The translations under genes were made by a program, and so were the position numbers. This document shows, piece after piece, positions 1-64,000 of a DNA stretch of 64,000 bases (position 1 is the stretch's first letter; each line of letters starts with the position of its first letter). The stretch comes from Oceanicoccus sp. KOV_DT_Chl (GTDB lineage: Bacteria > Pseudomonadota > Gammaproteobacteria > Pseudomonadales > Dasaniaceae). Location: contig NZ_FQLF01000002.1 in NCBI RefSeq assembly GCF_900120175.1, forward strand, positions 2,170,001 through 2,234,000. The letters are read 5' to 3'. Under the pieces are notes generated by a model. The model made no database searches. It worked only from the letters and a program-made list of their open reading frames with translations, and was not told the DNA's origin.

Positions 1-155
1 AGTATAGTGACGGCAGCTAGCGTTATGCCTTGGGCTGGTAAACCCTTGCTTAGTTCCCTGACTGTTAGTGTCGGTTATTGTAGCGCAATATTGTTTAATA
101 ACTGTGGCACCATACCCATTATCTTATTTTATGCGAGTGTCTCAATGAGGTTTAA
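1..155. other. Window left edge, no gene assigned
   Basis: One forward frame is open from the first base to about position 162 and would encode a hydrophobic, cysteine-containing tail. It could be the end of a gene outside the window, but nothing in it is recognisable and it overlaps the next gene's start. I leave it unassigned. Confidence 0.2.
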
Positions 156-857
156 ATGTTGATGTGGATAATGCAGCGTGGCCTGGTTTATAGCCTGCTT
201 GGATTTTCGTTAGTGGCCTGTAATGGTTTTGTGGCAAAGCCGATGCCTGCACCGGTGGTGGAGGCGCTGGTTCAGCCAGAGCCAGCCCGGCAGCTATCAG
301 CTGCCGGGCAGCGTCAGCAGCTTAGGGTGATGCTGGCCAATGCACAGCAAGCGCTGGCTGATGATCGGTTGATGGTGCCTGAGTTTGACAGTGCCTATGA
401 TTGGTATCGGCAGGTGCTGGCTGTCGATCAGGAGAATGCCGAGGCGCATTGGGGTATGCATGAAATTACCCGTCGCTACTTGCAGTTGGCGGAGCAGGCA
501 TTCGATAGTCACCGATTGGGTTTGGCAGAACAAATGCTGCGGCGTGCAGAGATGATTGCTGCTAACCCCCTTACCACAGAGGCGATTCGCCAGCGTTATA
601 AACAGACAGTACGAACAGGTGAAGTATTGCTGCCGGTTGGTGCATTGTCGGCGCGTAATGAACTCATTCAACAGCAGCTAGCTGAGTTGGCGCAGCAAGC
701 ACGGGCTAAGCAGTCGCGATTATTAATTGTTGCTCGCAACGATGCGGAGGGGCGTTGGGTGTATCAACAGATGCGTTCAGCAGTGGACGGTTTTCGTCTG
801 CGGGGTAATATCGAAATCGGGCAGGTGCCGCGTATTGTGTTATTGGACTTGGACTAA
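156..857 (+). CDS. Lipoprotein with TPR-like helices
   Basis: Predicted outer-membrane or periplasmic lipoprotein of 233 residues. The N-terminus has a hydrophobic stretch ending in a lipobox (L-V-A-C, Cys about residue 23). Residues 50-140 are alanine-, leucine- and glutamine-rich helices with TPR-like spacing (a YDWYRQVLAVDQENAEAHWG segment). The C-terminus reads like a short alpha/beta domain (LLIVARNDAEGRWVYQQM). In-frame ATGs at 162 and 171 are alternative starts and would still give a lipoprotein. It precedes a PCuAC copper chaperone and a DUF2333 gene on the same strand. I do not recognise a specific family; the tetratricopeptide reading is inferred from composition and spacing only. 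Confidence 0.7.
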   Translation: MLMWIMQRGLVYSLLGFSLVACNGFVAKPMPAPVVEALVQPEPARQLSAAGQRQQLRVMLANAQQALADDRLMVPEFDSAYDWYRQVLAVDQENAEAHWGMHEITRRYLQLAEQAFDSHRLGLAEQMLRRAEMIAANPLTTEAIRQRYKQTVRTGEVLLPVGALSARNELIQQQLAELAQQARAKQSRLLIVARNDAEGRWVYQQMRSAVDGFRLRGNIEIGQVPRIVLLDLD

Positions 858-958
858 AATTGATTTAAGTTTGCCATAGTGATCGTGTAATAAAGCATAA
901 TAAGCGTGTTGGTAATAAGGTATAGTAGCCATCAGGTTTTAAATATGAGAGGTGCCAT

Positions 959-1392
959 TTGTCAGTTTTTCGTTTTGTTTTGTTTGCTGGTATTGGTTTG
1001 TGCTGGTCGTTAATAGCGAGTGCGCAGCTAGTTATTAAAGACGGTTATGTGCGCGGGTTACCCCTGGCCAGCCCAATACAGCGGCATTTTTGCGAGTGTT
1101 GAATGCTACCGATCGACCGCTAAAAATAGTCAATGTAAAAAGTCCCAGTGCAGCGAAAACTGAAATCCATAGGCATATACATAACGACGGTATGATGCGA
1201 ATGGAAAAAGTGAATGATATTACAGTACCGTCTACCAGCTCATTTTCGTTTAAACCCGGTGGCCATCATTTAATGCTAATGGGTTTGCATCAGCCCTTGC
1301 GTGAAGGGGATAAGGTTACGATAGAATTAAGCACTGAAGAGGGTGATACCGTTAGTACTGAATTAACTGTGCGCAGTGTTTTAAAAGAATAG
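959..1392 (+). CDS. PCuAC-type periplasmic copper chaperone, interrupted by a 1-base deletion
   Basis: PCuAC (DUF461) proteins bind Cu(I) in the periplasm and pass it to cytochrome oxidase. A TTG start at 959 follows a good ribosome site (AGAGGTG at 948-954) and gives a signal peptide ending I-A-S-A before QLVIKDGYVRG. The frame then breaks at the C-run 1061-1064. Adding one C gives GYVRGLPPGQPNTAAFLRVL and joins the rest without a stop. The downstream part carries the family's His/Met copper motif (HIHNDGMMRM, then GGHHLMLMGL). Total length about 144 residues, normal for the family. The break looks like a sequencing error, though a true frameshift is possible. A downstream-only reading would lack the signal peptide. 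Confidence 0.8.
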
Positions 1393-1435
1393 TTACCGAA
1401 GTTACGGTCACGATAGCAATAAAATAGAGAGCATT

Positions 1436-2482
1436 ATGGAATCGATTAAACAACGCATTCGGCACTGGCGTGAAGATGGCGCTGATGTATTAGGTGGTGG
1501 TGTATTGCCGCGTACAGTGGCGATACTTTTAGTCCTGTATTTACTAGTGGCTGCTGGGGTTGGTATTTACTGGTCTATGATGCCCGATCAGTTTTCAGTG
1601 AGTGATAACGCGATGGTGCATTCCGCTGAGCATCAGCAAGACGTGGTGGTGGGCTCGGTCACTACTGCAGCGTTGATAGAAGTAACTACTGTGTTATTGG
1701 AAAAGCCTGGCGGTTTTTTAAGTAATGATATTCTGCCCCCTGGTTTGTGGTTGGATAATATGCCCAGCTGGGAATACGGGGTGTTAATTCAGAGCCGCGA
1801 TTTGACTCGGGCACTGCGCGAAAGTTTTAGTCGCTCACAATCCCAGTCACAGGAAGATGTCGACTTGGGTAAGGCCGAGCCCAGTTTGAATTTTTCCAGT
1901 GATAGTTGGGCAGTACCTGCAACCGAGTCAGAATATCGCACGGCAATAAAGCATATGGATCGCTATCTTGACCGGTTGGCTGATCAGGGCAATATTGGTT
2001 CACAATTTTATTCTCGATCTGATAATTTGAGCTATTGGTTGGCGATTGTGGAATCACGTTTAGGTAGTTTGTCGCAACGACTTAGCGCTAGTGTCGATAA
2101 GCGTCGTTTAAATACCGACTTGGCCGGTGATGTAGCAGCTGAACAGTCTACTTACTCGCCCAGTGAGCTTGAAGTTAAAACCCCGTGGAATAAAATTGAT
2201 AATGTATTTTATGAAAGCCGCGGTTCAGCCTGGGCTTTGTTACATTTTTTGCGGGCAGTCGAAATTGATTTTTCGGAAGTATTAAAGCAGAAAAATGCGG
2301 CAGTCAGTTTACAGCAAATTATTCGTGAGTTGGAGGCGACGCAGCAGACGGTCTATAGCCCGGTCATTTTAAATGGCAGTGGTTTTGGTATCTTGCCTAA
2401 TCACTCATTAGTGATGGCTTCGTATATTTCCAGAGCCAATGCCGCGATTATTGATTTGCGCGATTTATTGTCTCAGGGTTGA
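1436..2482 (+). CDS. DUF2333 family inner-membrane protein
   Basis: A 348-residue protein resembling the DUF2333 family, conserved in gammaproteobacteria and of unknown function. A charged N-terminal tail (MESIKQRIRHWREDGADV) precedes one membrane helix at about residues 28-48. A large extracytoplasmic domain follows, with the YGVLIQSRDLTRALR and FYESRGSAWALLHFLRAVEIDF segments that I associate with the family. The ATG start is preceded by a purine-rich GAGAG ribosome site. It lies 43 bases after the copper chaperone gene and may share a transcript with it. No catalytic motif is visible. Confidence 0.75.
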   Translation: MESIKQRIRHWREDGADVLGGGVLPRTVAILLVLYLLVAAGVGIYWSMMPDQFSVSDNAMVHSAEHQQDVVVGSVTTAALIEVTTVLLEKPGGFLSNDILPPGLWLDNMPSWEYGVLIQSRDLTRALRESFSRSQSQSQEDVDLGKAEPSLNFSSDSWAVPATESEYRTAIKHMDRYLDRLADQGNIGSQFYSRSDNLSYWLAIVESRLGSLSQRLSASVDKRRLNTDLAGDVAAEQSTYSPSELEVKTPWNKIDNVFYESRGSAWALLHFLRAVEIDFSEVLKQKNAAVSLQQIIRELEATQQTVYSPVILNGSGFGILPNHSLVMASYISRANAAIIDLRDLLSQG

Positions 2483-2554
2483 TGAAGGCTGATTAATTAC
2501 TATCGTGTGGTTTGCTTGATTGTAACTGCACTCAATTATTTTAAAGGATATATA

Positions 2555-3136
2555 GTGAACGCATCTATTGTAAAAACGCTTTTGATAAGTTTTATCGTAT
2601 TGATTACGGCTGCTTGTGCCTATAGCCCACAGCAAATCACCATCAACCCAAAAATCGATACCACTGCTGAACATTATGGTAGCGGCCGTGCAGTCAGTGT
2701 CACAGTAGAAGATGCGCGTGAGGAGAAGGCTTTAGGTAGCCGCGGCGGTGTTTATAAAGATACCAGTGTCATTACTCTCGCTAATGAGTTGGATACTGCC
2801 ATTGCGCGCGCGGCAGAGGCCAAGTTAGCGGTGCAGGGTTTTAATGTAAATAACCCTGAAGCTACTGCCAATATGAAAATTATTATCGAAAAGTTGAGCT
2901 ACGATGTGCCTGAACAGTCAGTGGGAAAAAAAGTAATGTTAGGTGCGATATTGGGGGTAGAGCTTACCGCTGGTAATGAAACTTATACTGGTCGATACAA
3001 AACAAATTCCGAACGGCAGACGGTGGTTACTCCCAGTATGGCGAGCAACGAAGAAATGATTAACACCTTGTTGTCAGATACGTTGGTACGTTTGTTTTCT
3101 GATCCTAAATTAAAGGCATTTCTGAGTAATATTTAA
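2555..3136 (+). CDS. yajG: YajG family lipoprotein
   Basis: A 193-residue lipoprotein of the YajG family; the E. coli member is an uncharacterised envelope lipoprotein. I chose the GTG at 2555, after an AAAGGA ribosome site, over a longer reading from 2507. This start puts the signal peptide first and the lipobox (I-T-A-A-C) at about residues 18-22. The mature part has the family's beta-rich opening (AYSPQQITINPKI) and a VEDAREEKALGSRGG segment. It sits between the DUF2333 gene and polB. Function cannot be read from the sequence. Confidence 0.8.
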   Translation: MNASIVKTLLISFIVLITAACAYSPQQITINPKIDTTAEHYGSGRAVSVTVEDAREEKALGSRGGVYKDTSVITLANELDTAIARAAEAKLAVQGFNVNNPEATANMKIIIEKLSYDVPEQSVGKKVMLGAILGVELTAGNETYTGRYKTNSERQTVVTPSMASNEEMINTLLSDTLVRLFSDPKLKAFLSNI

Positions 3137-3209
3137 CTAGCTGAGCGCTAGCTGGAATCAGCCGGTGACTTTTCCGATGATTTTTTGATGACAATGAGTT
3201 GCCATTTCT

Positions 3210-5588
3210 GTGCCAGACCAGCAAGGTTTTATTCTAACCCGTCAGTGGCGTGATAGTCGTAATGCTGCTGCCCAAGGTGTAGAGCTGGAGTATTGGTTAT
3301 CTACAGAGTATGGGCCGATAAAATTACTAGCACCACCTCAAGAGGTGGTGTTTTTTTTGCCTGTAGAAAACTGTGCTGAGGCCGATCAATTGTTACAGCG
3401 TTTTCATGGCTGGTCTCGTAAAGCCGTAGCCATGCAGGATTTTTCACTGCGTACTGTGGAGGCCTACTATTTTAATTCGCAACGAACTTTGCGTGAAGCA
3501 CGTGATCATTTGGTGGCGGCAGGGTTGAGCCCGCTGGAAGCGGACATTAATCCTGCTGATCGTTTTTTGATGGAACGTTTTGTGCGTGGTTCGTTGCGGC
3601 TTCGTGGTGATACCAAACAACGTCAGCGTTATAGCTTGGTACAACAGGCAACGATTACCAGCTCTGAGTACCGTCCTACCCTGAAAGTCATATCTTTAGA
3701 TATCGAAACAGCGATGCAGGGGTTGTCGCTTTATTCGATTGGGATTTATGCGCGCGAAAAAGATCAGGAAATAAAGCATGTGTTTATGGTTGCCGATCAG
3801 CCGGTGGCCGAACATGTTGTGGTATTTGCTAATGAACAGTCGTTGCTCAAGGCGTTTTTCTTATGGCTGGCCGAATACGACCCCGATATTATTATTGGTT
3901 GGAGCGTGGTCAATTTTGATATGTGGTTTTTGTATCAGCTCTGTGAAAAACATCAGTTGCCGTTTCGCTGTGGCCGCGGTGAGCGAGGACGGGAAGGTGT
4001 GGCCCGAATGCGCACCATGGATGATGAAAGTGAGCGGCGAGCCATCACTATTCCCGGTCGGGTGGTACTGGATGGAATTGATTTACTAAAGGCTGCTTTT
4101 TATCAATTTGAAAGTTTTTCTCTTAATAACGTCGCCAACGAATTGCTGGCTGATGGTAAGTTGATTCAGGGCAGTGATCGGGGTGAAAAGATTACTGATT
4201 TGTATCAAAAAAATAAATCCGCATTGGCCGAATATAATATCCAGGATTGTAAATTGGTATGGGATATTTTTGAAAAAACCAAGTTGATTGATTTTGCCAT
4301 TGCCCGTACCTGCATGACGGGGTTGCCTTTGGATCGTATCGGTGGCTCTGTTGCATCCTTTGATTTCAGATACTTGCCGTTATTACATCGACAGGGCTTC
4401 GTTGCCCCCAATGGACATCTGGCTGATGACGTGGAGCAAAGCCCGGGCGGTTTTGTGATGGAGTCGCGGCCAGGTATTTATCAACACGTGGCAGTGCTGG
4501 ATTTTAAAAGTCTGTATCCGAGTATTATTCGCAGCTTTAAAATTGATCCCATGGGTATGGCTTTAGGTGCTCATGCCGATATGGATCAGACAGAGTTGGT
4601 GCCTGGTTTTAAGGGGGCATGGTTTGCCAAAAATAAAAACATATTGCCGGCGCTAATTAAAGAGCTTTGGCAGCTTCGCGATCAGGCTAAAGTTGAACAT
4701 GACTCGGCCTTGTCGCAAGCGATAAAAATTATTATGAATTCTTTTTATGGTGTGTTGGGTTCTGGCGGCTGTCGTTTCTTTGATTCGCGGCTAGCCAGTT
4801 CCATTACCAAGCGAGGCCATCAAATTATTCAGCAAACTGCCGAGTATATAGAGCAGCAGGGGTGGTCGGTTATTTATGGGGATACCGATTCGGTATTTGT
4901 CTGGTTGAAAGATGTGCAGCAAGCGGAGCAGGCCAGTACAGTGGCGGCGCAATTGGCACAGCAGCTTAATCAGTGGTGGCAGCAGCGCCTGCAAAAAGAA
5001 TACGGTATTGAGAGTGCGCTGGAAATAGAGTTTGAAACGCTTTATCAGCAGTTTCTAATGCCGACAGTGCGAGGCTCGGATCTGGGCAGTAAAAAACGCT
5101 ATGCCGGTGTTGTGATGAAAAATAATCAGCCGCAATTAGTGTTTAAAGGATTAGAAAATGTACGCACTGACTGGACCAAAGTGGCGCGTGACTTTCAATT
5201 GGAATTGTATCGTCGCGTTTTTTTTAATGAACCTTACCGCGATTATATTAAGTTGCTAGTGAAGCAGGTGTTAGCCGGCGAACACGACCAGAATTTGGTC
5301 TACCGCAAACGCTTGCGCCGTAAATTAAATGAATATCAGCGCAACATCCCGCCGCATGTGCAGGCGGCCAAAAAAGCGGCGGCCTATGGCGAAAAAATTC
5401 GGCGCGGGGACTGGGTAGAATATGTGATCACTGTCAGTGGTGCCGAGCCTCTGGTGGCTCAGCATTCATTGATAGATTATCAACACTACATTGACCGCCA
5501 GTTAGCGCCGGTGGCAGATGGGATACTGTATTTCATGGGTGAAAGTCTGGCGGGTATTATTGATCAACAGATAGGTTTGTTTGATTAG
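3210..5588 (+). CDS. polB: DNA polymerase II (family B)
   Basis: Family B DNA polymerase with 3'-5' proofreading, used in replication restart and translesion synthesis. At 792 residues it is close to E. coli Pol II (783). The exonuclease I motif D-I-E is at residues 164-166. Polymerase motif A is D-F-K-S-L-Y-P-S from residue 431, motif B is KIIMNSFYGVLGS, and motif C is Y-G-D-T-D-S at residues 556-561. All catalytic acidic residues are present, so the enzyme should be active. Start is GTG at 3210. In E. coli polB is SOS-regulated, but I see no CTGT-N8-ACAG box in the 70 bases upstream here. Confidence 0.97.
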   Translation: MPDQQGFILTRQWRDSRNAAAQGVELEYWLSTEYGPIKLLAPPQEVVFFLPVENCAEADQLLQRFHGWSRKAVAMQDFSLRTVEAYYFNSQRTLREARDHLVAAGLSPLEADINPADRFLMERFVRGSLRLRGDTKQRQRYSLVQQATITSSEYRPTLKVISLDIETAMQGLSLYSIGIYAREKDQEIKHVFMVADQPVAEHVVVFANEQSLLKAFFLWLAEYDPDIIIGWSVVNFDMWFLYQLCEKHQLPFRCGRGERGREGVARMRTMDDESERRAITIPGRVVLDGIDLLKAAFYQFESFSLNNVANELLADGKLIQGSDRGEKITDLYQKNKSALAEYNIQDCKLVWDIFEKTKLIDFAIARTCMTGLPLDRIGGSVASFDFRYLPLLHRQGFVAPNGHLADDVEQSPGGFVMESRPGIYQHVAVLDFKSLYPSIIRSFKIDPMGMALGAHADMDQTELVPGFKGAWFAKNKNILPALIKELWQLRDQAKVEHDSALSQAIKIIMNSFYGVLGSGGCRFFDSRLASSITKRGHQIIQQTAEYIEQQGWSVIYGDTDSVFVWLKDVQQAEQASTVAAQLAQQLNQWWQQRLQKEYGIESALEIEFETLYQQFLMPTVRGSDLGSKKRYAGVVMKNNQPQLVFKGLENVRTDWTKVARDFQLELYRRVFFNEPYRDYIKLLVKQVLAGEHDQNLVYRKRLRRKLNEYQRNIPPHVQAAKKAAAYGEKIRRGDWVEYVITVSGAEPLVAQHSLIDYQHYIDRQLAPVADGILYFMGESLAGIIDQQIGLFD

Positions 5589-5650
5589 TTTTTTTGGAGA
5601 TACCGCGCTAGTGTCATTAGTTGGTACAGCGTCGATTTTATCTGGTTGCG

Positions 5651-6034
5651 CTAGCGCGCTTCATGTGGACAAAAACCTGGGCGCGGGCCAATGGCGGGAT
5701 GGTTACGGCACGTTTCCGGGCGTGTTGGGTAAATGGTGCAACGTCGTGTCTCCCGGTTTAAATACAAGCAGTCTCCACTGGAGTGTTGCGCCAGGGTGAA
5801 GATCGAGTCTCTCACATTCAGGTGCGAAATAATCCCTGCTTTTTTCAAGCGCTTGGCAATATTTTTTGCCGGTTCTTCCATTTCGAAAGGGTGAATTAGC
5901 CCCATGCGCACCAAGTCAGTTGTGTGTACTTCGACCGGGAGTGTACAGCATAGCGAACTACAGTTATCACAGAGTCTTTTTTTCCAGGGTGACCAGGTGA
6001 TGGTGTTATCGATATCAACATATCTTGGAGGCAT
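5651..6034 (-). CDS. YkgJ-type cysteine-cluster protein
   Basis: A 127-residue protein of the YkgJ family, annotated as zinc- or iron-chelating. Cysteines appear in the family pattern: a C-x2-C-x3-C-C group near residue 22 (LCDNCSSLCC), then CLYLNRETRRCTIYPTRPETC, and a C-terminal FCPHEA. It is convergent with polB, ending about 60 bases from it. The cofactor and substrate are unknown. No strong ribosome site is visible before the ATG at 6034. Confidence 0.8.
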   Translation of the reverse strand: MPPRYVDIDNTITWSPWKKRLCDNCSSLCCTLPVEVHTTDLVRMGLIHPFEMEEPAKNIAKRLKKAGIISHLNVRDSIFTLAQHSSGDCLYLNRETRRCTIYPTRPETCRNHPAIGPRPGFCPHEAR

Positions 6035-6049
6035 AAAGGTGCTAAATTA

Positions 6050-6214
6050 TTGTTAAGTGAAAGGCTTGATTTATTGCAGTGTGCAGTAGATTGGTGGCGA
6101 GAGCATACGATACCAAGAGCGCTAAAGATAGCGCTGAAAAATGGTACTTGGATTTATTCAGGCGCGGAGCAGCCGGGAGCGAAAGTCAGTTTAGCGGAAA
6201 GCACCTGGGGATAA
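6050..6214 (+). CDS. Possible small protein of 54 residues
   Basis: A short frame with a TTG start after AAAGGTG (6036-6042) encodes about 54 residues, with protein-like composition (LQCAVDWWREHTIPRALKI, then NGTWIYSGAEQPGAKVSL). It fills the gap between two leftward genes and stops two bases before the DUF2789 gene's end. I recognise no family. The balanced amino-acid use and tight fit suggest coding, but a chance frame is possible. Confidence 0.35.
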   Translation: MLSERLDLLQCAVDWWREHTIPRALKIALKNGTWIYSGAEQPGAKVSLAESTWG

Positions 6215-6215
6215 G

Positions 6216-6446
6216 TTAGTGCCGCAGTTGCGCGTCTAGTTGATCGACAGCTTCAGCCCAGTCAGAATCTTGCTCGATCGCTTCATGAATAAATTGTGCT
6301 TGACCGGCGCTCCAAAAAGCCGCCTGCTCTAATGGGATTTCTTTAGGTAAGTGATTGTTACTGATAAATGCATCCATAGATTCCGGGTGATTGGAGAGCC
6401 CTAATTGTTCGAAGAGCGTTTCGAGGTTATGTCTGGATGTATCCAT
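6216..6446 (-). CDS. DUF2789 family small protein
   Basis: A 76-residue cytosolic protein of the DUF2789 family, function unknown, common in Pseudomonas-like gammaproteobacteria. The ATG at 6446 follows a strong GGAGA ribosome site and gives the typical opening MDTSRHNLETLFEQLGLS. A longer frame to 6629 lacks that support and was rejected. The conserved middle (IPLEQAAFWSAGQAQFI) and acidic end (DSDWAEAVDQLDAQLR) are visible. It is downstream of the amidohydrolase gene on the same strand, about 165 bases away. Confidence 0.85.
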   Translation of the reverse strand: MDTSRHNLETLFEQLGLSNHPESMDAFISNNHLPKEIPLEQAAFWSAGQAQFIHEAIEQDSDWAEAVDQLDAQLRH

Positions 6447-6612
6447 GGCTTTCTCCGGCTGTAAGGCAGTGCTTTTTGTTGGCACATTTGTTATTGAATC
6501 GTAGTAAATTTTTTCGATAAGTAAATTGATCACGGAAACAGTATAACGATTTGTGCTGCAGTTTTGTTGCTTGTGCTTATAGGAATAAATGCTATGCACA
6601 AAATTTTTTAGT

Positions 6613-8319
6613 TTATTTTTTTCGATCAAAGATAGTGATACCGCCTACCAGTGTTTGTTCAACTTGAATATCTTTGATCGTTTCCGGGGCTTGTGTGGTT
6701 GGGTCGGCGCTGAGGATGACCAGGTCGGCGAGTTTACCGATTTCAATTGAACCCCGGGTTTGTTCTTGAAAAATTTGCCAGGCAGCATCAATGGTAACGG
6801 CTCGCAAGGCATTAATGGGGGCGATGCGTTGCTCGGCCCCAATCACAGCGCCACTACTGCTAAGGCGATTGACGGCGGTCCACACTAAAAACAAGGGGTC
6901 CATTGGGACTACCGGGGTATCCAGATGAATGGTGAACGGTAGTTCTTTGGCTAGTGCGCTAGCGGTTGGGCTCATCTGGGCGGCGCGTTCTGGCCCCATA
7001 AAAATATCCCGGTGGCGATCGCCCCAATAATAGGTGTGGGCTACAAAAAAGCTGGGGGTGACACCCAGTGTTTTCATTTTATCGAGCTGATCTTCTCTAG
7101 CCATTTGCGCATGAATGATAATGTGGCGGCTATCTTCCCGTGGGTACTGCTGTTGTGCTAATTCAATCGCCGTGAGGATGTCATCGATGGCAGCATCGCC
7201 ATTGCCGTGGATTGCAATTTGGTAGCCGGCGCGGTGAAAGTCTTCGACCCAGCGATTAAGTTCAGCAGTCGGGACTCGGGGGTAGCCGCGATAGCTTGCA
7301 TCATTATGGTAGGGGACGTAATAGGGCTCTTTTAAATAACCTGTGTAACCTTGAATACTACCGTCGGCTATTATCTTAATAGCGCCAATATGAATTTTAT
7401 CGTTTTCAAAGTCATTGGTATTAAATGAGCCATCCAGCAGTTCTGTCCCCATGGTGTTGAATATGGGCCACAGTTCCAGCCGTTGTGGAATGAGTCCTAA
7501 TGTATTAGCTAAAGCCAAGCCCTGGGTAATCTTTCCTTCGATCGCGCCGCTTTGGGCGGTAGTCACGCCGACACTGGCGTATTCTTTAGAGGCGCTTTGG
7601 ATCATGGTTAGAAAATCGAATACGGAAAAATCCATCGCCAGTGCCTGCACTGCCATGGCGGCATTTTCTTCCAGTAAACCGGTTAACTGACCATTGCTAT
7701 CTTTGGCATAGACGCCACCTTCCGGGTTAGGGCTTGATTCATCAACCCCTGCCGCAATTAACGCGGCACTATTGGCGACTCCCATATGCCCTGAGATATG
7801 CCAAAGGAAGACCGGGTGGTCGGGCAGTGCTAGATCCAATTCTTTTCGGGTGGGGTGGCGATGCTCGGCGAGCAAGGAGTCGTCATAGCCGATGCCTAAA
7901 ATCCACTCTCCTTTGGGGATGCTGGTCGCATGCTGTTGTAAGGCATCGATGATTTCGCCCATATTGCTGATTTTGCCAATAGGCGGACTGTTCAGGTCGA
8001 CACTGAGCGCCGCCATACCGGAACCGGGAAAGTGACCGTGGGCATCGATAAAACCAGGGATGAGTGTTTTTCCCTGTAAATCATGGATGACAGTATTGTC
8101 GTCGATAAGCGGCTGGATGGTGTCGTTAGTGCCAATGGCGCTGATTATATTTCCCTTGAGTAGCACTGCCTGTGCCCGGCTGTTGCTGGCGTCCATGGTA
8201 AGAACATTGCCATTAATGAAAGCCTGGCTTGTCGGCGCGGCTGGATGCACGAGCTGATAGCTAAAGTAGATGGCGCCTACGAGTAGGGCTATCACTAAAA
8301 GGATGAGGTTATTGCGCAT
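6613..8319 (-). CDS. Membrane-anchored amidohydrolase (YtcJ-like)
   Basis: Metal-dependent hydrolase of the amidohydrolase superfamily, 568 residues, closest in layout to YtcJ-type N-substituted formamide deformylases. One hydrophobic segment at residues 5-22 acts as an anchor or uncleaved signal. The metal-binding H-x-H is in the FIDAHGHF motif near residue 95. Later ligand segments are GHMGVANS, IAIHGNGDAAIDDIL and IIIHAQMA, and HLDTPVVPMDPLF lies near the C-terminal side of the barrel. The C-terminus closes the composite beta-sandwich (GKLADLVILSADP). The substrate is not predictable. It probably acts at the periplasmic face. Confidence 0.85.
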   Translation of the reverse strand: MRNNLILLVIALLVGAIYFSYQLVHPAAPTSQAFINGNVLTMDASNSRAQAVLLKGNIISAIGTNDTIQPLIDDNTVIHDLQGKTLIPGFIDAHGHFPGSGMAALSVDLNSPPIGKISNMGEIIDALQQHATSIPKGEWILGIGYDDSLLAEHRHPTRKELDLALPDHPVFLWHISGHMGVANSAALIAAGVDESSPNPEGGVYAKDSNGQLTGLLEENAAMAVQALAMDFSVFDFLTMIQSASKEYASVGVTTAQSGAIEGKITQGLALANTLGLIPQRLELWPIFNTMGTELLDGSFNTNDFENDKIHIGAIKIIADGSIQGYTGYLKEPYYVPYHNDASYRGYPRVPTAELNRWVEDFHRAGYQIAIHGNGDAAIDDILTAIELAQQQYPREDSRHIIIHAQMAREDQLDKMKTLGVTPSFFVAHTYYWGDRHRDIFMGPERAAQMSPTASALAKELPFTIHLDTPVVPMDPLFLVWTAVNRLSSSGAVIGAEQRIAPINALRAVTIDAAWQIFQEQTRGSIEIGKLADLVILSADPTTQAPETIKDIQVEQTLVGGITIFDRKK

Positions 8320-8463
8320 TTATTGACTTCCAAATATTGACAAAGAGTTTAGTGTAAAGACTTGGCAAAGATTATTCGGCAAAGTAGGTCTGGCAGTTTA
8401 TACTCCTCGCAGTTATAAAAGGTTACATTTTGGTTATTGGAAATATTGTTACGGAGTTTAGTT

Positions 8464-9291
8464 ATGTCGACAGAAAAAGAGCGGACTATTTTTATTGTGG
8501 TTGATCCGGCACAAGATAAGCCTTTGGCTTTGAATCGCGCATTGAATACTGCTAATTTAAATGCGGGCCAGATCCCCGGTATATCGCCACCACGCTTGCA
8601 CATTTTTATGGCTGTCGATTGCGATAATACCGATACCTCCGCCGGTAATCCCGCTATGCACCGCGATAGTAACTGGCTGTTTCAGAACGTTATTACACCC
8701 TTGCAGTCTTCGGGCTTAGAGTATTCGTTGGAAATGAGTTGGTCCGATGACTGGTATGGCTCGATTATCGCCGCTGCCGAAAAGATTGACCCCGAATTAC
8801 TGATGTTGCCGTTGGTAAGCCGCCCTAGCGATCATGAACGTATATTTAATGAGTCTATCTGGCGCTTGTTGCGTACGGCAAAGTGTCCGGTGTTAGTGGT
8901 GCAACCTAACTCGCCAGAACAGCGCAAGATTATCTTGGCCGCCGTCCACTTCCAGTCTCACAAGCCCTCCTATCAGCGCCTGAACGAGCTGATTATCACG
9001 CGGGGCCGTTGGCTGGTTGAGCGCTCAGGTGCTGAATTGCATATCGTCAATGCCTATAAGGATTCCTTGAGTTACCCTGATCGCGCCAAGTTGGCCAATG
9101 AGACCAAGGTTGATACAGCTAATATTCATGTCCGTGCCGGTGAGCCAGAAGAGGTTATTGCTGCTGTTGCTAAAGAGCTGGGGGCCGATTTGGTGATGTT
9201 GGGAACACGTAATCGAAGCAGACGCTGGCGCGGTAATACCGCAGAGAAGATCATCACTAAAGTGTCTAGCGATATATTGACTATTAATTGA
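8464..9291 (+). CDS. Tandem universal stress protein (UspE-like)
   Basis: A 275-residue protein made of two Usp domains, as in UspE. The ATG at 8464, with a GGAG ribosome site, gives MSTEKERTIFIVVDP. The first half covers about residues 6-150 (PELLMLPLVSRPS, then LLRTAKCPVLVVQP). The second half starts near KIILAAVHF and ends with the nucleotide-binding-like LGTRNRSRRWRGNTAE and VSSDILTIN. The second-domain loop resembles the ATP-binding G-x2-G-x9-G-S/T pattern only partly. The usual role is stress survival. It is divergent from the amidohydrolase. Confidence 0.85.
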   Translation: MSTEKERTIFIVVDPAQDKPLALNRALNTANLNAGQIPGISPPRLHIFMAVDCDNTDTSAGNPAMHRDSNWLFQNVITPLQSSGLEYSLEMSWSDDWYGSIIAAAEKIDPELLMLPLVSRPSDHERIFNESIWRLLRTAKCPVLVVQPNSPEQRKIILAAVHFQSHKPSYQRLNELIITRGRWLVERSGAELHIVNAYKDSLSYPDRAKLANETKVDTANIHVRAGEPEEVIAAVAKELGADLVMLGTRNRSRRWRGNTAEKIITKVSSDILTIN

Positions 9292-9305
9292 TCTATATTT
9301 CCCCG

Positions 9306-9340
9306 AGCAGCCTTAAATAGCCTTGCTATTTAAGGCTGCT
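9306..9340. terminator. Perfect 15-bp hairpin after the Usp gene
   Basis: AGCAGCCTTAAATAG (9306-9320) and its exact reverse complement (9326-9340) flank a 5-base loop. No T-run follows, so this may be a weak or factor-assisted terminator, or another structured element. It is 15 bases after the Usp stop codon. Confidence 0.55.
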
Positions 9341-9497
9341 GTAGTCAATTCCCTCCTTGACGTTCTATTTCTTACAGCTTTCCCATTAGTGCGCTCTGTA
9401 CTATGGTCAATAGGATTGGCCTATTAAGTTTTTGGGTCTAAGGTCGATAGTGGCTTAATGTTTTGTTTTTCCTGATCTGAGTAGAGCGAGTATAGGT

Positions 9498-10592
9498 ATG
9501 TGGTGGAAATATAAGAAAGAAGCCGAACAATGGCAGGCAAAAGCCACCTCGCTGGAAGGGGAGATTGCACAGTTACGTGCTGAGCGTGACGAGGCTCAGC
9601 TGAAGTTTGATGACCTATCCCGGCATAAAAATGAGCGCTCGGAAGCCGATCTCGCATATCAGCAAATTCAAGCGTTGTGGCTAAGTAGTGGCTCAGCGCT
9701 TAAAGATGTCCGTGAGGGGATCGCGCAATCAGCCACGCAATTGAACCAGGAGCGGAATAAAACCCAGCAAACGACGTCGGTATTTAATGACAGCACCATC
9801 GCGTTGGGGAATATTCAAAAGGAAGTGGCGGGTATCGATGAAAAAGCATCGCGTAGCTGCGAAAATATAGATCGGCTAAAAGCGCTGTCGGAAGATATCG
9901 TCAAGTTTGTCGAGGTGATCAATAATATTTCGGCCCAAACCAACTTACTGGCGTTGAATGCGGCTATTGAAGCTGCCCGTGCCGGTGAACAAGGTCGTGG
10001 CTTTGCGGTAGTCGCCGATGAAGTGCGTACCTTGGCGCAACGTGCCAGCGAAGCCGCTGCTGAAATTGGTTCGCTGGTTGATAGCATTGGTGCTGAAACA
10101 ATTAGTACTGATCAGCAGATCCGCGATGTATCTGATGATTGTCGCTTGGTGGCTGAATCTACCGGTAACATCCTGGCAACAGTGAATAGCGCCTTGGAAT
10201 TAGCGCGTCGTATGCAATTGGTTATTGGCGGCTCGGCGAGTAGCAGTCTAGTGCAAACGATCAAGACGGAAGTGACCGTATGGAAGCTGGATGTATATCG
10301 TGTGGTGCTGGGCTTGTCTGATCAATCCATCGATGAACTTTCCGATCAGGGGCGCAGCTATTTTTGGCAGTGGTTAAAAGGGGACGGTTTGGAGGTGAGT
10401 GCCCGCCTGCCGACTTACTCTGCGCTAGAGCATCCTTTCAGTGAGTTGAATCGTTTAGGTATCGAAGCGCTGAACTATAAAATGCTGGATGATCAGGAAA
10501 CGGCATTGCGGGCATTGCAAAATATGGAAAGCAATAGCGTTAAATTGATGGACTTGTTATCTCGATTGGAAGCTGAGCTGCGCGATCTTTAA
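9498..10592 (+). CDS. Soluble methyl-accepting chemotaxis-like protein with degenerate CZB domain
   Basis: A 364-residue cytoplasmic chemoreceptor-like protein. It starts with a coiled coil (residues 1-60) and has no membrane segment. The conserved MCP hairpin tip is intact ([20 protein letters not shown], then [13 protein letters not shown]), so it should contact CheA/CheW. The C-terminal 100 residues align by eye with the CZB zinc-binding domain ([28 protein letters not shown]). The zinc-ligand His and Cys positions are replaced by Val, Gln, Ser, Phe and Asn. It may therefore sense something other than zinc or hypochlorite. No che genes are nearby. Confidence 0.85.
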
Positions 10593-10877
10593 GGATATTA
10601 GCCGTTCATTTTGGGGGGTATCTGACTTGAGCGGTTTTACCTTCCCACCCTGTGATTTGCACCAGCCACTCTAAATTTGTCTGTGTGCTTGCCTGCCGAC
10701 CTCTCCATTGTGTTGTCTCAGCCCGCCAGGCAGGTTAGTAAATTAAACCGATCAGCACCCTATGGGTGGCATACCAAGTTTTTACTGAAAAGCACAAATC
10801 ATCTACATATACTGCGTTAATGATTGATCATCGGTGCTGGCCGGATCAGCTGTAACAGTAAAAGAGGACGCCAAAGT

Positions 10878-11750
10878 ATGAAATACAATTATCACCACGG
10901 GATGTGCCCGGCAGATCAATATGTGCCTCTCAGTATTGGCGCTGAAGAGCGCGGATTTGATGGCGTTACCATGCCGGAAAGTATTTGCTATCCAAAAGAA
11001 GCGACGTCGCAATACCCGTACAATGCTGACGGTAGTCGTGAGTTCTTGGAGTCAGTACCCTTTATCGAACCGCTGTTATTGTCAGCACATTTGGCGGCGG
11101 TAACCACCAAGTTGACATTCACAACATCGGTGGTGAAATTGGCGATCCGTCAGCCAGCCATTGCAGCGAAGCAATTATCCAGTTTGGCGGTGCTCAGTAA
11201 CAATCGGTTTAAATTTGGTGTGGGGATTAGTCCGTGGGAAGAGGATTTTGAGATCGCACAAATTCCCTGGGCCAAGCGTGGCAAGCGCATGGACGAAATG
11301 GTTGAAATTATTCGCGGCTTAATGGGTGGAGACTATTTTGGCTATAAAGGCGAGATTTTTGATATGCCTGAAATAAAACTCTGCCCCGTCCCTTCTCAAC
11401 CAGTGCCTTTTTTGATTGGCGGTCATTCGAAGCCCGCTTTGAAAAGAGCGGCATTATTAGGGGATGGCTGGATTGCGGCCGGTGCGGATTTGGCGACTAC
11501 CAAATCTTATATCGACGAAATTAATACCCTGCGCAAAGAGTTTGGTCGCGATCATCTTCCTTTTGAAATGTCGGCGATGGGGGCCGAGGCCTTCAGTGCT
11601 GACGGTATCAGGCAGCTAGAGGATATCGGGGTTACGGAAGTTACAGTGGGTTTCCGCAATGTTTATGAACAGGAACCTGATGATAAAAGTGTGGCAGAGA
11701 AACTGGCGATGATGGATTGGTATGCTAACGAAGTGATTGCAAAGGTATAG
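10878..11750 (+). CDS. Luciferase-like (LLM class) flavin-dependent oxidoreductase
   Basis: A TIM-barrel oxidoreductase of the bacterial luciferase family, 290 residues. The ATG at 10878 follows AAAGAGGA and gives MKYNYHHGMCPADQ. Family segments include GAEERGFDGVTMPES, the TKLTFTTSVVKLAIRQPAIAAKQ region, RFKFGVGISPWEEDFE and PVPFLIGGHSKPALKRAA. Such proteins are often labelled F420-dependent from actinobacterial relatives; in a gammaproteobacterium FMN is at least as likely. It is a single gene closed by its own terminator. The substrate is unknown. Confidence 0.85.
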   Translation: MKYNYHHGMCPADQYVPLSIGAEERGFDGVTMPESICYPKEATSQYPYNADGSREFLESVPFIEPLLLSAHLAAVTTKLTFTTSVVKLAIRQPAIAAKQLSSLAVLSNNRFKFGVGISPWEEDFEIAQIPWAKRGKRMDEMVEIIRGLMGGDYFGYKGEIFDMPEIKLCPVPSQPVPFLIGGHSKPALKRAALLGDGWIAAGADLATTKSYIDEINTLRKEFGRDHLPFEMSAMGAEAFSADGIRQLEDIGVTEVTVGFRNVYEQEPDDKSVAEKLAMMDWYANEVIAKV

Positions 11751-11792
11751 TAATAATTAATTATTGAGGCGTATTGTTGCTTCGCGAAAAAT

Positions 11793-11824
11793 AGCCGGGT
11801 TGCTTTAAAGCCCCGGCTTTTTTT
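11793..11824 (+). terminator. Rho-independent terminator after the LLM gene
   Basis: AGCCGGG (11793-11799) pairs with CCCGGCT (11812-11818), followed by a T-run. It ends the LLM oxidoreductase transcript before yebG. Confidence 0.85.
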
Positions 11825-11865
11825 ATCGCCGGTATTTAATAATTAACGCTTGCAAAAACCATATA

Positions 11866-11881
11866 CTGTATTAATATACAG
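11866..11881. promoter_or_regulatory. LexA (SOS) operator upstream of yebG
   Basis: CTGTATTAATATACAG matches the LexA consensus CTGT-N8-ACAG exactly. It sits inside a larger inverted repeat, AAACCATATACTGTA (11856-11870) and TACAGTATATGGTTT (11877-11891), about 70 bases before the yebG ATG. YebG is SOS-induced in E. coli, so the site and gene support each other. Confidence 0.92.
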
Positions 11882-11951
11882 TATATGGTTTGCGCTAGTG
11901 CACTGGCTGCAAAAACTCTAACTTTTTGAGATTGGGCAAGAGGTAATAATA

Positions 11952-12236
11952 ATGGCTGTAGTAGCAATATGGCAGTGTGATCGGGATGGCTCTATGTTTG
12001 AAGATAAAAAAGAGGCAGATGCCTACGATAAAATGCTTGAATTGGCTGAGCAGTTTACTCAGTTATTGGAAAGCCAGATCAAGGGCGTGGATGAAAAATC
12101 GGCTGAAGCCTTTGGTTTATTGCTGGCTAAAAATAAAGAGCTAGTGGCTCAGGCCTGTAAAGGCCGCCCCGATGTGCTGGAGCAAATTTTAAGCCCTACC
12201 TCTGTGACTAATATAGAACAAGCTAAAGCGAGCTAG
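11952..12236 (+). CDS. yebG: YebG family DNA damage-inducible protein
   Basis: A 94-residue cytosolic protein of the YebG family, part of the LexA regulon in enterics; its molecular role is unclear. The opening MAVVAIWQCDRDGSMFEDKK and the hallmark KKEADAYDKMLELAEQ match E. coli YebG in layout. The C-terminal half is a charged helical region. A consensus LexA box lies about 70 bases upstream and a terminator about 40 bases downstream, so it forms a one-gene SOS unit. Confidence 0.93.
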   Translation: MAVVAIWQCDRDGSMFEDKKEADAYDKMLELAEQFTQLLESQIKGVDEKSAEAFGLLLAKNKELVAQACKGRPDVLEQILSPTSVTNIEQAKAS

Positions 12237-12277
12237 TAGCTGCTGACTTTTTACCACCAACCCCAGTGTGGTATTTC

Positions 12278-12306
12278 AGGCCCGTCTCCCCAGCCGGGCC
12301 TTTTTT
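12278..12306 (+). terminator. Rho-independent terminator after yebG
   Basis: AGGCCCG (12278-12284) pairs with CGGGCCT (12295-12301) and is followed by six T residues in all. Confidence 0.88.
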
Positions 12307-12553
12307 GTGTTTAATAATTGCTACTGTTTGTTAGTGGCTAGTCTTATGTGCTTTCCGTGCTGATTGAGCATAGGGTTAAAAATCTATTTTTTTAATTGAA
12401 TCAACCGTGAAACCTATTTTCTTTAAGTGTCACCATAGCTTTGATGCATAACTTATTGAGCTATCAGCTTATAAAAAAATAGTCCAAGTAAAGTGCTGCA
12501 GTCATTTTCACAATCGACTAAATTCGATTGCTGATAATAGTGAGGGTGAGGTC

Positions 12554-13069
12554 ATGTCGGGACAATTACTGATCGAGTATTTGGATAGGCAAAAAGCAAA
12601 TTACCGGCTTGATCGACATCCAGTAGCCTATACTGCGCTGGAAACAGCCCAGGCCAGTCACACTCAGGGCCAAAATTTTGCCAAGGTAGTAATGATAAAA
12701 GTTGATGGCGAGCTAGCGATGATGGTGTTGCCTGCGCATTATCATGTGGCGCCGGATGTACTTCAGGCCGTGCTGTCCGTTGATAAAGTGGTGCTGGCGA
12801 CTGAAAATGAATTTGCCCGTCGTTTTCCACGCTGCGAGCTGGGTGCCATGCCTCCCTTTGGACATTTGTTCGGCTTGGATACTTATATGGTGCCGGTGTT
12901 TGATCGCCAGCAAGAGATTGCCTTTAATGCAGGTAATCATTCGGAATTAATTCGTATGCCAATGACTGAGTATCAACGCTTGGCCGCCGTTACTGAAGTC
13001 CCCTGGGGGGTATTTCCGCCGCCCAAAACAGCAAAATCCCGGTCTCGCCGGTCTCAGCTCTCCGCCTGA
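12554..13069 (+). CDS. YbaK-like aminoacyl-tRNA deacylase domain protein
   Basis: A 171-residue protein with the YbaK/ProX (tRNA-edit) fold, which hydrolyses mis-acylated tRNAs such as Cys- or Ala-tRNA(Pro). The family layout is visible: a helix with TALETAQASH, the lysine-containing strand AKVVMIKVDGELAM, the catalytic-pocket segment GAMPPFGHLFG and a C-terminal strand with FNAGNHSELIRM. A basic tail (KTAKSRSRRSQ) follows the domain. The ATG has a GAGG ribosome site. It stands alone. Which tRNA it edits cannot be said. Confidence 0.85.
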   Translation: MSGQLLIEYLDRQKANYRLDRHPVAYTALETAQASHTQGQNFAKVVMIKVDGELAMMVLPAHYHVAPDVLQAVLSVDKVVLATENEFARRFPRCELGAMPPFGHLFGLDTYMVPVFDRQQEIAFNAGNHSELIRMPMTEYQRLAAVTEVPWGVFPPPKTAKSRSRRSQLSA

Positions 13070-13222
13070 ATTCAGTCGTGTTATCCCGTTTCGCTACTGA
13101 CATATAAGGTCATTTAATCCCTCGGTTTGAACGTAAATGTTATAGGACGCTTGATTGTCGGCGCCTATAATAATGCGCTTGTGAAAATCTAATCGAAAAT
13201 CAACGCCTTGGAGTATTGAGAA

Positions 13223-14245
13223 ATGAAAATTGGTTTACATCAAGGGTATTGGCAGAAACAACCGACTGATCGCTTTATTGAATTAGCACAAAAAGCCGAG
13301 CAGCTAGGGTTTAATTCTGTATTCACCGCGGAAGCTTATGGTTCAGATTGTTTTACGCCATTGGCCGCGATAGCAGCCCATACGGATAAAATTCGTTTAT
13401 GCACCGGGGTTATGCAGATCTCGGCGCGGACACCGGTTTGCGCGGCCATGTCGGCACTGACTTTAGATCATATTAGTAACGGCAGGCTGGCGCTGGGTGT
13501 GGGTGTTTCTGGCCCGCAAGTGGTGGAAGGCTGGTATGGCGAGCAATTTAAACGACCATTACAGCGCACCAAGGAGTGGCAGGATATTTTTAATCAGGTT
13601 ATTGCCCGCGAACAAGGCGTCACGCTGGATGGCGCGCAGTACCACCTTCCTTATAACGGCCCTGACAGTTTGAATTTGGGTAAGCCACTTAAAAGCATTA
13701 CTCATCCACTACGAAAAAAAATCCCCTTATTTTTGGGTGCTGAAGGGCCAAAAAATATAGCCTTGGCTGCGGAGCAGTTTGACGGCTGGCTTCCGATTTT
13801 TGTCTCACCCTACCGAATGGATATTTTTGATGACAGTTTAAAAAATAAAAAAGATGATTTTGAAATCATCGCCATGGTGAATGTGATTGTGAACGAGAAC
13901 CTGGAAGAAGCGCTGATGCCAGGAAAAATGACGATGGCATTATACTTGGGTGGCATGGGTGCGAAAGAAGACAATTTTCATAAAAATTTAATGGGTCGTA
14001 TGGGGTTTGGTGATGCCGCTCAGCAAGTACAGGACTTGTGGATGAGTGGTGATCAGATGGGCGCGATTAATGCGGTGCCAGATGCCTTGGTTGATGAGAT
14101 TTCATTGGTCGGGCCTAAAGATAGAATTCGCGAACGTATAACTGATTGGAAAAACTCCCCAGTAACCGAATTATTGATGGGCCATGCAGGTAACTACGAT
14201 GATACTGTTAGCAATATGGAATTTTTAGCCGAAGCAGTGTTGTAA
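13223..14245 (+). CDS. Luciferase-like (LLM class) oxidoreductase, second copy
   Basis: A 340-residue LLM-family oxidoreductase of the type often called TIGR03559 (annotated F420-dependent). Segments seen are LGFNSVFTAEAYGSDCFTPL, IRLCTGVMQISARTPVCAAM, ISNGRLALGVGVSGPQVVEG and KKIPLFLGAEGPKNIALAAE. The ATG follows GGAG. It is only distantly like the copy at 10.9 kb. It ends one base before the first possible start of the thiolase-like gene, so the two are probably cotranscribed in an acyl-CoA or terpenoid/steroid-type catabolic step. The cofactor (FMN or F420) is open. Confidence 0.87.
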   Translation: MKIGLHQGYWQKQPTDRFIELAQKAEQLGFNSVFTAEAYGSDCFTPLAAIAAHTDKIRLCTGVMQISARTPVCAAMSALTLDHISNGRLALGVGVSGPQVVEGWYGEQFKRPLQRTKEWQDIFNQVIAREQGVTLDGAQYHLPYNGPDSLNLGKPLKSITHPLRKKIPLFLGAEGPKNIALAAEQFDGWLPIFVSPYRMDIFDDSLKNKKDDFEIIAMVNVIVNENLEEALMPGKMTMALYLGGMGAKEDNFHKNLMGRMGFGDAAQQVQDLWMSGDQMGAINAVPDALVDEISLVGPKDRIRERITDWKNSPVTELLMGHAGNYDDTVSNMEFLAEAVL

Positions 14246-14279
14246 CTTGGATACAGTAAGCTCAAAGGTTCTCAACAAT

Positions 14280-15776
14280 ATGATTGAAAAAGTTGACCCG
14301 TTAACGCCGGTGTTAGTGGGTGTGGGTGTAGCGCAACAGCGCAACGGAGACCCGTTAGAAGCGAGTGAAGTCTATCAGCTTATGGTTGAAGCTGTGGAGA
14401 CGGCAGCCGTTGATGCTGGCAGTGAATATCTGTTAGTGGATGCTGAGCGGATTGCAGTACCACGAGGTATGTGGGCTTACTCTGACCCTGCCAGAATAAT
14501 TGCTGATGAAATTGGCGCCACTAACGCGACTACTGTGCTGGCAGAAATTGGTGTGTTGCAACAAAGTTTGATCGCTGATGCTTGTGTCCAGATTGCGAAT
14601 GGGGAGATAGATATTGCCATCGTTGCTGGTGGCGAAGCCAAATACCGACAGTTGCGCAGCACCATCACTAACACAGCATTGGATGAAGATTTTCAACAAG
14701 CGGATGTCACCCCCGATATTACCTTAACGCCAGAGGCTGAACTCTGGTCACCGATTGAAGCGAATGCGGGACTTGCTATGCCGGTCGGGTATTATGCGTT
14801 GATGGAGTCAGCACTGTGCCATGCTCGTGGCGTTAGTGTTGAGCAGCACCGGGATAGTATCGCCGAGCTGTATGAAAATTTTAGTTTGGTGGCGGTAGAT
14901 AATCCTCATGCCTGGAATCGTAATCAAGTCAGTGCAGAGGAAATTCGCAATCCGCAGGGTAAAAATAAAATGTTGGCATTTCCCTATACAAAATTGCACA
15001 ACAGTCAGTGGAATGTAGATCAGGCGGCAGGACTGATTTTTTGTTCAGTGCAAAAAGCGCGTGCATTAGGGATACCGGAAAGTAAATGGATCTATCCTTT
15101 GGCGAGTACCGAATCCAATCACATGGTAAATACTTCCCAGCGAACCGAGTTGCATCGTTGCAAGGGCGCCAAACTGGCGGGCAAAAAGGCATTGGAGCTT
15201 AGTGGTCTTGAGCCTAACGAATTAACACATTTGGATCTCTACAGCTGTTTCCCCGCAGCCGTACAAATTTATGCCGATGAATTGGGTATTCACTATGATC
15301 AATCGTTGACAGTTACTGGTGGTATGACGTTTGGTGGCGGGCCACTGAATAATTATGTGTTACAAGCCACCTGTCGTATCGCTGAACTATTACGTGAGGG
15401 GCGTGCGGTTGGTGAGAGCGGCAATGCGTTGGTAACTTCTGTGAGTGGTATGTTGACAAAGCAGGGGTTTGGCGTGTGGTCGAATATGCCCGCTACCAAT
15501 GGGTTTCAATTTGCTGACGTTACCGCGCAAACAAAATCGGAATGCCACGCAATAGAGCTTGTGGATGGGGTGGCCGGCAAAGGACGCATAGTTGCGTGCA
15601 CGGTATTGTTTAATGGTGATGATGCTAGTCGTGCTATTGCTGTTTGCGATGTGGCAGATGCTAAGCGTACGGTGGTTTACTCTGAAGATATTGCGCTTAT
15701 GCAAAAAATACAGGCCATGGATCTTTGTGGTGAGGATGTATTGATAACGGCAGGCAATACTTTTTCACTGGTTTAG
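14280..15776 (+). CDS. SCP2-type thiolase-like acetyl-CoA acetyltransferase
   Basis: A thiolase-superfamily protein of about 498 residues from the ATG at 14280; a TTG at 14247 would add 11. It has the opening VDPLTPVLVGVGVAQQ, the GEIDIAIVAGGEAKYRQL strand, and a DLYSCFPAAVQIYADELG active-site-like region. The glycine-rich GGMTFGGGPLNNYVLQ follows, and an OB-like C-terminal extension ends at about residue 498. The nucleophilic Cys of classical thiolases is not seen near residues 80-95 (LAEIGVLQQSL). Relatives show the same feature, so the reaction may be non-canonical. It is paired with the LLM oxidoreductase upstream. Confidence 0.83.
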   Translation: MIEKVDPLTPVLVGVGVAQQRNGDPLEASEVYQLMVEAVETAAVDAGSEYLLVDAERIAVPRGMWAYSDPARIIADEIGATNATTVLAEIGVLQQSLIADACVQIANGEIDIAIVAGGEAKYRQLRSTITNTALDEDFQQADVTPDITLTPEAELWSPIEANAGLAMPVGYYALMESALCHARGVSVEQHRDSIAELYENFSLVAVDNPHAWNRNQVSAEEIRNPQGKNKMLAFPYTKLHNSQWNVDQAAGLIFCSVQKARALGIPESKWIYPLASTESNHMVNTSQRTELHRCKGAKLAGKKALELSGLEPNELTHLDLYSCFPAAVQIYADELGIHYDQSLTVTGGMTFGGGPLNNYVLQATCRIAELLREGRAVGESGNALVTSVSGMLTKQGFGVWSNMPATNGFQFADVTAQTKSECHAIELVDGVAGKGRIVACTVLFNGDDASRAIAVCDVADAKRTVVYSEDIALMQKIQAMDLCGEDVLITAGNTFSLV

Positions 15777-15799
15777 ATGCTAGGCGTTAATTTTTTGTT

Positions 15800-16204
15800 T
15801 TAACTATCGTCTAGAAAGCGTTTTTTTGTAGCTTTGGATGGTAGCGGGCAGCTATCAAACCGACCCCAGAGTCGGTAGCGGAAGCGAGCAATAAAACGAT
15901 AGGGTAGATCGGTGATGGCTTGTGGCAGTACAGAAAAAATTGATAACAATCCCCAGGCGCCAGTCAGCTGCGCGCATATTTTAAAAACCGCGCGACTGCG
16001 AATAAAACAATGATCGTTTTGAATTAAAACCAGTGTATTTAAATCGATGTTATCAATGTTATATTGTTGGCAGAGTTGTTTGGCGGCTGCTGATTGCATG
16101 GGAGCAAAAACAAACTGACAATTAGGGTCGCGCTGAATAATGAAATTCACCGCAAAGTGGCAGAATTTACACACGCCGTCAAAAATAATAATGCGCTGGG
16201 TCAT
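15800..16204 (-). CDS. DCC family thiol-disulfide oxidoreductase-like protein (DUF393)
   Basis: A 134-residue protein of the DCC/DUF393 family with the name-giving motif D-G-V-C-K-F-C near residues 9-15. The strand VFAPMQSAAAKQL and the segment DRDP-like QRDPNCQF also fit. It is predicted to have a thioredoxin-like fold; its substrate is unknown. The start codon overlaps the end of the TRAP binding protein gene by four bases, so translation is probably coupled. It converges with the thiolase gene, with only 23 bases between stops. Confidence 0.87.
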   Translation of the reverse strand: MTQRIIIFDGVCKFCHFAVNFIIQRDPNCQFVFAPMQSAAAKQLCQQYNIDNIDLNTLVLIQNDHCFIRSRAVFKICAQLTGAWGLLSIFSVLPQAITDLPYRFIARFRYRLWGRFDSCPLPSKATKKRFLDDS

Positions 16205-17244
16205 GGCGATTGCCGCTGAGTAAAGTCCCGTTTTCCTTGCATCAGTAGCTGATATATTGTTGCGGAGTTGCCGCCTATTTTTTCAATTAATAAATCATGA
16301 TTTTTGGCGGTGGCTTGACGCCATTGCTGGCGTTGAGCGGCGTTTAGTTTGTGGATAGTGACGTTATGACTTTGCGGGTCAGCCAGTAATGTCGCTTCGG
16401 CATTGCGCACGGATTGTCTCAGTTCATCCAGAGTTGGCAGGCTGCGACGTAATGCTTGTCGCCGCTCTTCGGTCAGTTGATCGAACCAGGCTTTATTGGC
16501 GAGAAACATGCCGGTATCAAAGGCGTGTCGAGTCAAGGTGAGGTGGGGCGCCTCTTTCGGTATCCCAGCCAGTGCATAAAAAATACTGCCACTCTCGCCG
16601 CCATCAATTAAACCGGTTTGTAATGACGGCATAATATCCGGGAAGGGTAGTGGCACCATATCAGCGCCAATGGCCTGCACAAAAAGTTGTGAGGAGAGCG
16701 CGTTGCTGGAGCGAAGTTTTTTATGAGCGCTATCAGCAGGTGTGAGAATGGGGTCGCGACTATAGACATTGGTCCAGCCCACTTCAGCCCAGCCTAATAG
16801 GACTAAACCTTGTTGCGCAAACATGTCGCTAAAGGTGTCGCTAAGATAGTGATCCATCACAAAGTCCACCTCGGCTAAAGAGTCGAATAAATAAGGTGCT
16901 AGCAATAAGCCTAATTCTGGCACGATGGACGAGGCGCCTTGCAGTGAGAAGCCGCCAATATGTACTCGACCGCGGCGCAGTTGGGAGAGCGTACTCTCTT
17001 CGCTGCCTAACTGACCTGAAATATAGAACACTGGCTTGAGTGGGGTGCCGGGTATTTGGTCCAAGCGCTGCTGTAGGGTCATCCAACTGTCGTACCACGG
17101 CGTACCCGGTACGGTGATTGCAACAATTTTGGCCTGATTTGCGGGTGCTTGTTGTTGCTCACAGCCACTGAATAACAGGCAGAGTCCAAGGATGGACGGT
17201 ACTATGAAGTTGCGGATAAATCGGTAAGGGCGTTGGTGAAACAT
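16201..17244 (-). CDS. TRAP-type C4/sugar-acid substrate-binding lipoprotein (DctP family), orphan
   Basis: A 347-residue DctP-family binding protein. The signal peptide ends in a lipobox (L-F-S-G-C, Cys about residue 28), so it is lipid-anchored. The family core is visible: LGSEESTLSQLRRGRVHIGG, then LRSSNALSSQLFVQAIGADMV and PLPFPDIMPSLQTGLIDGG. TRAP systems need DctQ and DctM membrane subunits. None is encoded nearby, so it either serves a distant permease or has a different role. It is cotranscribed with the DCC protein and divergent from a GntR regulator. Confidence 0.85.
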   Translation of the reverse strand: MFHQRPYRFIRNFIVPSILGLCLLFSGCEQQQAPANQAKIVAITVPGTPWYDSWMTLQQRLDQIPGTPLKPVFYISGQLGSEESTLSQLRRGRVHIGGFSLQGASSIVPELGLLLAPYLFDSLAEVDFVMDHYLSDTFSDMFAQQGLVLLGWAEVGWTNVYSRDPILTPADSAHKKLRSSNALSSQLFVQAIGADMVPLPFPDIMPSLQTGLIDGGESGSIFYALAGIPKEAPHLTLTRHAFDTGMFLANKAWFDQLTEERRQALRRSLPTLDELRQSVRNAEATLLADPQSHNVTIHKLNAAQRQQWRQATAKNHDLLIEKIGGNSATIYQLLMQGKRDFTQRQSP

Positions 17245-17473
17245 CAGTTAGCAGCCGATTGTATGGATGTGAATTAAAGCGTTGTCCTAGCGTGCTAGTA
17301 CAAGGTAACTAGAGCAATGATAGCCTTAATGTACTATCATTATGGTTACTTGGGCAACACACTGTTATGTATAGAATTTTTAGCTTGCTCGCAAATTACC
17401 CGGCAATATAGTCGGGGTTAGGAACGCTTAGCTAAAGGCGTCGAAAAAACAAAAACACTGCAAAGGCACATCC

Positions 17474-18259
17474 ATGGATTTCATCATTGATAAATTATTT
17501 ACCCAGCATGAATTGAGTTCATTGCGCGGCGAAGCGCCGACGCCGCTTTACTATCAGATGTACACGCTGCTAAAAAATCGAATTTTGGATGGTTCTATCG
17601 CCCACGGCACGCAAATGCCGACCGAGCAGCAATTAGCGGAAGCGTTTAACGTTTCGCGGATTACCGCCAAGCGCGCCATGGATGAATTGGCGGCTGAAGA
17701 ACTGGTGGAGCGTAGACGGGGTAAGGGTACTCACGTGACCCATCATTATGACCCTGAACCGGTACACGCGCCGTTAACCGGAATGCTGGAGAAATTGGCT
17801 AGCATGGGGCGCGATACCAAGGTGCGGGTGTTGGATATTGGTATGTTGGTGCCGCCTGGTGATATTCGAGTGGAGTTAGGTTTAGACGGAGATGATAAGG
17901 CGCATCGGGTTATTCGTGTTCGCAGTGCTGAAGATGGTGAACCTTTCGCGCATTACATTAGCTGGACTGTTGGCCTTGAGCGCGGATTCAGTATGAAGGA
18001 TTTGGAGACCCGAGTTCGTTATGACGTGATGAAAGAGAATGGTTTTGAAGTCACGCGCATTGACCAAAGTATGACGGCAGTCCCCGCGCAGGAATTTGTT
18101 GCCAACGAATTGGATATGAAAGTGGGGGAGCCGGTATTAAAGTTAACACGCCGATCTTATACCGAGGCTGGTCGTTTAGTGGATATTTTGTATTGCCATT
18201 ACAACCCCAAACGATTCCACTACCGTATGTCAATTAGCATGGATGATTATCGCGGTTAG
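17474..18259 (+). CDS. GntR family regulator with UTRA domain (HutC subfamily)
   Basis: A 261-residue transcription factor. Residues about 25-90 form the winged helix (PLYYQMYTLLKNRIL, PTEQQLAEAFNVSRITAKRA, VERRRGKGTHVT). Residues 100-255 form the UTRA effector domain, with HRVIRVRSAEDGEPFAHYIS and the terminal YCHYNPKRFHYRMS. It faces the TRAP/DCC pair across a 229-base gap, precedes the VOC gene, and could control either. A terminator follows directly. The effector is unknown. Confidence 0.92.
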   Translation: MDFIIDKLFTQHELSSLRGEAPTPLYYQMYTLLKNRILDGSIAHGTQMPTEQQLAEAFNVSRITAKRAMDELAAEELVERRRGKGTHVTHHYDPEPVHAPLTGMLEKLASMGRDTKVRVLDIGMLVPPGDIRVELGLDGDDKAHRVIRVRSAEDGEPFAHYISWTVGLERGFSMKDLETRVRYDVMKENGFEVTRIDQSMTAVPAQEFVANELDMKVGEPVLKLTRRSYTEAGRLVDILYCHYNPKRFHYRMSISMDDYRG

Positions 18260-18285
18260 CAATGCGTGAATAGCATGAATCACTG

Positions 18286-18311
18286 AGCGGGTTTTAGTAG
18301 CCCGCTTTTTA
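18286..18311 (+). terminator. Rho-independent terminator after the GntR gene
   Basis: AGCGGG (18286-18291) pairs with CCCGCT (18301-18306), followed by T residues. Confidence 0.85.
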
Positions 18312-18338
18312 CTATCTACCGTAAACAGAATCTCACTT

Positions 18339-19246
18339 ATGTCTGAAGTTTTATCCCCATTACCCCGGCTATTGGTCCTGCGTTAACTGGCACTCTGGTG
18401 TGTGCTGATCTGGATTTTCTGGTAGCGGCCTATGTTGATTATTTATCGATGACGGTCCAAGAGGCTGGTCTAGTTAGCGAGGCGCAAGCAAGTATTTGGG
18501 GAGCTGCTGAGTTAGTTGGTGCTCGCTTTTCAGTGCTGGTGTCTTCATCCGGGGTTAGTTGGATCAGGGTGGTAGAGGATGCGTTCGTCCCTGCAGCGGT
18601 GCCATTTAAACAACAAGGCTGGATGGCCCTGGAGGTGGTGGTTGCTGATGTTGATCAATTAGCTACCGAGCTGGTGGGGTCGCCGTTTGAGTTATATCGT
18701 CCCCCCGCGGATCTGGATGTCAGTGATGATATTCGCGCCATGCAGGTGATTGGCCCAGCAGGAGAAGTACTTTATTTAACGCAAGTTAAAGCGCCAGTGC
18801 CGCCGTTTGAAATCCCTATGGCCCAGTGTCGTGTTGACCGTTTATTTATTCCCGTGATGGTATGCAGTGACCGCGATACAGCCACTGCTTTCTACACCGC
18901 TTTTAGTGGTGTTAAAGACTATAAATTCGATACCAAAATTACTTCAGTCAATGCAGCTTACGGCTGGGAGCTTGAACTTAAGCACCCGGTAGCCACCGTG
19001 CAGTTGGCTGCTAATACCATGATTGAAATTGATCAAATCGAGGCGGCGGAAGCCAGACCCAATATCTTGGGGCATCTGCCAGCAGGTATCGCCATGATTA
19101 GTTATGAGGTTGATAGCATTGCTGACCTTGAATTGAGCTGCTTTACTGCACCGGTCAGAATGGATGTCGCCCCCTATAACGGGCGATTGGTCGTCTGCGG
19201 CCGTGGCGCTGGTGGCGAATTGGTTGAGCTCATCGAGCGCTGCTAG
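18339..19246 (+). CDS. VOC (glyoxalase/dioxygenase superfamily) protein, interrupted by a 1-base deletion
   Basis: A protein of about 302 residues built from repeated beta-alpha-beta-beta-beta modules typical of the vicinal oxygen chelate superfamily. Segments are LTGTLVCADLDFLVAAYVDY, VIGPAGEVLYLTQV, RLFIPVMVCSDRDTATAFY and GRGAGGELVELIE. The ATG at 18339 opens MSEVLSP. The frame is lost at the C-run 18355-18358, and one added C restores ITPAIGPALTGTLVCADL, a normal VOC start. Without it the gene would start late, at a GTG at 18398. It may be a catabolic dioxygenase or isomerase. It lies between the GntR regulator and a TonB receptor. Confidence 0.75.
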
Positions 19247-19546
19247 AGACTGCTTCGTTAAGCTGAGATCGCAAGCCGATGCAGTATTATTTCTGAATAA
19301 CTTCAAAACCTAGCTTCCTATTTGTGTGCGTGACCTCGCACTTCCTCCGCTTAATTTGTTAATTCCTAATAAAAAATGGCCTACATAAAAAGTCCGTCTA
19401 TACTGTTTTTTATAAGCAGGGAAAAGCTGTTGTGCTCGGAGAGCTGCTGGGGGGAATTACTAATGCGTCAATATGGCCAGATGCTCGTTTTACCTCTTTA
19501 ATTACATAACAAAAACATTCTCAATGAATAGGGAGAGAAAAACATC
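19247..19546. other. Non-coding leader before the TonB receptor
   Basis: About 300 AT-rich bases with no convincing reading frame. It presumably holds the promoter of the TonB receptor; I see no clear operator repeat in it. Confidence 0.4.
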
Positions 19547-21972
19547 GTGCGAAAATCAAATACCGTTCTTGCGGCAGCTATGGCGCTTACCAGTATCGGT
19601 TACACCGGCACCGCCTTGGCGCAAATTCAAAATCAAGCTTTTGCCACGTTGGAAGAGATTATTGTTACCGCGAACCGCCGGCAAGAAATGTTGCAAGACG
19701 TGCCGATGTCAATTTCGGCGTTTAATGAAAACTTCTTTAAAGATGCCGGCGTCACCGATTTTAAATCGCTAGAAAATTACGCAGCGAGCTTAAAAATTGT
19801 TTCCAATACCAGTAGCCGCGATACCTCTATCCGTATTCGTGGCATTGGTTCTGCCGGCTCTAATGCAGGTATTGACCCCAGTGTGGGGGTGTTTATTGAT
19901 GGTGTCTATCAGGGCCGGGCAGGTATGAGTCTCGGTGACTTTATGGATATCGAACGAGTGGAAGTTTTACGGGGGCCTCAGGGTACCTTATACGGTAAGA
20001 ATACTGCTGCGGGTGCTATCAGTATTATTTCCAAGGCGCCGGTAGGTGATTTTGAGGGTTCGGCTGAAGTAGTCGTTGGCAACTATGACAATGTTGAGAC
20101 GCGCGGCATGCTAAACGTGCCACTTAATGATAGTGGCAGCGCAATAAGAATTTCAGCATATAAAGTAGAGCGCGATGGCTTTGATGAGAACATTGCTGCG
20201 GATGCGCCACAAAAAGAATTAAACAATGCAGATAAATGGGGTATCAAAGCTCGGGCTTTATTTGAAACCGAAAAAATGGGTTCATTTACGTTATCGGTAG
20301 ATAAGTCTAAAGATACTTCAATTTGCTGTGCGCCAGATATTATTAGTTATGATGGATCATCCAATTTAAATTTAAGCTTTGCGGATTTGTCGACAGTAGG
20401 CATACCGATCCCTGATGCCGATCCTTATGATAGAAAGTTATACGCTGATCGAGAGTACACCAATGAGGTTGATGTCGAAGGCGTGTCGCTAGAGTGGGTC
20501 AAGGATTTGGATAATGATTTTATCTTGACCTGGATTAATGCGTATCGGACTTATGACTCCTACTCTGCATTCGATGCTGATTTTTCTTATTATGATGCGG
20601 GGGCCGGCACTACGGATGTAGATCATGAACAACGCTCATCGGAATTTAGGGTGGCTTCGCCTGAGGGCGAGACCATTGATTATCAAGTCGGTGTTTACTA
20701 CTACTACTCGGAGATGGATACCGTAGGTACAATTTCCATGTTATCCGATGCCTCTCAGGCGGCTCTCAATACCGGTAATGTGCTAAGTGGTTTTTACAAT
20801 CTTGGTGGTGATCCACCGGTTTTCCTGGATGTCAGTGGTATTTCGCCGTCGTTTTTTGACCCGGTTACTGGTACTGCTGTTAATACCGATACCAATACCC
20901 ATACCACCACCAATTATGCGGCATTTGGTCAGGCTACCTGGAATGTCAGCGATACGTTTACTGCAACCTTGGGCCTTCGCTACACCTATGAGAAGAAAGA
21001 GCGTGAAGGGAGTCAGATAACTGACCCGGCGCCGTCCACGAGTGCGGGGCCATTTGGACCTGATATCAGGACTGATGAAAGTAAGTCGGGTGAAAACGTG
21101 TCTCCTACTTTAACTTTTCGTTACTACCCTACTGAGGATGGGCGGTTAATGTATTACGCCAATATAGCTCGTGGTTTCAAGTCGGGCGGATTTAACCAGC
21201 AGCGTACCGCAAGCCCGGAGGACAATTATTTTGACGATGAAACCTCAACTAACTATGAGCTGGGCTGGAAAGGTACCTACTTGGATAGCCGCCTACAATT
21301 TAACGGCTCGATATTCTTTGTGGACTATGAGGATTTCCAGGCGCAGTCTTTTGATGGCGCCTCTATTGCGGTGCGCAATGCCGGTAGTCTTGAAAGCTAT
21401 GGTGTGGAATTGGATTTGCAATATGTACCGACGATAAACTGGTCACTGGCGGGTCTCTGGGTTATACCAAGGCCGAGTACAAGGAGTTCAAAGGCGCTGA
21501 ATGTACAGTTGCGCAGTCACGTGCCGAGTACAATGAGGCGATTGCCGGTTTGTCACCTTTTGATATTCTGCTCAGTGGGCAGCTCTTTCCAGTCGGGTGT
21601 ACCCAGGATCTGGAAGGACAAGAGCTGGATAGCTCGCCAGAATTGACCGTCAGTACTTTCTCGCAATATGAGGATTTTTCCGACCTTTTGGGCGGCAATA
21701 TGTGGTTTGCCCGGTTGGAGTATATATATACCGACTCCTTCTTTTTAGCCCAGGATTTAGATCCTAACCTGGAAAATGACGCGACCAATATGTTCAATTT
21801 ACGGTTGGGGTTACGTGATAACGATGGTGCTTGGGAGGCCACGCTGTGGGCAAGAAACCTGACGGATGAAGAATCTTACGTGGCGGGTTTGGATGTGCCG
21901 GTTCACAGTGGTTATGCAGTTTTTAATGCGCCACCCAGAACCTATGGCCTCAGTCTTCGCTATAATTTCTAG
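19547..21972 (+). CDS. TonB-dependent receptor, interrupted by a 1-base deletion
   Basis: Outer-membrane TonB-dependent receptor of about 808 residues. The GTG start follows GGGAGAG and gives a signal peptide ending A-L-A. A TonB box-like LEEIIVTANRRQE comes next, then the plug domain (RIRGIGSAGSNAGIDPSVGV, VEVLRGPQGTLYGKNTAAGA) and a beta barrel. The frame breaks at GGG 21451-21453. Adding one G gives AGSLGYTKAEYKEFKGAEC and joins the last 140 residues, which end in the expected aromatic YGLSLRYNF. The pattern fits the receptor type often linked to steroid, aromatic or siderophore uptake. The FAD monooxygenase and MFS genes follow. Confidence 0.88.
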
Positions 21973-21993
21973 CTACATTTGAGTATTGCAAAA

Positions 21994-22021
21994 GGGGCGG
22001 CCGTTTGGTTGCCCTTTTTTT
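21994..22021 (+). terminator. Probable terminator after the TonB receptor
   Basis: A GC-rich imperfect hairpin (GGGGCGGCC and GGTTGCCC arms) is followed by seven T residues. Confidence 0.6.
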
Positions 22022-22168
22022 ATGGGGGTTAGAATGCTGTGGTTAAGAGTAAGAGGATTTAATTCGGCAGAAACAAATGATATAATGTTATATCAAAGAT
22101 ATTAATAGTGGCTTGATCTAGCCATTAATTCAATCTAAGTGATTGATAAATAAAGTTTTTAGGTGAAT

Positions 22169-23374
22169 ATGATGACGACTACTCAACCAGTAATTGTGGC
22201 CGGCGCGGGTCCTGCGGGATCGTTGTTGGCGCTTTATCTAGCACAGCACGATATTCCGGTTATATTGCTGGAAAAAGAAGATAGCTTGCCTATCGATTTA
22301 CGCGCTTCCACGTTTCATCCGCCCTCATTGGAAATGCTGGATAAATTAGGCGTGACAGAAAAGCTGATTGCCAAGGGGCTAGTGGTTGATAAATACCAGT
22401 ATCGTGATCGTCGCACCGGTGAAGTCGCAGAATTCGATATGTCGATTATCGCTGACGAAACGGCGTTTCCATTCCGTTTGCAGTTAGAGCAATACGAGAT
22501 GACGATTATTGTGGGCGAAATGTTGAAAGACTATCCCCATGTGCAAGTTCGATTTGGCTGCAAAGTTGTTGATAGTAGCCAGACCGATGATCTGGTCAGT
22601 GTTGACATTGAAACGCCTGCGGGTAAAGAGACATTGACCACGCCGTTTTTAATTGGCTGTGATGGTGCTTCCAGCAATGTACGTAAATCAGCAGGTATTG
22701 GTTACGGTGGTTTTACCTACGATGAAAAGTTTTTAGTGGTCAGTACTGACTTCCCGTTCGAACAAGTGTTCGATAATTTGTCTTATGTAAATTACGTCTC
22801 TGATCCGGAAGAGTGGTGCGTTATTCTGCGGACAGAGAAAAAATGGCGAGTGCTGTGGCCAACGACATCCGATATTACAGATGAAACGTATTTGTCTGAC
22901 GACTATATTCAGGCGCGCTTGCAGCATCTTTATGCTAAAGATGGCGAGTATGATATAGGTCATCGCACGCTCTACAATGTGCATCAGCGAGTGTCAGAAA
23001 TTTATTACAATGGCCGTATTGTATTGGCGGGTGACTCATGCCATATCAATAATCCTTTGGGTGGCATGGGGATGAATGGCGGCTTGCATGATGCCGATAA
23101 TTTAGCTGAAAAATTGGTGGCAATCATTAACGATGGTGCTGATCATATTGAGAAATTTAAACACTACGACCGGCAGCGTCGTGAGTTGGCGGTTAAGTTT
23201 GTTCAGGAGCATACCATTAGCAATAAAAAGTTAATGGAATCAACGGAAACCGAAGTACAAATAGCACGGCAAAAAATGTTGATGGAAACGGCGGCAGACC
23301 CGATAAAATCGAAAGCGTTTGTAATGGAGAGAGCCATGTTGAATTGTGTGCGTGATAGCTTGGCAGTGGAATAA
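22169..23374 (+). CDS. FAD-dependent monooxygenase (PHBH-like)
   Basis: A 401-residue flavoprotein hydroxylase of the p-hydroxybenzoate hydroxylase type. The dinucleotide-binding VIVAGAGPAGSLLALYLA is at residues 9-26. The mid-protein LIGCDGASSNVRKSAGI holds the D-G motif, and the second FAD motif is RIVLAGDSCHINNPLGGMGM. The C-terminus is a helical cap. The ATG at 22169 follows TTAGGTG; GTG at 22163 is an alternative. It sits between a TonB receptor and an MFS transporter, suggesting import and hydroxylation of an aromatic or polycyclic substrate. Confidence 0.9.
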   Translation: MMTTTQPVIVAGAGPAGSLLALYLAQHDIPVILLEKEDSLPIDLRASTFHPPSLEMLDKLGVTEKLIAKGLVVDKYQYRDRRTGEVAEFDMSIIADETAFPFRLQLEQYEMTIIVGEMLKDYPHVQVRFGCKVVDSSQTDDLVSVDIETPAGKETLTTPFLIGCDGASSNVRKSAGIGYGGFTYDEKFLVVSTDFPFEQVFDNLSYVNYVSDPEEWCVILRTEKKWRVLWPTTSDITDETYLSDDYIQARLQHLYAKDGEYDIGHRTLYNVHQRVSEIYYNGRIVLAGDSCHINNPLGGMGMNGGLHDADNLAEKLVAIINDGADHIEKFKHYDRQRRELAVKFVQEHTISNKKLMESTETEVQIARQKMLMETAADPIKSKAFVMERAMLNCVRDSLAVE

Positions 23375-23392
23375 TTACAGCGGCTATAGTAA

Positions 23393-23421
23393 ACGGGGTG
23401 CATTTATGCGCCCCGTTTTTG
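23393..23421 (+). terminator. Rho-independent terminator after the monooxygenase
   Basis: ACGGGGTGCA pairs with TGCGCCCCGT (one G-T pair) around a TTTA loop and is followed by T residues. The next gene's start is only about 20 bases away. Confidence 0.8.
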
Positions 23422-23437
23422 TTTTGGGGAATTGCTT

Positions 23438-24613
23438 TTGAATAAAAATTTGCTGGGTATTTATCTGGTTACGTCACTGTCGATGGCAGGAGTCTTTACT
23501 ATCTCTCCCGCTTTACCGGCTATTGGCTTGGCGCTAGAAATTAGTAAAGCGGAAATTAGTTATTTGATAACAGCGTTTACTTTGGGGACAGTGCTAGTCG
23601 CCCCTTTTGTGGGTTTGATTGCAGATAAGGTGGGTCGTAAAAAATTATTGGTACCTTCGCTCTATCTATTTGGTATCGCTGGCTTCTGTTGCGGTTTAAC
23701 AGATTCCTTTGGTTGGTTATTATTTTGGCGATTTCTGCAAGGTGTGGGGTCTTCGGCATTGGGCACCTTGAGCAGTACCATGATAACGGATATCTATAGC
23801 GGACCTGATCGGGTGCGATACTTTGGCTACAATATGTCGGTCAATAGTATTGGAATGGTGGTGTTTCCGTTGCTCGGTGGCGCGCTAGTGGTATTCAGTT
23901 GGCGCTATCCATTTATGGTGAGCGTGATTGCCATTCCCATAGCGGTCTATAATCAAATTTTTCTGCGCTATACCGAACACCTCACAGAATTAAACACCAG
24001 GCAATACATGCAAAACTTTTTGCGCTCGCTGACTGATAGACGGGTTATGTTGGCTGCATATTTGAACTTCACTTGTTTTATAATGATGGGCGGTGCATTC
24101 CTGACATTCTATGCTCTGTTTATCACTGAAAACTTTTCTGCTGAAATAATTTTTGCTGGCGTGCATTTGCCTAGAGAATTGGTTATTGGTTTTGCAATGT
24201 CATTGTTTTCAGTGATGGTGGGGTTGGTGGCTTTTCGCCTGGGTGCCATTCATGCCCGGTTTGGCTTTAACCGGGTATTGGCATTCGCCTTTTTATCTTA
24301 CAGCGGTGCCTTTTTCCTTTTTCAATCGACATCGCATCTATTCTATGTGTTGTTGGCCTGTGCGTGGTTGGGGTTAGGACATGGCTTGGCTGCGCCTTCT
24401 TTAATGGCTTTGCATACCCGCTTGGCGCCAGCGGGTATGACGGCATCTTATTTAACTTTAAACAGTTTGGTATTTAGGCTTGGGCAAACGGTGGGGCCTA
24501 TGTTGATGGCAATGGTATTAAATGGCTACGGATTGAATGCGGTGTTTATGGTGGCAGCGTTGATTGCATTGCCGGCTGTAGTCGTCGCTTGGAGTGCAGG
24601 GTGGGCGAAGTAA
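23438..24613 (+). CDS. MFS transporter
   Basis: A 12-helix major facilitator protein of about 391 residues. The signature loop between helices 2 and 3 is GLIADKVGRKKLLVPSLYL, and helix 4 has the RFLQGVGSSALG motif typical of drug/proton antiporters. TTG at 23438 is spaced about 7 bases from GGGGA, and TTG at 23432 is an alternative. It lies directly after the terminator of the FAD monooxygenase. It may export or import a metabolite of that pathway, but substrate assignment is speculative. Confidence 0.88.
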   Translation: MNKNLLGIYLVTSLSMAGVFTISPALPAIGLALEISKAEISYLITAFTLGTVLVAPFVGLIADKVGRKKLLVPSLYLFGIAGFCCGLTDSFGWLLFWRFLQGVGSSALGTLSSTMITDIYSGPDRVRYFGYNMSVNSIGMVVFPLLGGALVVFSWRYPFMVSVIAIPIAVYNQIFLRYTEHLTELNTRQYMQNFLRSLTDRRVMLAAYLNFTCFIMMGGAFLTFYALFITENFSAEIIFAGVHLPRELVIGFAMSLFSVMVGLVAFRLGAIHARFGFNRVLAFAFLSYSGAFFLFQSTSHLFYVLLACAWLGLGHGLAAPSLMALHTRLAPAGMTASYLTLNSLVFRLGQTVGPMLMAMVLNGYGLNAVFMVAALIALPAVVVAWSAGWAK

Positions 24614-24980
24614 GTGAGTCAAGCACTGACAGGCGCAACTTAGTAATACGGTTATGATCGCTAATTCACGTAAAGTGGTTGGTTATAGTGATGAATGCTG
24701 GCGACATAATGAATGTGCCTTGGATTGTTGATTGAGTGGGCGATATATCACTCTATGTGAATAACTTTTAATGCAGGGTGCGCTATTTTGTTGCAAATGG
24801 GACGGCTGTTTGTCGGTGGCGTTTACAAAGATGAATTAGCTTACATGTGAGTGATTGTCCAACTTATTGATAACAATGGCTTGTTAGTATTTGGTGTGAA
24901 AATTGCACATATTTGTAGCCTATAAATAATTCAAAAAAGTTTGTAGTAGAAAATATAATAACGTACAGGAGTACGCTTTC
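24614..24980. other. AT-rich intergenic region
   Basis: 367 bases with no credible gene. It contains the leader and AGGAG ribosome site (just before 24981) of the VPLPA-CTERM gene. I looked for a GEMM riboswitch like the one at 44.4 kb and did not find its conserved core. Confidence 0.4.
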
Positions 24981-25705
24981 ATGTTACAGAAATATTTAAC
25001 CTTAACGGGATTGGTGCTATTTCCCTCGATTGCCCTATCTACCCCGTTATTCGATACCTTCGGGCCATTACCGGAAGCGACTTTTGGAGGTACTGGAATC
25101 CCTAACCAGGAAGTGGCAATTTCCAGCCAGTTTTCTAATGGTAGTTCAATTATCACTGTCGCCATGAGCGCTACTCAGCGTTACGGTAACCCCGCATTAA
25201 CTAATGATGGTGCAGGTACCTATTTTGCGGGAGTGGGTAGTAATACGGGCCCAGGTTCACCGGCAGGCACTCCAGAAGGTGCGCTGTGGAATTTTAATTA
25301 CTATATTGATATCGACAGCTCCACAGAAGCTTTAGCTGATTATCAAATCACCTTGTTTTACGATTTTGCCCCCGCTTTGGATAATGGGCCTACGACTTTA
25401 GGTACCATTAATATTACTAACTCCATTATTGCTAATGGCGATTTGTCAGTCAGCAAAATCGAAGGCTCCCAGAATTTAATGTTTGCCTTTTTAGCGTCTG
25501 ATAATCCAGGCTTTATTGATGCGCCGGGGGAGCTTTTAATCCCAATGCTATCGGTGAATATAATTTTGGGATTTCGGTATCGCAGGACGGTTGGGGGGTG
25601 GAGAATGTTCGAATGGATGTTCAAACCATTCCGGTTCCTGCGGCGGCATGGCTGTTTGGATCTGCGCTATTGAGCTTGCTTGGGATGAAGCGTAGTAAGC
25701 ATTAA
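24981..25705 (+). CDS. VPLPA-CTERM surface protein, interrupted by a 1-base deletion
   Basis: A secreted protein of about 241 residues, with a signal peptide at residues 1-20 and a beta-rich body. It ends in the sorting signal IPVPAAAWLFGSALLSLLGM plus basic residues, a VPLPA/PEP-CTERM tail recognised by exosortases. The tail is reached only if one base is added near 25526-25537 (G-run or T-run). The joined text reads FNPNAIGEYNFGISVSQDGW, typical for this family. As it stands, the frame ends at 25673 without a tail. No exosortase gene is in the window. Function of the body is unknown. Confidence 0.78.
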
Positions 25706-25725
25706 TTGTGCGTCAGTACTGGTAA

Positions 25726-25748
25726 GGCTCCTGCGGGAGCCTTTTTTA
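25726..25748 (+). terminator. Rho-independent terminator after the VPLPA-CTERM gene
   Basis: GGCTCC (25726-25731) and GGAGCC (25736-25741) flank a TGCG loop and are followed by a T-run. Confidence 0.9.
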
Positions 25749-26426
25749 TCATCGCAAGAAATGCCATTGTTTCTATTTTACTGTGATAAGTTTATAAAAA
25801 AGCCGACAAGGCTTAGTAGCATTGTCGGCTAGAAAATACATAGCTCAGCACTATGTGAGAGACCTTGATGGAGTGGTCAACGTTATCTCGTTACAACGTC
25901 GATACTATTGACCAGGCAAGCGACGAAATGCATCGTGGCTTATGAAGTTGTTGGTATTGTTGCCGAAGTGGCTTTGACAAATCCTAACGCCTTCACAAGA
26001 GTATCTAGCAGGGCTAAACCCTCTTCATCTTCTTTGTTGCTAGGCGGTGATCAGGTGTGATCAGCCGCGGTGCTCTGTTCTAATTCATTGCTGATACGGC
26101 GCTTCAAGGGAGCAGGGCTTCCTCAATGTTTTCGTACCAAACTGATTTAAAAGGCGCCAACTAATAACAAGGGTCTATTTATAGCGTATTTATATATTAA
26201 ATCAACCTGATATAACCAATATGACAAATAGTACCGAAAACTCTCTGTGTAGCTTTGTTTTTATTGGTAAGAGTGAGCTTGGCGAGTTTGTAACTAGACC
26301 GGTCGATTGACCACTCCTGATCACGCTTTTGCACATGAGCTTAGCTAGGCTGCTCGGTTTTGCTTCAGGGCTTTACTCCTTAAGAAGGGCTTTGTATGGT
26401 GTCATGCTTCTCTGACGGTAATTGAC
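25749..26426. other. Long gap with no intact gene
   Basis: About 680 bases. A GCCGACAA/TTGTCGGC hairpin lies near 25802-25829. On the minus strand around 25950-26150 there are broken coding-like stretches (for example EEGLALLDTLVKALGFVKAT) separated by a stop and a possible frame change. They may be the remains of a small gene, but I cannot name it. The last 200 bases presumably carry the promoter of the next gene. Confidence 0.35.
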
Positions 26427-27587
26427 ATGAAAATAATAAGCGTACTAAATTTCTGTTTAATCTTGCTAATGGCGCTTCTAGCCACGGTCATAATTGCCGA
26501 GGCTTTACCATATCGTTCTATATTATTGGGCCTGGTGTTATTGATTGCGGGTGCTTTAGTTTGGGCTCGTGCTCAGTTGGTGAGCTTTACTGGAGCGGTT
26601 AGTCGTTTGAATTATGCGTCCAATCAAGAATTTAGTGACAATGTTCGTTACCGTTATCCTAAGGATTATCACTATTTTGATTTGACTGGTGATGATGAGT
26701 TTTCTGAGGTACTCAATAAGATTAATGATTTAACTTATGCCTATCAAATGTCACAAAAATACCATTTAAGTTTTGAGATGGCGCAGCGGAATAAATTCGA
26801 TCAACACAAAACCCATGCCAATAACCATATTGTTGGCGCGTTAAATGAAATCGTTCAAACACAAAACCGGATCCAAATGCTGCATGAAGATATTTCTGCC
26901 GCACAATGTGGCAATGGTGATATACAATCTACGCTTAATTATGCGGTAGAGCGTTTAGCTGAATGTAACACGTCGATTCAGGTGTCGATTCAAGAATTGA
27001 AAGAAATTGGTAATAGCAAAGAGAGCCCTAAGGAATCGTACACCAGTATTGGTTATTTAGCGGAAGTGTTAAAAATGACCTCGAATAATGCCTTTGATAT
27101 TATGGTCAGCCCGGAGATAGAAAACTTCTATTTTTGTATTGATAGTTTGCAAACTCAAGTACTTGCTACTAAATGCAGCAAATTTATTTTGGGTAGGGAT
27201 CCTCAGGGTTTTTCGGAAGGTAAAGTGAGTATGTCGTTTACCGGCCGGGCTGGTCAGTTAATGAATTACGCTATTTGTTTTCGCCCGCCGGTGGGTTATT
27301 TGTCCGGCCCAAAGCAGCATCATGTTGAATTGTTCGATGCTATTATTAATGGCTCAAATCACTTGCAGGCCATTGAGGGATTTTTAACGGAGTCTGATGT
27401 TGTTACCATATGGGACTTGTCTCAAAAGTTAAATGCTAAAATATTATCGCGATGGATTGAAAAAGAAGCCGTGCCAGAAGTTATGCTGGTAATAACTACA
27501 GCTACTTACGCAGTTCCTCCTGTAGAAGAAGTTGTCGTTGAGTCCGACCAAAATAATGTAGTGCCATTTAAGTTGGTGGCCAAGTAG
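26427..27587 (+). CDS. Hypothetical membrane protein with cytoplasmic coiled region
   Basis: A 386-residue protein I do not recognise. Two hydrophobic segments occupy residues 5-24 and 30-48. They are followed by a long soluble region with helical, coiled-coil-like stretches (NHIVGALNEIVQTQNRIQML and surrounding). A later domain has YFCIDSLQTQVLATKCSKFI and VSMSFTGRAGQLMNYAICF. The two-helix hairpin followed by helices recalls signalling proteins, but no MCP, HAMP, kinase or GGDEF motif is visible. It is a single gene with its own terminator and a long upstream gap. Confidence 0.6.
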   Translation: MKIISVLNFCLILLMALLATVIIAEALPYRSILLGLVLLIAGALVWARAQLVSFTGAVSRLNYASNQEFSDNVRYRYPKDYHYFDLTGDDEFSEVLNKINDLTYAYQMSQKYHLSFEMAQRNKFDQHKTHANNHIVGALNEIVQTQNRIQMLHEDISAAQCGNGDIQSTLNYAVERLAECNTSIQVSIQELKEIGNSKESPKESYTSIGYLAEVLKMTSNNAFDIMVSPEIENFYFCIDSLQTQVLATKCSKFILGRDPQGFSEGKVSMSFTGRAGQLMNYAICFRPPVGYLSGPKQHHVELFDAIINGSNHLQAIEGFLTESDVVTIWDLSQKLNAKILSRWIEKEAVPEVMLVITTATYAVPPVEEVVVESDQNNVVPFKLVAK

Positions 27588-27593
27588 TAGTGA

Positions 27594-27620
27594 GCCAATC
27601 GAGTAATTGATTGGCGTTTT
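27594..27620 (+). terminator. Terminator between convergent genes
   Basis: GCCAATC (27594-27600) pairs with GATTGGC (27609-27615), followed by GTTTT. It lies just before the end of the leftward flavin reductase gene. Confidence 0.7.
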
Positions 27621-27621
27621 A

Positions 27622-28521
27622 TTAATTCCCCTTTTGACGCTCTTCGTTAATTTTATCGACGAAGGCTTCGTCCACTAAAATTACTCCTTCCTGTTTTGCG
27701 CGCTTGATGATGCCGTTGAGCGCAGTCTTCAAAAAAACTTTAGGTACGCCGGTAAGTTTTTCGCAGGCTTCATCGGTAAATTTAATCTCATCATCCAGCC
27801 GGTTTGCTGTATAGATAACAGCTTGTGCTTTAGGGCCGCGATCGGTAGGTGTGGGAATAGAGAAAGGTTTACCGTGTTCAGTAAACCAAAAATCTTTGCC
27901 ATCTCGAAAACCATAGGAAATAGGCAGGTTGGGCATTATGGCGTTATTGTTATTTATGTGATGGTGCCAACTTTCTTTTAATAAAATATTGTCAAGCTTG
28001 ATAATAAAGTTACGAGCGGAACCTTGTTCGTTGTAATTAAAATTGACCGACTCATCCAGAGTGCATTCATAAACCTGAATGGCCTCTTTAATTAACGGTG
28101 GATGTATACCATCGCCAGTGGCTCTGCCCTGAGTGGGGCTGTCAATAAAAGTAAAGTTCTGGTGTGCCATTTTTTCTGCAGTAGTCTGGCCTGGGTAGCC
28201 TAAGCCAACCACTGTTTTAAGCTGTTTTTTATCAAACTCAATAAAGTGCAAGGCACATTTTTTGGTGCGCATGAGGTTAATTGCAGTGTTGGAATTATAG
28301 CGAGTGATCAGTACCAGTGAATAATCACTAATGACACCATAAGGCATCGTAAAGGAGTGTGGCCCTATATTGGTTTGGCCCTGCTCATCTACCGTGGTTA
28401 CCAGTGCAAAGGGGAGGGGGTAGTAGGAGTTTGCCTGATACCAGTTGTCCCGGTGAGGGTTTTTAACAAAGGCTTCATCAAAGCTATTGATGCGACGGTT
28501 TTTTCGTAGCCATCCAAACAT
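27622..28521 (-). CDS. Flavin reductase-like protein with PCP_red-like C-terminus
   Basis: A 299-residue protein. Residues about 25-200 form the FMN-binding split barrel of the flavin reductase family (PLPFALVTTVDEQGQTNIGP, then NTAINLMRTKKCALHFIEFD). The last 50 residues (IKFTDEACEKLTGVPKVFLK, then RAKQEGVILVDEAFVDKINE) resemble the small PCP_red domain found on protochlorophyllide-reductase subunits and some other redox proteins. That match is by eye. It could supply reduced flavin to the LLM or monooxygenase enzymes in this window, although it is not in their operons. Confidence 0.82.
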   Translation of the reverse strand: MFGWLRKNRRINSFDEAFVKNPHRDNWYQANSYYPLPFALVTTVDEQGQTNIGPHSFTMPYGVISDYSLVLITRYNSNTAINLMRTKKCALHFIEFDKKQLKTVVGLGYPGQTTAEKMAHQNFTFIDSPTQGRATGDGIHPPLIKEAIQVYECTLDESVNFNYNEQGSARNFIIKLDNILLKESWHHHINNNNAIMPNLPISYGFRDGKDFWFTEHGKPFSIPTPTDRGPKAQAVIYTANRLDDEIKFTDEACEKLTGVPKVFLKTALNGIIKRAKQEGVILVDEAFVDKINEERQKGN

Positions 28522-28680
28522 AATTTATTTCCGTTAAGGAGTGTTAGTTATTGTTATGGTGATAAGTTGTTGTTAGTGATGTTGAATGGAAATGTTATAG
28601 TGCATGACTATTTTTCACAATCAATATGTGCCTTCTAGTGAGTTCACCATCGTATTCAATGTTCGCGGATACGCTGGCTA

Positions 28681-29910
28681 GTGGTATCAGCCATTGTTAC
28701 CGGAGTTTTCGTGTTCGCAGCGTTTTTTGTCATAGTTATTGATTTAGTCGGCTTCGGTATCATGGTGCCGATTTTTGCTTTTTATGCTTTAAATTTAGGT
28801 GCCAGCCCTGCGTTGGCAACCTTGATGATGGGGCTCTATTCAGTTGCGATGTTTTTTACTACGCCGATTCTAGGCAGGGTCAGTGACTATTATGGTCGCC
28901 GCCCGGTGTTAATGGTGAGTATGTTGGGGGCGACTATTGGCTATCTGATTTTAGCTAACGCTTCTGCTTTGTGGATGGTAGCGTTGGCGCGGCTGATTAG
29001 TGGCGCGATGGCGGGCAACATGGCTGCGGCACAAGCTTATATGACGGATGTATCAGGGGAAAAGGATAGAGCCAAGGCGATGGGGCTGATTGGGGCAGCG
29101 TTTGGTATTGGGTTTATTCTTGGGCCTGCCTTAGGTAGCTATTTAGCAGGAGATGATTTTGAAAATGCTAACTTTGTATTGCCTGCTTATGTATCAGCGG
29201 GGTTATCCTTTACGGCATTTCTGGCAGTGGTATTTGCACTGCCGGAAAGTTTAGATAGGGCGCATCGAGATGCACTGCGGGCCAAGCCCCGGGTAAGTCG
29301 GTTTAAAGAAATGGCAGAAGTACTAAAACGGCCACTGGCTCGTAAAGTGATTGTCAGCGGTTTTATTTATAATATTGCCGCGGGTTTTTTTGAAGCAGTG
29401 TTTCCCATTTGGGCCAGCTATGAAGGCGCTCGTTTGGTGGACGGTCCGCAGGGTTTAGTGCCCTTCTTGCTGGTAGGCGGCATTACTCTCGCCGTTGTGC
29501 AGGGCTCGTTGGTCGGCCCATTGACGCGTCGTTTTGGTGAGCATCAGTTAATCAAGGGTGGAGCATTGGGTTATGGCGCTGGCTTGATCGGGATGACGCT
29601 GGCGGCTGATATACAGCAGGTGTGGTTGGTGTATGTGTTTATGGGCGTGGCCTCTGCGGCTAGTGCGGTGGTGATGACTGGCACCCAAAGTTTGATTTCC
29701 CAGCGAGCCGGCACTACTGAACGCGGTATGGTCATGGGTGTGTTTAATTCCATGGGTACTCTGGGGCGGTCGATAGGAACGTTGCTAACCGGAGCGGTAT
29801 TTACTTACATTTATATGCATGCATCGTTTTATGTCTGTGCCATATTGATGGTTGTATTATTTATACTGGCGGGCTCGATTCAGCAACAATGGCGATCTGT
29901 ACCGGTATAA
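28681..29910 (+). CDS. MFS transporter (TetA-like)
   Basis: A 12-helix major facilitator protein of 409 residues. Helix 1 carries VIDLVGFGIMVPIFAFYAL, the helix 2-3 loop is GRVSDYYGRRPVLMVSML, and helix 5 has the antiporter-type GAAFGIGFILGPALG. This layout fits drug-efflux (TetA/BcR-like) proteins. The start is uncertain. GTG at 28681 has no good ribosome site, and another frame upstream (GTG 28638, reading MSSPSYSMFADTLASG) might be the true N-terminus if an indel lies near 28690. It is divergent from the flavin reductase. Confidence 0.85.
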   Translation: MVSAIVTGVFVFAAFFVIVIDLVGFGIMVPIFAFYALNLGASPALATLMMGLYSVAMFFTTPILGRVSDYYGRRPVLMVSMLGATIGYLILANASALWMVALARLISGAMAGNMAAAQAYMTDVSGEKDRAKAMGLIGAAFGIGFILGPALGSYLAGDDFENANFVLPAYVSAGLSFTAFLAVVFALPESLDRAHRDALRAKPRVSRFKEMAEVLKRPLARKVIVSGFIYNIAAGFFEAVFPIWASYEGARLVDGPQGLVPFLLVGGITLAVVQGSLVGPLTRRFGEHQLIKGGALGYGAGLIGMTLAADIQQVWLVYVFMGVASAASAVVMTGTQSLISQRAGTTERGMVMGVFNSMGTLGRSIGTLLTGAVFTYIYMHASFYVCAILMVVLFILAGSIQQQWRSVPV

Positions 29911-30080
29911 TCTTGTTTACCCGTTATGCTAAAAAGTGATCTTTAATCACGTCAATGGCATGACTTTATGCACTTGGACTGCTTTAATATCTGGATAGCC
30001 TGAACAGGAGTGTGGGCTTATCGTCGTATTTTGAATTTGCTGTTTCGAAAACACACAAACTCTAAATAGAGAATAATAAT

Positions 30081-31691
30081 ATGTTGGGTAAGTGGTTAGC
30101 GCCTTTATTCGCAACGTTGATTGGGGTATTGATTACCTTATTTGTCGCCTACGAGACGGACCGGTCGCAAAAGAATTTATTAACCTCCGAGCTTAAAGCC
30201 AATATGGAGCGCTGGATTAGCGTCATGGAGTTTAGTACCGAAAAGGAAGTGACGCTTGCTAGAACCTTGGTATCGGTGTTTGAAGATTCGCCGGTACTGG
30301 ATAAATTGGCGTTTGATTTCTTATCGAGTAATGCGCTGCGGTTATATCCTGATTTGGAGGCTTTGTTCTGGATCCCCGCGTTGAAATCAGATCAGCGTGG
30401 TGACTTCGAGCAGAAAATGCGTCTAATTCATCCAGAGTATTTTATTAAAACTTATGCTGGTCCTGCTGGATTTATACCGGCACCCCCAGCCGACAATTAT
30501 TTTCCTGTTTATTATTTAGCCGGTGGTGAGTCTAGTGAGAAATACTCGGGCTGGGATTTAGCCGGTTTCGGTGAGCTGGGCAGTATGTTTAATGGATTGC
30601 AAGAACAAGAAAGCCATGTAGCTATGCGTTTCATACCCTCAATGGACGACTTAATGTCCGCTCGTCAGGGGCGGCCTCGGTTGCAGATGTTGCTGGCAAC
30701 GGAATTAGGAACAGCGGTTAGCTTGCCTGATGACGCGTTGTATTCCGGTGATGGTTATCTGGTATTTCTGGTGAATTTTTCACTTATTTTCAATTATTTT
30801 AGTGATATACCCGGCGGCGATAAATTAAATATTGCGGTAACCATGGGGGAAGGTGACACCAGACGAACCGTATTTGAGGTAAAGCCAACCAGTGGCAATT
30901 TATTGCTAGAGCACACAACCAGAAGCACTTTTAGTAACCGCGCCACTACCCGGTGGGAAGTGACCCTTATCCCCACCGACGCCTTTTTTGCCGCCAAGGC
31001 TACTAGTCTCCAATATTGGGTGCTGGGTACCGGCTTTGGTATTACGTTATTACTCGTTATCTATTTATACAATATTAAAAGTCGTACGGTATTAGTACAA
31101 AAAATGGTTGATATGCGCACGCAGGAACTACAAACCGCTAATCACGAGCTGGATCGCCTGTCCCGTACCGATTATTTAACTGCCGTTGCTAATCGACGCT
31201 TTTTTGAAGAAAGTCTGGAGCAGGAGTGGTCACGCGCCTTGCGAGGGCAGTATGCAGTCTCTTTATTTATGATCGATGTAGATTACTTCAAGCTCTATAA
31301 CGATCACTACGGCCATATTGAGGGTGATGAGTGCCTGCAGAAAGTTGCTAAAGCGTTAATGGATACAGTAAAACGCCCAGCGGATATTATTGCTCGCTAT
31401 GGCGGTGAAGAGTTTGTGTTATTGCTACCCAATACCGAGGATGGCGTGGCGGGCTTGGCAGAAAGTTGCCGACGCAATGTTGAGCAATTAAAGCTTGAGC
31501 ATGTTGATAGTGAAGTGCAGCAGTACGTTACTATCAGCATCGGGGTTGCGTCTATGCGGCCAAAGCCCGGGCAGCCCTATCGAGTTCTGGTCAAGGCAGC
31601 CGATGATGCGCTCTATGAGGCCAAAGAGCAGGGTAGAAATCGAGTAGTGGAGGCCGATTTAGTGGATGATCCTATCCCTGTTAGTGAATAA
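30081..31691 (+). CDS. Diguanylate cyclase with CHASE sensor domain
   Basis: A 536-residue inner-membrane protein making cyclic-di-GMP. A helix at residues 5-22 and a second near 315-332 enclose a periplasmic CHASE-type domain ([37 protein letters not shown]). The GGDEF domain follows, with the active site G-G-E-E-F at residues 441-445. The inhibitory I-site R-P-A-D lies five residues before it, so product feedback is expected. A GEMM cyclic-di-GMP riboswitch occurs 13 kb downstream in this window, making a functional link conceivable but unproven. Confidence 0.95.
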
Positions 31692-31805
31692 CGCTGTTAT
31701 AAAAGCCAGTATCTATTACAACCAATTGATTTAATCACGCCCCATACAACGTTGTCACTTCGTCGTATAGTTAAAGCACTGATCAACTATTGGCGGAGTT
31801 CCATT

Positions 31806-32177
31806 ATGGCTAGCATTCAATTTCGGTTTACTACTGAGTGTGAAATGACTTTACACGGTGCCACCTACGAAGATATTTATCTGCAATTTAAAGATTTTAT
31901 GCACGGCGATAATTCCATCGCCAATCGCGCTGAGGTGGTGGTATTTCCGCCCGAGTCGGTGCAGGTCTTTTTTGATTTGGAGGGTGCTGGCGAGCAGCAT
32001 GAAATCTCTCGTTTCAAGGGGGATTATCGGCAGGACATAAGTGCGCATTGCAGTACTGAAGAGTTAGCCAGAATGCCAATCCCCATGCGTATGCCGACAA
32101 GCCCCCAGCTGGCGGTAGCTGCACAAAAATGGGAAATGGCATGGTTTTGGGAGGTAGAACCCGGCGACTCACATTGA
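31806..32177 (+). CDS. Hypothetical protein
   Basis: A 123-residue cytosolic protein with no recognised family. ATG 31806 follows GGCGGAG at good distance and was preferred to a longer reading from 31752. The N-terminal strand SIQFRFTTECEMTLHGATYE and the PPESVQVFFDLE segment suggest a small alpha/beta domain. The end is proline- and methionine-rich (ARMPIPMRMPTSPQ) followed by tryptophans. It lies between the cyclase and the convergent Lrp regulator. Confidence 0.65.
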   Translation: MASIQFRFTTECEMTLHGATYEDIYLQFKDFMHGDNSIANRAEVVVFPPESVQVFFDLEGAGEQHEISRFKGDYRQDISAHCSTEELARMPIPMRMPTSPQLAVAAQKWEMAWFWEVEPGDSH

Positions 32178-32218
32178 TACCCGGGTAACAAGTGGCTTCA
32201 TTCGAAGTCGTAATAGCT

Positions 32219-32692
32219 TTAGTTACCTAGCGGTAGCTCGGTTTTATACACGACTTGCTTAAGCGCAAAGCTGGATTGGATATTGGCAATGCCTTTGATG
32301 CGAGTAAGTTTGTTGGAGAGAAAGCGTTCATAGCTTTCCAGGTCGGGAACCACTACTCGCAGTAAATAATCCGAGCTGCCGGTCATCAGATAACACTCCA
32401 TTACTTCCTGGTATTGTTCGACGGTGTGTTCAAATTCCTCGAGCCCTTGTCGCTCTTGTCGATTGAGCGAAACGCTAACAAAAACGCTGATGGGTAAACC
32501 TACTGCCTTAGCGTCTACGATAGCCACGTAGCGCTTAAGTACGCCATTATTTTCCAGTGATTTTACCCGGCGCAGACATGGCGATGGCGACAAGCCAATA
32601 TCGTCAGCCAGTTCGATATTGGTGATTCTGGCATTGTTTTGCAGATGATGAAGGATCTGATAGTCGGTCTTATCGAGCGGTGTTTTTGGCAT
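32219..32692 (-). CDS. Lrp/AsnC family regulator
   Basis: A 157-residue feast/famine regulator. The N-terminal HTH spans residues about 5-60 (KTDYQILHHLQNNARITNIE, IGLSPSPCLRRVKSLENNGV). The C-terminal RAM ligand domain contains GSSDYLLRVVVPDLESYERF. It is divergent from an AceE-type dehydrogenase gene with 126 bases between starts. By analogy with mdeR of Pseudomonas putida, which controls methionine catabolism genes including an E1-like mdeB, it may regulate that neighbour in response to an amino acid. The analogy rests on layout only. Confidence 0.92.
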   Translation of the reverse strand: MPKTPLDKTDYQILHHLQNNARITNIELADDIGLSPSPCLRRVKSLENNGVLKRYVAIVDAKAVGLPISVFVSVSLNRQERQGLEEFEHTVEQYQEVMECYLMTGSSDYLLRVVVPDLESYERFLSNKLTRIKGIANIQSSFALKQVVYKTELPLGN

Positions 32693-32818
32693 AATATTCT
32701 TTAAAATTAAATAAATTAGCTATTTATTGCTAATTTATAGTATTAATCGGCATTATTAGCAATCCTTGTTTTTATCTAATCACTATACTGTCGGCTGTCA
32801 TAATGAAAGGTCTAGCCT

Positions 32819-35503
32819 GTGAATAACCCCACTACATTTAGCGATGAGCTAGCTGCTGATAAAGAAGAATGGCAGCAGTCCATAGATTATATTTACCGCC
32901 AGTATGGTGAGGCCGGCGTCCGCGAGATTCTGCGCTCGATGCAAAACCATATTCTCGAGCAGGGCATTACCTTAAATGAGGCGACGCTAAATACCCCTTA
33001 TATCAATACGATCTCCACTCGCGAACAACCCTCTTATCCCGGTGATATTAAACTGGAAAAGCGTATTGAAAATATCATCCGCTGGAATGCGATGGCGATG
33101 GTGTTGAAGGCACAGGATCAGGGCACCGGTGTAGGTGGTCATATTGCCACTTATGCATCAGCTGCCACCATGATGGAAGTGGGCTTTAATCACTTTTTTA
33201 GGGCGCGCACGGCGGACTACGGTGGCGATTTGTTATTGTCGCAGCCCCATGCTGCCCCAGGTGTGTATGCGCGAGCGTTTGTTGAAGGCCGGCTCAGTGA
33301 GCAACAGCTAGCTAATTTTCGCCGTGAATTACAACCCGGTGGTGGTTTGTGCTCTTACCCTCACCCGCGATTAATGCCTGACTTTTGGCAAATGCCGAAT
33401 GCGTCGATGGGATTATCTACCCCTTCTGCCATTTATCAGGCACGTTTTGCCAAGTATCTCGAAAACCGTGGTTTGAAGCCTGACAATGGCGGTAAGGTGT
33501 GGTGCTTTATTGGTGACGGTGAATCTGATGAGCCGGAAGTTGTCGGTACTATCAATATTGCCGCCCGGGAAAAATTGGATAATTTAGTGTTGGTAGTTAA
33601 CTGTAATCTCCAGCGTCTTGATGGACCTGTTAGAGGTAATGGCAAAATTATTCAGGAGTTGGAGCGAACCTTCCGGGGCGCTGACTGGAATGTGGTGAAA
33701 GTCATTTGGGGCAGTGGCTGGGATGGTTTGTTGGCGCAGGACCACAACGGTACGCTAAGAAAGCGGATGGAAGATTGCGTAGACGGTGACTATCAACGCT
33801 ACTCGGTACTCAATGGTAATAAACAGCGAGAGCATTGGGTTGATGGAAATCCGGAGCTGGAAACCATGATGAATGCGCTCACCGACGAAGAGCTAAAAGA
33901 AATAAAGCGTGGTGGTCAGGACCCGAAAAAAATATTTGCTGCCTTTGATCGCGCAGTTAAACACAAAGACAAGCCCACCGTCATATTAGTTAAAACGGTA
34001 AAAGGTGATGGCATGGGACCAGCGGCACAAGGTCGTAACACTGCCCACCAAAAGAAAAATCTAACGGCGGAAGAGCGGCTGCAATGCGCGAAAGATTATG
34101 GCATTCCTTTGGATGAGGAAGCGATCAAACGCGCTGATTTATATCGTCCGGCAGAGGGTAGTGAAGAGCTTCGCTATTTAACCGAGCATCGTCAGCGCCA
34201 AGGGGGTTATTTACCTAAGCGGGTAGTGGACTGCCCGGTCATTACACCGCCACCGTTAGCCACTTTTAGTAAGTTTTTACAAAGCAGTGGCGAGCGTGAA
34301 ATATCTACCACTTCGGCTATGGTGCGAATTCTGGCGCAATTGTTAAAAGACAAAGACATTGGTAAATATATAGTACCGATCGTGCCCGATGAAGCACGCA
34401 CCTTTGGCATGGATGGTTTGTTTAATGTGGCCGGTATTTATTCACCGGAAGGACAAAACTACACGCCGGAAGATGCAGACAGTTTGCTGTCTTACCGGGA
34501 AGCGAAAGATGGCCAGATTTTACAAGAAGGCATTTGTGAAACTGGTGCTATGGCTTCTTTTATGGCTGCAGGTACAGCCTATGCTGTGCATGGCGTGCCG
34601 ATGATTCCGTTTTATATTTTTTATTCAATCTTTGGCTTTCAGCGGGTCGGCGATATGATCTGGTCCTGCGGCGATATGATGTGTCGTGGGTTTTTATTGG
34701 GCGGAACCGCTGGGCGTACCACACTGAATGGTGAAGGCTTGCAGCATCAGGACGGCCACTCGCATATTCTGGCTAGCACCTATCCGAATCTGATCAGTTA
34801 TGACCCTGCTTTTGCCTTTGAATTGGCCATTATTGTGCGTGAAGGTATTCGTCGCATGTACCAACAACAAGAGAATATTTTTTATTACATTACGGTCTAC
34901 AACGAAAATCATTTAATGCCCGCAATGCCTGAAACAGATGGCGTAGAAGAGGGGGTGCTGAAAGGCGCGTATTGTTTTCATCGCAGCGAAAAAAAGGCAG
35001 GTGAAAAAATTCACTTGCTCTCCAGTGGTTCCATTATGCAACAGGCACTGGCTGCTGCGCAGCGTTTGGAGGCGATGGGCTATAGTGTAGATATCTGGAG
35101 CGTCACCAGTTTTAATGAGCTTTATCGTGAAGCTGAACAGTGTGAGCGTTGGAATCGTTTGCATCCGGTGGCGGAGCCAAAAATTCCCTATGTACAGCAT
35201 CTATTTGCCGCTGAGCAAGGTGTGTTTGTTGCGGCCACAGATTATATGAAGTCTTTGGCAAATAGCATTGCGCAATGGATGCCCATCGGTGACAGTAGTT
35301 ATACTGCTTTGGGGACCGATGGTTTTGGCATCAGTGAGTCCAGAGACTCGATCCGTGACTTTTTTGAAGTCAGTCCTGACTATATTGCGCAGGCTGCGAT
35401 TACAGGTCTTTATAAAACCGATAAAATTAGCCGCCAGCAGTTGTTGGATCAATTATCTTTGCTAGCTATTGATGCTGATAAAATCAATCCGGTTGACCGT
35501 TAG
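32819..35503 (+). CDS. AceE-type 2-oxo acid dehydrogenase E1 (pyruvate or 2-oxobutyrate)
   Basis: Homodimeric thiamine-diphosphate E1 of 894 residues, the length of AceE. It begins with a GTG after AAAGG. The N-terminal domain has GGHIATYASAATMMEVGFNH. The ThDP-binding region has FIGDGESDEPEVVGTINIAA through NCNLQRLDGPVRGNG. The central domain has ETGAMASFMAAGTAYAVHGV and LNGEGLQHQDGHSH. No aceF or lpd gene is adjacent, so it must use an E2 from elsewhere. The divergent Lrp regulator recalls Pseudomonas mdeR/mdeB, where the E1-like MdeB oxidises 2-oxobutyrate, so this may be a specialised paralogue rather than the housekeeping AceE. Confidence 0.93.
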   Translation: MNNPTTFSDELAADKEEWQQSIDYIYRQYGEAGVREILRSMQNHILEQGITLNEATLNTPYINTISTREQPSYPGDIKLEKRIENIIRWNAMAMVLKAQDQGTGVGGHIATYASAATMMEVGFNHFFRARTADYGGDLLLSQPHAAPGVYARAFVEGRLSEQQLANFRRELQPGGGLCSYPHPRLMPDFWQMPNASMGLSTPSAIYQARFAKYLENRGLKPDNGGKVWCFIGDGESDEPEVVGTINIAAREKLDNLVLVVNCNLQRLDGPVRGNGKIIQELERTFRGADWNVVKVIWGSGWDGLLAQDHNGTLRKRMEDCVDGDYQRYSVLNGNKQREHWVDGNPELETMMNALTDEELKEIKRGGQDPKKIFAAFDRAVKHKDKPTVILVKTVKGDGMGPAAQGRNTAHQKKNLTAEERLQCAKDYGIPLDEEAIKRADLYRPAEGSEELRYLTEHRQRQGGYLPKRVVDCPVITPPPLATFSKFLQSSGEREISTTSAMVRILAQLLKDKDIGKYIVPIVPDEARTFGMDGLFNVAGIYSPEGQNYTPEDADSLLSYREAKDGQILQEGICETGAMASFMAAGTAYAVHGVPMIPFYIFYSIFGFQRVGDMIWSCGDMMCRGFLLGGTAGRTTLNGEGLQHQDGHSHILASTYPNLISYDPAFAFELAIIVREGIRRMYQQQENIFYYITVYNENHLMPAMPETDGVEEGVLKGAYCFHRSEKKAGEKIHLLSSGSIMQQALAAAQRLEAMGYSVDIWSVTSFNELYREAEQCERWNRLHPVAEPKIPYVQHLFAAEQGVFVAATDYMKSLANSIAQWMPIGDSSYTALGTDGFGISESRDSIRDFFEVSPDYIAQAAITGLYKTDKISRQQLLDQLSLLAIDADKINPVDR

Positions 35504-35591
35504 TATCGATTGTTAAAATGTGTAAAAGCAGTTGCTAAGCCTATCGGATTTGGCGAAGGTGGGTCATTGTGTTTATCCCACTGGATGTGTC

Positions 35592-37745
35592 ATGAATATT
35601 AACCACTTGCGTAATAAAACCTTTCTTGCCATTGCGATGAGCTCGCTATTGGCTTGCCAGCACCCGCAGACAGAAACCCCGGAACCGCTGGCTTTCTCCG
35701 CCGACAACGCTGGGAAAGTCGCCGTGGTTATCACTGGCTGGGGAGAAACCAAAGGCTTTGATAAAGAATTCCGCATGGGGTTGGGGCGTGCTCAAAATGG
35801 GGAGCGACAAATCACTAAAGATCAGGCCTGCAGTGAAAATTTTGTCGGTAAATTTCCTTTCCGTTCACAAATGGGGCTGGTGCCTTTTGCGCTGGCTTAT
35901 CCGGTCAAAGGTGTAGAAGCCGCTTACGATTCGTTGGGGTTGTATACCAAACAGGGCGATGAGTACGTTTCCATTATTGATAGTACAGTGCGGCTAAAAG
36001 CCAGCGAAATTCCAGCTGTCGATGGCATTATCAAATCGATAACCGAATCAACTTTTTTCCCCGGGCGCTCGGTTGGTGCTATCGATCCGCGCGATGGTAG
36101 AGAGCTATTGCCGGGCATGTATCAAATTGGTGAAACCAGTCGCAAGCCAGGCTTAAATCCTTTAGCGCTGCCAAATGGTATTAGTGATTTTGATGAAATC
36201 AGAATGGCGTCTTCAATAGCGGATATGCATTTCATGTATGAAGATATGACACCGCGTCCTAATGTGGCTGACGACCACATGACCGAAGTAGCGATAGATG
36301 TGGTTAAAGATTATTTTGGTGACCGAGTGGATTTGCGTTTTGGGGCGTATTCTGCCACACCGGGTCTGACCCGCACCGAAGAAGATGTCACCATGGATTT
36401 TTATCAGGCCGGTTACCGCCAGTTTATTTTGACCAGAGAAACCACCGATAATAATCACTACGCCAATAATTTTATGACCCGTGGCATTATTGAAAAACGC
36501 CTGTGTAATGAGGGGGTGCTAGATCAGGTAACCATTAAACAAACACGTCAGGTAGGTCGTACGCCGGAATACAATACCGCCTTGTTGGAAATTTTACGGC
36601 CGCATCTTGAAAAAAGAAAGAAAGGTGAGGAAATTGCCATTATCTATACCACTTATGGCATGCCTTTTCCCGGCAGCAACGATCGTGGTCCATTTGCAGT
36701 GGCGCATCCCTTTGCTGCAGATGTTTACCATGAAAATGCTTTTTTAAATCATCTGTCCTTCAAGCGTTACGCCATGGATGAGTTTGGTAAAGACTATCAG
36801 TTACGTTTTAATCATAAAGGCAAAGATGGTGATCTGCGTACCGATAGCTACCACGCTTATGCGATGTTTCCTTCCAGCTTTTATGGTAAACCGAATGACC
36901 CGTTACGCTTCCCAACTATCCGTGAAAATATTGATCGGGCAAAAAAAGCGGGAGAAAAAGAAATTATCGTGTTGTTGTCGCATTGGAATTACAACAATAC
37001 TGATAATATGTTGGGGATGAGGAAATTGAATAACATTCCCTTTAATAGCCGCGAAGATGTTGCTAATCAAAAATATTGGCAGCAGTGGTGTGAAGCAGAA
37101 GAAAGTTTCCAGCCAGTGGCTTGTGACAGTGAAAATGCGATTAGTCTCAGTTTTACCGAAGTGTTTGATCCACAAGCTACCGAGTTTGGTATCGGCTACG
37201 GCAACCGCATTCGCGGTACGGTGGAGCAGTTTGGTTTGCTGCCTGAGGGTGTTGAGGTACTTGCCCGTGGTGATGTGAGTGAGCTGAATGGTGGCGAAGT
37301 CGCCGTTACCGAGGGAGTGCATAGTGGCGTAAAATTAGTGGTGGCAGCTGATCCGGAGCCCAATAAACCCGAAAGTTTTAATTGGAAAAACTATGAGGCG
37401 TTTGTTGATCCTGCGAAACCGTTTGTCAGTGCGTGGTTTGATTTTGAAGCCTATATAGCAACGCAACCTGTCGATTCATCGTTAACAAAAGAATTATTAA
37501 GTGCGCCGGTATTGCTGGGGCCTTATCGAACGATTGTAAATAAACCGGCGCGTTTAACCCTGGCCTTTAATCCCGAACAACTTGAAAGCAGAAAAATTCA
37601 GCCGGTCATTTATAACGAAGTCAGCAAAAATTGGGACCCGGTTTATGATGTTGCCGGTGGCGAAGCAGCTACTATCGATTTCGCTAAAGGGACCATCAGT
37701 TTTGATGTGCAGGTGTTAGGTTTGTTTGCACTTAAAGCAGAATAG
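35592..37745 (+). CDS. Large lipoprotein of unknown function
   Basis: A 717-residue lipoprotein with the lipobox L-L-A-C about residue 18. I do not recognise a family. Residues 40-60 (VAVVITGWGETKGFDKEFRM), 340-380 (EIAIIYTTYGMPFPGS) and 450-480 (EIIVLLSHWNYNNTDNMLG) have strand-loop patterns with conserved-looking His, Tyr and Asn. They vaguely recall the chelatase (CbiK/HemH) fold, and several histidine-rich segments follow. This is a weak guess. The C-terminal 150 residues look like a beta-sandwich. The ribosome site is poor. It lies between the E1 gene and a TetR regulator that reads toward it. Confidence 0.6.
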   Translation: MNINHLRNKTFLAIAMSSLLACQHPQTETPEPLAFSADNAGKVAVVITGWGETKGFDKEFRMGLGRAQNGERQITKDQACSENFVGKFPFRSQMGLVPFALAYPVKGVEAAYDSLGLYTKQGDEYVSIIDSTVRLKASEIPAVDGIIKSITESTFFPGRSVGAIDPRDGRELLPGMYQIGETSRKPGLNPLALPNGISDFDEIRMASSIADMHFMYEDMTPRPNVADDHMTEVAIDVVKDYFGDRVDLRFGAYSATPGLTRTEEDVTMDFYQAGYRQFILTRETTDNNHYANNFMTRGIIEKRLCNEGVLDQVTIKQTRQVGRTPEYNTALLEILRPHLEKRKKGEEIAIIYTTYGMPFPGSNDRGPFAVAHPFAADVYHENAFLNHLSFKRYAMDEFGKDYQLRFNHKGKDGDLRTDSYHAYAMFPSSFYGKPNDPLRFPTIRENIDRAKKAGEKEIIVLLSHWNYNNTDNMLGMRKLNNIPFNSREDVANQKYWQQWCEAEESFQPVACDSENAISLSFTEVFDPQATEFGIGYGNRIRGTVEQFGLLPEGVEVLARGDVSELNGGEVAVTEGVHSGVKLVVAADPEPNKPESFNWKNYEAFVDPAKPFVSAWFDFEAYIATQPVDSSLTKELLSAPVLLGPYRTIVNKPARLTLAFNPEQLESRKIQPVIYNEVSKNWDPVYDVAGGEAATIDFAKGTISFDVQVLGLFALKAE

Positions 37746-37781
37746 CTGAAAGAGATTTTTCTAATTAACGATGGGCAATCG

Positions 37782-38432
37782 CTAAGATTTGCTTTTGCCT
37801 TTTTCAAAGATATCAATCACCGTAGACATCATTTTCATTAAGCTGTCCCAGCCCTCATCAGTAGAAATGTCGATGCCGTTGAAGGTCGGCGATTGTTTCG
37901 CTCTCAGTGCCAGATAATTGGATGCCGCATGAATAATAAACAGCAAGGCGATATGGTCTTCATCCTGTAAGGGCGTGGCCGAGGTAAAAATCTCTTCGTG
38001 GGTTTTGCCAATTTGATTGCGTACATACTCAGCAATTTTGCTGAGCTTGTTATTGGGTTGTAGTTCTTCCGCAAAAATTTGTTGTGCCAGCCAGTTGTCT
38101 TTAATCATGGTGGCGTAATTAATATGTACGGCTTTAAGTTGCTGCTGAATTGATTGTTGCTGAAACTCTGCCATGGGCGAGCCGATAATCTCTTCAACGT
38201 CAGGGATGAAGTGGCTTTGTGCTACCCAGGCATCGGCTAAACCTTCCAGCCCACCAAAATATTCATAAATAAGTCCTTTGCCGACCCCGGCTTCTTTGAC
38301 GATAGCGTTAACACCGACATGAGCAATGCCGTCCCGTTTCAGCACTCTTTCAAAGGCTTTGAGGATTTTAGCTTCTGTGGCCGCGCGTTTTAACGGCCCT
38401 TTGCCTAGTTTTTTGTCTTTGGTGGTAGTCAT
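37782..38432 (-). CDS. TetR/AcrR family regulator
   Basis: A 216-residue repressor. The HTH is at residues about 15-60 (AATEAKILKAFERVLKRDGI, VNAIVKEAGVGKGLIYEYFG). A helical ligand-binding domain follows, and the C-terminal tail is basic (EKGKSKS). It is divergent from a TonB receptor gene; the 325-base gap holds two TGACC-N4-GGTCA palindromes that are very likely its operators. It probably represses the receptor cassette and itself. The ligand is unknown. Confidence 0.92.
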   Translation of the reverse strand: MTTTKDKKLGKGPLKRAATEAKILKAFERVLKRDGIAHVGVNAIVKEAGVGKGLIYEYFGGLEGLADAWVAQSHFIPDVEEIIGSPMAEFQQQSIQQQLKAVHINYATMIKDNWLAQQIFAEELQPNNKLSKIAEYVRNQIGKTHEEIFTSATPLQDEDHIALLFIIHAASNYLALRAKQSPTFNGIDISTDEGWDSLMKMMSTVIDIFEKGKSKS

Positions 38433-38537
38433 TAGATCCAGTCTGGCAAAAATAGCCGCTATTTATACCCTATGGGAGTAAAAACCCAAAACCTGTGTTC
38501 ATGAAATGTGAATTAATACTACTAACTATAGAAAATA

Positions 38538-38551
38538 TGACCGCAAGGTCA
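38538..38551. promoter_or_regulatory. Probable TetR operator 1
   Basis: TGACCGCAAGGTCA is a palindrome of form TGACC-N4-GGTCA, about 106 bases upstream of the TetR start. Confidence 0.7.
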
Positions 38552-38602
38552 ATTTTTTATTGAACCCCCGGTAAAAATGCACTATCTTTTGCTTGGTATA
38601 TT

Positions 38603-38616
38603 TGACCAAGTGGTCA
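38603..38616. promoter_or_regulatory. Probable TetR operator 2
   Basis: TGACCAAGTGGTCA repeats the same TGACC-N4-GGTCA pattern, 65 bases (about six helical turns) from operator 1 on the receptor side. Confidence 0.7.
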
Positions 38617-38756
38617 GTTTTACTATGCTTTATCTTAAGATCGCTGTCGCTGAAGGCTTGGATGGGTTGCTGTTGGATGGATAAATAAAGGTCCGGTGCC
38701 GCGTTCTAGTATGTACTTATCAAAGTGTGGGTCTATCAATAACCAAGGGGAACATC

Positions 38757-41405
38757 ATGTTTAAACGCTCCAACCTATCGTGGGGAATTAAGAGTGCATT
38801 GGCTGCTGCGGCAGTGACTGCAATGAATACACCTGCCTTTGCGCAGAATGATATTAATTTAGCTATAGAAGAAATTATTGTTACTGCCCGTAAAACGGAA
38901 GAGAACATGCAGACCATTCCTATGGCGATGGATGCGATCTCTACGACGACTATTCAGGAAAAGGGTGTAAGCAATATCGAAGATGTTGCCCAACTGTCAG
39001 CCAGCTTAGTGTTTGATACCGGCTTAATGCCTAATGATACCCGTCCGGTTATTCGCGGTGTGTCATCTACGCGCGGTCGCGCCAATGTGGCGACGCTGAT
39101 TGATGATGTCGATATTACCAGTGAAGCACTGACCACCGGTGGTGGCGGTATTACTGCCAACCTGCGGTTAATGGACCTAGAGCGTGTTGAAATTGTGAAA
39201 GGACCGCAGAGTGTCCTGTACGGCCGCAGCGCATTTACTGGTGCGGTAAATTATGTGACCAAAAAACCAGAAGAAGAATTTTCTGGTGTCGTCGATGTGA
39301 ATCTTGACGAACACGGTACTCAGGAAGCCAAGTTAAGTGTCACCGGCGCATTGACTGAGACTATTTCGGCGCGTGCTACGGTTTCTTCATGGGAAACCGA
39401 TGGCTGGTATGAAAACCCAAACACCGGTGGTGATTTGGGTGATGGCGATAGCACCGGTATTAGCTTGTCTGTGCAGTGGGCGCCTACCGATGAGTTCACC
39501 GCATTGGTATCAGGTACATACAGTGATGAGCATTACGGGTTGCGGCCCATAGTGAATTTACCAGCTATTGATATAACCCAGTCAGGGATGTTTGGTACCG
39601 GTGTGGTTAATCCCGGCAATGAGTCGCTACCCGTATTGACGGGTAATGCTACTGCTGATGCCGGCATCGCTGCGTACTGTGCTTCCGATTTTGCCGCTTC
39701 TGCACCTTATGCTCATTTGTTCGATCCATCAGGTAACACGCCCGCATGTATTCCTCAGGCAGTAGGGAAAGTGGATGCCAGCGAGAGTCAGTTGGATTTG
39801 AGTCCAGATACTCGCACCGGTAAAGATTTCAAAGGAACGGATGTTGAATCCACACGTTTGGCGTTAGATTTACGTTGGGAATTTGAAGATTATGAATTTC
39901 GTTCTATTACTGGCTATACCGAAAACACGAGCAAAACTGAAAATGATTTTGATCAAAATAACTATGATCAAACCGACTGGTTTGGCCAGGGCGCTTTTGG
40001 ATTTTCGGCCATGGGTAATATCGAGCATGACGTCGAGCAAATCAGTCAGGAATTTCGTTTCTTGGGTACTGCGGGAGATTTCGATTATTTCTTAAGTGCT
40101 CTTTACTGGGACGAAAAAATGAAAACCGATGAGGGCAGTAAGTTTTGGGCGAGACAGGGCTCGGTAGTAGATCCTTCGCAAGACTTTTTCGTACGCGGCC
40201 CTGACTTTACTATCGATACCATCAACTTGGATCGTGAAACTGAACACAAATCGATTGCCGGGTCTTTGACTTACAACCTGGAAGATTGGAGCTTCACTGT
40301 TGAAGGGCGCTACTTGGAAGAAGATATTGACTACAAGGGCAATAACTATGATCTAGGTGCTTATACATCAACGGGTGGAGAGGCTTGTGGCTTTGGTTTA
40401 TTTGCACCATCACCCACGGACTTTGCAGTAGTGGGTGGATTATTTGATACCGTGTTCGGCTTCCCAACTAACCCCGATGCGACTTTGGAAAATGGTTGCG
40501 GCACTTCAGAAAATTCGGTGAGTGCCAACGAATTTGTGCCACGTGCCTCTGTGAATTATCAAATCAATCGGGATGCGATGGTTTACCTGACTTATGCCGA
40601 AGGCTTTAAACCAGGTGGTGTCGTGACGACTGATGCAAATGGTGAAGTGTCTCAAGGTGAATTTAAACCAGAATCGGTTGAGTCTTTAGAGCTGGGTTTC
40701 AAAACCGCTTGGATGGCCAATAGCTTGACCTTTAATGGCGCTATTTTTAATTACGATTACACCGATCAGCAAGTCAGTATCACTTCGCAAGAACCTGGTG
40801 AGCCGGCGCAATCGCAAGTTGTTAATGCTGGTGAAAGCACCATCTTCGGTTATGAATTTGATCTGGCTTGGCAGGCTACTGAAGCGTTGTCGATGAGCAT
40901 GGGCTATGTATACGCTGACTCTGAGTATGACAACTACAACCTTACTGAAATCGCTGCATCAGGCGGCTTGGCGGGTACTGCGGTGCTGTCTGATGCCAAC
41001 CTGGCTTTAGCGGGTAACTCGGAAGGTGATTTCTCAGGTAAGCAGATGGCGCTGTCTGCCAAACATGCGGCAACAGTCGTTATTCGTTATGAGCAGCCAG
41101 TATTGGACAATCTTTGGGCCATCGCAGAAGTGAACGGTTCTTATCAGTCCAAGCGTTTTGTGGATGACGGTAACAACGCTTACCTGCCCTCCCATCAGTT
41201 ATGGAATGTTCAGCTAGGTGTCAATGGAGATAACTGGAAAGCAATACTGTATGTCGATAACGTATTAGATGATGACACTATTCGCAGTGGTTTAAATAAT
41301 ACTGATTACGGTAATTTTGTTGGCTTCCAGGAATTACCAAAAGCGTTGAGCTTGGTGTTACCACAGCCAAGAACTACTGGAGTTAGATTCTCCTATCTGT
41401 TCTAA
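38757..41405 (+). CDS. TonB-dependent receptor A
   Basis: Outer-membrane receptor of 882 residues. The ATG at 38757 has an AAGGGGA site. The signal peptide ends A-F-A, followed by a TonB box-like IEEIIVTARKTEENMQTIPM. The plug has DTRPVIRGVSSTRGRANVAT and RVEIVKGPQSVLYGRSAFTG. The barrel ends in LPQPRTTGVRFSYLF with a terminal Phe. It is strongly similar to receptor B at 46.3 kb through the plug (shared RGRANVATLID) and the C-terminus. The TetR gene is divergent and a multi-spanning membrane protein follows. The substrate is unknown. Confidence 0.93.
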   Translation: MFKRSNLSWGIKSALAAAAVTAMNTPAFAQNDINLAIEEIIVTARKTEENMQTIPMAMDAISTTTIQEKGVSNIEDVAQLSASLVFDTGLMPNDTRPVIRGVSSTRGRANVATLIDDVDITSEALTTGGGGITANLRLMDLERVEIVKGPQSVLYGRSAFTGAVNYVTKKPEEEFSGVVDVNLDEHGTQEAKLSVTGALTETISARATVSSWETDGWYENPNTGGDLGDGDSTGISLSVQWAPTDEFTALVSGTYSDEHYGLRPIVNLPAIDITQSGMFGTGVVNPGNESLPVLTGNATADAGIAAYCASDFAASAPYAHLFDPSGNTPACIPQAVGKVDASESQLDLSPDTRTGKDFKGTDVESTRLALDLRWEFEDYEFRSITGYTENTSKTENDFDQNNYDQTDWFGQGAFGFSAMGNIEHDVEQISQEFRFLGTAGDFDYFLSALYWDEKMKTDEGSKFWARQGSVVDPSQDFFVRGPDFTIDTINLDRETEHKSIAGSLTYNLEDWSFTVEGRYLEEDIDYKGNNYDLGAYTSTGGEACGFGLFAPSPTDFAVVGGLFDTVFGFPTNPDATLENGCGTSENSVSANEFVPRASVNYQINRDAMVYLTYAEGFKPGGVVTTDANGEVSQGEFKPESVESLELGFKTAWMANSLTFNGAIFNYDYTDQQVSITSQEPGEPAQSQVVNAGESTIFGYEFDLAWQATEALSMSMGYVYADSEYDNYNLTEIAASGGLAGTAVLSDANLALAGNSEGDFSGKQMALSAKHAATVVIRYEQPVLDNLWAIAEVNGSYQSKRFVDDGNNAYLPSHQLWNVQLGVNGDNWKAILYVDNVLDDDTIRSGLNNTDYGNFVGFQELPKALSLVLPQPRTTGVRFSYLF

Positions 41406-41452
41406 ACCAGTCCCACGCCATGTGATGTCAACTATCCTCACATGGATCTTTA

Positions 41453-41488
41453 CCCCACCGCTATTTAACGATAGTGGTGGGGGTTTTT
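41453..41488 (+). terminator. Strong terminator after receptor A
   Basis: CCCCACCGCTAT pairs with ATAGTGGTGGGG (one G-T pair) around a TTAACG loop, followed by a T-run. Confidence 0.9.
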
Positions 41489-41574
41489 AACTCATTTCAT
41501 CTAATCAAAAAATATTCTTAGGTAGTGTTTTTCGATTAGCTGTAAATAAAAAATTAAGTGTGTTTGAGGTTTTT

Positions 41575-42516
41575 ATGTCGTCTGAAGTGAATCCATCGTT
41601 GAGTATTATCAATAATTCAAGCAATAATCTAATCAGTATCTTTCGCAAGCCCCCCGTGTTGGGTTTATTAATTATTGTGCTGATGTTTTGCGAAAAAATG
41701 TTGATGCATAGTTTTACAGTAATCACTTTATATGTTTTGCCGGAACCCTGGAAGTGGATTATCCCTGCTATTACCGGAGCGATAGGTATGTGGTTGGTGG
41801 TTCGTGGCATGGGCCGTGATGAGGTAAAAGGCTCGCTTTTAGGCTATACCGGTGGTTTTTTGATTTGGGTGTCCTGGATGGAATCCGCCATGCCGATTAT
41901 TGGTCATGGTGCGAATATTCCGATGGTGCCGGCTGCTGATGGTGGTACACAAGGCGGCTTTCTTGGCGAGCATGTGTTTATGCAAGCATCGGGTGTGTTT
42001 TGTATCATGACATTGATATTCATAATGTTTAACAAAGATGTGCGCTGCCGGATGTTGTTATGGATTCGCCGCGCGTTGAGAATGGATGCCAGTGTATTAG
42101 GTAAGCCTACCCAAGGGTATCGTCCCAATGTGGCTCGCGTAGCGGCTTTTGAATATTTTTTCGTAACCTGGTTTATGTATGTATTAATGCTAGTCATCGT
42201 TGATCCCAGAACCTTTGGTTTGCATCATCCCGTGACCTACACCTTGTGTGCCTTGGTAGTGATTTGGGGTTTGTATTTAATGTATAAACAAACCCAACAG
42301 CGCGAAGTCGGCTTATCCATTCGTTATGGTATAGGCGCTACCGGGGTAGCCTGGTTTATACCCGAGTGCGCGCAATTCTATGGTGAGTTCTATGAGTTTT
42401 ACTTGTATGCCAATAAGCATCCGGTAGCTATGACTATAGTGTTATTCCTGTTTATAGCCATTTTAAGATTATTGTGGTTAACGCCAATCAATGAAAAGAC
42501 ACAGCGATCTTTATAA
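41575..42516 (+). CDS. Multi-spanning membrane protein A of a receptor-linked family
   Basis: A 313-residue inner-membrane protein with roughly seven to eight hydrophobic helices. I do not recognise a named family. It is clearly a paralogue of the protein at 51.6 kb: both have N-x-x-V-R-C-x-M-x-x-W-x-R-x-x-L-R-x-D in a cytoplasmic loop, a helix ending D-P-R-x-x-G-x-x-H-P, and E-x-Y-L-Y near the C-terminus. Each copy follows a TonB receptor of the same type. ATG 41575 follows GAGG. It may move the imported substrate across the inner membrane, or sense it. That is inference from context. Confidence 0.72.
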   Translation: MSSEVNPSLSIINNSSNNLISIFRKPPVLGLLIIVLMFCEKMLMHSFTVITLYVLPEPWKWIIPAITGAIGMWLVVRGMGRDEVKGSLLGYTGGFLIWVSWMESAMPIIGHGANIPMVPAADGGTQGGFLGEHVFMQASGVFCIMTLIFIMFNKDVRCRMLLWIRRALRMDASVLGKPTQGYRPNVARVAAFEYFFVTWFMYVLMLVIVDPRTFGLHHPVTYTLCALVVIWGLYLMYKQTQQREVGLSIRYGIGATGVAWFIPECAQFYGEFYEFYLYANKHPVAMTIVLFLFIAILRLLWLTPINEKTQRSL

Positions 42517-42578
42517 TCTAGTTTTGGTATAGGTTTTTATATGCGCTTAATGTTAGAAAGATAAAGGCTAACAGTAGT

Positions 42579-43715
42579 ATGCAACAATATGTTCCAGAGT
42601 TTATGGAGTTGATATATGACTCTGTGGCTGATCCGCGTGGTTGGGAGACATTCTCACGTCGAATGATGGATGTATTGGATGCTGATTTTTGCCATACTTT
42701 AATTACAGATTTTGAAGACCCGTCGCATAATTACGGGATTCATATTGTGCAAGAAACCGGAAGCGTAAAATCTTATCAGAAAACTATATTTGATGAAGGC
42801 TTGGTAGAAAAAATTCTACAAAACCAATCAGAGATTGAATGCTTTAAGGGTAATGATTTTTTATCTCAAGCGGAAAAGTATGGAGGCTTAGGCCGAGATG
42901 TATTTATCGATGGTAATAAAAACACCAATTTCATGGTTTCCTTTATCAGGACTCGGCAGGACCCAGCATATTCAGTAGTTAATGTTTATGGTCGACGTGA
43001 AGGTAAAGAAAGTTATTCTCGAGAAGAATATGAGTTCTTAGCCGGATTGCTACCCCATATCAGAAGAGCTTATAGGCTGTCGGTTGATGTCAGTTACACC
43101 GAAGAGTTAAATGGATTTGTAGTCCGTTCTTTAAATCATATAGCTGCAGCAGTTTTTATTATTTCCCACCGTGGTGGCGTGGTGGCGATGAATGACGTGG
43201 CCGGGCGCTATATTGCGAATGGAGAATTTTTTGTGCAGGGAAACAAATTACTTGTTAATGCTGATGGTATAACTGAAGTGCTTAATAGTGCTCTGAGATC
43301 AATGGTCGAAGCAGAATCGCCCGAAGGTGAATATATTAAGTATGTTAATAATAGCGGTAAAAAGTTTTTTATTTCCTGCTTGCCTCATATGAATAAAAGC
43401 GGCGATGTTTCCAGGGAATGGCGCCTGAGTGATGGCGCTCAAAACCTTGTTTTTATTACTGATGAATCTACATCTATAGATTTGCCTTGGGATAAGTTAA
43501 AGTCCCTGTATGGCTTAACAGAATCTGAAGCAAAAGTTGTGGGGATGTTGGTGAATGGTAGTTCTACTGAAGATATAGCAACTGCACTATCAATAAATTC
43601 AAATTCTGTTCGTTATCATTTAAAAAATTGTTTTTCAAAAACGTATGTTAATAATCAAGCCGAACTAGTTGGCTTGATCCTCCGTACTTTAGGCAATCTC
43701 CCTCGTATAAATTGA
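42579..43715 (+). CDS. LuxR family regulator with PAS-like N-terminus
   Basis: A 378-residue transcription factor. The C-terminal LuxR HTH is at residues about 315-370 (LYGLTESEAKVVGMLVNGSS, IATALSINSNSVRYHLKNCF). The N-terminal region has a helix-rich opening (FMELIYDSVADPRGWETFSR) and a PAS-like central part (NHIAAAVFIISHRGGVVAMN). This layout is common in helix-turn-helix regulators beside TonB receptors in marine gammaproteobacteria. It lies between the two receptor cassettes and could control the VPLPA-CTERM genes downstream. The ligand is unknown. Confidence 0.9.
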   Translation: MQQYVPEFMELIYDSVADPRGWETFSRRMMDVLDADFCHTLITDFEDPSHNYGIHIVQETGSVKSYQKTIFDEGLVEKILQNQSEIECFKGNDFLSQAEKYGGLGRDVFIDGNKNTNFMVSFIRTRQDPAYSVVNVYGRREGKESYSREEYEFLAGLLPHIRRAYRLSVDVSYTEELNGFVVRSLNHIAAAVFIISHRGGVVAMNDVAGRYIANGEFFVQGNKLLVNADGITEVLNSALRSMVEAESPEGEYIKYVNNSGKKFFISCLPHMNKSGDVSREWRLSDGAQNLVFITDESTSIDLPWDKLKSLYGLTESEAKVVGMLVNGSSTEDIATALSINSNSVRYHLKNCFSKTYVNNQAELVGLILRTLGNLPRIN

Positions 43716-43746
43716 TATCTTTTTGATATTATATCGCCCATAAAAA

Positions 43747-43765
43747 ACGCGCCCATAGGGCGCGT
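43747..43765 (-). terminator. Hairpin with the T-run on the minus strand
   Basis: ACGCGCCC and GGGCGCGT (8 bp) flank an ATA loop. The A-run lies before it, so it is a canonical terminator only for leftward transcription. No leftward gene is upstream of it, which is odd. It may simply be bidirectional. Confidence 0.6.
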
Positions 43766-44351
43766 AAAGCGTGGGATAGAATTATGAAAACAAAAATTAA
43801 CCGTTTTCAAATTCTGTTGCCTTTTAACTAAAAAGACAGCGTATATATAATCACAAAAATCCGAAATCAGTAATACCCATTTGGGTAGTGGTTATTAGTA
43901 ATATTTTTTTGTGTAAAGCTTTAAGAAAAGACGCAGAAAACTTGTCATCCTATGTGCTCTTCATTTAATCATATCTTTGCCGAAAAACTTTACACTCGCG
44001 ACGTTTGGGTCATTTTTTTATATATGACCATATGGTGAAAAAATAATTAACGCACTGCTCATATGGGTAGTAAATAAATAATTATTAATATTGAATGGGT
44101 AGTAATTTGATGGGTGTTTGTCATCGTGACAACAATAAATTGACGCAATAATCTTCGGCTTGGCCAATTCGACGGCAACTTTTACAGAGAAAATATTTTC
44201 GGTGTGCTCGTTAATGCTATAGAGCTATATCTTTTTCCTAGCTCTTTGTTACTAAAGGTTTTTTTTATTCTGGCACGTTGTTTGATATGTCCTTTTCACC
44301 GATGCATTTAGATTCATCGGAAATATTTCGTTTAACAATAATTTTAATCGA
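43766..44351. other. AT-rich non-coding region
   Basis: About 590 bases without a credible gene. It is very A+T rich, with scattered short stems. It presumably carries the promoter of the riboswitch-controlled VPLPA-CTERM transcript. Confidence 0.4.
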
Positions 44352-44481
44352 TACGGAAAAAGCCAAACCAGTTGTGAGGCTGGGACGGAAAGCCAACGGA
44401 TCTTCAAGCTAGTAGTTCTTTTCTAAAAAGAGCATCAAGGGAGCGATGTGATATTGGAAAGCGGAAAAGATGGCCGGGTCA
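44352..44481 (+). ncRNA. Cyclic-di-GMP-I (GEMM) riboswitch
   Basis: The 5' half has the GEMM core: AAAGCCAAACC, a stem CCAGTT/GGCTGG capped by the GNRA loop GTGA, then GGGACGGAAAGCC. The 3' half has ATGGCCGGGTCACC, matching the conserved GCCGGGT part. A second stem joins GGATCTTC (44398-44405) with GGAAAAGAT. The distance to the ATG is about 30 bases. GEMM-I RNAs bind cyclic-di-GMP and control surface, motility and matrix genes. The one base that differs from the commonest form (GGGACGG for GGGACGC) should be checked by covariance search. Confidence 0.8.
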
Positions 44482-44482
44482 C

Positions 44483-44505
44483 CCTTTGAGTTAATAACCT
44501 CGAGG
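44483..44505 (+). promoter_or_regulatory. Hairpin that may mask the ribosome site
   Basis: CCTTTGAG (44483-44490) can pair with CTCGAGG (44499-44505) with one bulged T. The 3' arm contains the GAGG ribosome site of the VPLPA-CTERM gene. This would fit translational control by the riboswitch. Confidence 0.5.
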
Positions 44506-44513
44506 ATATAACA

Positions 44514-45269
44514 ATGAAAAAACAATTACTTTCGGCGGCAATTATCGCCGTTGCAGCGTCTAGTGCAAACGCAACACTTTATTACGCACAGGTACAAAAT
44601 GTAGACATTTACAGCTCTGGCCAATTTGGTGTTGATACCATGTATGAATACAGCAAAATCGATGGTGATGGCGGCTTGGCAAGCAATCAGTTCGTGACTC
44701 CACCGCCGATTCCTGGTTTTTCAGCGTTTGCTCCAGGCAACATGGTATATGACAGTGATACAGGTGTTTTTGCCTGGACTGGCGACATCCACTTGGATGG
44801 CGGCGCAGCAGCTCATGAAGTGGTTTTGTCTGACGGTACTATCGATACTGCTAATATTCTAGGTCAGCCAAATGGTATCACTACCGGATCTGCTACATGT
44901 ATTGACCTATCAACTTACGGCGCATGTGGTCCCTATGGCTGGAACTCTGGTTCCTGGAACTGGGCTGACCTTACTGTGACTGGAGCGGGTGTTGGTTCTA
45001 TTTTTTCTCTTGGTGATAGCGCCGATTGGAATACGCTGGATGCAGACTTAGCTACTCGTGCAGCTGAGTTAGATGCATACGGTGTTGCGTTCAGCCCTGT
45101 TTCTGTATTGCAGGATTCAGGTTATCACTACCGCATGAATATTCAGCTTATGGCTATTGCTCCTCCTGAAGCGGCTATCTCTGCTGTGCCTGTACCTGCA
45201 GCAGCCTGGTTGTTTGGTTCAGCGCTATTAGGTCTTGCTGGTATTGGTCGTAAGCGTAAAGCTGCTTAA
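44514..45269 (+). CDS. VPLPA-CTERM surface protein 1 (riboswitch-controlled)
   Basis: A 251-residue secreted protein. The signal peptide (ending about residue 20, A-N-A) leads to TLYYAQVQNVDIYSSGQFGV. A conserved cysteine pair lies in CIDLSTYGACGPYGWNSGSW. The tail is VPVPAAAWLFGSALLGLAGI plus basic residues: the exosortase sorting signal. It is about half-identical to the next gene by eye, a tandem duplication. The GEMM riboswitch upstream suggests surface display under cyclic-di-GMP control. No exosortase is in the window. Function is unknown; a matrix or attachment role is plausible. Confidence 0.88.
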   Translation: MKKQLLSAAIIAVAASSANATLYYAQVQNVDIYSSGQFGVDTMYEYSKIDGDGGLASNQFVTPPPIPGFSAFAPGNMVYDSDTGVFAWTGDIHLDGGAAAHEVVLSDGTIDTANILGQPNGITTGSATCIDLSTYGACGPYGWNSGSWNWADLTVTGAGVGSIFSLGDSADWNTLDADLATRAAELDAYGVAFSPVSVLQDSGYHYRMNIQLMAIAPPEAAISAVPVPAAAWLFGSALLGLAGIGRKRKAA

Positions 45270-45314
45270 TTGATGGTGTTTTCAGTTAACACACTTTAGG
45301 TGTGGATCAAGGGA

Positions 45315-45345
45315 AGTGGTCACTGTTACTAGTGGCCACTTTTTA
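45315..45345 (+). terminator. Terminator between the two VPLPA-CTERM genes
   Basis: AGTGGTCA pairs with TGGCCACT (one G-T pair), followed by T residues. It may lower expression of the second gene relative to the first. Confidence 0.75.
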
Positions 45346-45363
45346 TATGTCTAGGGTTAAATC

Positions 45364-46140
45364 ATGAAAAATCAATTTCTTGTGGCAGTAATGTTGTTTG
45401 CTGTCGCGCCTGTGGTTAATGCCACGCTTTACTATGCCAAGATTATCAATGTAGATATTTATAGTGCAGGTAATTTTGGTATGGATGCCGTCTACGAATA
45501 TTCTACTGCGCCTGGCGGCGGCGGTGATCCTGATGGCGGTTTAGCGGGTGCACAATTTAAAACTCCTCTTCCTCCGATTCCCGGTGTTACCGCGTATGCC
45601 CCAGGCAATCTATTTTACAACGATGTGACAGGGGTTTTTACCTGGTCTAACGATCTTATTATGTTGGGTGGGGCCGCTGAGCATGATGTGGTGTTGTCTG
45701 ATGGCACCATTGATACCAATACTATAGTTGGCCAGGACAATAGTGGTGATAGCTCAATTGGTACTAATAGCATTACTTCAGGTAGTGCAGTCTGTATTGA
45801 TAATTCCAGCTATGGTGCATGTGGGCCAAGCGGTTGGAGTGCGTCTTCCTGGAGTTGGAATGACCTGACCGTCGTCGGCTCAGGAGTTGGTGCAATTTAT
45901 AAATTTTCTGACACATCGGATTGGAATGATCTTGATGATCAGTTAGCGGTCCGTGCGCAGGAGCTTGCTGATTTTGGCGTTGCTTTTACTAATGCAACTG
46001 CTATGCAGGACTCAACTTACCATTATCGTATGAATATTGAAATAGTGGCAGTAGCAGTGCCGATTCCAGCAGCCGCGTGGTTGTTTGCTTCTGCTTTATT
46101 GGGTCTGGTTGGTATGGGGCGTCGCAGGGCAGCGAAATAA
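45364..46140 (+). CDS. VPLPA-CTERM surface protein 2
   Basis: A 258-residue paralogue of the preceding gene. It has a signal peptide (ending V-N-A), TLYYAKIINVDIYSAGNFGM, the CIDNSSYGACGPSGWSASSW cysteine pair and a VPIPAAAWLFASALLGLVGM tail with basic residues. It carries a small glycine-rich insertion (APGGGGDPDGG) and an extra IVGQDNSGDSSIGTNS loop relative to copy 1. A terminator-like hairpin separates the two, so copy 2 may be read through weakly. It lacks its own obvious riboswitch. Confidence 0.87.
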   Translation: MKNQFLVAVMLFAVAPVVNATLYYAKIINVDIYSAGNFGMDAVYEYSTAPGGGGDPDGGLAGAQFKTPLPPIPGVTAYAPGNLFYNDVTGVFTWSNDLIMLGGAAEHDVVLSDGTIDTNTIVGQDNSGDSSIGTNSITSGSAVCIDNSSYGACGPSGWSASSWSWNDLTVVGSGVGAIYKFSDTSDWNDLDDQLAVRAQELADFGVAFTNATAMQDSTYHYRMNIEIVAVAVPIPAAAWLFASALLGLVGMGRRRAAK

Positions 46141-46321
46141 AAAATATCGCCAGCAAGTTAGCATTAAGAGGCTCATCCTTGATGCGCTATAAAAGAAATT
46201 TAAGCGGTACAGCTCCTGCGTAATTTTTTCCTCGTGGTGGTTATTACATACCGTTGTTCTCAATTAAATACGCTGTCAGTGTAATTTATTTGTTTTGTCA
46301 TTTTGTCTTCAGGTGTAAAGA

Positions 46322-49300
46322 ATGAAAGATGTTTATCAAAAGAATTTAATGGGTGGATTATTAACCCTGAGTTCTGTGTTAGTTGCCAGTGGGGTTTGCG
46401 CCCAATCAAATTATGCAATTGAAGAGGTTGTGGTAACCGCGCGCAAGGGCGCTGCTGAAGATATGCAGTCAGTGCCTTTAGCCATTAATGCGCTGTCCGC
46501 GCAGATGATTCAGGAGAAAGGCATTTCCGGGGTTGAGGATATCAGCCAAATGGTCTCAGGTTTAGTATTTGATTCCGGTTTATTACCTAATGATACCCGT
46601 CCTACTATTCGTGGCTTATCGACAACCCGCGGTCGAGCCAATGTGGCTACACTAATAGATTTTGTAGATGTTTCTAGCGAGGCGTTATCAACGGCTGGTG
46701 GTGGCATGACCGGAAATATGCGGCTCACTGATCTTGAGCGCGTAGAGGTGGTAAAAGGTCCTCAGTCCGTTCTTTATGGCCGTTCGGCATTTAGTGGCGC
46801 AATCAATTATATTACCAAACGACCATCGCTAGAATTTGAAGGCGCAGTAGATTTTGATGTCAGCAGTGTTGAAGATGATTTAAGTGAATGGAACGCGAAT
46901 GAATTAAAATTGAGTTTAAGTGGCCCCATTAATGATGAGCTGGGCTATCGTATTAATCTGGCACGCTCTGAAGGAAACGGCGCTTACGACAACCCTAATA
47001 CGGGTGGCGATCTGGGTACTGAAGATACTCTGGGTGCAGCTTTTGCATTATTGTTTGAGCCTAACGATATACTTTCTTCCTATACGCGCGTTGAATACAG
47101 TGATGAAGAATATGGCCCTAGGGCACAGGTTTTACGGAGAACTGTAGATCATACTCCCGCTCTGGGTGACTATTTTAATGACGGCACTGTTGCCGGAAGT
47201 GGCTTGGATACGGGTAGATCATCAAACCCGAATTTGACGGTTTATGATGGTCGTGCCGTTACCTACAATCAGGGGCAATTTTTTCAGCAGGGCGTAGAAA
47301 ATAGAGCTAGCGCCTATTATGCGAATGATTTACCGCAGTCAGTTCAGGATGCTCTGGGGGTAGCCCCGGGCGATCCAATAGTTGATTGTAGCTTGTCGCA
47401 GGTTCCCTACCGTAATAGAAATGCAGCTGGTTTATTCCCCGGGTCTGCTGAAAAGCCAGGTGCCAATCAACTTTGTCGTCCGATGCTGGTGGGTGCACAG
47501 CACGCCGATGCGTCTGAGATAGATTTTTCTGCTGATCCACGTACGGGTCGTGATTTCCGTGGCACTGAATTAGAAAACCTTCGCTTGCATCAACAGTTTG
47601 ATTTTAACTGGGATACTTTTCAATTCAGTTACATCGGTGCTTATACCCGCAATAAATCCAATATCCAGGAAGACTTTGATTTAACCGACTACTCACTTTA
47701 CAGCGGCACGCTGATTGATGACGACGGCACTGCGCCAACCGGTATCAATTGTAATGGCGATGATCGAGCCGTAGCGGGTGACTGTATAGCGCAATACGGG
47801 TTTCAGACAGCTATGGATATGACCTATGACCTGGAGCAGGTTAATCATGAATTTCGATTTTCCGGACAGCAGCAATCATTTCAATGGACGGTTTCTGTAC
47901 TTTATTGGGAAGAAGAATTAAATACAGAAATGGAGGATCGCTGGTGGTTGCGTGAGGGTGGTACGGACCTGGTGAATAGCGCCTTTGTAAACCCCGGCTT
48001 ATTTCTTGGTGGTTTGCCTTATCTTGATGAAGATGCTGATCTGGTTAATGACAGTCGCGACTGTATGGGCGCTGATAGAGGTGACATTACCAAAGGTTGT
48101 TACGTCACAGCCGCCGATTACTTTAGTACTAGCCCGGTTACAGACTGGTTATCTCGCGAGACAGAACATATGTCGTTGGCGGCAATGTTTACCTATGACG
48201 TATCAGAAACATTAAGTGTCACTGTTGAAGGGCGTTATCTGCAAGAAGATATTATTTATGCAGGTAGTGGCTCTGAGTTACATGGTTTGTCTTCTGCGTT
48301 TGGCAACTGTGGTGGATTTATGTCTACTGCTATGGGTGCTTATGAAATAGATCCAAACGATGTTTATCCCTTTAATGGCAGTGGCAATGGGAGTACGGCT
48401 GAAGCATTACCCGATACGCAGCTTGCAGGAGCATTAAAACCGGATATTCATGGTGAGTGTGAGGCTCAGCGTAATGAATTGCCGACAGTGGAAGAGTTTG
48501 TGCCGCGTTTCAATATTACCTGGTACCCAAACGAAGATGTGATGATGTACTTCACTTATGCGGAAGGCTTTAAGCCTGGTGGAGTAGATACAACGAATGC
48601 ATCCAGTTTGGTTCGCGATACGGATTTGGACAAGGATACTGAGTGGGCCGGCTACGACGTTGATGGTGATGGCATTATCGGTTCTGATTCAAATGTGGAT
48701 TTTGATGATCGAATTGCCACCGGTTATGCTGAGTTTCAGCCTGAGTACGATCCGGAAAAGCTGAAAACTTATGAGGTGGGCGCTAAAACGACTTGGCTAG
48801 AGGGTCGGGTCGTTTTAAATCTGGCTGCTTTTTATTATGAATATACCGATCAGCAAACGTCTATTTTAGTTGAAAACGGTGCTGGTTTTCCTGCTCCTAA
48901 AATTGTCAATGCCGGTGAAACGATTGTTGAAGGCGCTGAATTTGATATTACGGCTCGTTTAACCGAGCGTCTGACCGCAACATTGGGCTACACCTATTCT
49001 GATGCCTACTACGAAGATTTCAACACCGCCAAAATAGCCGGCGGTCCTGCTTCCAGAAGCTCTATGGCGGATGCCGGCAATGTTGATGGAGATTACACCG
49101 GTAACAGAATGCCTTATTCCGCGCGTGATGCCATTACCTGGAGCTTGCGTTATGACACTGATTTTGAATCCGGGATGAGTAGCTTTGCCGAGTTGAATGG
49201 CAATTATCAATCGAAGCGATTTATGACGCCGGGTAATATTTCCTGGTTGCCACAATATCGGTTGGTTAATTTTATTTCGGGTATCGAAAGTGATACGTGG

Positions 49301-49471
49301 AGCGCGGTATTTTATATTAATAACTTAATGAATGACGATACGTTGCGTTCAGGTGTCACCAATACTGATTACGGCTTTGGCGCATCCTATGAGTTTGATT
49401 TGCCACAGGCAGCAAATTTAATACTGCCAACGCCGCGAACTTATGGTCTTCGTTTGGGGTATCGTTTCTAA
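46322..49471 (+). CDS. TonB-dependent receptor B
   Basis: A 1049-residue outer-membrane receptor, longer than receptor A by about 170 residues because of large extracellular insertions, some cysteine-bearing. The signal peptide is followed by IEEVVVTARKGAAEDMQSVP. The plug has DTRPTIRGLSTTRGRANVAT and RVEVVKGPQSVLYGRSAFSG. An aspartate-rich stretch (DTDLDKDTEWAGYDVDGDGI) resembles a calcium-binding loop, and the barrel ends LPTPRTYGLRLGYRF. It is a close relative of receptor A. A PKD lipoprotein and membrane protein B follow. Confidence 0.93.
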   Translation: MKDVYQKNLMGGLLTLSSVLVASGVCAQSNYAIEEVVVTARKGAAEDMQSVPLAINALSAQMIQEKGISGVEDISQMVSGLVFDSGLLPNDTRPTIRGLSTTRGRANVATLIDFVDVSSEALSTAGGGMTGNMRLTDLERVEVVKGPQSVLYGRSAFSGAINYITKRPSLEFEGAVDFDVSSVEDDLSEWNANELKLSLSGPINDELGYRINLARSEGNGAYDNPNTGGDLGTEDTLGAAFALLFEPNDILSSYTRVEYSDEEYGPRAQVLRRTVDHTPALGDYFNDGTVAGSGLDTGRSSNPNLTVYDGRAVTYNQGQFFQQGVENRASAYYANDLPQSVQDALGVAPGDPIVDCSLSQVPYRNRNAAGLFPGSAEKPGANQLCRPMLVGAQHADASEIDFSADPRTGRDFRGTELENLRLHQQFDFNWDTFQFSYIGAYTRNKSNIQEDFDLTDYSLYSGTLIDDDGTAPTGINCNGDDRAVAGDCIAQYGFQTAMDMTYDLEQVNHEFRFSGQQQSFQWTVSVLYWEEELNTEMEDRWWLREGGTDLVNSAFVNPGLFLGGLPYLDEDADLVNDSRDCMGADRGDITKGCYVTAADYFSTSPVTDWLSRETEHMSLAAMFTYDVSETLSVTVEGRYLQEDIIYAGSGSELHGLSSAFGNCGGFMSTAMGAYEIDPNDVYPFNGSGNGSTAEALPDTQLAGALKPDIHGECEAQRNELPTVEEFVPRFNITWYPNEDVMMYFTYAEGFKPGGVDTTNASSLVRDTDLDKDTEWAGYDVDGDGIIGSDSNVDFDDRIATGYAEFQPEYDPEKLKTYEVGAKTTWLEGRVVLNLAAFYYEYTDQQTSILVENGAGFPAPKIVNAGETIVEGAEFDITARLTERLTATLGYTYSDAYYEDFNTAKIAGGPASRSSMADAGNVDGDYTGNRMPYSARDAITWSLRYDTDFESGMSSFAELNGNYQSKRFMTPGNISWLPQYRLVNFISGIESDTWSAVFYINNLMNDDTLRSGVTNTDYGFGASYEFDLPQAANLILPTPRTYGLRLGYRF

Positions 49472-49565
49472 AAAAATAATTCATGCCAGATTATTTGTTG
49501 TAGTTGAATAATAGGGTCGACTGTTGGTAACAATTTTAGCCGTTGTAGTTTGAAGGTGGTTTGCA

Positions 49566-51545
49566 ATGTTGAATAAAGTAGTTTCATTTTTCTCAGGTAT
49601 TTTTTCCAGATTTTTGGTTGCAAGCTGTGCGTCATCGCTGATGCTTATGGGGTGTGGAGGTAGTGATAGTAGTGATGCTGAGCCAGTGCAAACGGATAAG
49701 CAGGTCCAGGGGGCGGCGGTTAAAGGTCCGCTGGTTGGTGCAGATGTTAACGTATATACCATTGATTATAGTGCCACAGGGTTAAAGGACGAATTAATAG
49801 CTACTGGCATGACGGATGACAACGCAGCTATCAGTGGTGTGCAAATACCTGCTGCAGATGTTTCTAAAGGGCCGTTTATCCTTGAATTTATTAATGGTCA
49901 GGAATTGAACGGCAGTGATCCCGTTATTCCTGTATTAACAACCTATGTGACGGCTGAGCAAATTATTAATGGAGAGGCTATTTATGCAACGCCTTTAACT
50001 ACCTTGGTTATAAACTTGGCTGAAAATTTAGGTGATGATAGTGTCACTGCTGGAGAGTTTTTTAATTCGATGCAGTCGGCAATAGAAAAAGTTAAGGTCA
50101 GTTTTGGTTTTGGTTTGTTAGATGACAGTATAGATATTTTTACCACTTCGCCCATTTTTACCAGCAGTGACAATCAGGATAAGGCACTAAAATATCGCGC
50201 GGCATCCGAAGCCTTTTCAGCCTTAATAGTAGAAATACAAAAGCTGGCTGGTGCTAGTAATACTGATGTACTGGTTGCGGCATTGGCTGAGGATATGTCT
50301 GATGGTGAGCTTGATGGCGTTAAAAATGGTGTGGCGATTAGCGCTTTAGCTAGTGTTGTAAACCTGGATCAGGTGCTGAAACAAAATACATCATTGCTGA
50401 AGATACCCGGTACAGAGACTCTGCTATCAAATTTGAGCAGCTTAATGACTACTGAGTCAGCAAGTATTAGGCCTGGAACCACAGTCGGCGCATTGGTTGA
50501 GCCTGTTATCGGTGTGGTTCATCTTACTCCCATTAATAACTCACCGGTTGCCAATGCGGGTGCCGATCAGGGTGTTACTGTATCCCAAAAGGTGGTACTT
50601 GATGGCGGCGCCAGTAGCGATGCCGATGGCGATGTCTTAAGTTTTTCCTGGCGTTTCATTGCTATGCCCAATGGCACCTCTGTCAGTCTGGTTAATCCCA
50701 ATTCAGTCAATCCGGAATTTACGCCTGATGTGCTGGGTGATTACAGTCTTGAGTTAACCGTGAGCGATGGTCGAGGCACTATTTCAACCGATTTGGTTTT
50801 GGTGGTGGCGGGTGCATCGAATAACGCACCTGTCGCAGATGCTGGTGTAGATCAATATGTCGCTATTCCTGCATTAATAACATTGGATGGCAGTGCCAGT
50901 ACGGATCAGGAAGGGGATACATTAAGTTTTCGCTGGGAAATTACCAGCATGCCCGCTGGTTCTGCCGCCAGTTTATTAAGTGCGACAGTCGTTAGCACAT
51001 CCTTTACTGCTGATGTGGCAGGCGCCTATGTAATAACCCTGATGGTGAGTGATGGCGAGTTAGATAGCGCCGTGGACACGATGACTGTTAGTGCTGCTGC
51101 TGGGAATATTCCACCTGTAGCTGTGCTTACTGGCTCCGCTACCAATGGAAATGATTATGTGGCTAATGAATTGAGCGTTGAGTTGATGCACCAGATTTAT
51201 CTTGATGCAGGTGATAGTTTTGATCCAGATGGTGGTGATTTGACTTATTCCTGGGCTATTTCAAATGCGGATACGGGGGTTACGGTAGATGATATTTCGA
51301 CGTTAACCACCGACTGGATTGGTATTCTTGCAGGGACGACTGAAGGTGATATTACCCTGACTGTTACCGTCAGTGATGGTGAACTACAAGACTCGGCATC
51401 AATTGTTGTCCATATCCAAAAAACAATTCCAACCAGTGGTAGTTTTATGTTCGGGTCGCTTATCCTGCTGTTAGCGTTAAGAAAAAAACGTGCTATTCGT
51501 AGATACTGGCTGAATTTATGGGCTGAATTAAATAGTGCCAAGTAG
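49566..51545 (+). CDS. PKD-repeat lipoprotein with C-terminal anchor
   Basis: A 659-residue lipoprotein (lipobox L-M-G-C about residue 30). The first 300 residues hold a carboxypeptidase-like beta fold (AAVKGPLVGADVNVYTIDYS). Then come three PKD/Ig-like repeats of about 95 residues, each with the V-A-x-A-G-x-D-Q and VSDG pattern (two clear, one diverged). The end is SGSFMFGSLILLLALRKKRA, a hydrophobic helix plus basic cluster reminiscent of sorting tails such as GlyGly-CTERM. Both a lipid anchor and a C-terminal signal is unusual. It could present a binding surface beside receptor B. Confidence 0.78.
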   Translation: MLNKVVSFFSGIFSRFLVASCASSLMLMGCGGSDSSDAEPVQTDKQVQGAAVKGPLVGADVNVYTIDYSATGLKDELIATGMTDDNAAISGVQIPAADVSKGPFILEFINGQELNGSDPVIPVLTTYVTAEQIINGEAIYATPLTTLVINLAENLGDDSVTAGEFFNSMQSAIEKVKVSFGFGLLDDSIDIFTTSPIFTSSDNQDKALKYRAASEAFSALIVEIQKLAGASNTDVLVAALAEDMSDGELDGVKNGVAISALASVVNLDQVLKQNTSLLKIPGTETLLSNLSSLMTTESASIRPGTTVGALVEPVIGVVHLTPINNSPVANAGADQGVTVSQKVVLDGGASSDADGDVLSFSWRFIAMPNGTSVSLVNPNSVNPEFTPDVLGDYSLELTVSDGRGTISTDLVLVVAGASNNAPVADAGVDQYVAIPALITLDGSASTDQEGDTLSFRWEITSMPAGSAASLLSATVVSTSFTADVAGAYVITLMVSDGELDSAVDTMTVSAAAGNIPPVAVLTGSATNGNDYVANELSVELMHQIYLDAGDSFDPDGGDLTYSWAISNADTGVTVDDISTLTTDWIGILAGTTEGDITLTVTVSDGELQDSASIVVHIQKTIPTSGSFMFGSLILLLALRKKRAIRRYWLNLWAELNSAK

Positions 51546-51556
51546 AGGTTTTAGAC

Positions 51557-52440
51557 GTGACTGAATTATATAAAAATCCACGGTTTGCCTATCTGTGTAT
51601 AGCAATGACATTGTTAGTCATGCCCGTAGCGCATACTGCCTCAATGTTGCTGGAACACATCGCTGATAAAACGCTATGGTTTTATGGGCATATTGCGCTG
51701 GGTTTTATCGGCTTTGCTGTTGTGTGGGTTGGTTTAAAAAAGTCCGAAATTCAGGCCTGTGTATTGGGATTTGTTGGCGCCAATATGATGTTCGTAGGAT
51801 TTTTTGAGTTAATGTTTGCCCTATTCGCGGATGTGTTTAATGTGCAGCCCATATTGGATGCCGAGAGTGGGCAGGTGCTGTTGACGCCATCGCTGCAAAT
51901 TAATGAGGCCTCTATCTTGATTATGTTGCCTCTGTTTCTTTTGACTTACGCAAATAACCAGGTGCGTTGCAATATGATTCGCTGGGTTCGAAAAATTTTG
52001 CGTCTGGACCCGGGTCGGCCTACCGAGCCACCACGTGACCGACCTTATTCGCGAATAGTAGCAATGGAGACGCTATTTATTATTTGGATGATCTATGCAG
52101 TCAGTTTATTAACTCTGGATCCGCGGGTGTTAGGGCCGGCTCACCCTATTACCGGTCTTATTTATCTGGGATTTGTGATCTGGCCTTTGTACCTGCTGTA
52201 TCGCATTAGGAAAATATCCGGTGCTGGCCCGTGGTACGCTACGCGATACCTACCGGTATTATTTTCTGGTCGTGGTTCGAAACGGCTTTCTCGATGGATT
52301 GGATATTTGAATATTATTTATACCCCTTTGAATACCCTGTTAGTAGTGGTGTTACTGCCTTATGCTGCATAGTGAGCTGCTATCTGGTTTTTAACCGGGA
52401 TAAAATCCATGATCCAGGCGGTGTATTAAGTGCGGGTTAG
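51557..52440 (+). CDS. Multi-spanning membrane protein B, interrupted by a 1-base deletion
   Basis: A paralogue of the membrane protein at 41.6 kb, about 294 residues. GTG at 51557 follows GAGGTTTTAGAC, 12 bases after the lipoprotein stop, so they are cotranscribed. Shared motifs are NNQVRCNMIRWVRKILRLDP and LTLDPRVLGPAHPIT. The frame breaks at CCC 52228-52230. Adding one C yields GPVVRYAIPTGIIFWSWFET and the family's E-Y-Y-L-Y-P end, finishing at 52440. As it stands the frame ends at 52372 with an unrelated tail. Function unknown. Confidence 0.75.
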
Positions 52441-52473
52441 TACAGGCTTTGTAAGCAAAGAGTAAGCAATAAG

Positions 52474-52498
52474 AAGGGAACAGTTAAGTTCCTTTTTT
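52474..52498 (+). terminator. Rho-independent terminator
   Basis: AAGGGAAC (52474-52481) pairs with GTTCCTT (52488-52494) and runs into T residues, closing the receptor B operon. Confidence 0.82.
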
Positions 52499-52555
52499 AT
52501 TAGCTGCCACCTCTCTATAATATCCCAGCGACAACAATAATGATGGGATATGGCG

Positions 52556-53431
52556 ATGAGTGAAACCATTCTACTAAGCGGCGCCAACGGCAAAACCGGC
52601 CGTGCTATTTTGAACAAGCTGGTGGGCTTAAAGCAAACGGTAAAAGTGTTTATTCGCGACCGCGAGCAGTGGCCCGCACTTAAAGCCATGGGGGCGAGTG
52701 GTTTTGCGGTGGGTGATATGCACGACGCTGATTTGGTGGAAAGTGCGGTGATGGGTTGTGATAAAGTTATTCACGTCGGCCCGCCGATGCATGCTGATGA
52801 AAAAACCATGACTGAAAACTTTATTGCTGCAGCCAAAAAGCATGGAGTACGGCACTTTATTTATTATTCAGTGATGCATCCGCTGCGCCGGGAAGTTCGT
52901 CATCATAGTCTGAAGCTGGATACTGAAGAAGCGCTGATTGAGTCGGGCTTGGCGTATACGATTTTACAACCCATCCGCTATATGCAGCATTTATTGCCGA
53001 TTTGGCAAAAGGTGTTAGATGAGGGTGTGCATGCCATGCCGTTTAATACCGAGGTGCATTTCAGCGTGGTGGATTTGGAGGATTTGGCTGAAGCGACAGC
53101 CATTGTTGCTGCCGAAGGTGGCCATGAATATGCGACTTATGAACTCGCGGGTCCGCAGGGATTAAATCAACAGGACATGGCGGCAATAATATCCGAGGTG
53201 GTGGGCAGGCCAGTGACTGCACAAGCTATTACCTTAGAACAGGTTGCGGCTAATGCCAGGGCCAAAGGGTTTGATGAAGACCGCGTTGAGCAGATGTTGG
53301 TGATGAACCGGCATTATGATCATTGCGGTTTTATCGGTAACCCTAATGTGCTGAGCTGGATCTTGGGGCGGGTGCCTAACAGTTACCAACAATTTGTTGA
53401 GCGCTTGTGGGCAGAGCAGGCGAGTTCATAG
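52556..53431 (+). CDS. NmrA-type NAD(P)-binding protein
   Basis: A 291-residue atypical short-chain reductase of the NmrA/QOR2 type. The Rossmann motif GANGKTGRAILNKLVG is near residue 7. KVIHVGPPMHADEKTMTENF and ARKHGVRHF-like KKHGVRHFIYYSVMHP follow. Such proteins are NAD(P)-binding regulators or oxidoreductases. ATG 52556 is better spaced from the GGGA site than ATG 52550. It stands alone between two strong terminators, next to the ECF-sigma locus but convergent with it. Confidence 0.87.
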   Translation: MSETILLSGANGKTGRAILNKLVGLKQTVKVFIRDREQWPALKAMGASGFAVGDMHDADLVESAVMGCDKVIHVGPPMHADEKTMTENFIAAAKKHGVRHFIYYSVMHPLRREVRHHSLKLDTEEALIESGLAYTILQPIRYMQHLLPIWQKVLDEGVHAMPFNTEVHFSVVDLEDLAEATAIVAAEGGHEYATYELAGPQGLNQQDMAAIISEVVGRPVTAQAITLEQVAANARAKGFDEDRVEQMLVMNRHYDHCGFIGNPNVLSWILGRVPNSYQQFVERLWAEQASS

Positions 53432-53450
53432 GTGCGAGCGTTTAGACCAT

Positions 53451-53482
53451 AAAAAAACGGAGCTTATGGCTCCGTTTTTTTA
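53451..53482. terminator. Bidirectional terminator
   Basis: CGGAGC/GCTCCG around a TTATG loop, with an A-run before and a T-run after, serves the convergent NmrA and ChrR genes. Confidence 0.9.
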
Positions 53483-53501
53483 TGCGTTAATAAAGACTGG
53501 C

Positions 53502-54166
53502 TTAGTGGGCTAAATGTCCGCGTCGAATGAAGGGGTTCAGCCAGCGAGTGAAAAAGCCGGTAAACTCAATAGGTGCGTCAGTGACCGTTAGGCAGATACA
53601 CACTTTATCTTTGGTTACGACTGGGCGGTGTTTATGGCGTCCATCGCGAACCACAAAGTCACCTTCCTTATAAATCCCGCTTTCATCAGAAAAGCTGCCT
53701 TCCAATAAAATGGTGTACTCGTCACCCGTATGGGTGTGAGTAGGAATGGCGCTACCAGGCTTGATTCGGAGCATCTCTACTTTTGAGCCGTTACTATCAA
53801 TACACAGTTTTGCCGCTTCAATAGCCGGTGACACACTGTGCCAGTCCAATGATTCGTAATCCTCGGGAATAAATTGCTGCAGTGCCGTGGTATATTGGCA
53901 TTGCGTTTAGCTATGGCTTTTGGCGCTTCTTCTACTGGTGCCTCATCTAACATAGCCATGACGTTAGATTTTAGTTCCGGTGAAGTGGTAGCCGCTGGTT
54001 GCAGGCCTGCCATTAACTGCGCGCCGATAGCGTTGAGGCGTTGCAAATTGGCATTGCAGTCGCGACATTGCTCTACGTGCGTGGATACGCAAAGCGCGTG
54101 GCTTAACGGCAAGCTACCTGCCGAAAAGGCGGTGAGTAATTCAGAAGCTGGGTGATGGTTTGCCAT
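53502..54166 (-). CDS. chrR: ChrR family anti-sigma factor, interrupted by a 1-base deletion
   Basis: ChrR holds its ECF sigma factor inactive until singlet oxygen or organic peroxide releases it. About 221 residues. The N-terminal zinc anti-sigma domain has H-V-E-Q-C-R-D-C. The C-terminal cupin domain has IPTHTHTGDEYTILLEGSFS and RDGRHKHRPV. The frame is lost at 53885-53886 (CC on the plus strand). One added base gives PRALQQFIPEDYESLDWHSV and rejoins the cupin. ATG 54166 is preceded by AGAGG, with TTG 54172 as an alternative. It follows the sigma gene with almost no gap. Confidence 0.85.
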
Positions 54167-54173
54167 CGTCAAT

Positions 54174-54767
54174 CTACCTCTTTAATAACAATTCTAGTTT
54201 TTGCAATGCTAGTCGCACCCGGGATTTTACTGTTCCCAGTGGCAGGTCTAGCTCATCCGCCGTTTCCTGATGGCTTTTGCCTTCAAGGTAAACTTTGGCT
54301 AATACCTGTGACTGCTCAATTGGCAGCTGTTTTAAACCTTCATGGACTTTTGTCTCCGCCCTCTGTCGCTGAGTCAGCTGGAAGGGATCTGGACCTTCGT
54401 CTTCCATATTTTCAAAAATATCCGTCGGGTCGATTTCAGTGCTAAAGCGACCATTACGGCGTAAATAATCAATCCGGCAGTTTCTGGCCAGCGTAAATAT
54501 CCAGGTAGATACAGCGGCCATGTCCGGTTTGTAAGTATGGGCTTTATTCCATACCTTGATCATTACTTCCTGTGCCAGTTCATCGGCTACCAGAGCTGCA
54601 CCAGGTTCGCGTGCCAGGCTGTAGGACCTCAGCATGGGTGCAAAGTGATCAAATAAAGCGCTAAAAGCCTGCTTGTCACGGTCATTGGCCACTTTCAGCA
54701 TATGCTCTTTAAGTAGGGCATTGCGCTCGGCATTGCTATCGGTGCTAGTTATGCTAGCGTCGGGCAT
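54174..54767 (-). CDS. rpoE: ECF sigma factor (RpoE/ChrR-associated)
   Basis: An ECF sigma factor of about 197 residues. Region 2 is LFDHFAPMLRSYSLAREPGA through STWIFTLARNCRIDYLRR. Region 4 is LPIEQSQVLAKVYLEGKSHQ, ending in the DNA-contacting LGTVKSRVRLALQKL. ATG 54767 has an excellent GGCGGAG ribosome site; an upstream ATG at 54803 has none. Its cognate ChrR follows. It probably transcribes itself and the divergent lipid-modification operon: both carry TGATCY-N16-CGTACA. Known relatives respond to singlet oxygen. Confidence 0.93.
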   Translation of the reverse strand: MPDASITSTDSNAERNALLKEHMLKVANDRDKQAFSALFDHFAPMLRSYSLAREPGAALVADELAQEVMIKVWNKAHTYKPDMAAVSTWIFTLARNCRIDYLRRNGRFSTEIDPTDIFENMEDEGPDPFQLTQRQRAETKVHEGLKQLPIEQSQVLAKVYLEGKSHQETADELDLPLGTVKSRVRLALQKLELLLKR

Positions 54768-54856
54768 AGGACTCCGCCTTGGGTGGCTGATGACATTAGA
54801 CATTGGTTGTGCTCATCATAGTGGGGTTGCCGTCGTTTAACTAGTGCTTTGCCTAA

Positions 54857-54884
54857 TGTACGGGGGGATCTTATGGACAGATCA
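54857..54884 (-). promoter_or_regulatory. Predicted ECF promoter of the sigma/anti-sigma genes
   Basis: Read leftwards: TGATCT, a 16-base spacer, CGTACA. It is the same spacing and -10 element as the divergent promoter, consistent with autoregulation. Confidence 0.65.
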
Positions 54885-54906
54885 CCCGCTGATGTAATTA
54901 ACTGAA

Positions 54907-54934
54907 TGATCCATTGTTCAGATGCGCCCGTACA
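54907..54934 (+). promoter_or_regulatory. Predicted ECF promoter of the stress operon
   Basis: TGATCC, a 16-base spacer, CGTACA, about 85 bases before the first gene. TGATCC is the -35 element known for RpoE/ChrR-type sigma factors. Confidence 0.72.
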
Positions 54935-55020
54935 ACTACTATGCTGATGGTAAGTTAATGTTTTATAGAGAGTTTTAGATTTTTCAAACCGTCTGGCAAG
55001 CCCTTGGATACAGGTGGAAA

Positions 55021-55446
55021 ATGAGCAGCGATATTATTAAATTATTCAAAGACAGCTATCGCGATATGCTGGCAATGGACCTCAGTCAACTAGATCAGCT
55101 TTATGCCGACAATATTGTATTTAAGGACCCGGTGCATGAAATCCGGGGTCTGATTGCGTTGCAGGATTATATGGCGGCGATGTGCGCCAATACGCAGGCC
55201 TGTCAGTTTGAGTATCTCGATCAGGTAGTCACAGATCAATCGGCTTACATTAAATGGAATATGCATTTTCGTCACCCCAAGCTTGGCGGCGGTAAGTTGA
55301 TAACCGTGCGGGGCGTCAGTCAAATTCAGTTTGCTGAACGTATTTATTATCATGAAGATATTTATGATATGGGTGAGATGGTGTACGAGCATGTACCGCT
55401 AGTGGGTGGTTTGACCCGCTGGTTAAAAGCACGTTTAGCTGATTAA
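55021..55446 (+). CDS. NTF2/SnoaL-like protein
   Basis: A 141-residue protein of the nuclear transport factor 2-like superfamily, a cone-shaped alpha/beta barrel. The pattern is LFKDSYRDMLAMDLSQLDQLYADNIVFKDP, split as an N-terminal helix pair then strand, with GLIALQDYMAAMC and HEDIYDMGEMVYEHVP following. It is the first gene of the ECF-controlled operon, and ATG follows AGGTGGAAA. Such proteins often accompany lipid-modifying CFA clusters; a binding or isomerase function is possible but not shown. Confidence 0.85.
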   Translation: MSSDIIKLFKDSYRDMLAMDLSQLDQLYADNIVFKDPVHEIRGLIALQDYMAAMCANTQACQFEYLDQVVTDQSAYIKWNMHFRHPKLGGGKLITVRGVSQIQFAERIYYHEDIYDMGEMVYEHVPLVGGLTRWLKARLAD

Positions 55447-55458
55447 TAGAGGATGACC

Positions 55459-56222
55459 ATGGTGACTGCAGAAACCATCTGGATTACCGGTGCCAGTACG
55501 GGCATTGGCCGCGACTTGGCATTGTTGTTAGCCGAGCAGGGTAATACCGTTATTGCCAGTGCGCGCAGTGAATCCGGTCTGCAGCAACTGGCAGCCTTAA
55601 ACGCGAATATTATTCCTTTGGTATTTGATGTGAGTCGTGCGGATGCTATTGATGCTGTGCGTTCCGAATTGTTGAAGCATAGTCCGTATCTGGATCGGGT
55701 AATTTTAAACGCAGGCACCTGCGAATATTTGGATATCAGTGCTCCTGATTGGGACATGATGCAGCGGGTGATGACCACTAATTATTTTGGCGCGGTAAAT
55801 TCATTAGCTGTCGCCATGCCCTTATTGCAGGCTAGGCCAAAAAGCGCTGATGGCAAAGGCGCACATATTATTGGTGTGGTGTCATTGGCAACAGTGGTGC
55901 CATTCAGTCGCGCTCAGGCTTATGGTGCATCCAAAGCTGCAATGCAATACTTTTTAGATTCGCTGCGGGTGGATTTACAATCCCGGGCCATCGACGTCAC
56001 GGTAATTAATCCGGGCTTTGTGAAAACACCGCTAACCGATAAAAATGATTTTTCCATGCCGTTTTTATTATCGTCTAGCGAGGCCGCGCAGCGTATGGCA
56101 AATGCCATCGCCAAGCGGCCAAGGCAGTATGATTTTCCGGGCGCTTAAAATGGTTGTTGAAATTACTGGGTTGTGTACCGGTGTTTTGGAATAAAGTGGT
56201 AGCACCTTCCTTAAAAGCTTGA
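55459..56222 (+). CDS. Short-chain dehydrogenase/reductase, interrupted by a 1-base deletion
   Basis: An SDR oxidoreductase of about 254 residues. The cofactor motif is TGASTGIG near residue 10. N-A-G is in VILNAGTCEYLD, the catalytic Ser lies in the VVSLATVVP region, and Y-x3-K is YGASKAAMQYF. The frame breaks at GGG 56139-56141. One added G gives FPGRLKWLLKLLGCVPVFW and an end at 56222, a typical membrane-associated SDR tail. ATG 55459 is better spaced from AGAGG than ATG 55453. Second gene of the ECF operon. Confidence 0.88.
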
Positions 56223-56280
56223 TGCTGTTAGCGGTAAGGTTTATTCAGGTGCTTTGGCACAAAAATAAAGAGAGATGTGA

Positions 56281-57530
56281 GTGAGAATAGCGATTGTTGG
56301 AAGCGGGATTTCCGGTCTAAGTGCGGCGTACTTGTTACAGCGTGAACACGATATTACGGTTTTTGAAAGTGGCGATAGAATTGGCGGTCATACCGCCACC
56401 ATGGATGTCTGTGTGCAGGGCCAGAACTATGCTATTGATACCGGCTTTATAGTCTACAACGATTGGACCTATCCAAATTTTATCCGCTTAATGGATGAGT
56501 TGGGCGTTGCGTCCCAGCCTACTGAAATGAGCTTCAGTGTCAGTTGTGATCTGACCGGGCTGGAGTATGGCGGTAATAATCTCAATACTCTATTTGCGCA
56601 GCGTAAAAATATTTTTAGCCCATCTTATCTGAAAATGATCAAAGATATTTTACGTTTTAATAAAGAAGCCATTGAGGATTTAGACGCGCAGCGCATTGAT
56701 GAGGCGACAACACTGGGTCAATACCTGGACCAAAAAGATTATGGTAAAACCTTTGCTAATAAATACTTAATACCTATGGGTAGTGCGATATGGTCGGCGT
56801 CTACTGACAGTATGTTTGATTTTCCGTTATTGTTTTTTGTGCGGTTTTTTAAAAATCACGGTTTGTTGAGTGTTAATAATCGACCCCAGTGGCGGGTTAT
56901 CAAAGGTGGCTCTAATCAATATCTGGCACCGTTAACGGCAGGCTTTAAAGACCGTATTCGGGTGAACTGCGCGGTGCAAACGATTACCCGTCATGCGGAT
57001 GGTGTGGCGTTGGTACTGGCTGATGGTAGTACTGAAACATTTGATCAGGTGGTCATTGCTACCCACAGTGATCAGGCTTTGGCTATGTTATCAGACGTAA
57101 CGGCTGCTGAGCAATCCGTGTTGGCGGCTATTCCTTATCAGGAAAATGACGTGGTGTTGCATACCGATGACAGTGTATTGCCTGAGAAAAAATTAGCCTG
57201 GTCCAGTTGGAATTATTGGCTGCGTTCCGAGCAGCAGGAGCAGGCGATATTGACCTACGATATGAATATATTGCAGGGGATCGATGCGCCGGTTACTTTT
57301 TGTGTCACCTTGAATGCGACTGAAGAAATTGATCCTGCTAAAATTTTGGGAAGATATTCTTACAGCCATCCGGTATTTTCTTTGGCATCGGTAGCCGCTG
57401 CCGAGCGATGGCAAGACATTAACGGGTCAATAAAACCTGGTTTTGCGGTGCATACTGGGCTAATGGCTTTCATGAAGATGGTGCTAGTAGCGGTATCAGG
57501 GTTGCTAAAGCATTGGGAGCAGATTGGTAG
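56281..57530 (+). CDS. FAD-dependent amine-oxidase-like oxidoreductase, interrupted by a 1-base deletion
   Basis: A flavoprotein of about 416 residues (COG2907-like NAD/FAD-binding). The FAD motif IVGSGISGLSAAYLLQ is at the N-terminus, with an FESGDRIGGHTATMD segment and a YAIDTGFIVYNDWTYPNF substrate region. The frame breaks at AAAA 57432-57435. One added A gives KTWFCGAYWANGFHEDGASS, the conserved C-terminal FAD segment, and the stop at 57530. Neighbouring DUF1365 and CFA-like genes form a conserved trio. In Rhodobacter related genes make furan fatty acids, so a lipid desaturase role is plausible. Confidence 0.88.
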
Positions 57531-57542
57531 GATGCAGGCTTA

Positions 57543-58322
57543 ATGAAAAGCGCTATTTATACAGGCTGGGTTCGTCATCGCCGCTATCATCCCAAGCGGC
57601 ATGAGTTGCGCTACCGTTTGTTTATGCTGTTGCTCGATTTGTCAGAGTTGGATCAAGTGTTTGCGGGTACCCGTTGGTGGTCTGTATCCCGCTGGGCGCC
57701 AGCAAGGTTTAGGCGTAGTGATTTTCTAGGTGATCCCGCAGTACCGCTGGATACTGCGGTGCGTTTACAGGTGGAGAAGAAAACCGGAGTCTATCCGCAA
57801 GGCCCCATTCGATTGTTGGCAAATCTTCGTTATTTCGGGTTTATTATGAACCCTATTAGCTGTTATTACTGCTTTGATAAAGCAGAGAAATTACAATTTA
57901 TTGTTGCCGAAGTGAATAATACCCCTTGGGATGAGCGTCATTGTTATGTGCTGGCATGTGATCCAAATCGTCGTCATCAACGAATAAGTTTCAACAAAGA
58001 CTTTCATGTTTCGCCGTTCAACCCGATGGATATTCGCTACGATTGGCGCAGCAGTGAGCCCGAACAGAGCTTGCGGATTAATATGCAAAATTGGAGAAAA
58101 CCGGGTCAAAGTGATTCGGAAGTTATGGAGTTTGACGCTACTTTGGTGCTAGAGCGAGAAGAGATCACTCCGCTGAGTTTGCGTAAAACCATTATTCGTT
58201 ACCCTCTAATGACTGTGAAAATAGTGTTAGGGATTTATTGGCAGGCCTTAAAGATCTGGCTTAAAGGGGTACCATTTGTATCCCATCCAGATAGTAGAGT
58301 GGTGGATAATACTGCGGCCTAG
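57543..58322 (+). CDS. DUF1365 family protein
   Basis: A 259-residue protein of the DUF1365 family. Conserved segments are [55 protein letters not shown] and [13 protein letters not shown]. The family always sits beside the FAD oxidoreductase and CFA-like methyltransferase, as here, and is thought to act in the same lipid modification, with no known biochemistry. It starts 12 bases after the corrected FAD gene stop. Confidence 0.93.
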
Positions 58323-58364
58323 CAGGAATAAAAGTAATTAATTATTAAAAATCAGGATTATTTT

Positions 58365-59632
58365 ATGAGTACCGCTAGTATTGATGACACCAAAGTTAAC
58401 CGGGAAATCAAATCCAGTTTTATGGATGCGATAGCAGAAAAGGCACTTATCAAGGCCTTGTCAAGCTTGCAATATGGCCGCTTGGTGTTGGAGCATAATG
58501 GTCGGGTGTTGGAGTTTGGCAAGCCCGCTGCTGAAGCAGAGGTGGTCGGTCATATTTTTATTCATCACCCTTCTGCCTTTAAAGATATTTTACTGGGTGG
58601 TTCGATTGGCGCCGCTGAAGCTTATATGCTGGGTAGTTGGTCTTCCTCTAATTTGGTAGACGTTGTGCGGTTGATGACTTTAAATCTGGAAGTCATGAAT
58701 AAAATGGATAACACTCGCCCTATCTTTAGTCGTATTACTTCCAAAATAATGCATGTTCTCAATGCCAATACACAAAGTGGTTCGCGCAAAAATATCTCCG
58801 CGCATTATGATTTGGGCAATGACTTTTTTAGGTTGTTTCTTGACCCTACTATGATGTATTCCTCTGCAGTTTTTCCTACCCAGGATTCAACGCTGGAAGA
58901 GGCATCGCTGCATAAGTTGGATATTATTTGTAAAAAATTAAATTTAAGCGAGCAGGATCATTTGATGGAAGTTGGTACGGGTGGGGTGGCTTAGCGATTT
59001 ATGCCGCTAAAAATTATGGCTGCCGGGTAACCACCACGACTATCTCAAAAGAGCAATATGATTATGCTTGTGCGGCGGTGAAGGACGCAGGCCTCGAAGA
59101 TAAGGTGACTTTGTTGCTAGAAGACTATCGTGATCTTAAGGGGCACTATGATAAGTTGGTGTCGATTGAAATGATCGAAGCCGTTGGCCATGAATATTAC
59201 GATAGCTATTTTGCTAAATGCTCCAGCTTATTAAAGCCTGATGGTTTGATGTTGATTCAGGCAATTACTATTGCTGATCAGCGATATCAGGAAGCTAAGC
59301 GCACTGTTGATTTTATTCAGCGCTATATATTCCCTGGCGGGTGTTTGCCCTCAAATGAAATAATCGCGCAATGTGTCTCTAAGAAAACGGATATGATGAT
59401 CGTGGGTCTGCAGGATATCGGCCTGGATTATGCTAAGACGCTGGCTGAATGGCGTCGTCGTTTTCATGCTCAGTTGGATACTGTAAAACAAATGGGTTTT
59501 GATGACGTGTTCTGTCGGATGTGGGAATTTTATCTGTGTTACTGTGAAGGAGGTTTTTCTGAACGTGCTATCAGTACTACGCAAGTCGTTTTCGCCAAGC
59601 CTGGCGCCAGAACGATTAACCCCGCTGTTTAG
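58365..59632 (+). CDS. Cyclopropane-fatty-acid synthase-like methyltransferase, interrupted by a 1-base deletion
   Basis: SAM-dependent methyltransferase of the CFA synthase family, about 422 residues. The N-terminal domain binds lipid (LGGSIGAAEAYMLGSW). The SAM motif EVGTGWGG is split by a missing base at 58979-58985 (GGG or T). With one base added the frame runs on to LAIYAAKNYGCRVTTTTISK, EMIEAVGHEYYDSYFAKCSS, QRYIFPGGCLPS and MWEFYLCYCEGGFSERAIST. As it stands the gene is two pieces (to 58994, and from 59078). It methylates membrane fatty acids, either forming cyclopropane rings or, with its neighbours, other branched products. Confidence 0.9.
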
Positions 59633-59639
59633 ATTATTA

Positions 59640-60137
59640 ATGAATAAGCCGCTAATCAATGCGGCATTATTTCAGCTGGGCTGGTTCGCCTGTGTTTTGG
59701 GTGGGGATGCTATTGCAGTTGCTGCTCTGTTGGTGGTGCTGGCCATTCACTACCAATATTTTTCCCGTAAACCGTTTGAGTGGCTGTTCATTGCTGGCGT
59801 CGGTCTTACCGGCTTGGCGGTTGATACTATGATGGCCTGGTCTGGCGTGATGCAATTTGAATTCCCTTCTATTGGTTTGATTCCCATTTGGTTGCTGTGT
59901 TTGTGGATTATGTTTGCGCTGACGCTGAACCATAGTTTGCAGTGGCTGCAATCTAAGCTTTGGTTGGCAGCTTTATTGGGTGGCGTTTCAGGACCGATGT
60001 CTTATCTGGCAGGAAGCAAGCTCGCCCCTGTAAGTTTATTGGATCCGGTTGCTTATTCTTTGCTACCCATTAGCCTTTGTTGGGCGCTATTATTGCCGCT
60101 AATGTTTTATGTGCTGCGGTCCGATAGTAATGAATAA
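59640..60137 (+). CDS. DUF2878 family membrane protein
   Basis: A 165-residue inner-membrane protein with about five helices (INAALFQLGWFACVLGGDAI, VGLTGLAVDTMMAWSG, WLLCLWIMFALTLNHSL). DUF2878 genes are regular members of ECF/ChrR operons. ATG 59640 gives the family start MNKPLINAALFQLGW and lies 8 bases after the methyltransferase stop. Its end overlaps the next start by 8 bases, so translation is coupled. Function unknown. Confidence 0.88.
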   Translation: MNKPLINAALFQLGWFACVLGGDAIAVAALLVVLAIHYQYFSRKPFEWLFIAGVGLTGLAVDTMMAWSGVMQFEFPSIGLIPIWLLCLWIMFALTLNHSLQWLQSKLWLAALLGGVSGPMSYLAGSKLAPVSLLDPVAYSLLPISLCWALLLPLMFYVLRSDSNE

Positions 60138-60912
60138 ATATATTGCTTTTTTTATCTTATCTTTAGTTAGCGTAACTGGTTGGGCTCAAGCTGCTGTGCC
60201 AGCGGTTATCGGTGAGGCCTATGATCTGGACGGTCAGGTTATGCTCTATCGAGAGTTGCATTATTACAGCGGCGATAAGTTAAACCATCGAGTGGTCTAT
60301 CAGGCTCAAGCCGCAGATACTGATCAGTTATTACCTCAATCGTTAATGGCAGAAAAAATCATTGATTACAGCTATGGCTTGGCGACTCCAGCTTTTACCC
60401 AGCAAAGTTATTTATTTCCTGAAACTATTGTCGTTGAATGGGCGGATGCGCAGCTGGCTGTTTCCTATCAAGAAGGCTCTGCCAGTTCAGTCGCAACCAA
60501 TACAAAAAAAATATCAGTAAAAAATCCAATGGTTATTGATGCAGGCTTTGATCATTTTATCCGCGAACATTGGCAGGCAATAAATTCAGGCAAGGCAATG
60601 GATTTTTATTATCTTGCACCGACTAGACAAAGTCTGGTCGAGTTAAGCGTTGTTGCAAAGGCGTGTGCTGATAATCAGCCTGATTTTGCCTGTTTTGAAA
60701 TAAATTCAGCAAATTGGTTTATCCGCTTGATACTGGACCCTATTGAGATTAGTTATGATCTCGAAACAAAAAAGCTAAGGCGATTTAGAGGTTTGGCAAA
60801 TTTATCCGGTGCTGATGGACAGGCACTTAAAGTGGATATTCAGTATTGTTATTTAGTGGAAGCCACCAAGGATAGCCCTTGTCCTGTGGTGGCTGTAGCG
60901 TCTACGTTTTAA
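60130..60912 (+). CDS. Secreted protein, last gene of the ECF operon
   Basis: A 260-residue exported protein. The signal peptide ends at about residue 22 (A-Q-A-A). The mature part is beta-rich with tyrosines (GEAYDLDGQVMLYRELHYYS, FIREHWQAINSGKAMDFYYL) and a terminal CYLVEATKDSPCP cysteine pair. I do not recognise a domain. ATG 60130 overlaps the DUF2878 gene. Position suggests a role in the envelope or lipid stress response. Confidence 0.75.
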   Translation: MNKYIAFFILSLVSVTGWAQAAVPAVIGEAYDLDGQVMLYRELHYYSGDKLNHRVVYQAQAADTDQLLPQSLMAEKIIDYSYGLATPAFTQQSYLFPETIVVEWADAQLAVSYQEGSASSVATNTKKISVKNPMVIDAGFDHFIREHWQAINSGKAMDFYYLAPTRQSLVELSVVAKACADNQPDFACFEINSANWFIRLILDPIEISYDLETKKLRRFRGLANLSGADGQALKVDIQYCYLVEATKDSPCPVVAVASTF

Positions 60913-60919
60913 GCCGGTC

Positions 60920-61192
60920 TTAGCTTTCTGTTTGAATGGTGCGCCAGGTGATATCGCACTCAATAGCGTTGCGGTCTTTGCTTAGTTGAATGCAGGGCGG
61001 CAGCTCAAAAGTCTGTTCAATCAGGTCGAAATTAATGGGTTCTTTGACAAAGCAGATTTGAGCGGCCATATCATTATGCCAGCGGTCTGCGCGGGCTAGG
61101 CTATGGCCATTGGCGAGTAAAAAATCTACCAGAGTTTCCATGTGCGCGTAGGGCGGTTGAGCGTTGGGGTTATATTCAATCGTTGTTTTCAT
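60920..61192 (-). CDS. Hypothetical small protein
   Basis: A 90-residue cytosolic protein. MKTTIEYNPNAQPPYAHMET, a LVDFLLANGHSLARADRWHN helix and a terminal CDITWRTIQTE are visible. No family recognised. Convergent with the ECF operon, with 7 bases between stops, and divergent from the cytochrome b gene across about 257 bases of AT-rich DNA. Confidence 0.68.
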   Translation of the reverse strand: MKTTIEYNPNAQPPYAHMETLVDFLLANGHSLARADRWHNDMAAQICFVKEPINFDLIEQTFELPPCIQLSKDRNAIECDITWRTIQTES

Positions 61193-61449
61193 GGCGTTAT
61201 CAGTATCTCAAATAAGTAAAATTAAACTGCGCTAACCTTCTAATAAAATCAAATGGATTGCAAGGATGCTTGAGTTGAAACCGCGTGGTTGTAGGGGGTT
61301 TGTGGTTGAATTGTTAAGAATAGTTTGCTTGGGTAGATTCTTGTTTTAGCTTGGTACACAATGTTCAAATAGCTTGATAAACGATTAGCGTAAAGATTGT
61401 TTAAGATCAGCTATGAGTCTTATTGCAGAGAATAATTAAGAGCAAATCT

Positions 61450-61992
61450 ATGTTAGATCCAGATACAAAAAAAACCTACGGCGTGACTTCGGCAGTCCTC
61501 GCCTGGCTGGTTTTTTTTAGCTTCCTGATTACTTTTATCGTGTCGGTTTCTTTCCCGCTGATGAACGTAGGTGATCCAGAGCGTGATTATCGTCGCGCGT
61601 TGCATATGAGCTTGGGCGTCGTCACTTTTATCTTTGTGGCCTTGAGATTACTTTGGTGGCTAAAAAACCCGCGTCCACAAGCACCTAAAGGCATGCCAGA
61701 AAATGCTTATGGTCTTTCTCGGCTAACTTTATTGTTTCTTTATGTTGATGTGCTCGGCTTGGGGGTGACGGGTTTTATGAATAGCTGGGCGATGGCATAT
61801 GAGGTGAGTTTTTTAGGTTTATTTACTCTGCCAGTACTGAGTGGCTGGGCAGTAGCAACTACCGGGTATTTGCATAGTGTCTTTTTGTTTTTCAATAACA
61901 TTATGTTGTTAACGTATTTAATCGTGTTTGTGTATCACGCACTGCGTTACAAAGTGGGCTTCCGTAGAATGTTGCCCGGCATGCATGTGTGA
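61450..61992 (+). CDS. Cytochrome b561-type membrane protein
   Basis: A 180-residue protein with four helices, fitting the b561/Ni-Fe hydrogenase cytochrome b family. Candidate haem histidines are in RRALHMSLG (helix 2), TGYLHSVFLF (helix 3-4) and FVYHALRYKVG (helix 4). The next gene is a cytochrome c, so electrons may flow between them and the quinone pool. ATG 61450 was preferred to an upstream reading at 61423. First gene of a cassette running off the window. Confidence 0.82.
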   Translation: MLDPDTKKTYGVTSAVLAWLVFFSFLITFIVSVSFPLMNVGDPERDYRRALHMSLGVVTFIFVALRLLWWLKNPRPQAPKGMPENAYGLSRLTLLFLYVDVLGLGVTGFMNSWAMAYEVSFLGLFTLPVLSGWAVATTGYLHSVFLFFNNIMLLTYLIVFVYHALRYKVGFRRMLPGMHV

Positions 61993-62001
61993 GGAATAAA
62001 A

Positions 62002-62588
62002 ATGTCAGCTAACAGTACCTATACTACATCCGCCAAAATTCTTCATGGCAGTTATTTTATTATTATATTTTTCTGCTGTCTGATGATGCCGTATTGGCAG
62101 TTTGGTGTGGTTCCCTTTGTTTCCGATCGTACCGATGGTCCGGTCTATACCGACCAGGAAGTTATATTGTCCCCCATAACTGCAGCTGATGCATTGGAGG
62201 AAGATGTGATGCTCAACGAATTCAAGTGGTGTCGCTATTGTCATGTGATGCAGGAGGGGGGGCTGAAGAACCAGGCCCATCGTTGTACCGTATTTTTGGT
62301 CGTCAGGCGGCTACCATGCCTGGCTTCTTTTATTCAGATGCATTTTTGGCGGCAGGCGAAAGCAAGCTAATTTGGACGGAGCAAACGCTGGATGAATTTA
62401 TTACTGATCCGCAAGCGTATATTCCCGGTAATCGAATGGGGCATGGCCCAGTAGTAATCTCCGACCCGGAGCGGCGTAAGCGGGTGCTTAATCTGTTAAA
62501 AAAATGGACCGCAGAAGGCAGTACAGTTGAGCGAGATTATTTACAGGCAGAGTTGGATAAAGCTGGCGTAAACGCTTCAAAGCAGTGA
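62002..62588 (+). CDS. Membrane-anchored cytochrome c, interrupted by a 1-base deletion
   Basis: About 195 residues. One N-terminal helix (residues 17-33) anchors the protein. The haem site is C-R-Y-C-H near residue 77. The frame breaks in the G-run 62256-62262. One added G gives MQEGGAEEPGPSLYRIFGRQ, and the rest reads as class I cytochrome c: a methionine-containing ATMPGFFYSDAFLAAG loop, TLDEFITDPQAYIPGNRMG, and a KRVLNLLKKW helix. It lies ten bases after the cytochrome b gene and is probably cotranscribed. Confidence 0.87.
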
Positions 62589-62613
62589 TAAATAACAGAG
62601 TGAAGGTGATGCA

Positions 62614-63345
62614 ATGAAAAAATTAACGTTATATATGCTATCGATTTTGATGATGGTGTTATCAGCCAATGTTTTGGCCGGTGGTCACAAAGAGGCTATG
62701 AAAGATCCCAAAAAAATGGAGGAGTTTTTAGAAAAGCGCCTGGATAAGGCCACAGGTATGGAGTCCAGGCAAAAAGAGCTCGGCGAAAAAGTGGCTGCAA
62801 TTGTTAAAGAAATGAGCCCGGAAAAAGGCGATTTAGATCCTGAAGTATTAGGCCACTATGTCAATATTGCCGTGCGTACGATGAATCATAACTCTTCCTA
62901 TCAGCATGAGTTCAACGACGCCTTGGTAAAATTACATCTTACGGCAGTCGCATTTGCTAAAGACCAGAATATGTATGAAGAGCTGGTTGCGAACGATGTC
63001 AAAACTACCAAGTTTATGATGCTGCGTATTGGTGGTGGTATCAAAATGACTGGGCGTGAAGACTTTGCCCTAAAAGCTATCTTTGAACAAACCACCTGCT
63101 TTTATCAGTTGGTCGATGATTTAGTATGGAACAGCCCTACCAGTGTTACCTATACTTCGCCCTTTAAGCGCGTGTTGGAAGCCAGTCAAAAAGTACGAAT
63201 TTTTAAAGGTTTGACTGAGCAAGAAGTGCATGAAAATTACATTATCCCTCGTTATAAAGCCTATGCTGAAATAATGGGAGTGAAATTAGATGTGTCGCCT
63301 TTGGGTCCAAACGGTGAAGTAACCGTTAGCCTGATAAAGTCATGA
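62614..63345 (+). CDS. Secreted helical protein of unknown function
   Basis: A 243-residue exported protein with a signal peptide (ending V-L-A-G-G). The mature part is helix-rich and charged (DPKKMEEFLEKRLDKATGME, YEELVANDVKTTKFMMLRIG). I do not recognise it. It is third in the cytochrome/DUF1838 cassette, so a periplasmic role with those proteins is likely. No cofactor motif seen. Confidence 0.7.
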   Translation: MKKLTLYMLSILMMVLSANVLAGGHKEAMKDPKKMEEFLEKRLDKATGMESRQKELGEKVAAIVKEMSPEKGDLDPEVLGHYVNIAVRTMNHNSSYQHEFNDALVKLHLTAVAFAKDQNMYEELVANDVKTTKFMMLRIGGGIKMTGREDFALKAIFEQTTCFYQLVDDLVWNSPTSVTYTSPFKRVLEASQKVRIFKGLTEQEVHENYIIPRYKAYAEIMGVKLDVSPLGPNGEVTVSLIKS

Positions 63346-63373
63346 ATTCAATAGTTTAATTACGGGAATAACT

Positions 63374-63583
63374 ATGAAAACAAATCGTAGAGAGTTTATT
63401 AGTATCAGTACCACCGCTGCATTTGCAATGGGATCAGGTGTGGCTGTTGCAGCAAGCAAAACGCTTAGCCCCAATGAACAGGCATTAGCGAAATTAGCAA
63501 GCACACCATATGCAAGCAGTGCTATGCCAGATATGTTTTCGTCCTTAGTTGATGCGACCGGCTTTGAGAATCATCGTAAATAA
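63374..63583 (+). CDS. Small protein with twin-arginine signal
   Basis: A 69-residue protein. The N-terminus T-N-R-R-E-F-I-S with a following hydrophobic stretch and A-V-A-A cleavage-like site is a Tat signal. The mature part is only about 45 residues (LSPNEQALAKLASTPYASSA). Tiny Tat proteins can carry a partner across the membrane. The next gene's product has no signal of its own, so this may be a shared export subunit. Inference only. Confidence 0.72.
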   Translation: MKTNRREFISISTTAAFAMGSGVAVAASKTLSPNEQALAKLASTPYASSAMPDMFSSLVDATGFENHRK

Positions 63584-63625
63584 AGAATTTGCATTTAACC
63601 TATAATTTAATATCAGGAAAACATT

Positions 63626-64000
63626 ATGATTACGCTGAATGGTTACAACGACTCACGCTTACCTAAAGACTTTGGTTTAAACCTTAACGATCCGGCTACT
63701 AATTTGAAGCACTTTGCACGATTGATGGGTAGCTCTAATCCGGAAAAAGAAACAGTGGGTTATTATGGTGGCCACTTATTCGCTTCTTTGGATAACAAAA
63801 AGTTAATTCCTCTATTAGGTTTAGAGGGTATAGGTGTTACCCGTATGGAAACACAGGCTAATGGTGATGTGCATACCTTTCACCGTGAAATAGGTTTTTA
63901 TTCAGATGTTAAAACTGGCAAATACATTGATACCTGGCACAACCCATTAATTGATGACAAGGTTGAGATTTATCATATTAAAAATGACCATGTAAATAAT
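63626..64000 (+). CDS. DUF1838 family protein, cut by the window edge
   Basis: The first 125 residues of a protein resembling DUF1838, a family of unknown function. Family-like segments are LKHFARLMGSSNPEKETVGY, the GLEGIGVTRMETQANGDVHT strand and FYSDVKTGKYIDTWHNPLID. ATG 63626 follows AGGA. No signal peptide is visible here, although relatives are often Tat-exported. The preceding tiny Tat protein may substitute. The gene continues beyond base 64000. Confidence 0.75.
   Translation, partial: MITLNGYNDSRLPKDFGLNLNDPATNLKHFARLMGSSNPEKETVGYYGGHLFASLDNKKLIPLLGLEGIGVTRMETQANGDVHTFHREIGFYSDVKTGKYIDTWHNPLIDDKVEIYHIKNDHVNN

Follow-up and report, generated by a model that had tools for sequence, protein, structure and literature searches.

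The window, the whole stretch of 64,000 nucleotides of Oceanicoccus sp. KOV_DT_Chl DNA that was analysed, contains two genes for TonB-dependent receptors (TBDR), each accompanied by a gene for a membrane protein of an unnamed family (MEM), and between the two pairs a c-di-GMP riboswitch followed by two surface-protein genes. What do the TBDR-MEM pairs do, and does c-di-GMP belong to their function? The first-pass annotation had proposed a cassette present twice and forming a surface uptake or sensing system tied to c-di-GMP. The locus is organised as follows:

37782-38432, minus strand: TetR-family regulator, divergent from TBDR A (PF00440, E 1e-9)
38757-41405, plus strand: TBDR A, 882 aa (PF07715, E 3e-16; PF00593, E 8e-35)
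41453-41482, plus strand: terminator-like hairpin of 13 pairs with a T-rich stretch behind it, in the TBDR A-MEM A gap (consensus scan only)
41575-42516, plus strand: MEM A, polytopic membrane protein of 313 aa from an unnamed family, with about 8 TM helices predicted
42579-43715, plus strand: LuxR-type regulator with C-terminal GerE HTH (PF00196, E 1e-9)
44352-44486, plus strand: c-di-GMP-I riboswitch aptamer (RF01051, 45.2 bits, cut-off 35)
44514-45269, plus strand: VPLPA-CTERM surface protein 1 (TIGR03370, 26.9 bits, cut-off 25.35)
45364-46140, plus strand: VPLPA-CTERM-like surface protein 2 (TIGR03370, 23.3 bits, under the cut-off of 25.35)
46322-49471, plus strand: TBDR B, 1049 aa (PF07715, E 2e-15; PF00593, E 5e-25)
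49566-51545, plus strand: PKD-repeat protein, lipoprotein-like N-terminus by eye (PF22352, E 1e-31, three stretches)
51557-52440, plus strand: MEM B, open frame 51557-52372, family C-terminus in another frame to 52440
52550-53431, plus strand: NmrA-like oxidoreductase, right-hand boundary marker (PF05368, E 4e-25)

We confirmed that the two receptors are homologous. Both exceeded the Pfam cut-offs for the Plug and TonB_dep_Rec beta-barrel domains and thus belong to the TonB-dependent receptors, and they were 37% identical end to end. MEM A and MEM B were also homologous (29% identity over 173 aa, E 2e-25) and shared the R-C-x-M-x-x-W and D-P-R...G...H-P motifs that had been described for them. 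The third motif, E-x-Y-L-Y, lay in another frame in MEM B: the family profile resumed there at 52231-52440, where EYYLY occurs and the C-terminal fragment matched the family (E 8e-10), so that MEM B is apparently frameshifted, either in reality or in the assembly, and the first-pass annotation had read across the shift as far as 52440. The idea of a cassette occurring twice thus held as far as homology is concerned, but the copies are unequal and deeply diverged, with a PKD protein between TBDR B and MEM B and a different construction in the A cassette. The phylogeny of the A and B pairs, suggested earlier as a check, placed them only in part: TBDR B joined TBDR A and its orthologue in the same-genus genome G004 at only 82% SH-aLRT, and MEM B was an unplaced long branch.

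The membrane proteins, which the first-pass annotation could not name, resisted assignment here as well: MEM A and MEM B had no Pfam or NCBIfam match up to E 1, the family profile found no PDB sequence, and the comparison of 13 members with Pfam gave no named family (best E 0.0098, each match in a single member). Exosortase (PF09721), matched by one distant member of the 13 (E 0.0098, 15.7 bits, cut-off 25.7), was rejected; the window resembles an exosortase/PEP-CTERM (VPLPA-CTERM) system in the sorting signal of the two proteins following the riboswitch, the second below the cut-off, and differs from it in that MEM is not an exosortase. Structure prediction was of limited help, the AlphaFold2 model of MEM A exhibiting helices at low confidence (pLDDT 51.8).

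A profile search in which loci were selected by MEM alone recovered 23 loci with 24 MEM genes, window included. A TBDR was encoded within about 2.1 kb of MEM in 22 of the 24 cases, and immediately upstream on the same strand in 15; orientation and gap were preserved at most loci. The two MEM genes lacking a TBDR partner adjoin a UbiD-type gene. TBDR genes being abundant (59 Plug matches in the 4.8 Mb of the window genome), such adjacency could be accidental, and from this density we estimated that chance alone would place a TBDR immediately upstream in about 1% of cases and anywhere within 2.1 kb in about 8%. A single genus contributed ten of the 23 loci, which reduces the number of independent cases; the linkage was nevertheless seen across eight genus codes as well as in L004, L005 and the Bacteroidota record L025, and we regard accident as extremely improbable. 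Since the pairing is conserved in other genomes, the uptake role proposed earlier is likely. The hairpin that follows TBDR A argues against its simple unconditional co-transcription with MEM A. The TetR gene announced at the left end is present, just outside the stretch 38433-52440, and homologues at the equivalent place in L018, L020 and L026 bring it to 4 of the 23 loci; this regulator may control the cassette.

The LuxR gene, the c-di-GMP-I riboswitch and the two VPLPA genes do lie between the pairs, as had been noted. The VPLPA proteins are 55% identical, and the first starts 27 nt after the aptamer. Everything from the riboswitch to MEM B has the same orientation, the successive gaps being 27, 94, 181, 94 and 11 nt, and the intergenic stretches between VPLPA gene 1 and MEM B are free of the 25 listed terminator-like sites. 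This is compatible with a single transcript and could suggest a surface sensing or uptake system whose hallmark is that c-di-GMP controls the receptor, MEM and the surface proteins. However, the other 22 MEM loci carried no LuxR, VPLPA or PKD homologue (E 1e-8, >50% coverage; stretches up to about 21 kb), and G004 exhibited TetR-TBDR A-MEM A-NmrA, the NmrA-like gene directly after MEM A and the receptor 71% identical to TBDR A, without the 10-kb B module at the syntenic place. Furthermore, the pairing of riboswitch and VPLPA genes recurs in the window genome at MEM-free places, so that the riboswitch may target the VPLPA genes only; the aptamer described here is one of at least six RF01051 matches above the cut-off in this genome, with 150 of 362 first-look candidates scored. 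A system defined by c-di-GMP is therefore quite improbable: conservation extends to the TBDR-MEM pair and stops short of the LuxR, riboswitch and VPLPA part, and the link to c-di-GMP falls outside the conserved cassette.

Which compound, then, might be taken up? As in siderophore and heme TBDR systems such as HmuR-HmuY of Bacteroidota, a TBDR is encoded here beside an inner-membrane protein, and at the Prevotella locus L025 a distant MEM gene directly follows a TBDR gene and a HmuY gene (PF14064, E 2e-34). In contrast to these systems, MEM had no match in Pfam to the ABC permease, ExbB/ExbD or PepSY families, and TBDR A and B scored 156.9 and 134.2 bits with the siderophore receptor model TIGR01783 (cut-off 223.5) and 78.1 and 64.4 bits with the hemin receptor model TIGR01785 (cut-off 316.9). 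Unlike in a HmuYR-type heme locus, no HmuY was found among the ten window proteins scanned (37782-53431), L025 being the only locus with this protein.

A new lead to a tetrapyrrole substrate came from gene co-occurrence. In the order sample, the RCC reductase family PF06405 was present in 6 of 7 MEM-positive versus 5 of 383 MEM-negative genomes (Fisher 7e-10), and in family f187 in 11/11 versus 3/133 (Fisher 4e-14); counted by genus, the association gave p-values of 1e-5 and 0.006, respectively. In all 11 MEM-bearing f187 genomes, the match is 3.2-5.5 kb from MEM, within a catabolic cluster. The RCCR-type enzyme at L023:15854-16666 scored 48.3 bits against a Pfam cut-off of 24.9 and matched PDB 3agb (E 4.8e-7), while a second paralogue, L021:3344-4126, scored 17.0 bits, below the Pfam cut-off. 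For genome G539, the protein matched Arabidopsis RCCR structures at E 5e-7 and also, at E 8e-4, a bilin reductase. Among the 23 RCCR-type members longer than 220 aa, 20-23 kept the motif Asp-x-x-Pro-Arg and an Asp-Pro near the C-terminus.

The cluster enzymes thus match both RCCR and the ferredoxin-dependent bilin reductases (PF06405, PF05996). In contrast to characterised RCCR/FDBR, they occur outside a photosynthetic or bilin-biosynthetic setting, in catabolic clusters of heterotrophs with hydrolases and CoA enzymes, and their activity is a prediction from sequence. Among the enzymes scanned were Amdase, CN_hydrolase, HMGL-like and CoA-transferase, joined in G539, over the 60 kb surrounding MEM, by Isochorismatase, Polysacc_deac, Amidase, HpcH/HpaI and a rubredoxin-reductase fusion. 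The PaO family had no match among the scanned proteins, and the single Rieske enzyme scanned, in the extended G539 cluster, was VanA-like (VanA_C). Bilin-reductase relatives are likewise known from non-photosynthetic bacteria in pre-PcyA clusters, described as containing V4R proteins, an Fe-S protein and a globin that binds bilins, in some cases also heme oxygenase; the description of these clusters in PMC10151467 does not mention a TBDR or MEM.

In the window genome, the RCCR-type copies are 26-32% identical to the G539 copy. The bilin-reductase homologue closest to the cassettes lies at a distance of about 38 kb from MEM B, and about 124 kb separate MEM A from the main catabolic cluster. Three genes of the window have counterparts in G539:

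17474-18259, plus strand: GntR-like regulator (by eye), sharing 51% identity with one from the G539 catabolic region
22163-23374, plus strand: FAD monooxygenase-like protein (best NCBIfam models under cut-off), 62% identical to its counterpart in the G539 TBDR-MEM catabolic cluster
28681-29910, plus strand: MFS-like transporter (by eye), 49% identical to one between two Amdase-like genes of G539

Our best explanation, which we hold tentatively, is that the conserved unit is a TBDR-MEM uptake module for tetrapyrrole-type compounds (bilin, chlorophyll catabolite or heme-like), with MEM as inner-membrane partner. The TBDR would carry the bulky substrate over the outer membrane, and MEM, with its eight or so helices and predicted periplasmic Glu/His/Asp/Arg set, would act as a permease or perform a binding or processing step feeding one. 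In genomes with the full cluster, the substrate would be reduced by the RCCR/bilin-reductase homologues and its rings opened, and the resulting imides or acids hydrolysed, isomerised and cleaved to central metabolites. The A cassette with TetR would be the older copy in the window, syntenic with that of a relative, and the B cassette a diverged second copy inside the riboswitch-headed module, so that the surface proteins, and perhaps receptor B, may respond to c-di-GMP.

Several observations count against a tetrapyrrole substrate: the window cassettes are not beside an RCCR gene, G319 has a TBDR-MEM pair without a PF06405 match, the proteins scanned gave no PaO-family match, and the association runs in one direction only, MEM being absent from 5 of 11 PF06405-positive genomes in the order sample and from 3 of 14 in f187. 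The hairpin and the poor AlphaFold2 model were also counted against the explanation as a whole. The RCCR homology is moreover remote and the remaining enzymes generic: FAD monooxygenase, Amdase/maleate-isomerase-like protein, CN_hydrolase, isochorismatase, amidase, CoA-transferase and HMGL would suit many N-heterocycle pathways. The pair could thus import another N-containing or aromatic ring compound, with RCCR-like enzymes recruited to a different substrate, as the L004 locus may illustrate, where a DUF1838 gene and an M24-like gene (by eye) are found instead and the TBDR is only 24% identical to TBDR A. We consider this rather unlikely, given the independent Prevotella locus with HmuY beside MEM and the presence of two or more RCCR-type matches in many positive genomes. 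To our knowledge, all characterised members of the RCCR/FDBR superfamily act on bilins. The account in PMC10151467 is consistent with this.

The role of MEM within the uptake module could also be understood differently. E103, D210 and R212 were conserved in 21/21 receptor-linked members of the alignment and H45 and H218 in 20/21, the exception being L024, the MEM of G319, without both histidines; at E103, D210, R212, H45 and H218, the two members linked to UbiD show D, G, gap, R and gap, in this order. These most conserved polar residues are on the predicted periplasmic side, and genomes with the cluster have MFS-like and SSF genes besides MEM, which could encode the true permeases and count against MEM as one. 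MEM could therefore be a periplasmic-face membrane enzyme or cofactor-binding protein (for instance in redox or metal removal), inner-membrane transport being left to MFS/SSF. We find this possible but doubtful: no known enzyme family was detected (Pfam and NCBIfam for MEM A/B, Pfam for the 13 members, PDB), and inspection of L018 by eye revealed no other recognisable transporter up to about 5 kb from the pair, a weak argument because other loci have transporters or unannotated neighbours.

Tetrapyrrole uptake and degradation is a large part of pigment turnover and, as far as we know, little described genetically. A module for tetrapyrrole-type compounds would give a function and a substrate class to the unnamed MEM family and would tie the RCCR homologues of heterotrophic bacteria to tetrapyrrole uptake and degradation, and the relatives with compact clusters make this reading directly testable. 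It is conceivable, although unlikely, that these genes form a complete, previously undescribed gammaproteobacterial pathway, with import of linear or chlorophyll-derived tetrapyrroles by TBDR and a new transporter family, MEM, RCCR-type reduction, maleimide/mesaconate-type mineralisation and, in the window species, a second importer under a c-di-GMP riboswitch; this would be a bacterial route for the turnover of photosynthetic pigments. Even with a different substrate, an inner-membrane family that is linked to TBDRs and conserves a predicted periplasmic site would offer a new handle on how compounds are handled once past the outer membrane.

The region carries two homologous pairs, each made of a TonB-dependent receptor (TBDR A and TBDR B) and a membrane protein (MEM A and MEM B). 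From left to right in the window we found:

TetR regulator, minus strand
TBDR A
MEM A
LuxR regulator
c-di-GMP-I riboswitch
two VPLPA-type surface-protein genes
TBDR B
PKD protein
MEM B, open frame stopping at 52372
NmrA-like oxidoreductase

The duplication of a TonB receptor with a membrane protein, noticed in the first-pass annotation, was recovered at the protein level: TBDR A and TBDR B share 37% identity, and MEM A and MEM B 29% over 173 aa (E 2e-25). The two surface proteins are 55% identical to each other. The family profile runs on to 52440 in a different frame, so MEM B appears to be a frameshifted gene, in nature or in the assembly; the E-x-Y-L-Y motif previously ascribed to it is present, but lies in this continuation, in the other reading frame.

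Other genes look split as well: by eye, a TBDR gene at 19547-21972 and a cyclopropane-synthase-like gene at 58365-59632; by profile, a red chlorophyll catabolite reductase (RCCR)-like gene in locus L063 (9504-10655); and, partly by eye, L064:603-2890 and the MEM of L018. These apparent frameshift splits in the window's genome and in G004, a genome of the same genus, point to either assembly indels or real decay. L064:603-2890 and the gene at 35532-37745 in the window are large, lipoprotein-like and related-looking by eye, with no Pfam match; a chelatase-like identity for the 717-737 aa protein of 35532-37745 was ruled out, there being neither a Pfam nor a PDB match. A DUF1838-like gene (by eye) starts at the window's right edge (L064:4-507), and a DUF1838 protein lies downstream of the TBDR and MEM in locus L004 (5873-6928).

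The membrane family does remain without a name, as first stated: MEM A and MEM B had zero Pfam or NCBIfam matches up to E 1, and the family profile matched no PDB sequence up to the same E. A Pfam scan of 13 members touched seven families, each in one member only (best E 0.0098). An exosortase identity was rejected, resting on a single sub-threshold match, and a viral scan found no relative. The family is rare and patchy in the genomes searched with profiles A1 and A2, in samples that overlap in genomes: MEM occurred in 2/10 genomes of the window's own family, 7/390 of the order sample, 5/140 of the family of genome G383 and 11/144 of the family of genome G501, and in the window's own genome alone among 274 genomes of the class and 398 of the phylum sample, counts that may be low given the limited number of first-look candidates scored per genome, often 5. 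A contig scan added two loci, L004 and L005, and a search of plasmid proteins brought in a single distant relative, from Prevotella sp. oral taxon 299 (L025/L077, NC_022111.1); loci L071-L076 entered the MEM scan only. The Prevotella record, 1.77 Mb long and filed as a plasmid, is without annotated genes in the stretches shown, and a second place in it was reported by the search. In the trees, MEM B, L024 and L025 form long branches.

The check proposed in the first-pass annotation, how often the family neighbours TonB receptors, was carried out on every MEM found, 24 genes in 23 loci selected by MEM alone, a sample weighted towards one genus, g239 (10 of the 23 loci, hence non-independent). 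A TBDR lies near 22 of the 24. For 21 MEM genes a receptor from one sequence cluster stands within about 2.1 kb: it shares the strand of MEM and lies upstream in 16 cases and downstream in 2, and is on the opposite strand in 3; 15 of the 16 upstream receptors immediately adjoin MEM, the PKD gene intervening at MEM B. The 22nd is the Prevotella MEM, which one HmuY gene separates from the TBDR (verified by Pfam) that precedes it. The two receptor-free copies, homologues in the window's genome and G004, are both beside a UbiD-type gene (called by Pfam on one of the two copies, with the 20-kb stretches checked by eye for TBDRs of other kinds). With 59 Plug matches in the window's genome of 4.8 Mb, the adjacency of TBDR and MEM is not due to chance, and the pairing spans eight genus codes in addition to L004, L005 and L025. 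We hold the partnership of receptor and MEM to be firm, with high confidence. The UbiD-family protein adjoining the receptor-free paralogue (L017:7975-9549, with the Pfam match, and L019:10510-12159) begins with what by eye resembles a twin-arginine lipoprotein signal, which raises the question of an exported UbiD.

The proposed tie to cyclic-di-GMP was not supported as a property of the system. G004 is collinear with the window over about 29.7-61.7 kb, but at this place lacks 35.5-37.8 kb, with the large gene at 35532-37745, and the stretch from behind MEM A (42517) to about 52540, the B module, which was either gained in the window's genome or lost in G004. Among the repeats listed in a search for flanking pairs that might account for an insertion of the B module, all are internal to genes or short and weak. 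Control by c-di-GMP as the core of the cassette was rejected, the module being found neither at the other MEM loci, in the stretches examined, nor at the syntenic place in G004. The riboswitch goes with surface proteins elsewhere in the genome: with 150 of 362 candidates scored, RF01051 occurs in at least seven places, six above the cut-off, and six of the seven (five above the cut-off, one below) stand directly before a gene with a VPVPAAAWLFGSA-type signal at its end, at the following places:

L038
L039
L040
L041
L043
window 44352-45269

Four of these six genes pass TIGR03370 and two fail (21.8 and 25.0 vs 25.35 bits), and the seventh place, the best-scoring, is followed by an unrelated gene of 165 aa. 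Riboswitch control thus seems to belong to the surface proteins, and the genome likely encodes a c-di-GMP-exosortase-substrate regulon, of a kind described by no paper among the literature matches listed. For the riboswitch to act on TBDR B and MEM B as well, transcription would have to read through gaps of 94, 181, 94 and 11 nt between the first VPLPA gene and MEM B; of the 25 terminator-like sites listed, none falls in these gaps.

MEM co-occurs with PF06405, the RCCR family. Among the 390 genomes of the order sample, MEM was present in 7, PF06405 in 11 and both in 6 (Fisher 6.8e-10). For the 144 genomes of the family of G501 the counts were 11, 14 and 11 (Fisher 3.9e-14). This leaves PF06405 without MEM in five genomes of the order sample and three of the family. 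Counted by genus, the only way in which phylogeny enters these tests, p was 1e-5 for the order and 0.006 for the family of G501. The MEM and PF06405 samples were taken as the same genomes from their equal sizes and reused handles, and the PF06405 search left out G766, G778, L004 and L005. None of 14 control genomes had PF06405. The two genes are 3.2-5.5 kb apart in all 11 co-positive genomes of the family of G501, 10.5 kb apart in G410 and on separate contigs in G383; in G004 the nearest PF06405 match, below the cut-off, is about 19 kb from MEM.

The TBDR-MEM pair of g239 is located inside a conserved gene cluster, composed of:

Amdase/maleate-isomerase-like genes
MFS-like gene
TBDR
MEM
CoA-transferase (sub-threshold in NCBIfam, scoring best as succinyl-CoA:mesaconate and succinate:glutarate types)
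HMGL-like lyase
DUF2141 protein
aldehyde dehydrogenase
PrpB-like lyase (below cut-off)
271-aa protein matching PF06405

The 271-aa protein scores 48.3 bits against RCC_reductase (cut-off 24.9) and weakly against Fe_bilin_red, the ferredoxin-dependent bilin reductases (24.6 bits, below the cut-off of 31). Its alignments reach E 4.8e-7 with Arabidopsis RCCR structures and E 8e-4 with a bilin reductase. Homologues of the 271-aa protein across loci amount to 27 ORF matches, one split gene being counted twice; among the 23 longer than 220 aa, an Asp-x-x-Pro-Arg motif and a C-terminal Asp-Pro are kept in 20-23. The 60 kb around MEM in G539 encode an amidase, an isochorismatase, two polysaccharide-deacetylase-like proteins, HpcH/HpaI, a rubredoxin-reductase fusion and, as a separate gene, a VanA-like Rieske oxygenase. 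As the Rieske enzyme is VanA-like, a pheophorbide a oxygenase was rejected for the scanned part of the extended cluster. A CN_hydrolase was identified in L021, with homologues in nine loci (cluster c9). The Polysacc_deac and Isochorismatase proteins may act as cyclic-imide hydrolase and maleamate amidase, candidate roles for which our literature search returned no support. In the titles and abstract openings of the papers listed, which come from journals without subscription and include no preprints, no bacterial TBDR-linked RCCR catabolic cluster is named, which is weak evidence of novelty.

The window's species has many of these pathway genes, with the receptor cassettes outside the cluster. 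Its genome has two PF06405 matches above the cut-off and two weaker ones, one of the latter in a gene about 38 kb right of MEM B that is homologous to Fe_bilin_red (46.0 bits against a cut-off of 31). This gene (L062:9872-10564, PF05996), about 27 kb beyond the window's right end, stands beside two genes that by eye resemble a cytochrome c and a Tat-type thiamine-diphosphate enzyme. Counterparts of the G539 cluster genes (Amdase 76%, aldehyde dehydrogenase 64%, SDR 55%, CN_hydrolase 52% identity, and others) lie about 124 kb from MEM A, around contig position 2.337-2.353 Mb, and further ones are found left of the finding in the window:

17474-18259, GntR-like gene, 51% to G539
22163-23374, FAD monooxygenase, 62% to G539
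28681-29910, MFS-like gene, 49% to G539

Loop charges, hydropathy and a low-confidence AlphaFold2 model of MEM A from four sequences (pLDDT 51.8) suggest that MEM has about eight helices and a cytoplasmic basic R-C-x-M-x-x-W loop, and place E103, D210, R212, H45 and H218 on the predicted periplasmic side. Among the 21 receptor-linked MEM, including MEM B, the first three are invariant and both histidines are kept in 20, the sole exception for each being L024 of G319, which is also the only genome of the order sample to have MEM but no PF06405. In the two UbiD-linked MEM, the positions of E103, D210, R212, H45 and H218 hold D, G, a gap, R and a gap, respectively. The site residues are thus lost together with the receptor neighbour, which fits a periplasmic site that would serve an imported substrate.

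TetR, whose divergent position is kept in 4 of 23 loci, would control cassette A (TetR, TBDR A and MEM A), and c-di-GMP would control the VPLPA genes through an aptamer 27 nt upstream. Judging from generic enzyme families, ring breakdown could pass through imide, maleate/mesaconate and CoA steps; we regard a full degradation pathway as possible, if rather unlikely. By its family, the TBDR would import across the outer membrane, and linkage and topology would make MEM its inner-membrane partner. The co-occurrence with RCCR/FDBR and the HmuY neighbour in Prevotella point to a tetrapyrrole as the candidate substrate, a class which we tentatively regard as the best current reading.
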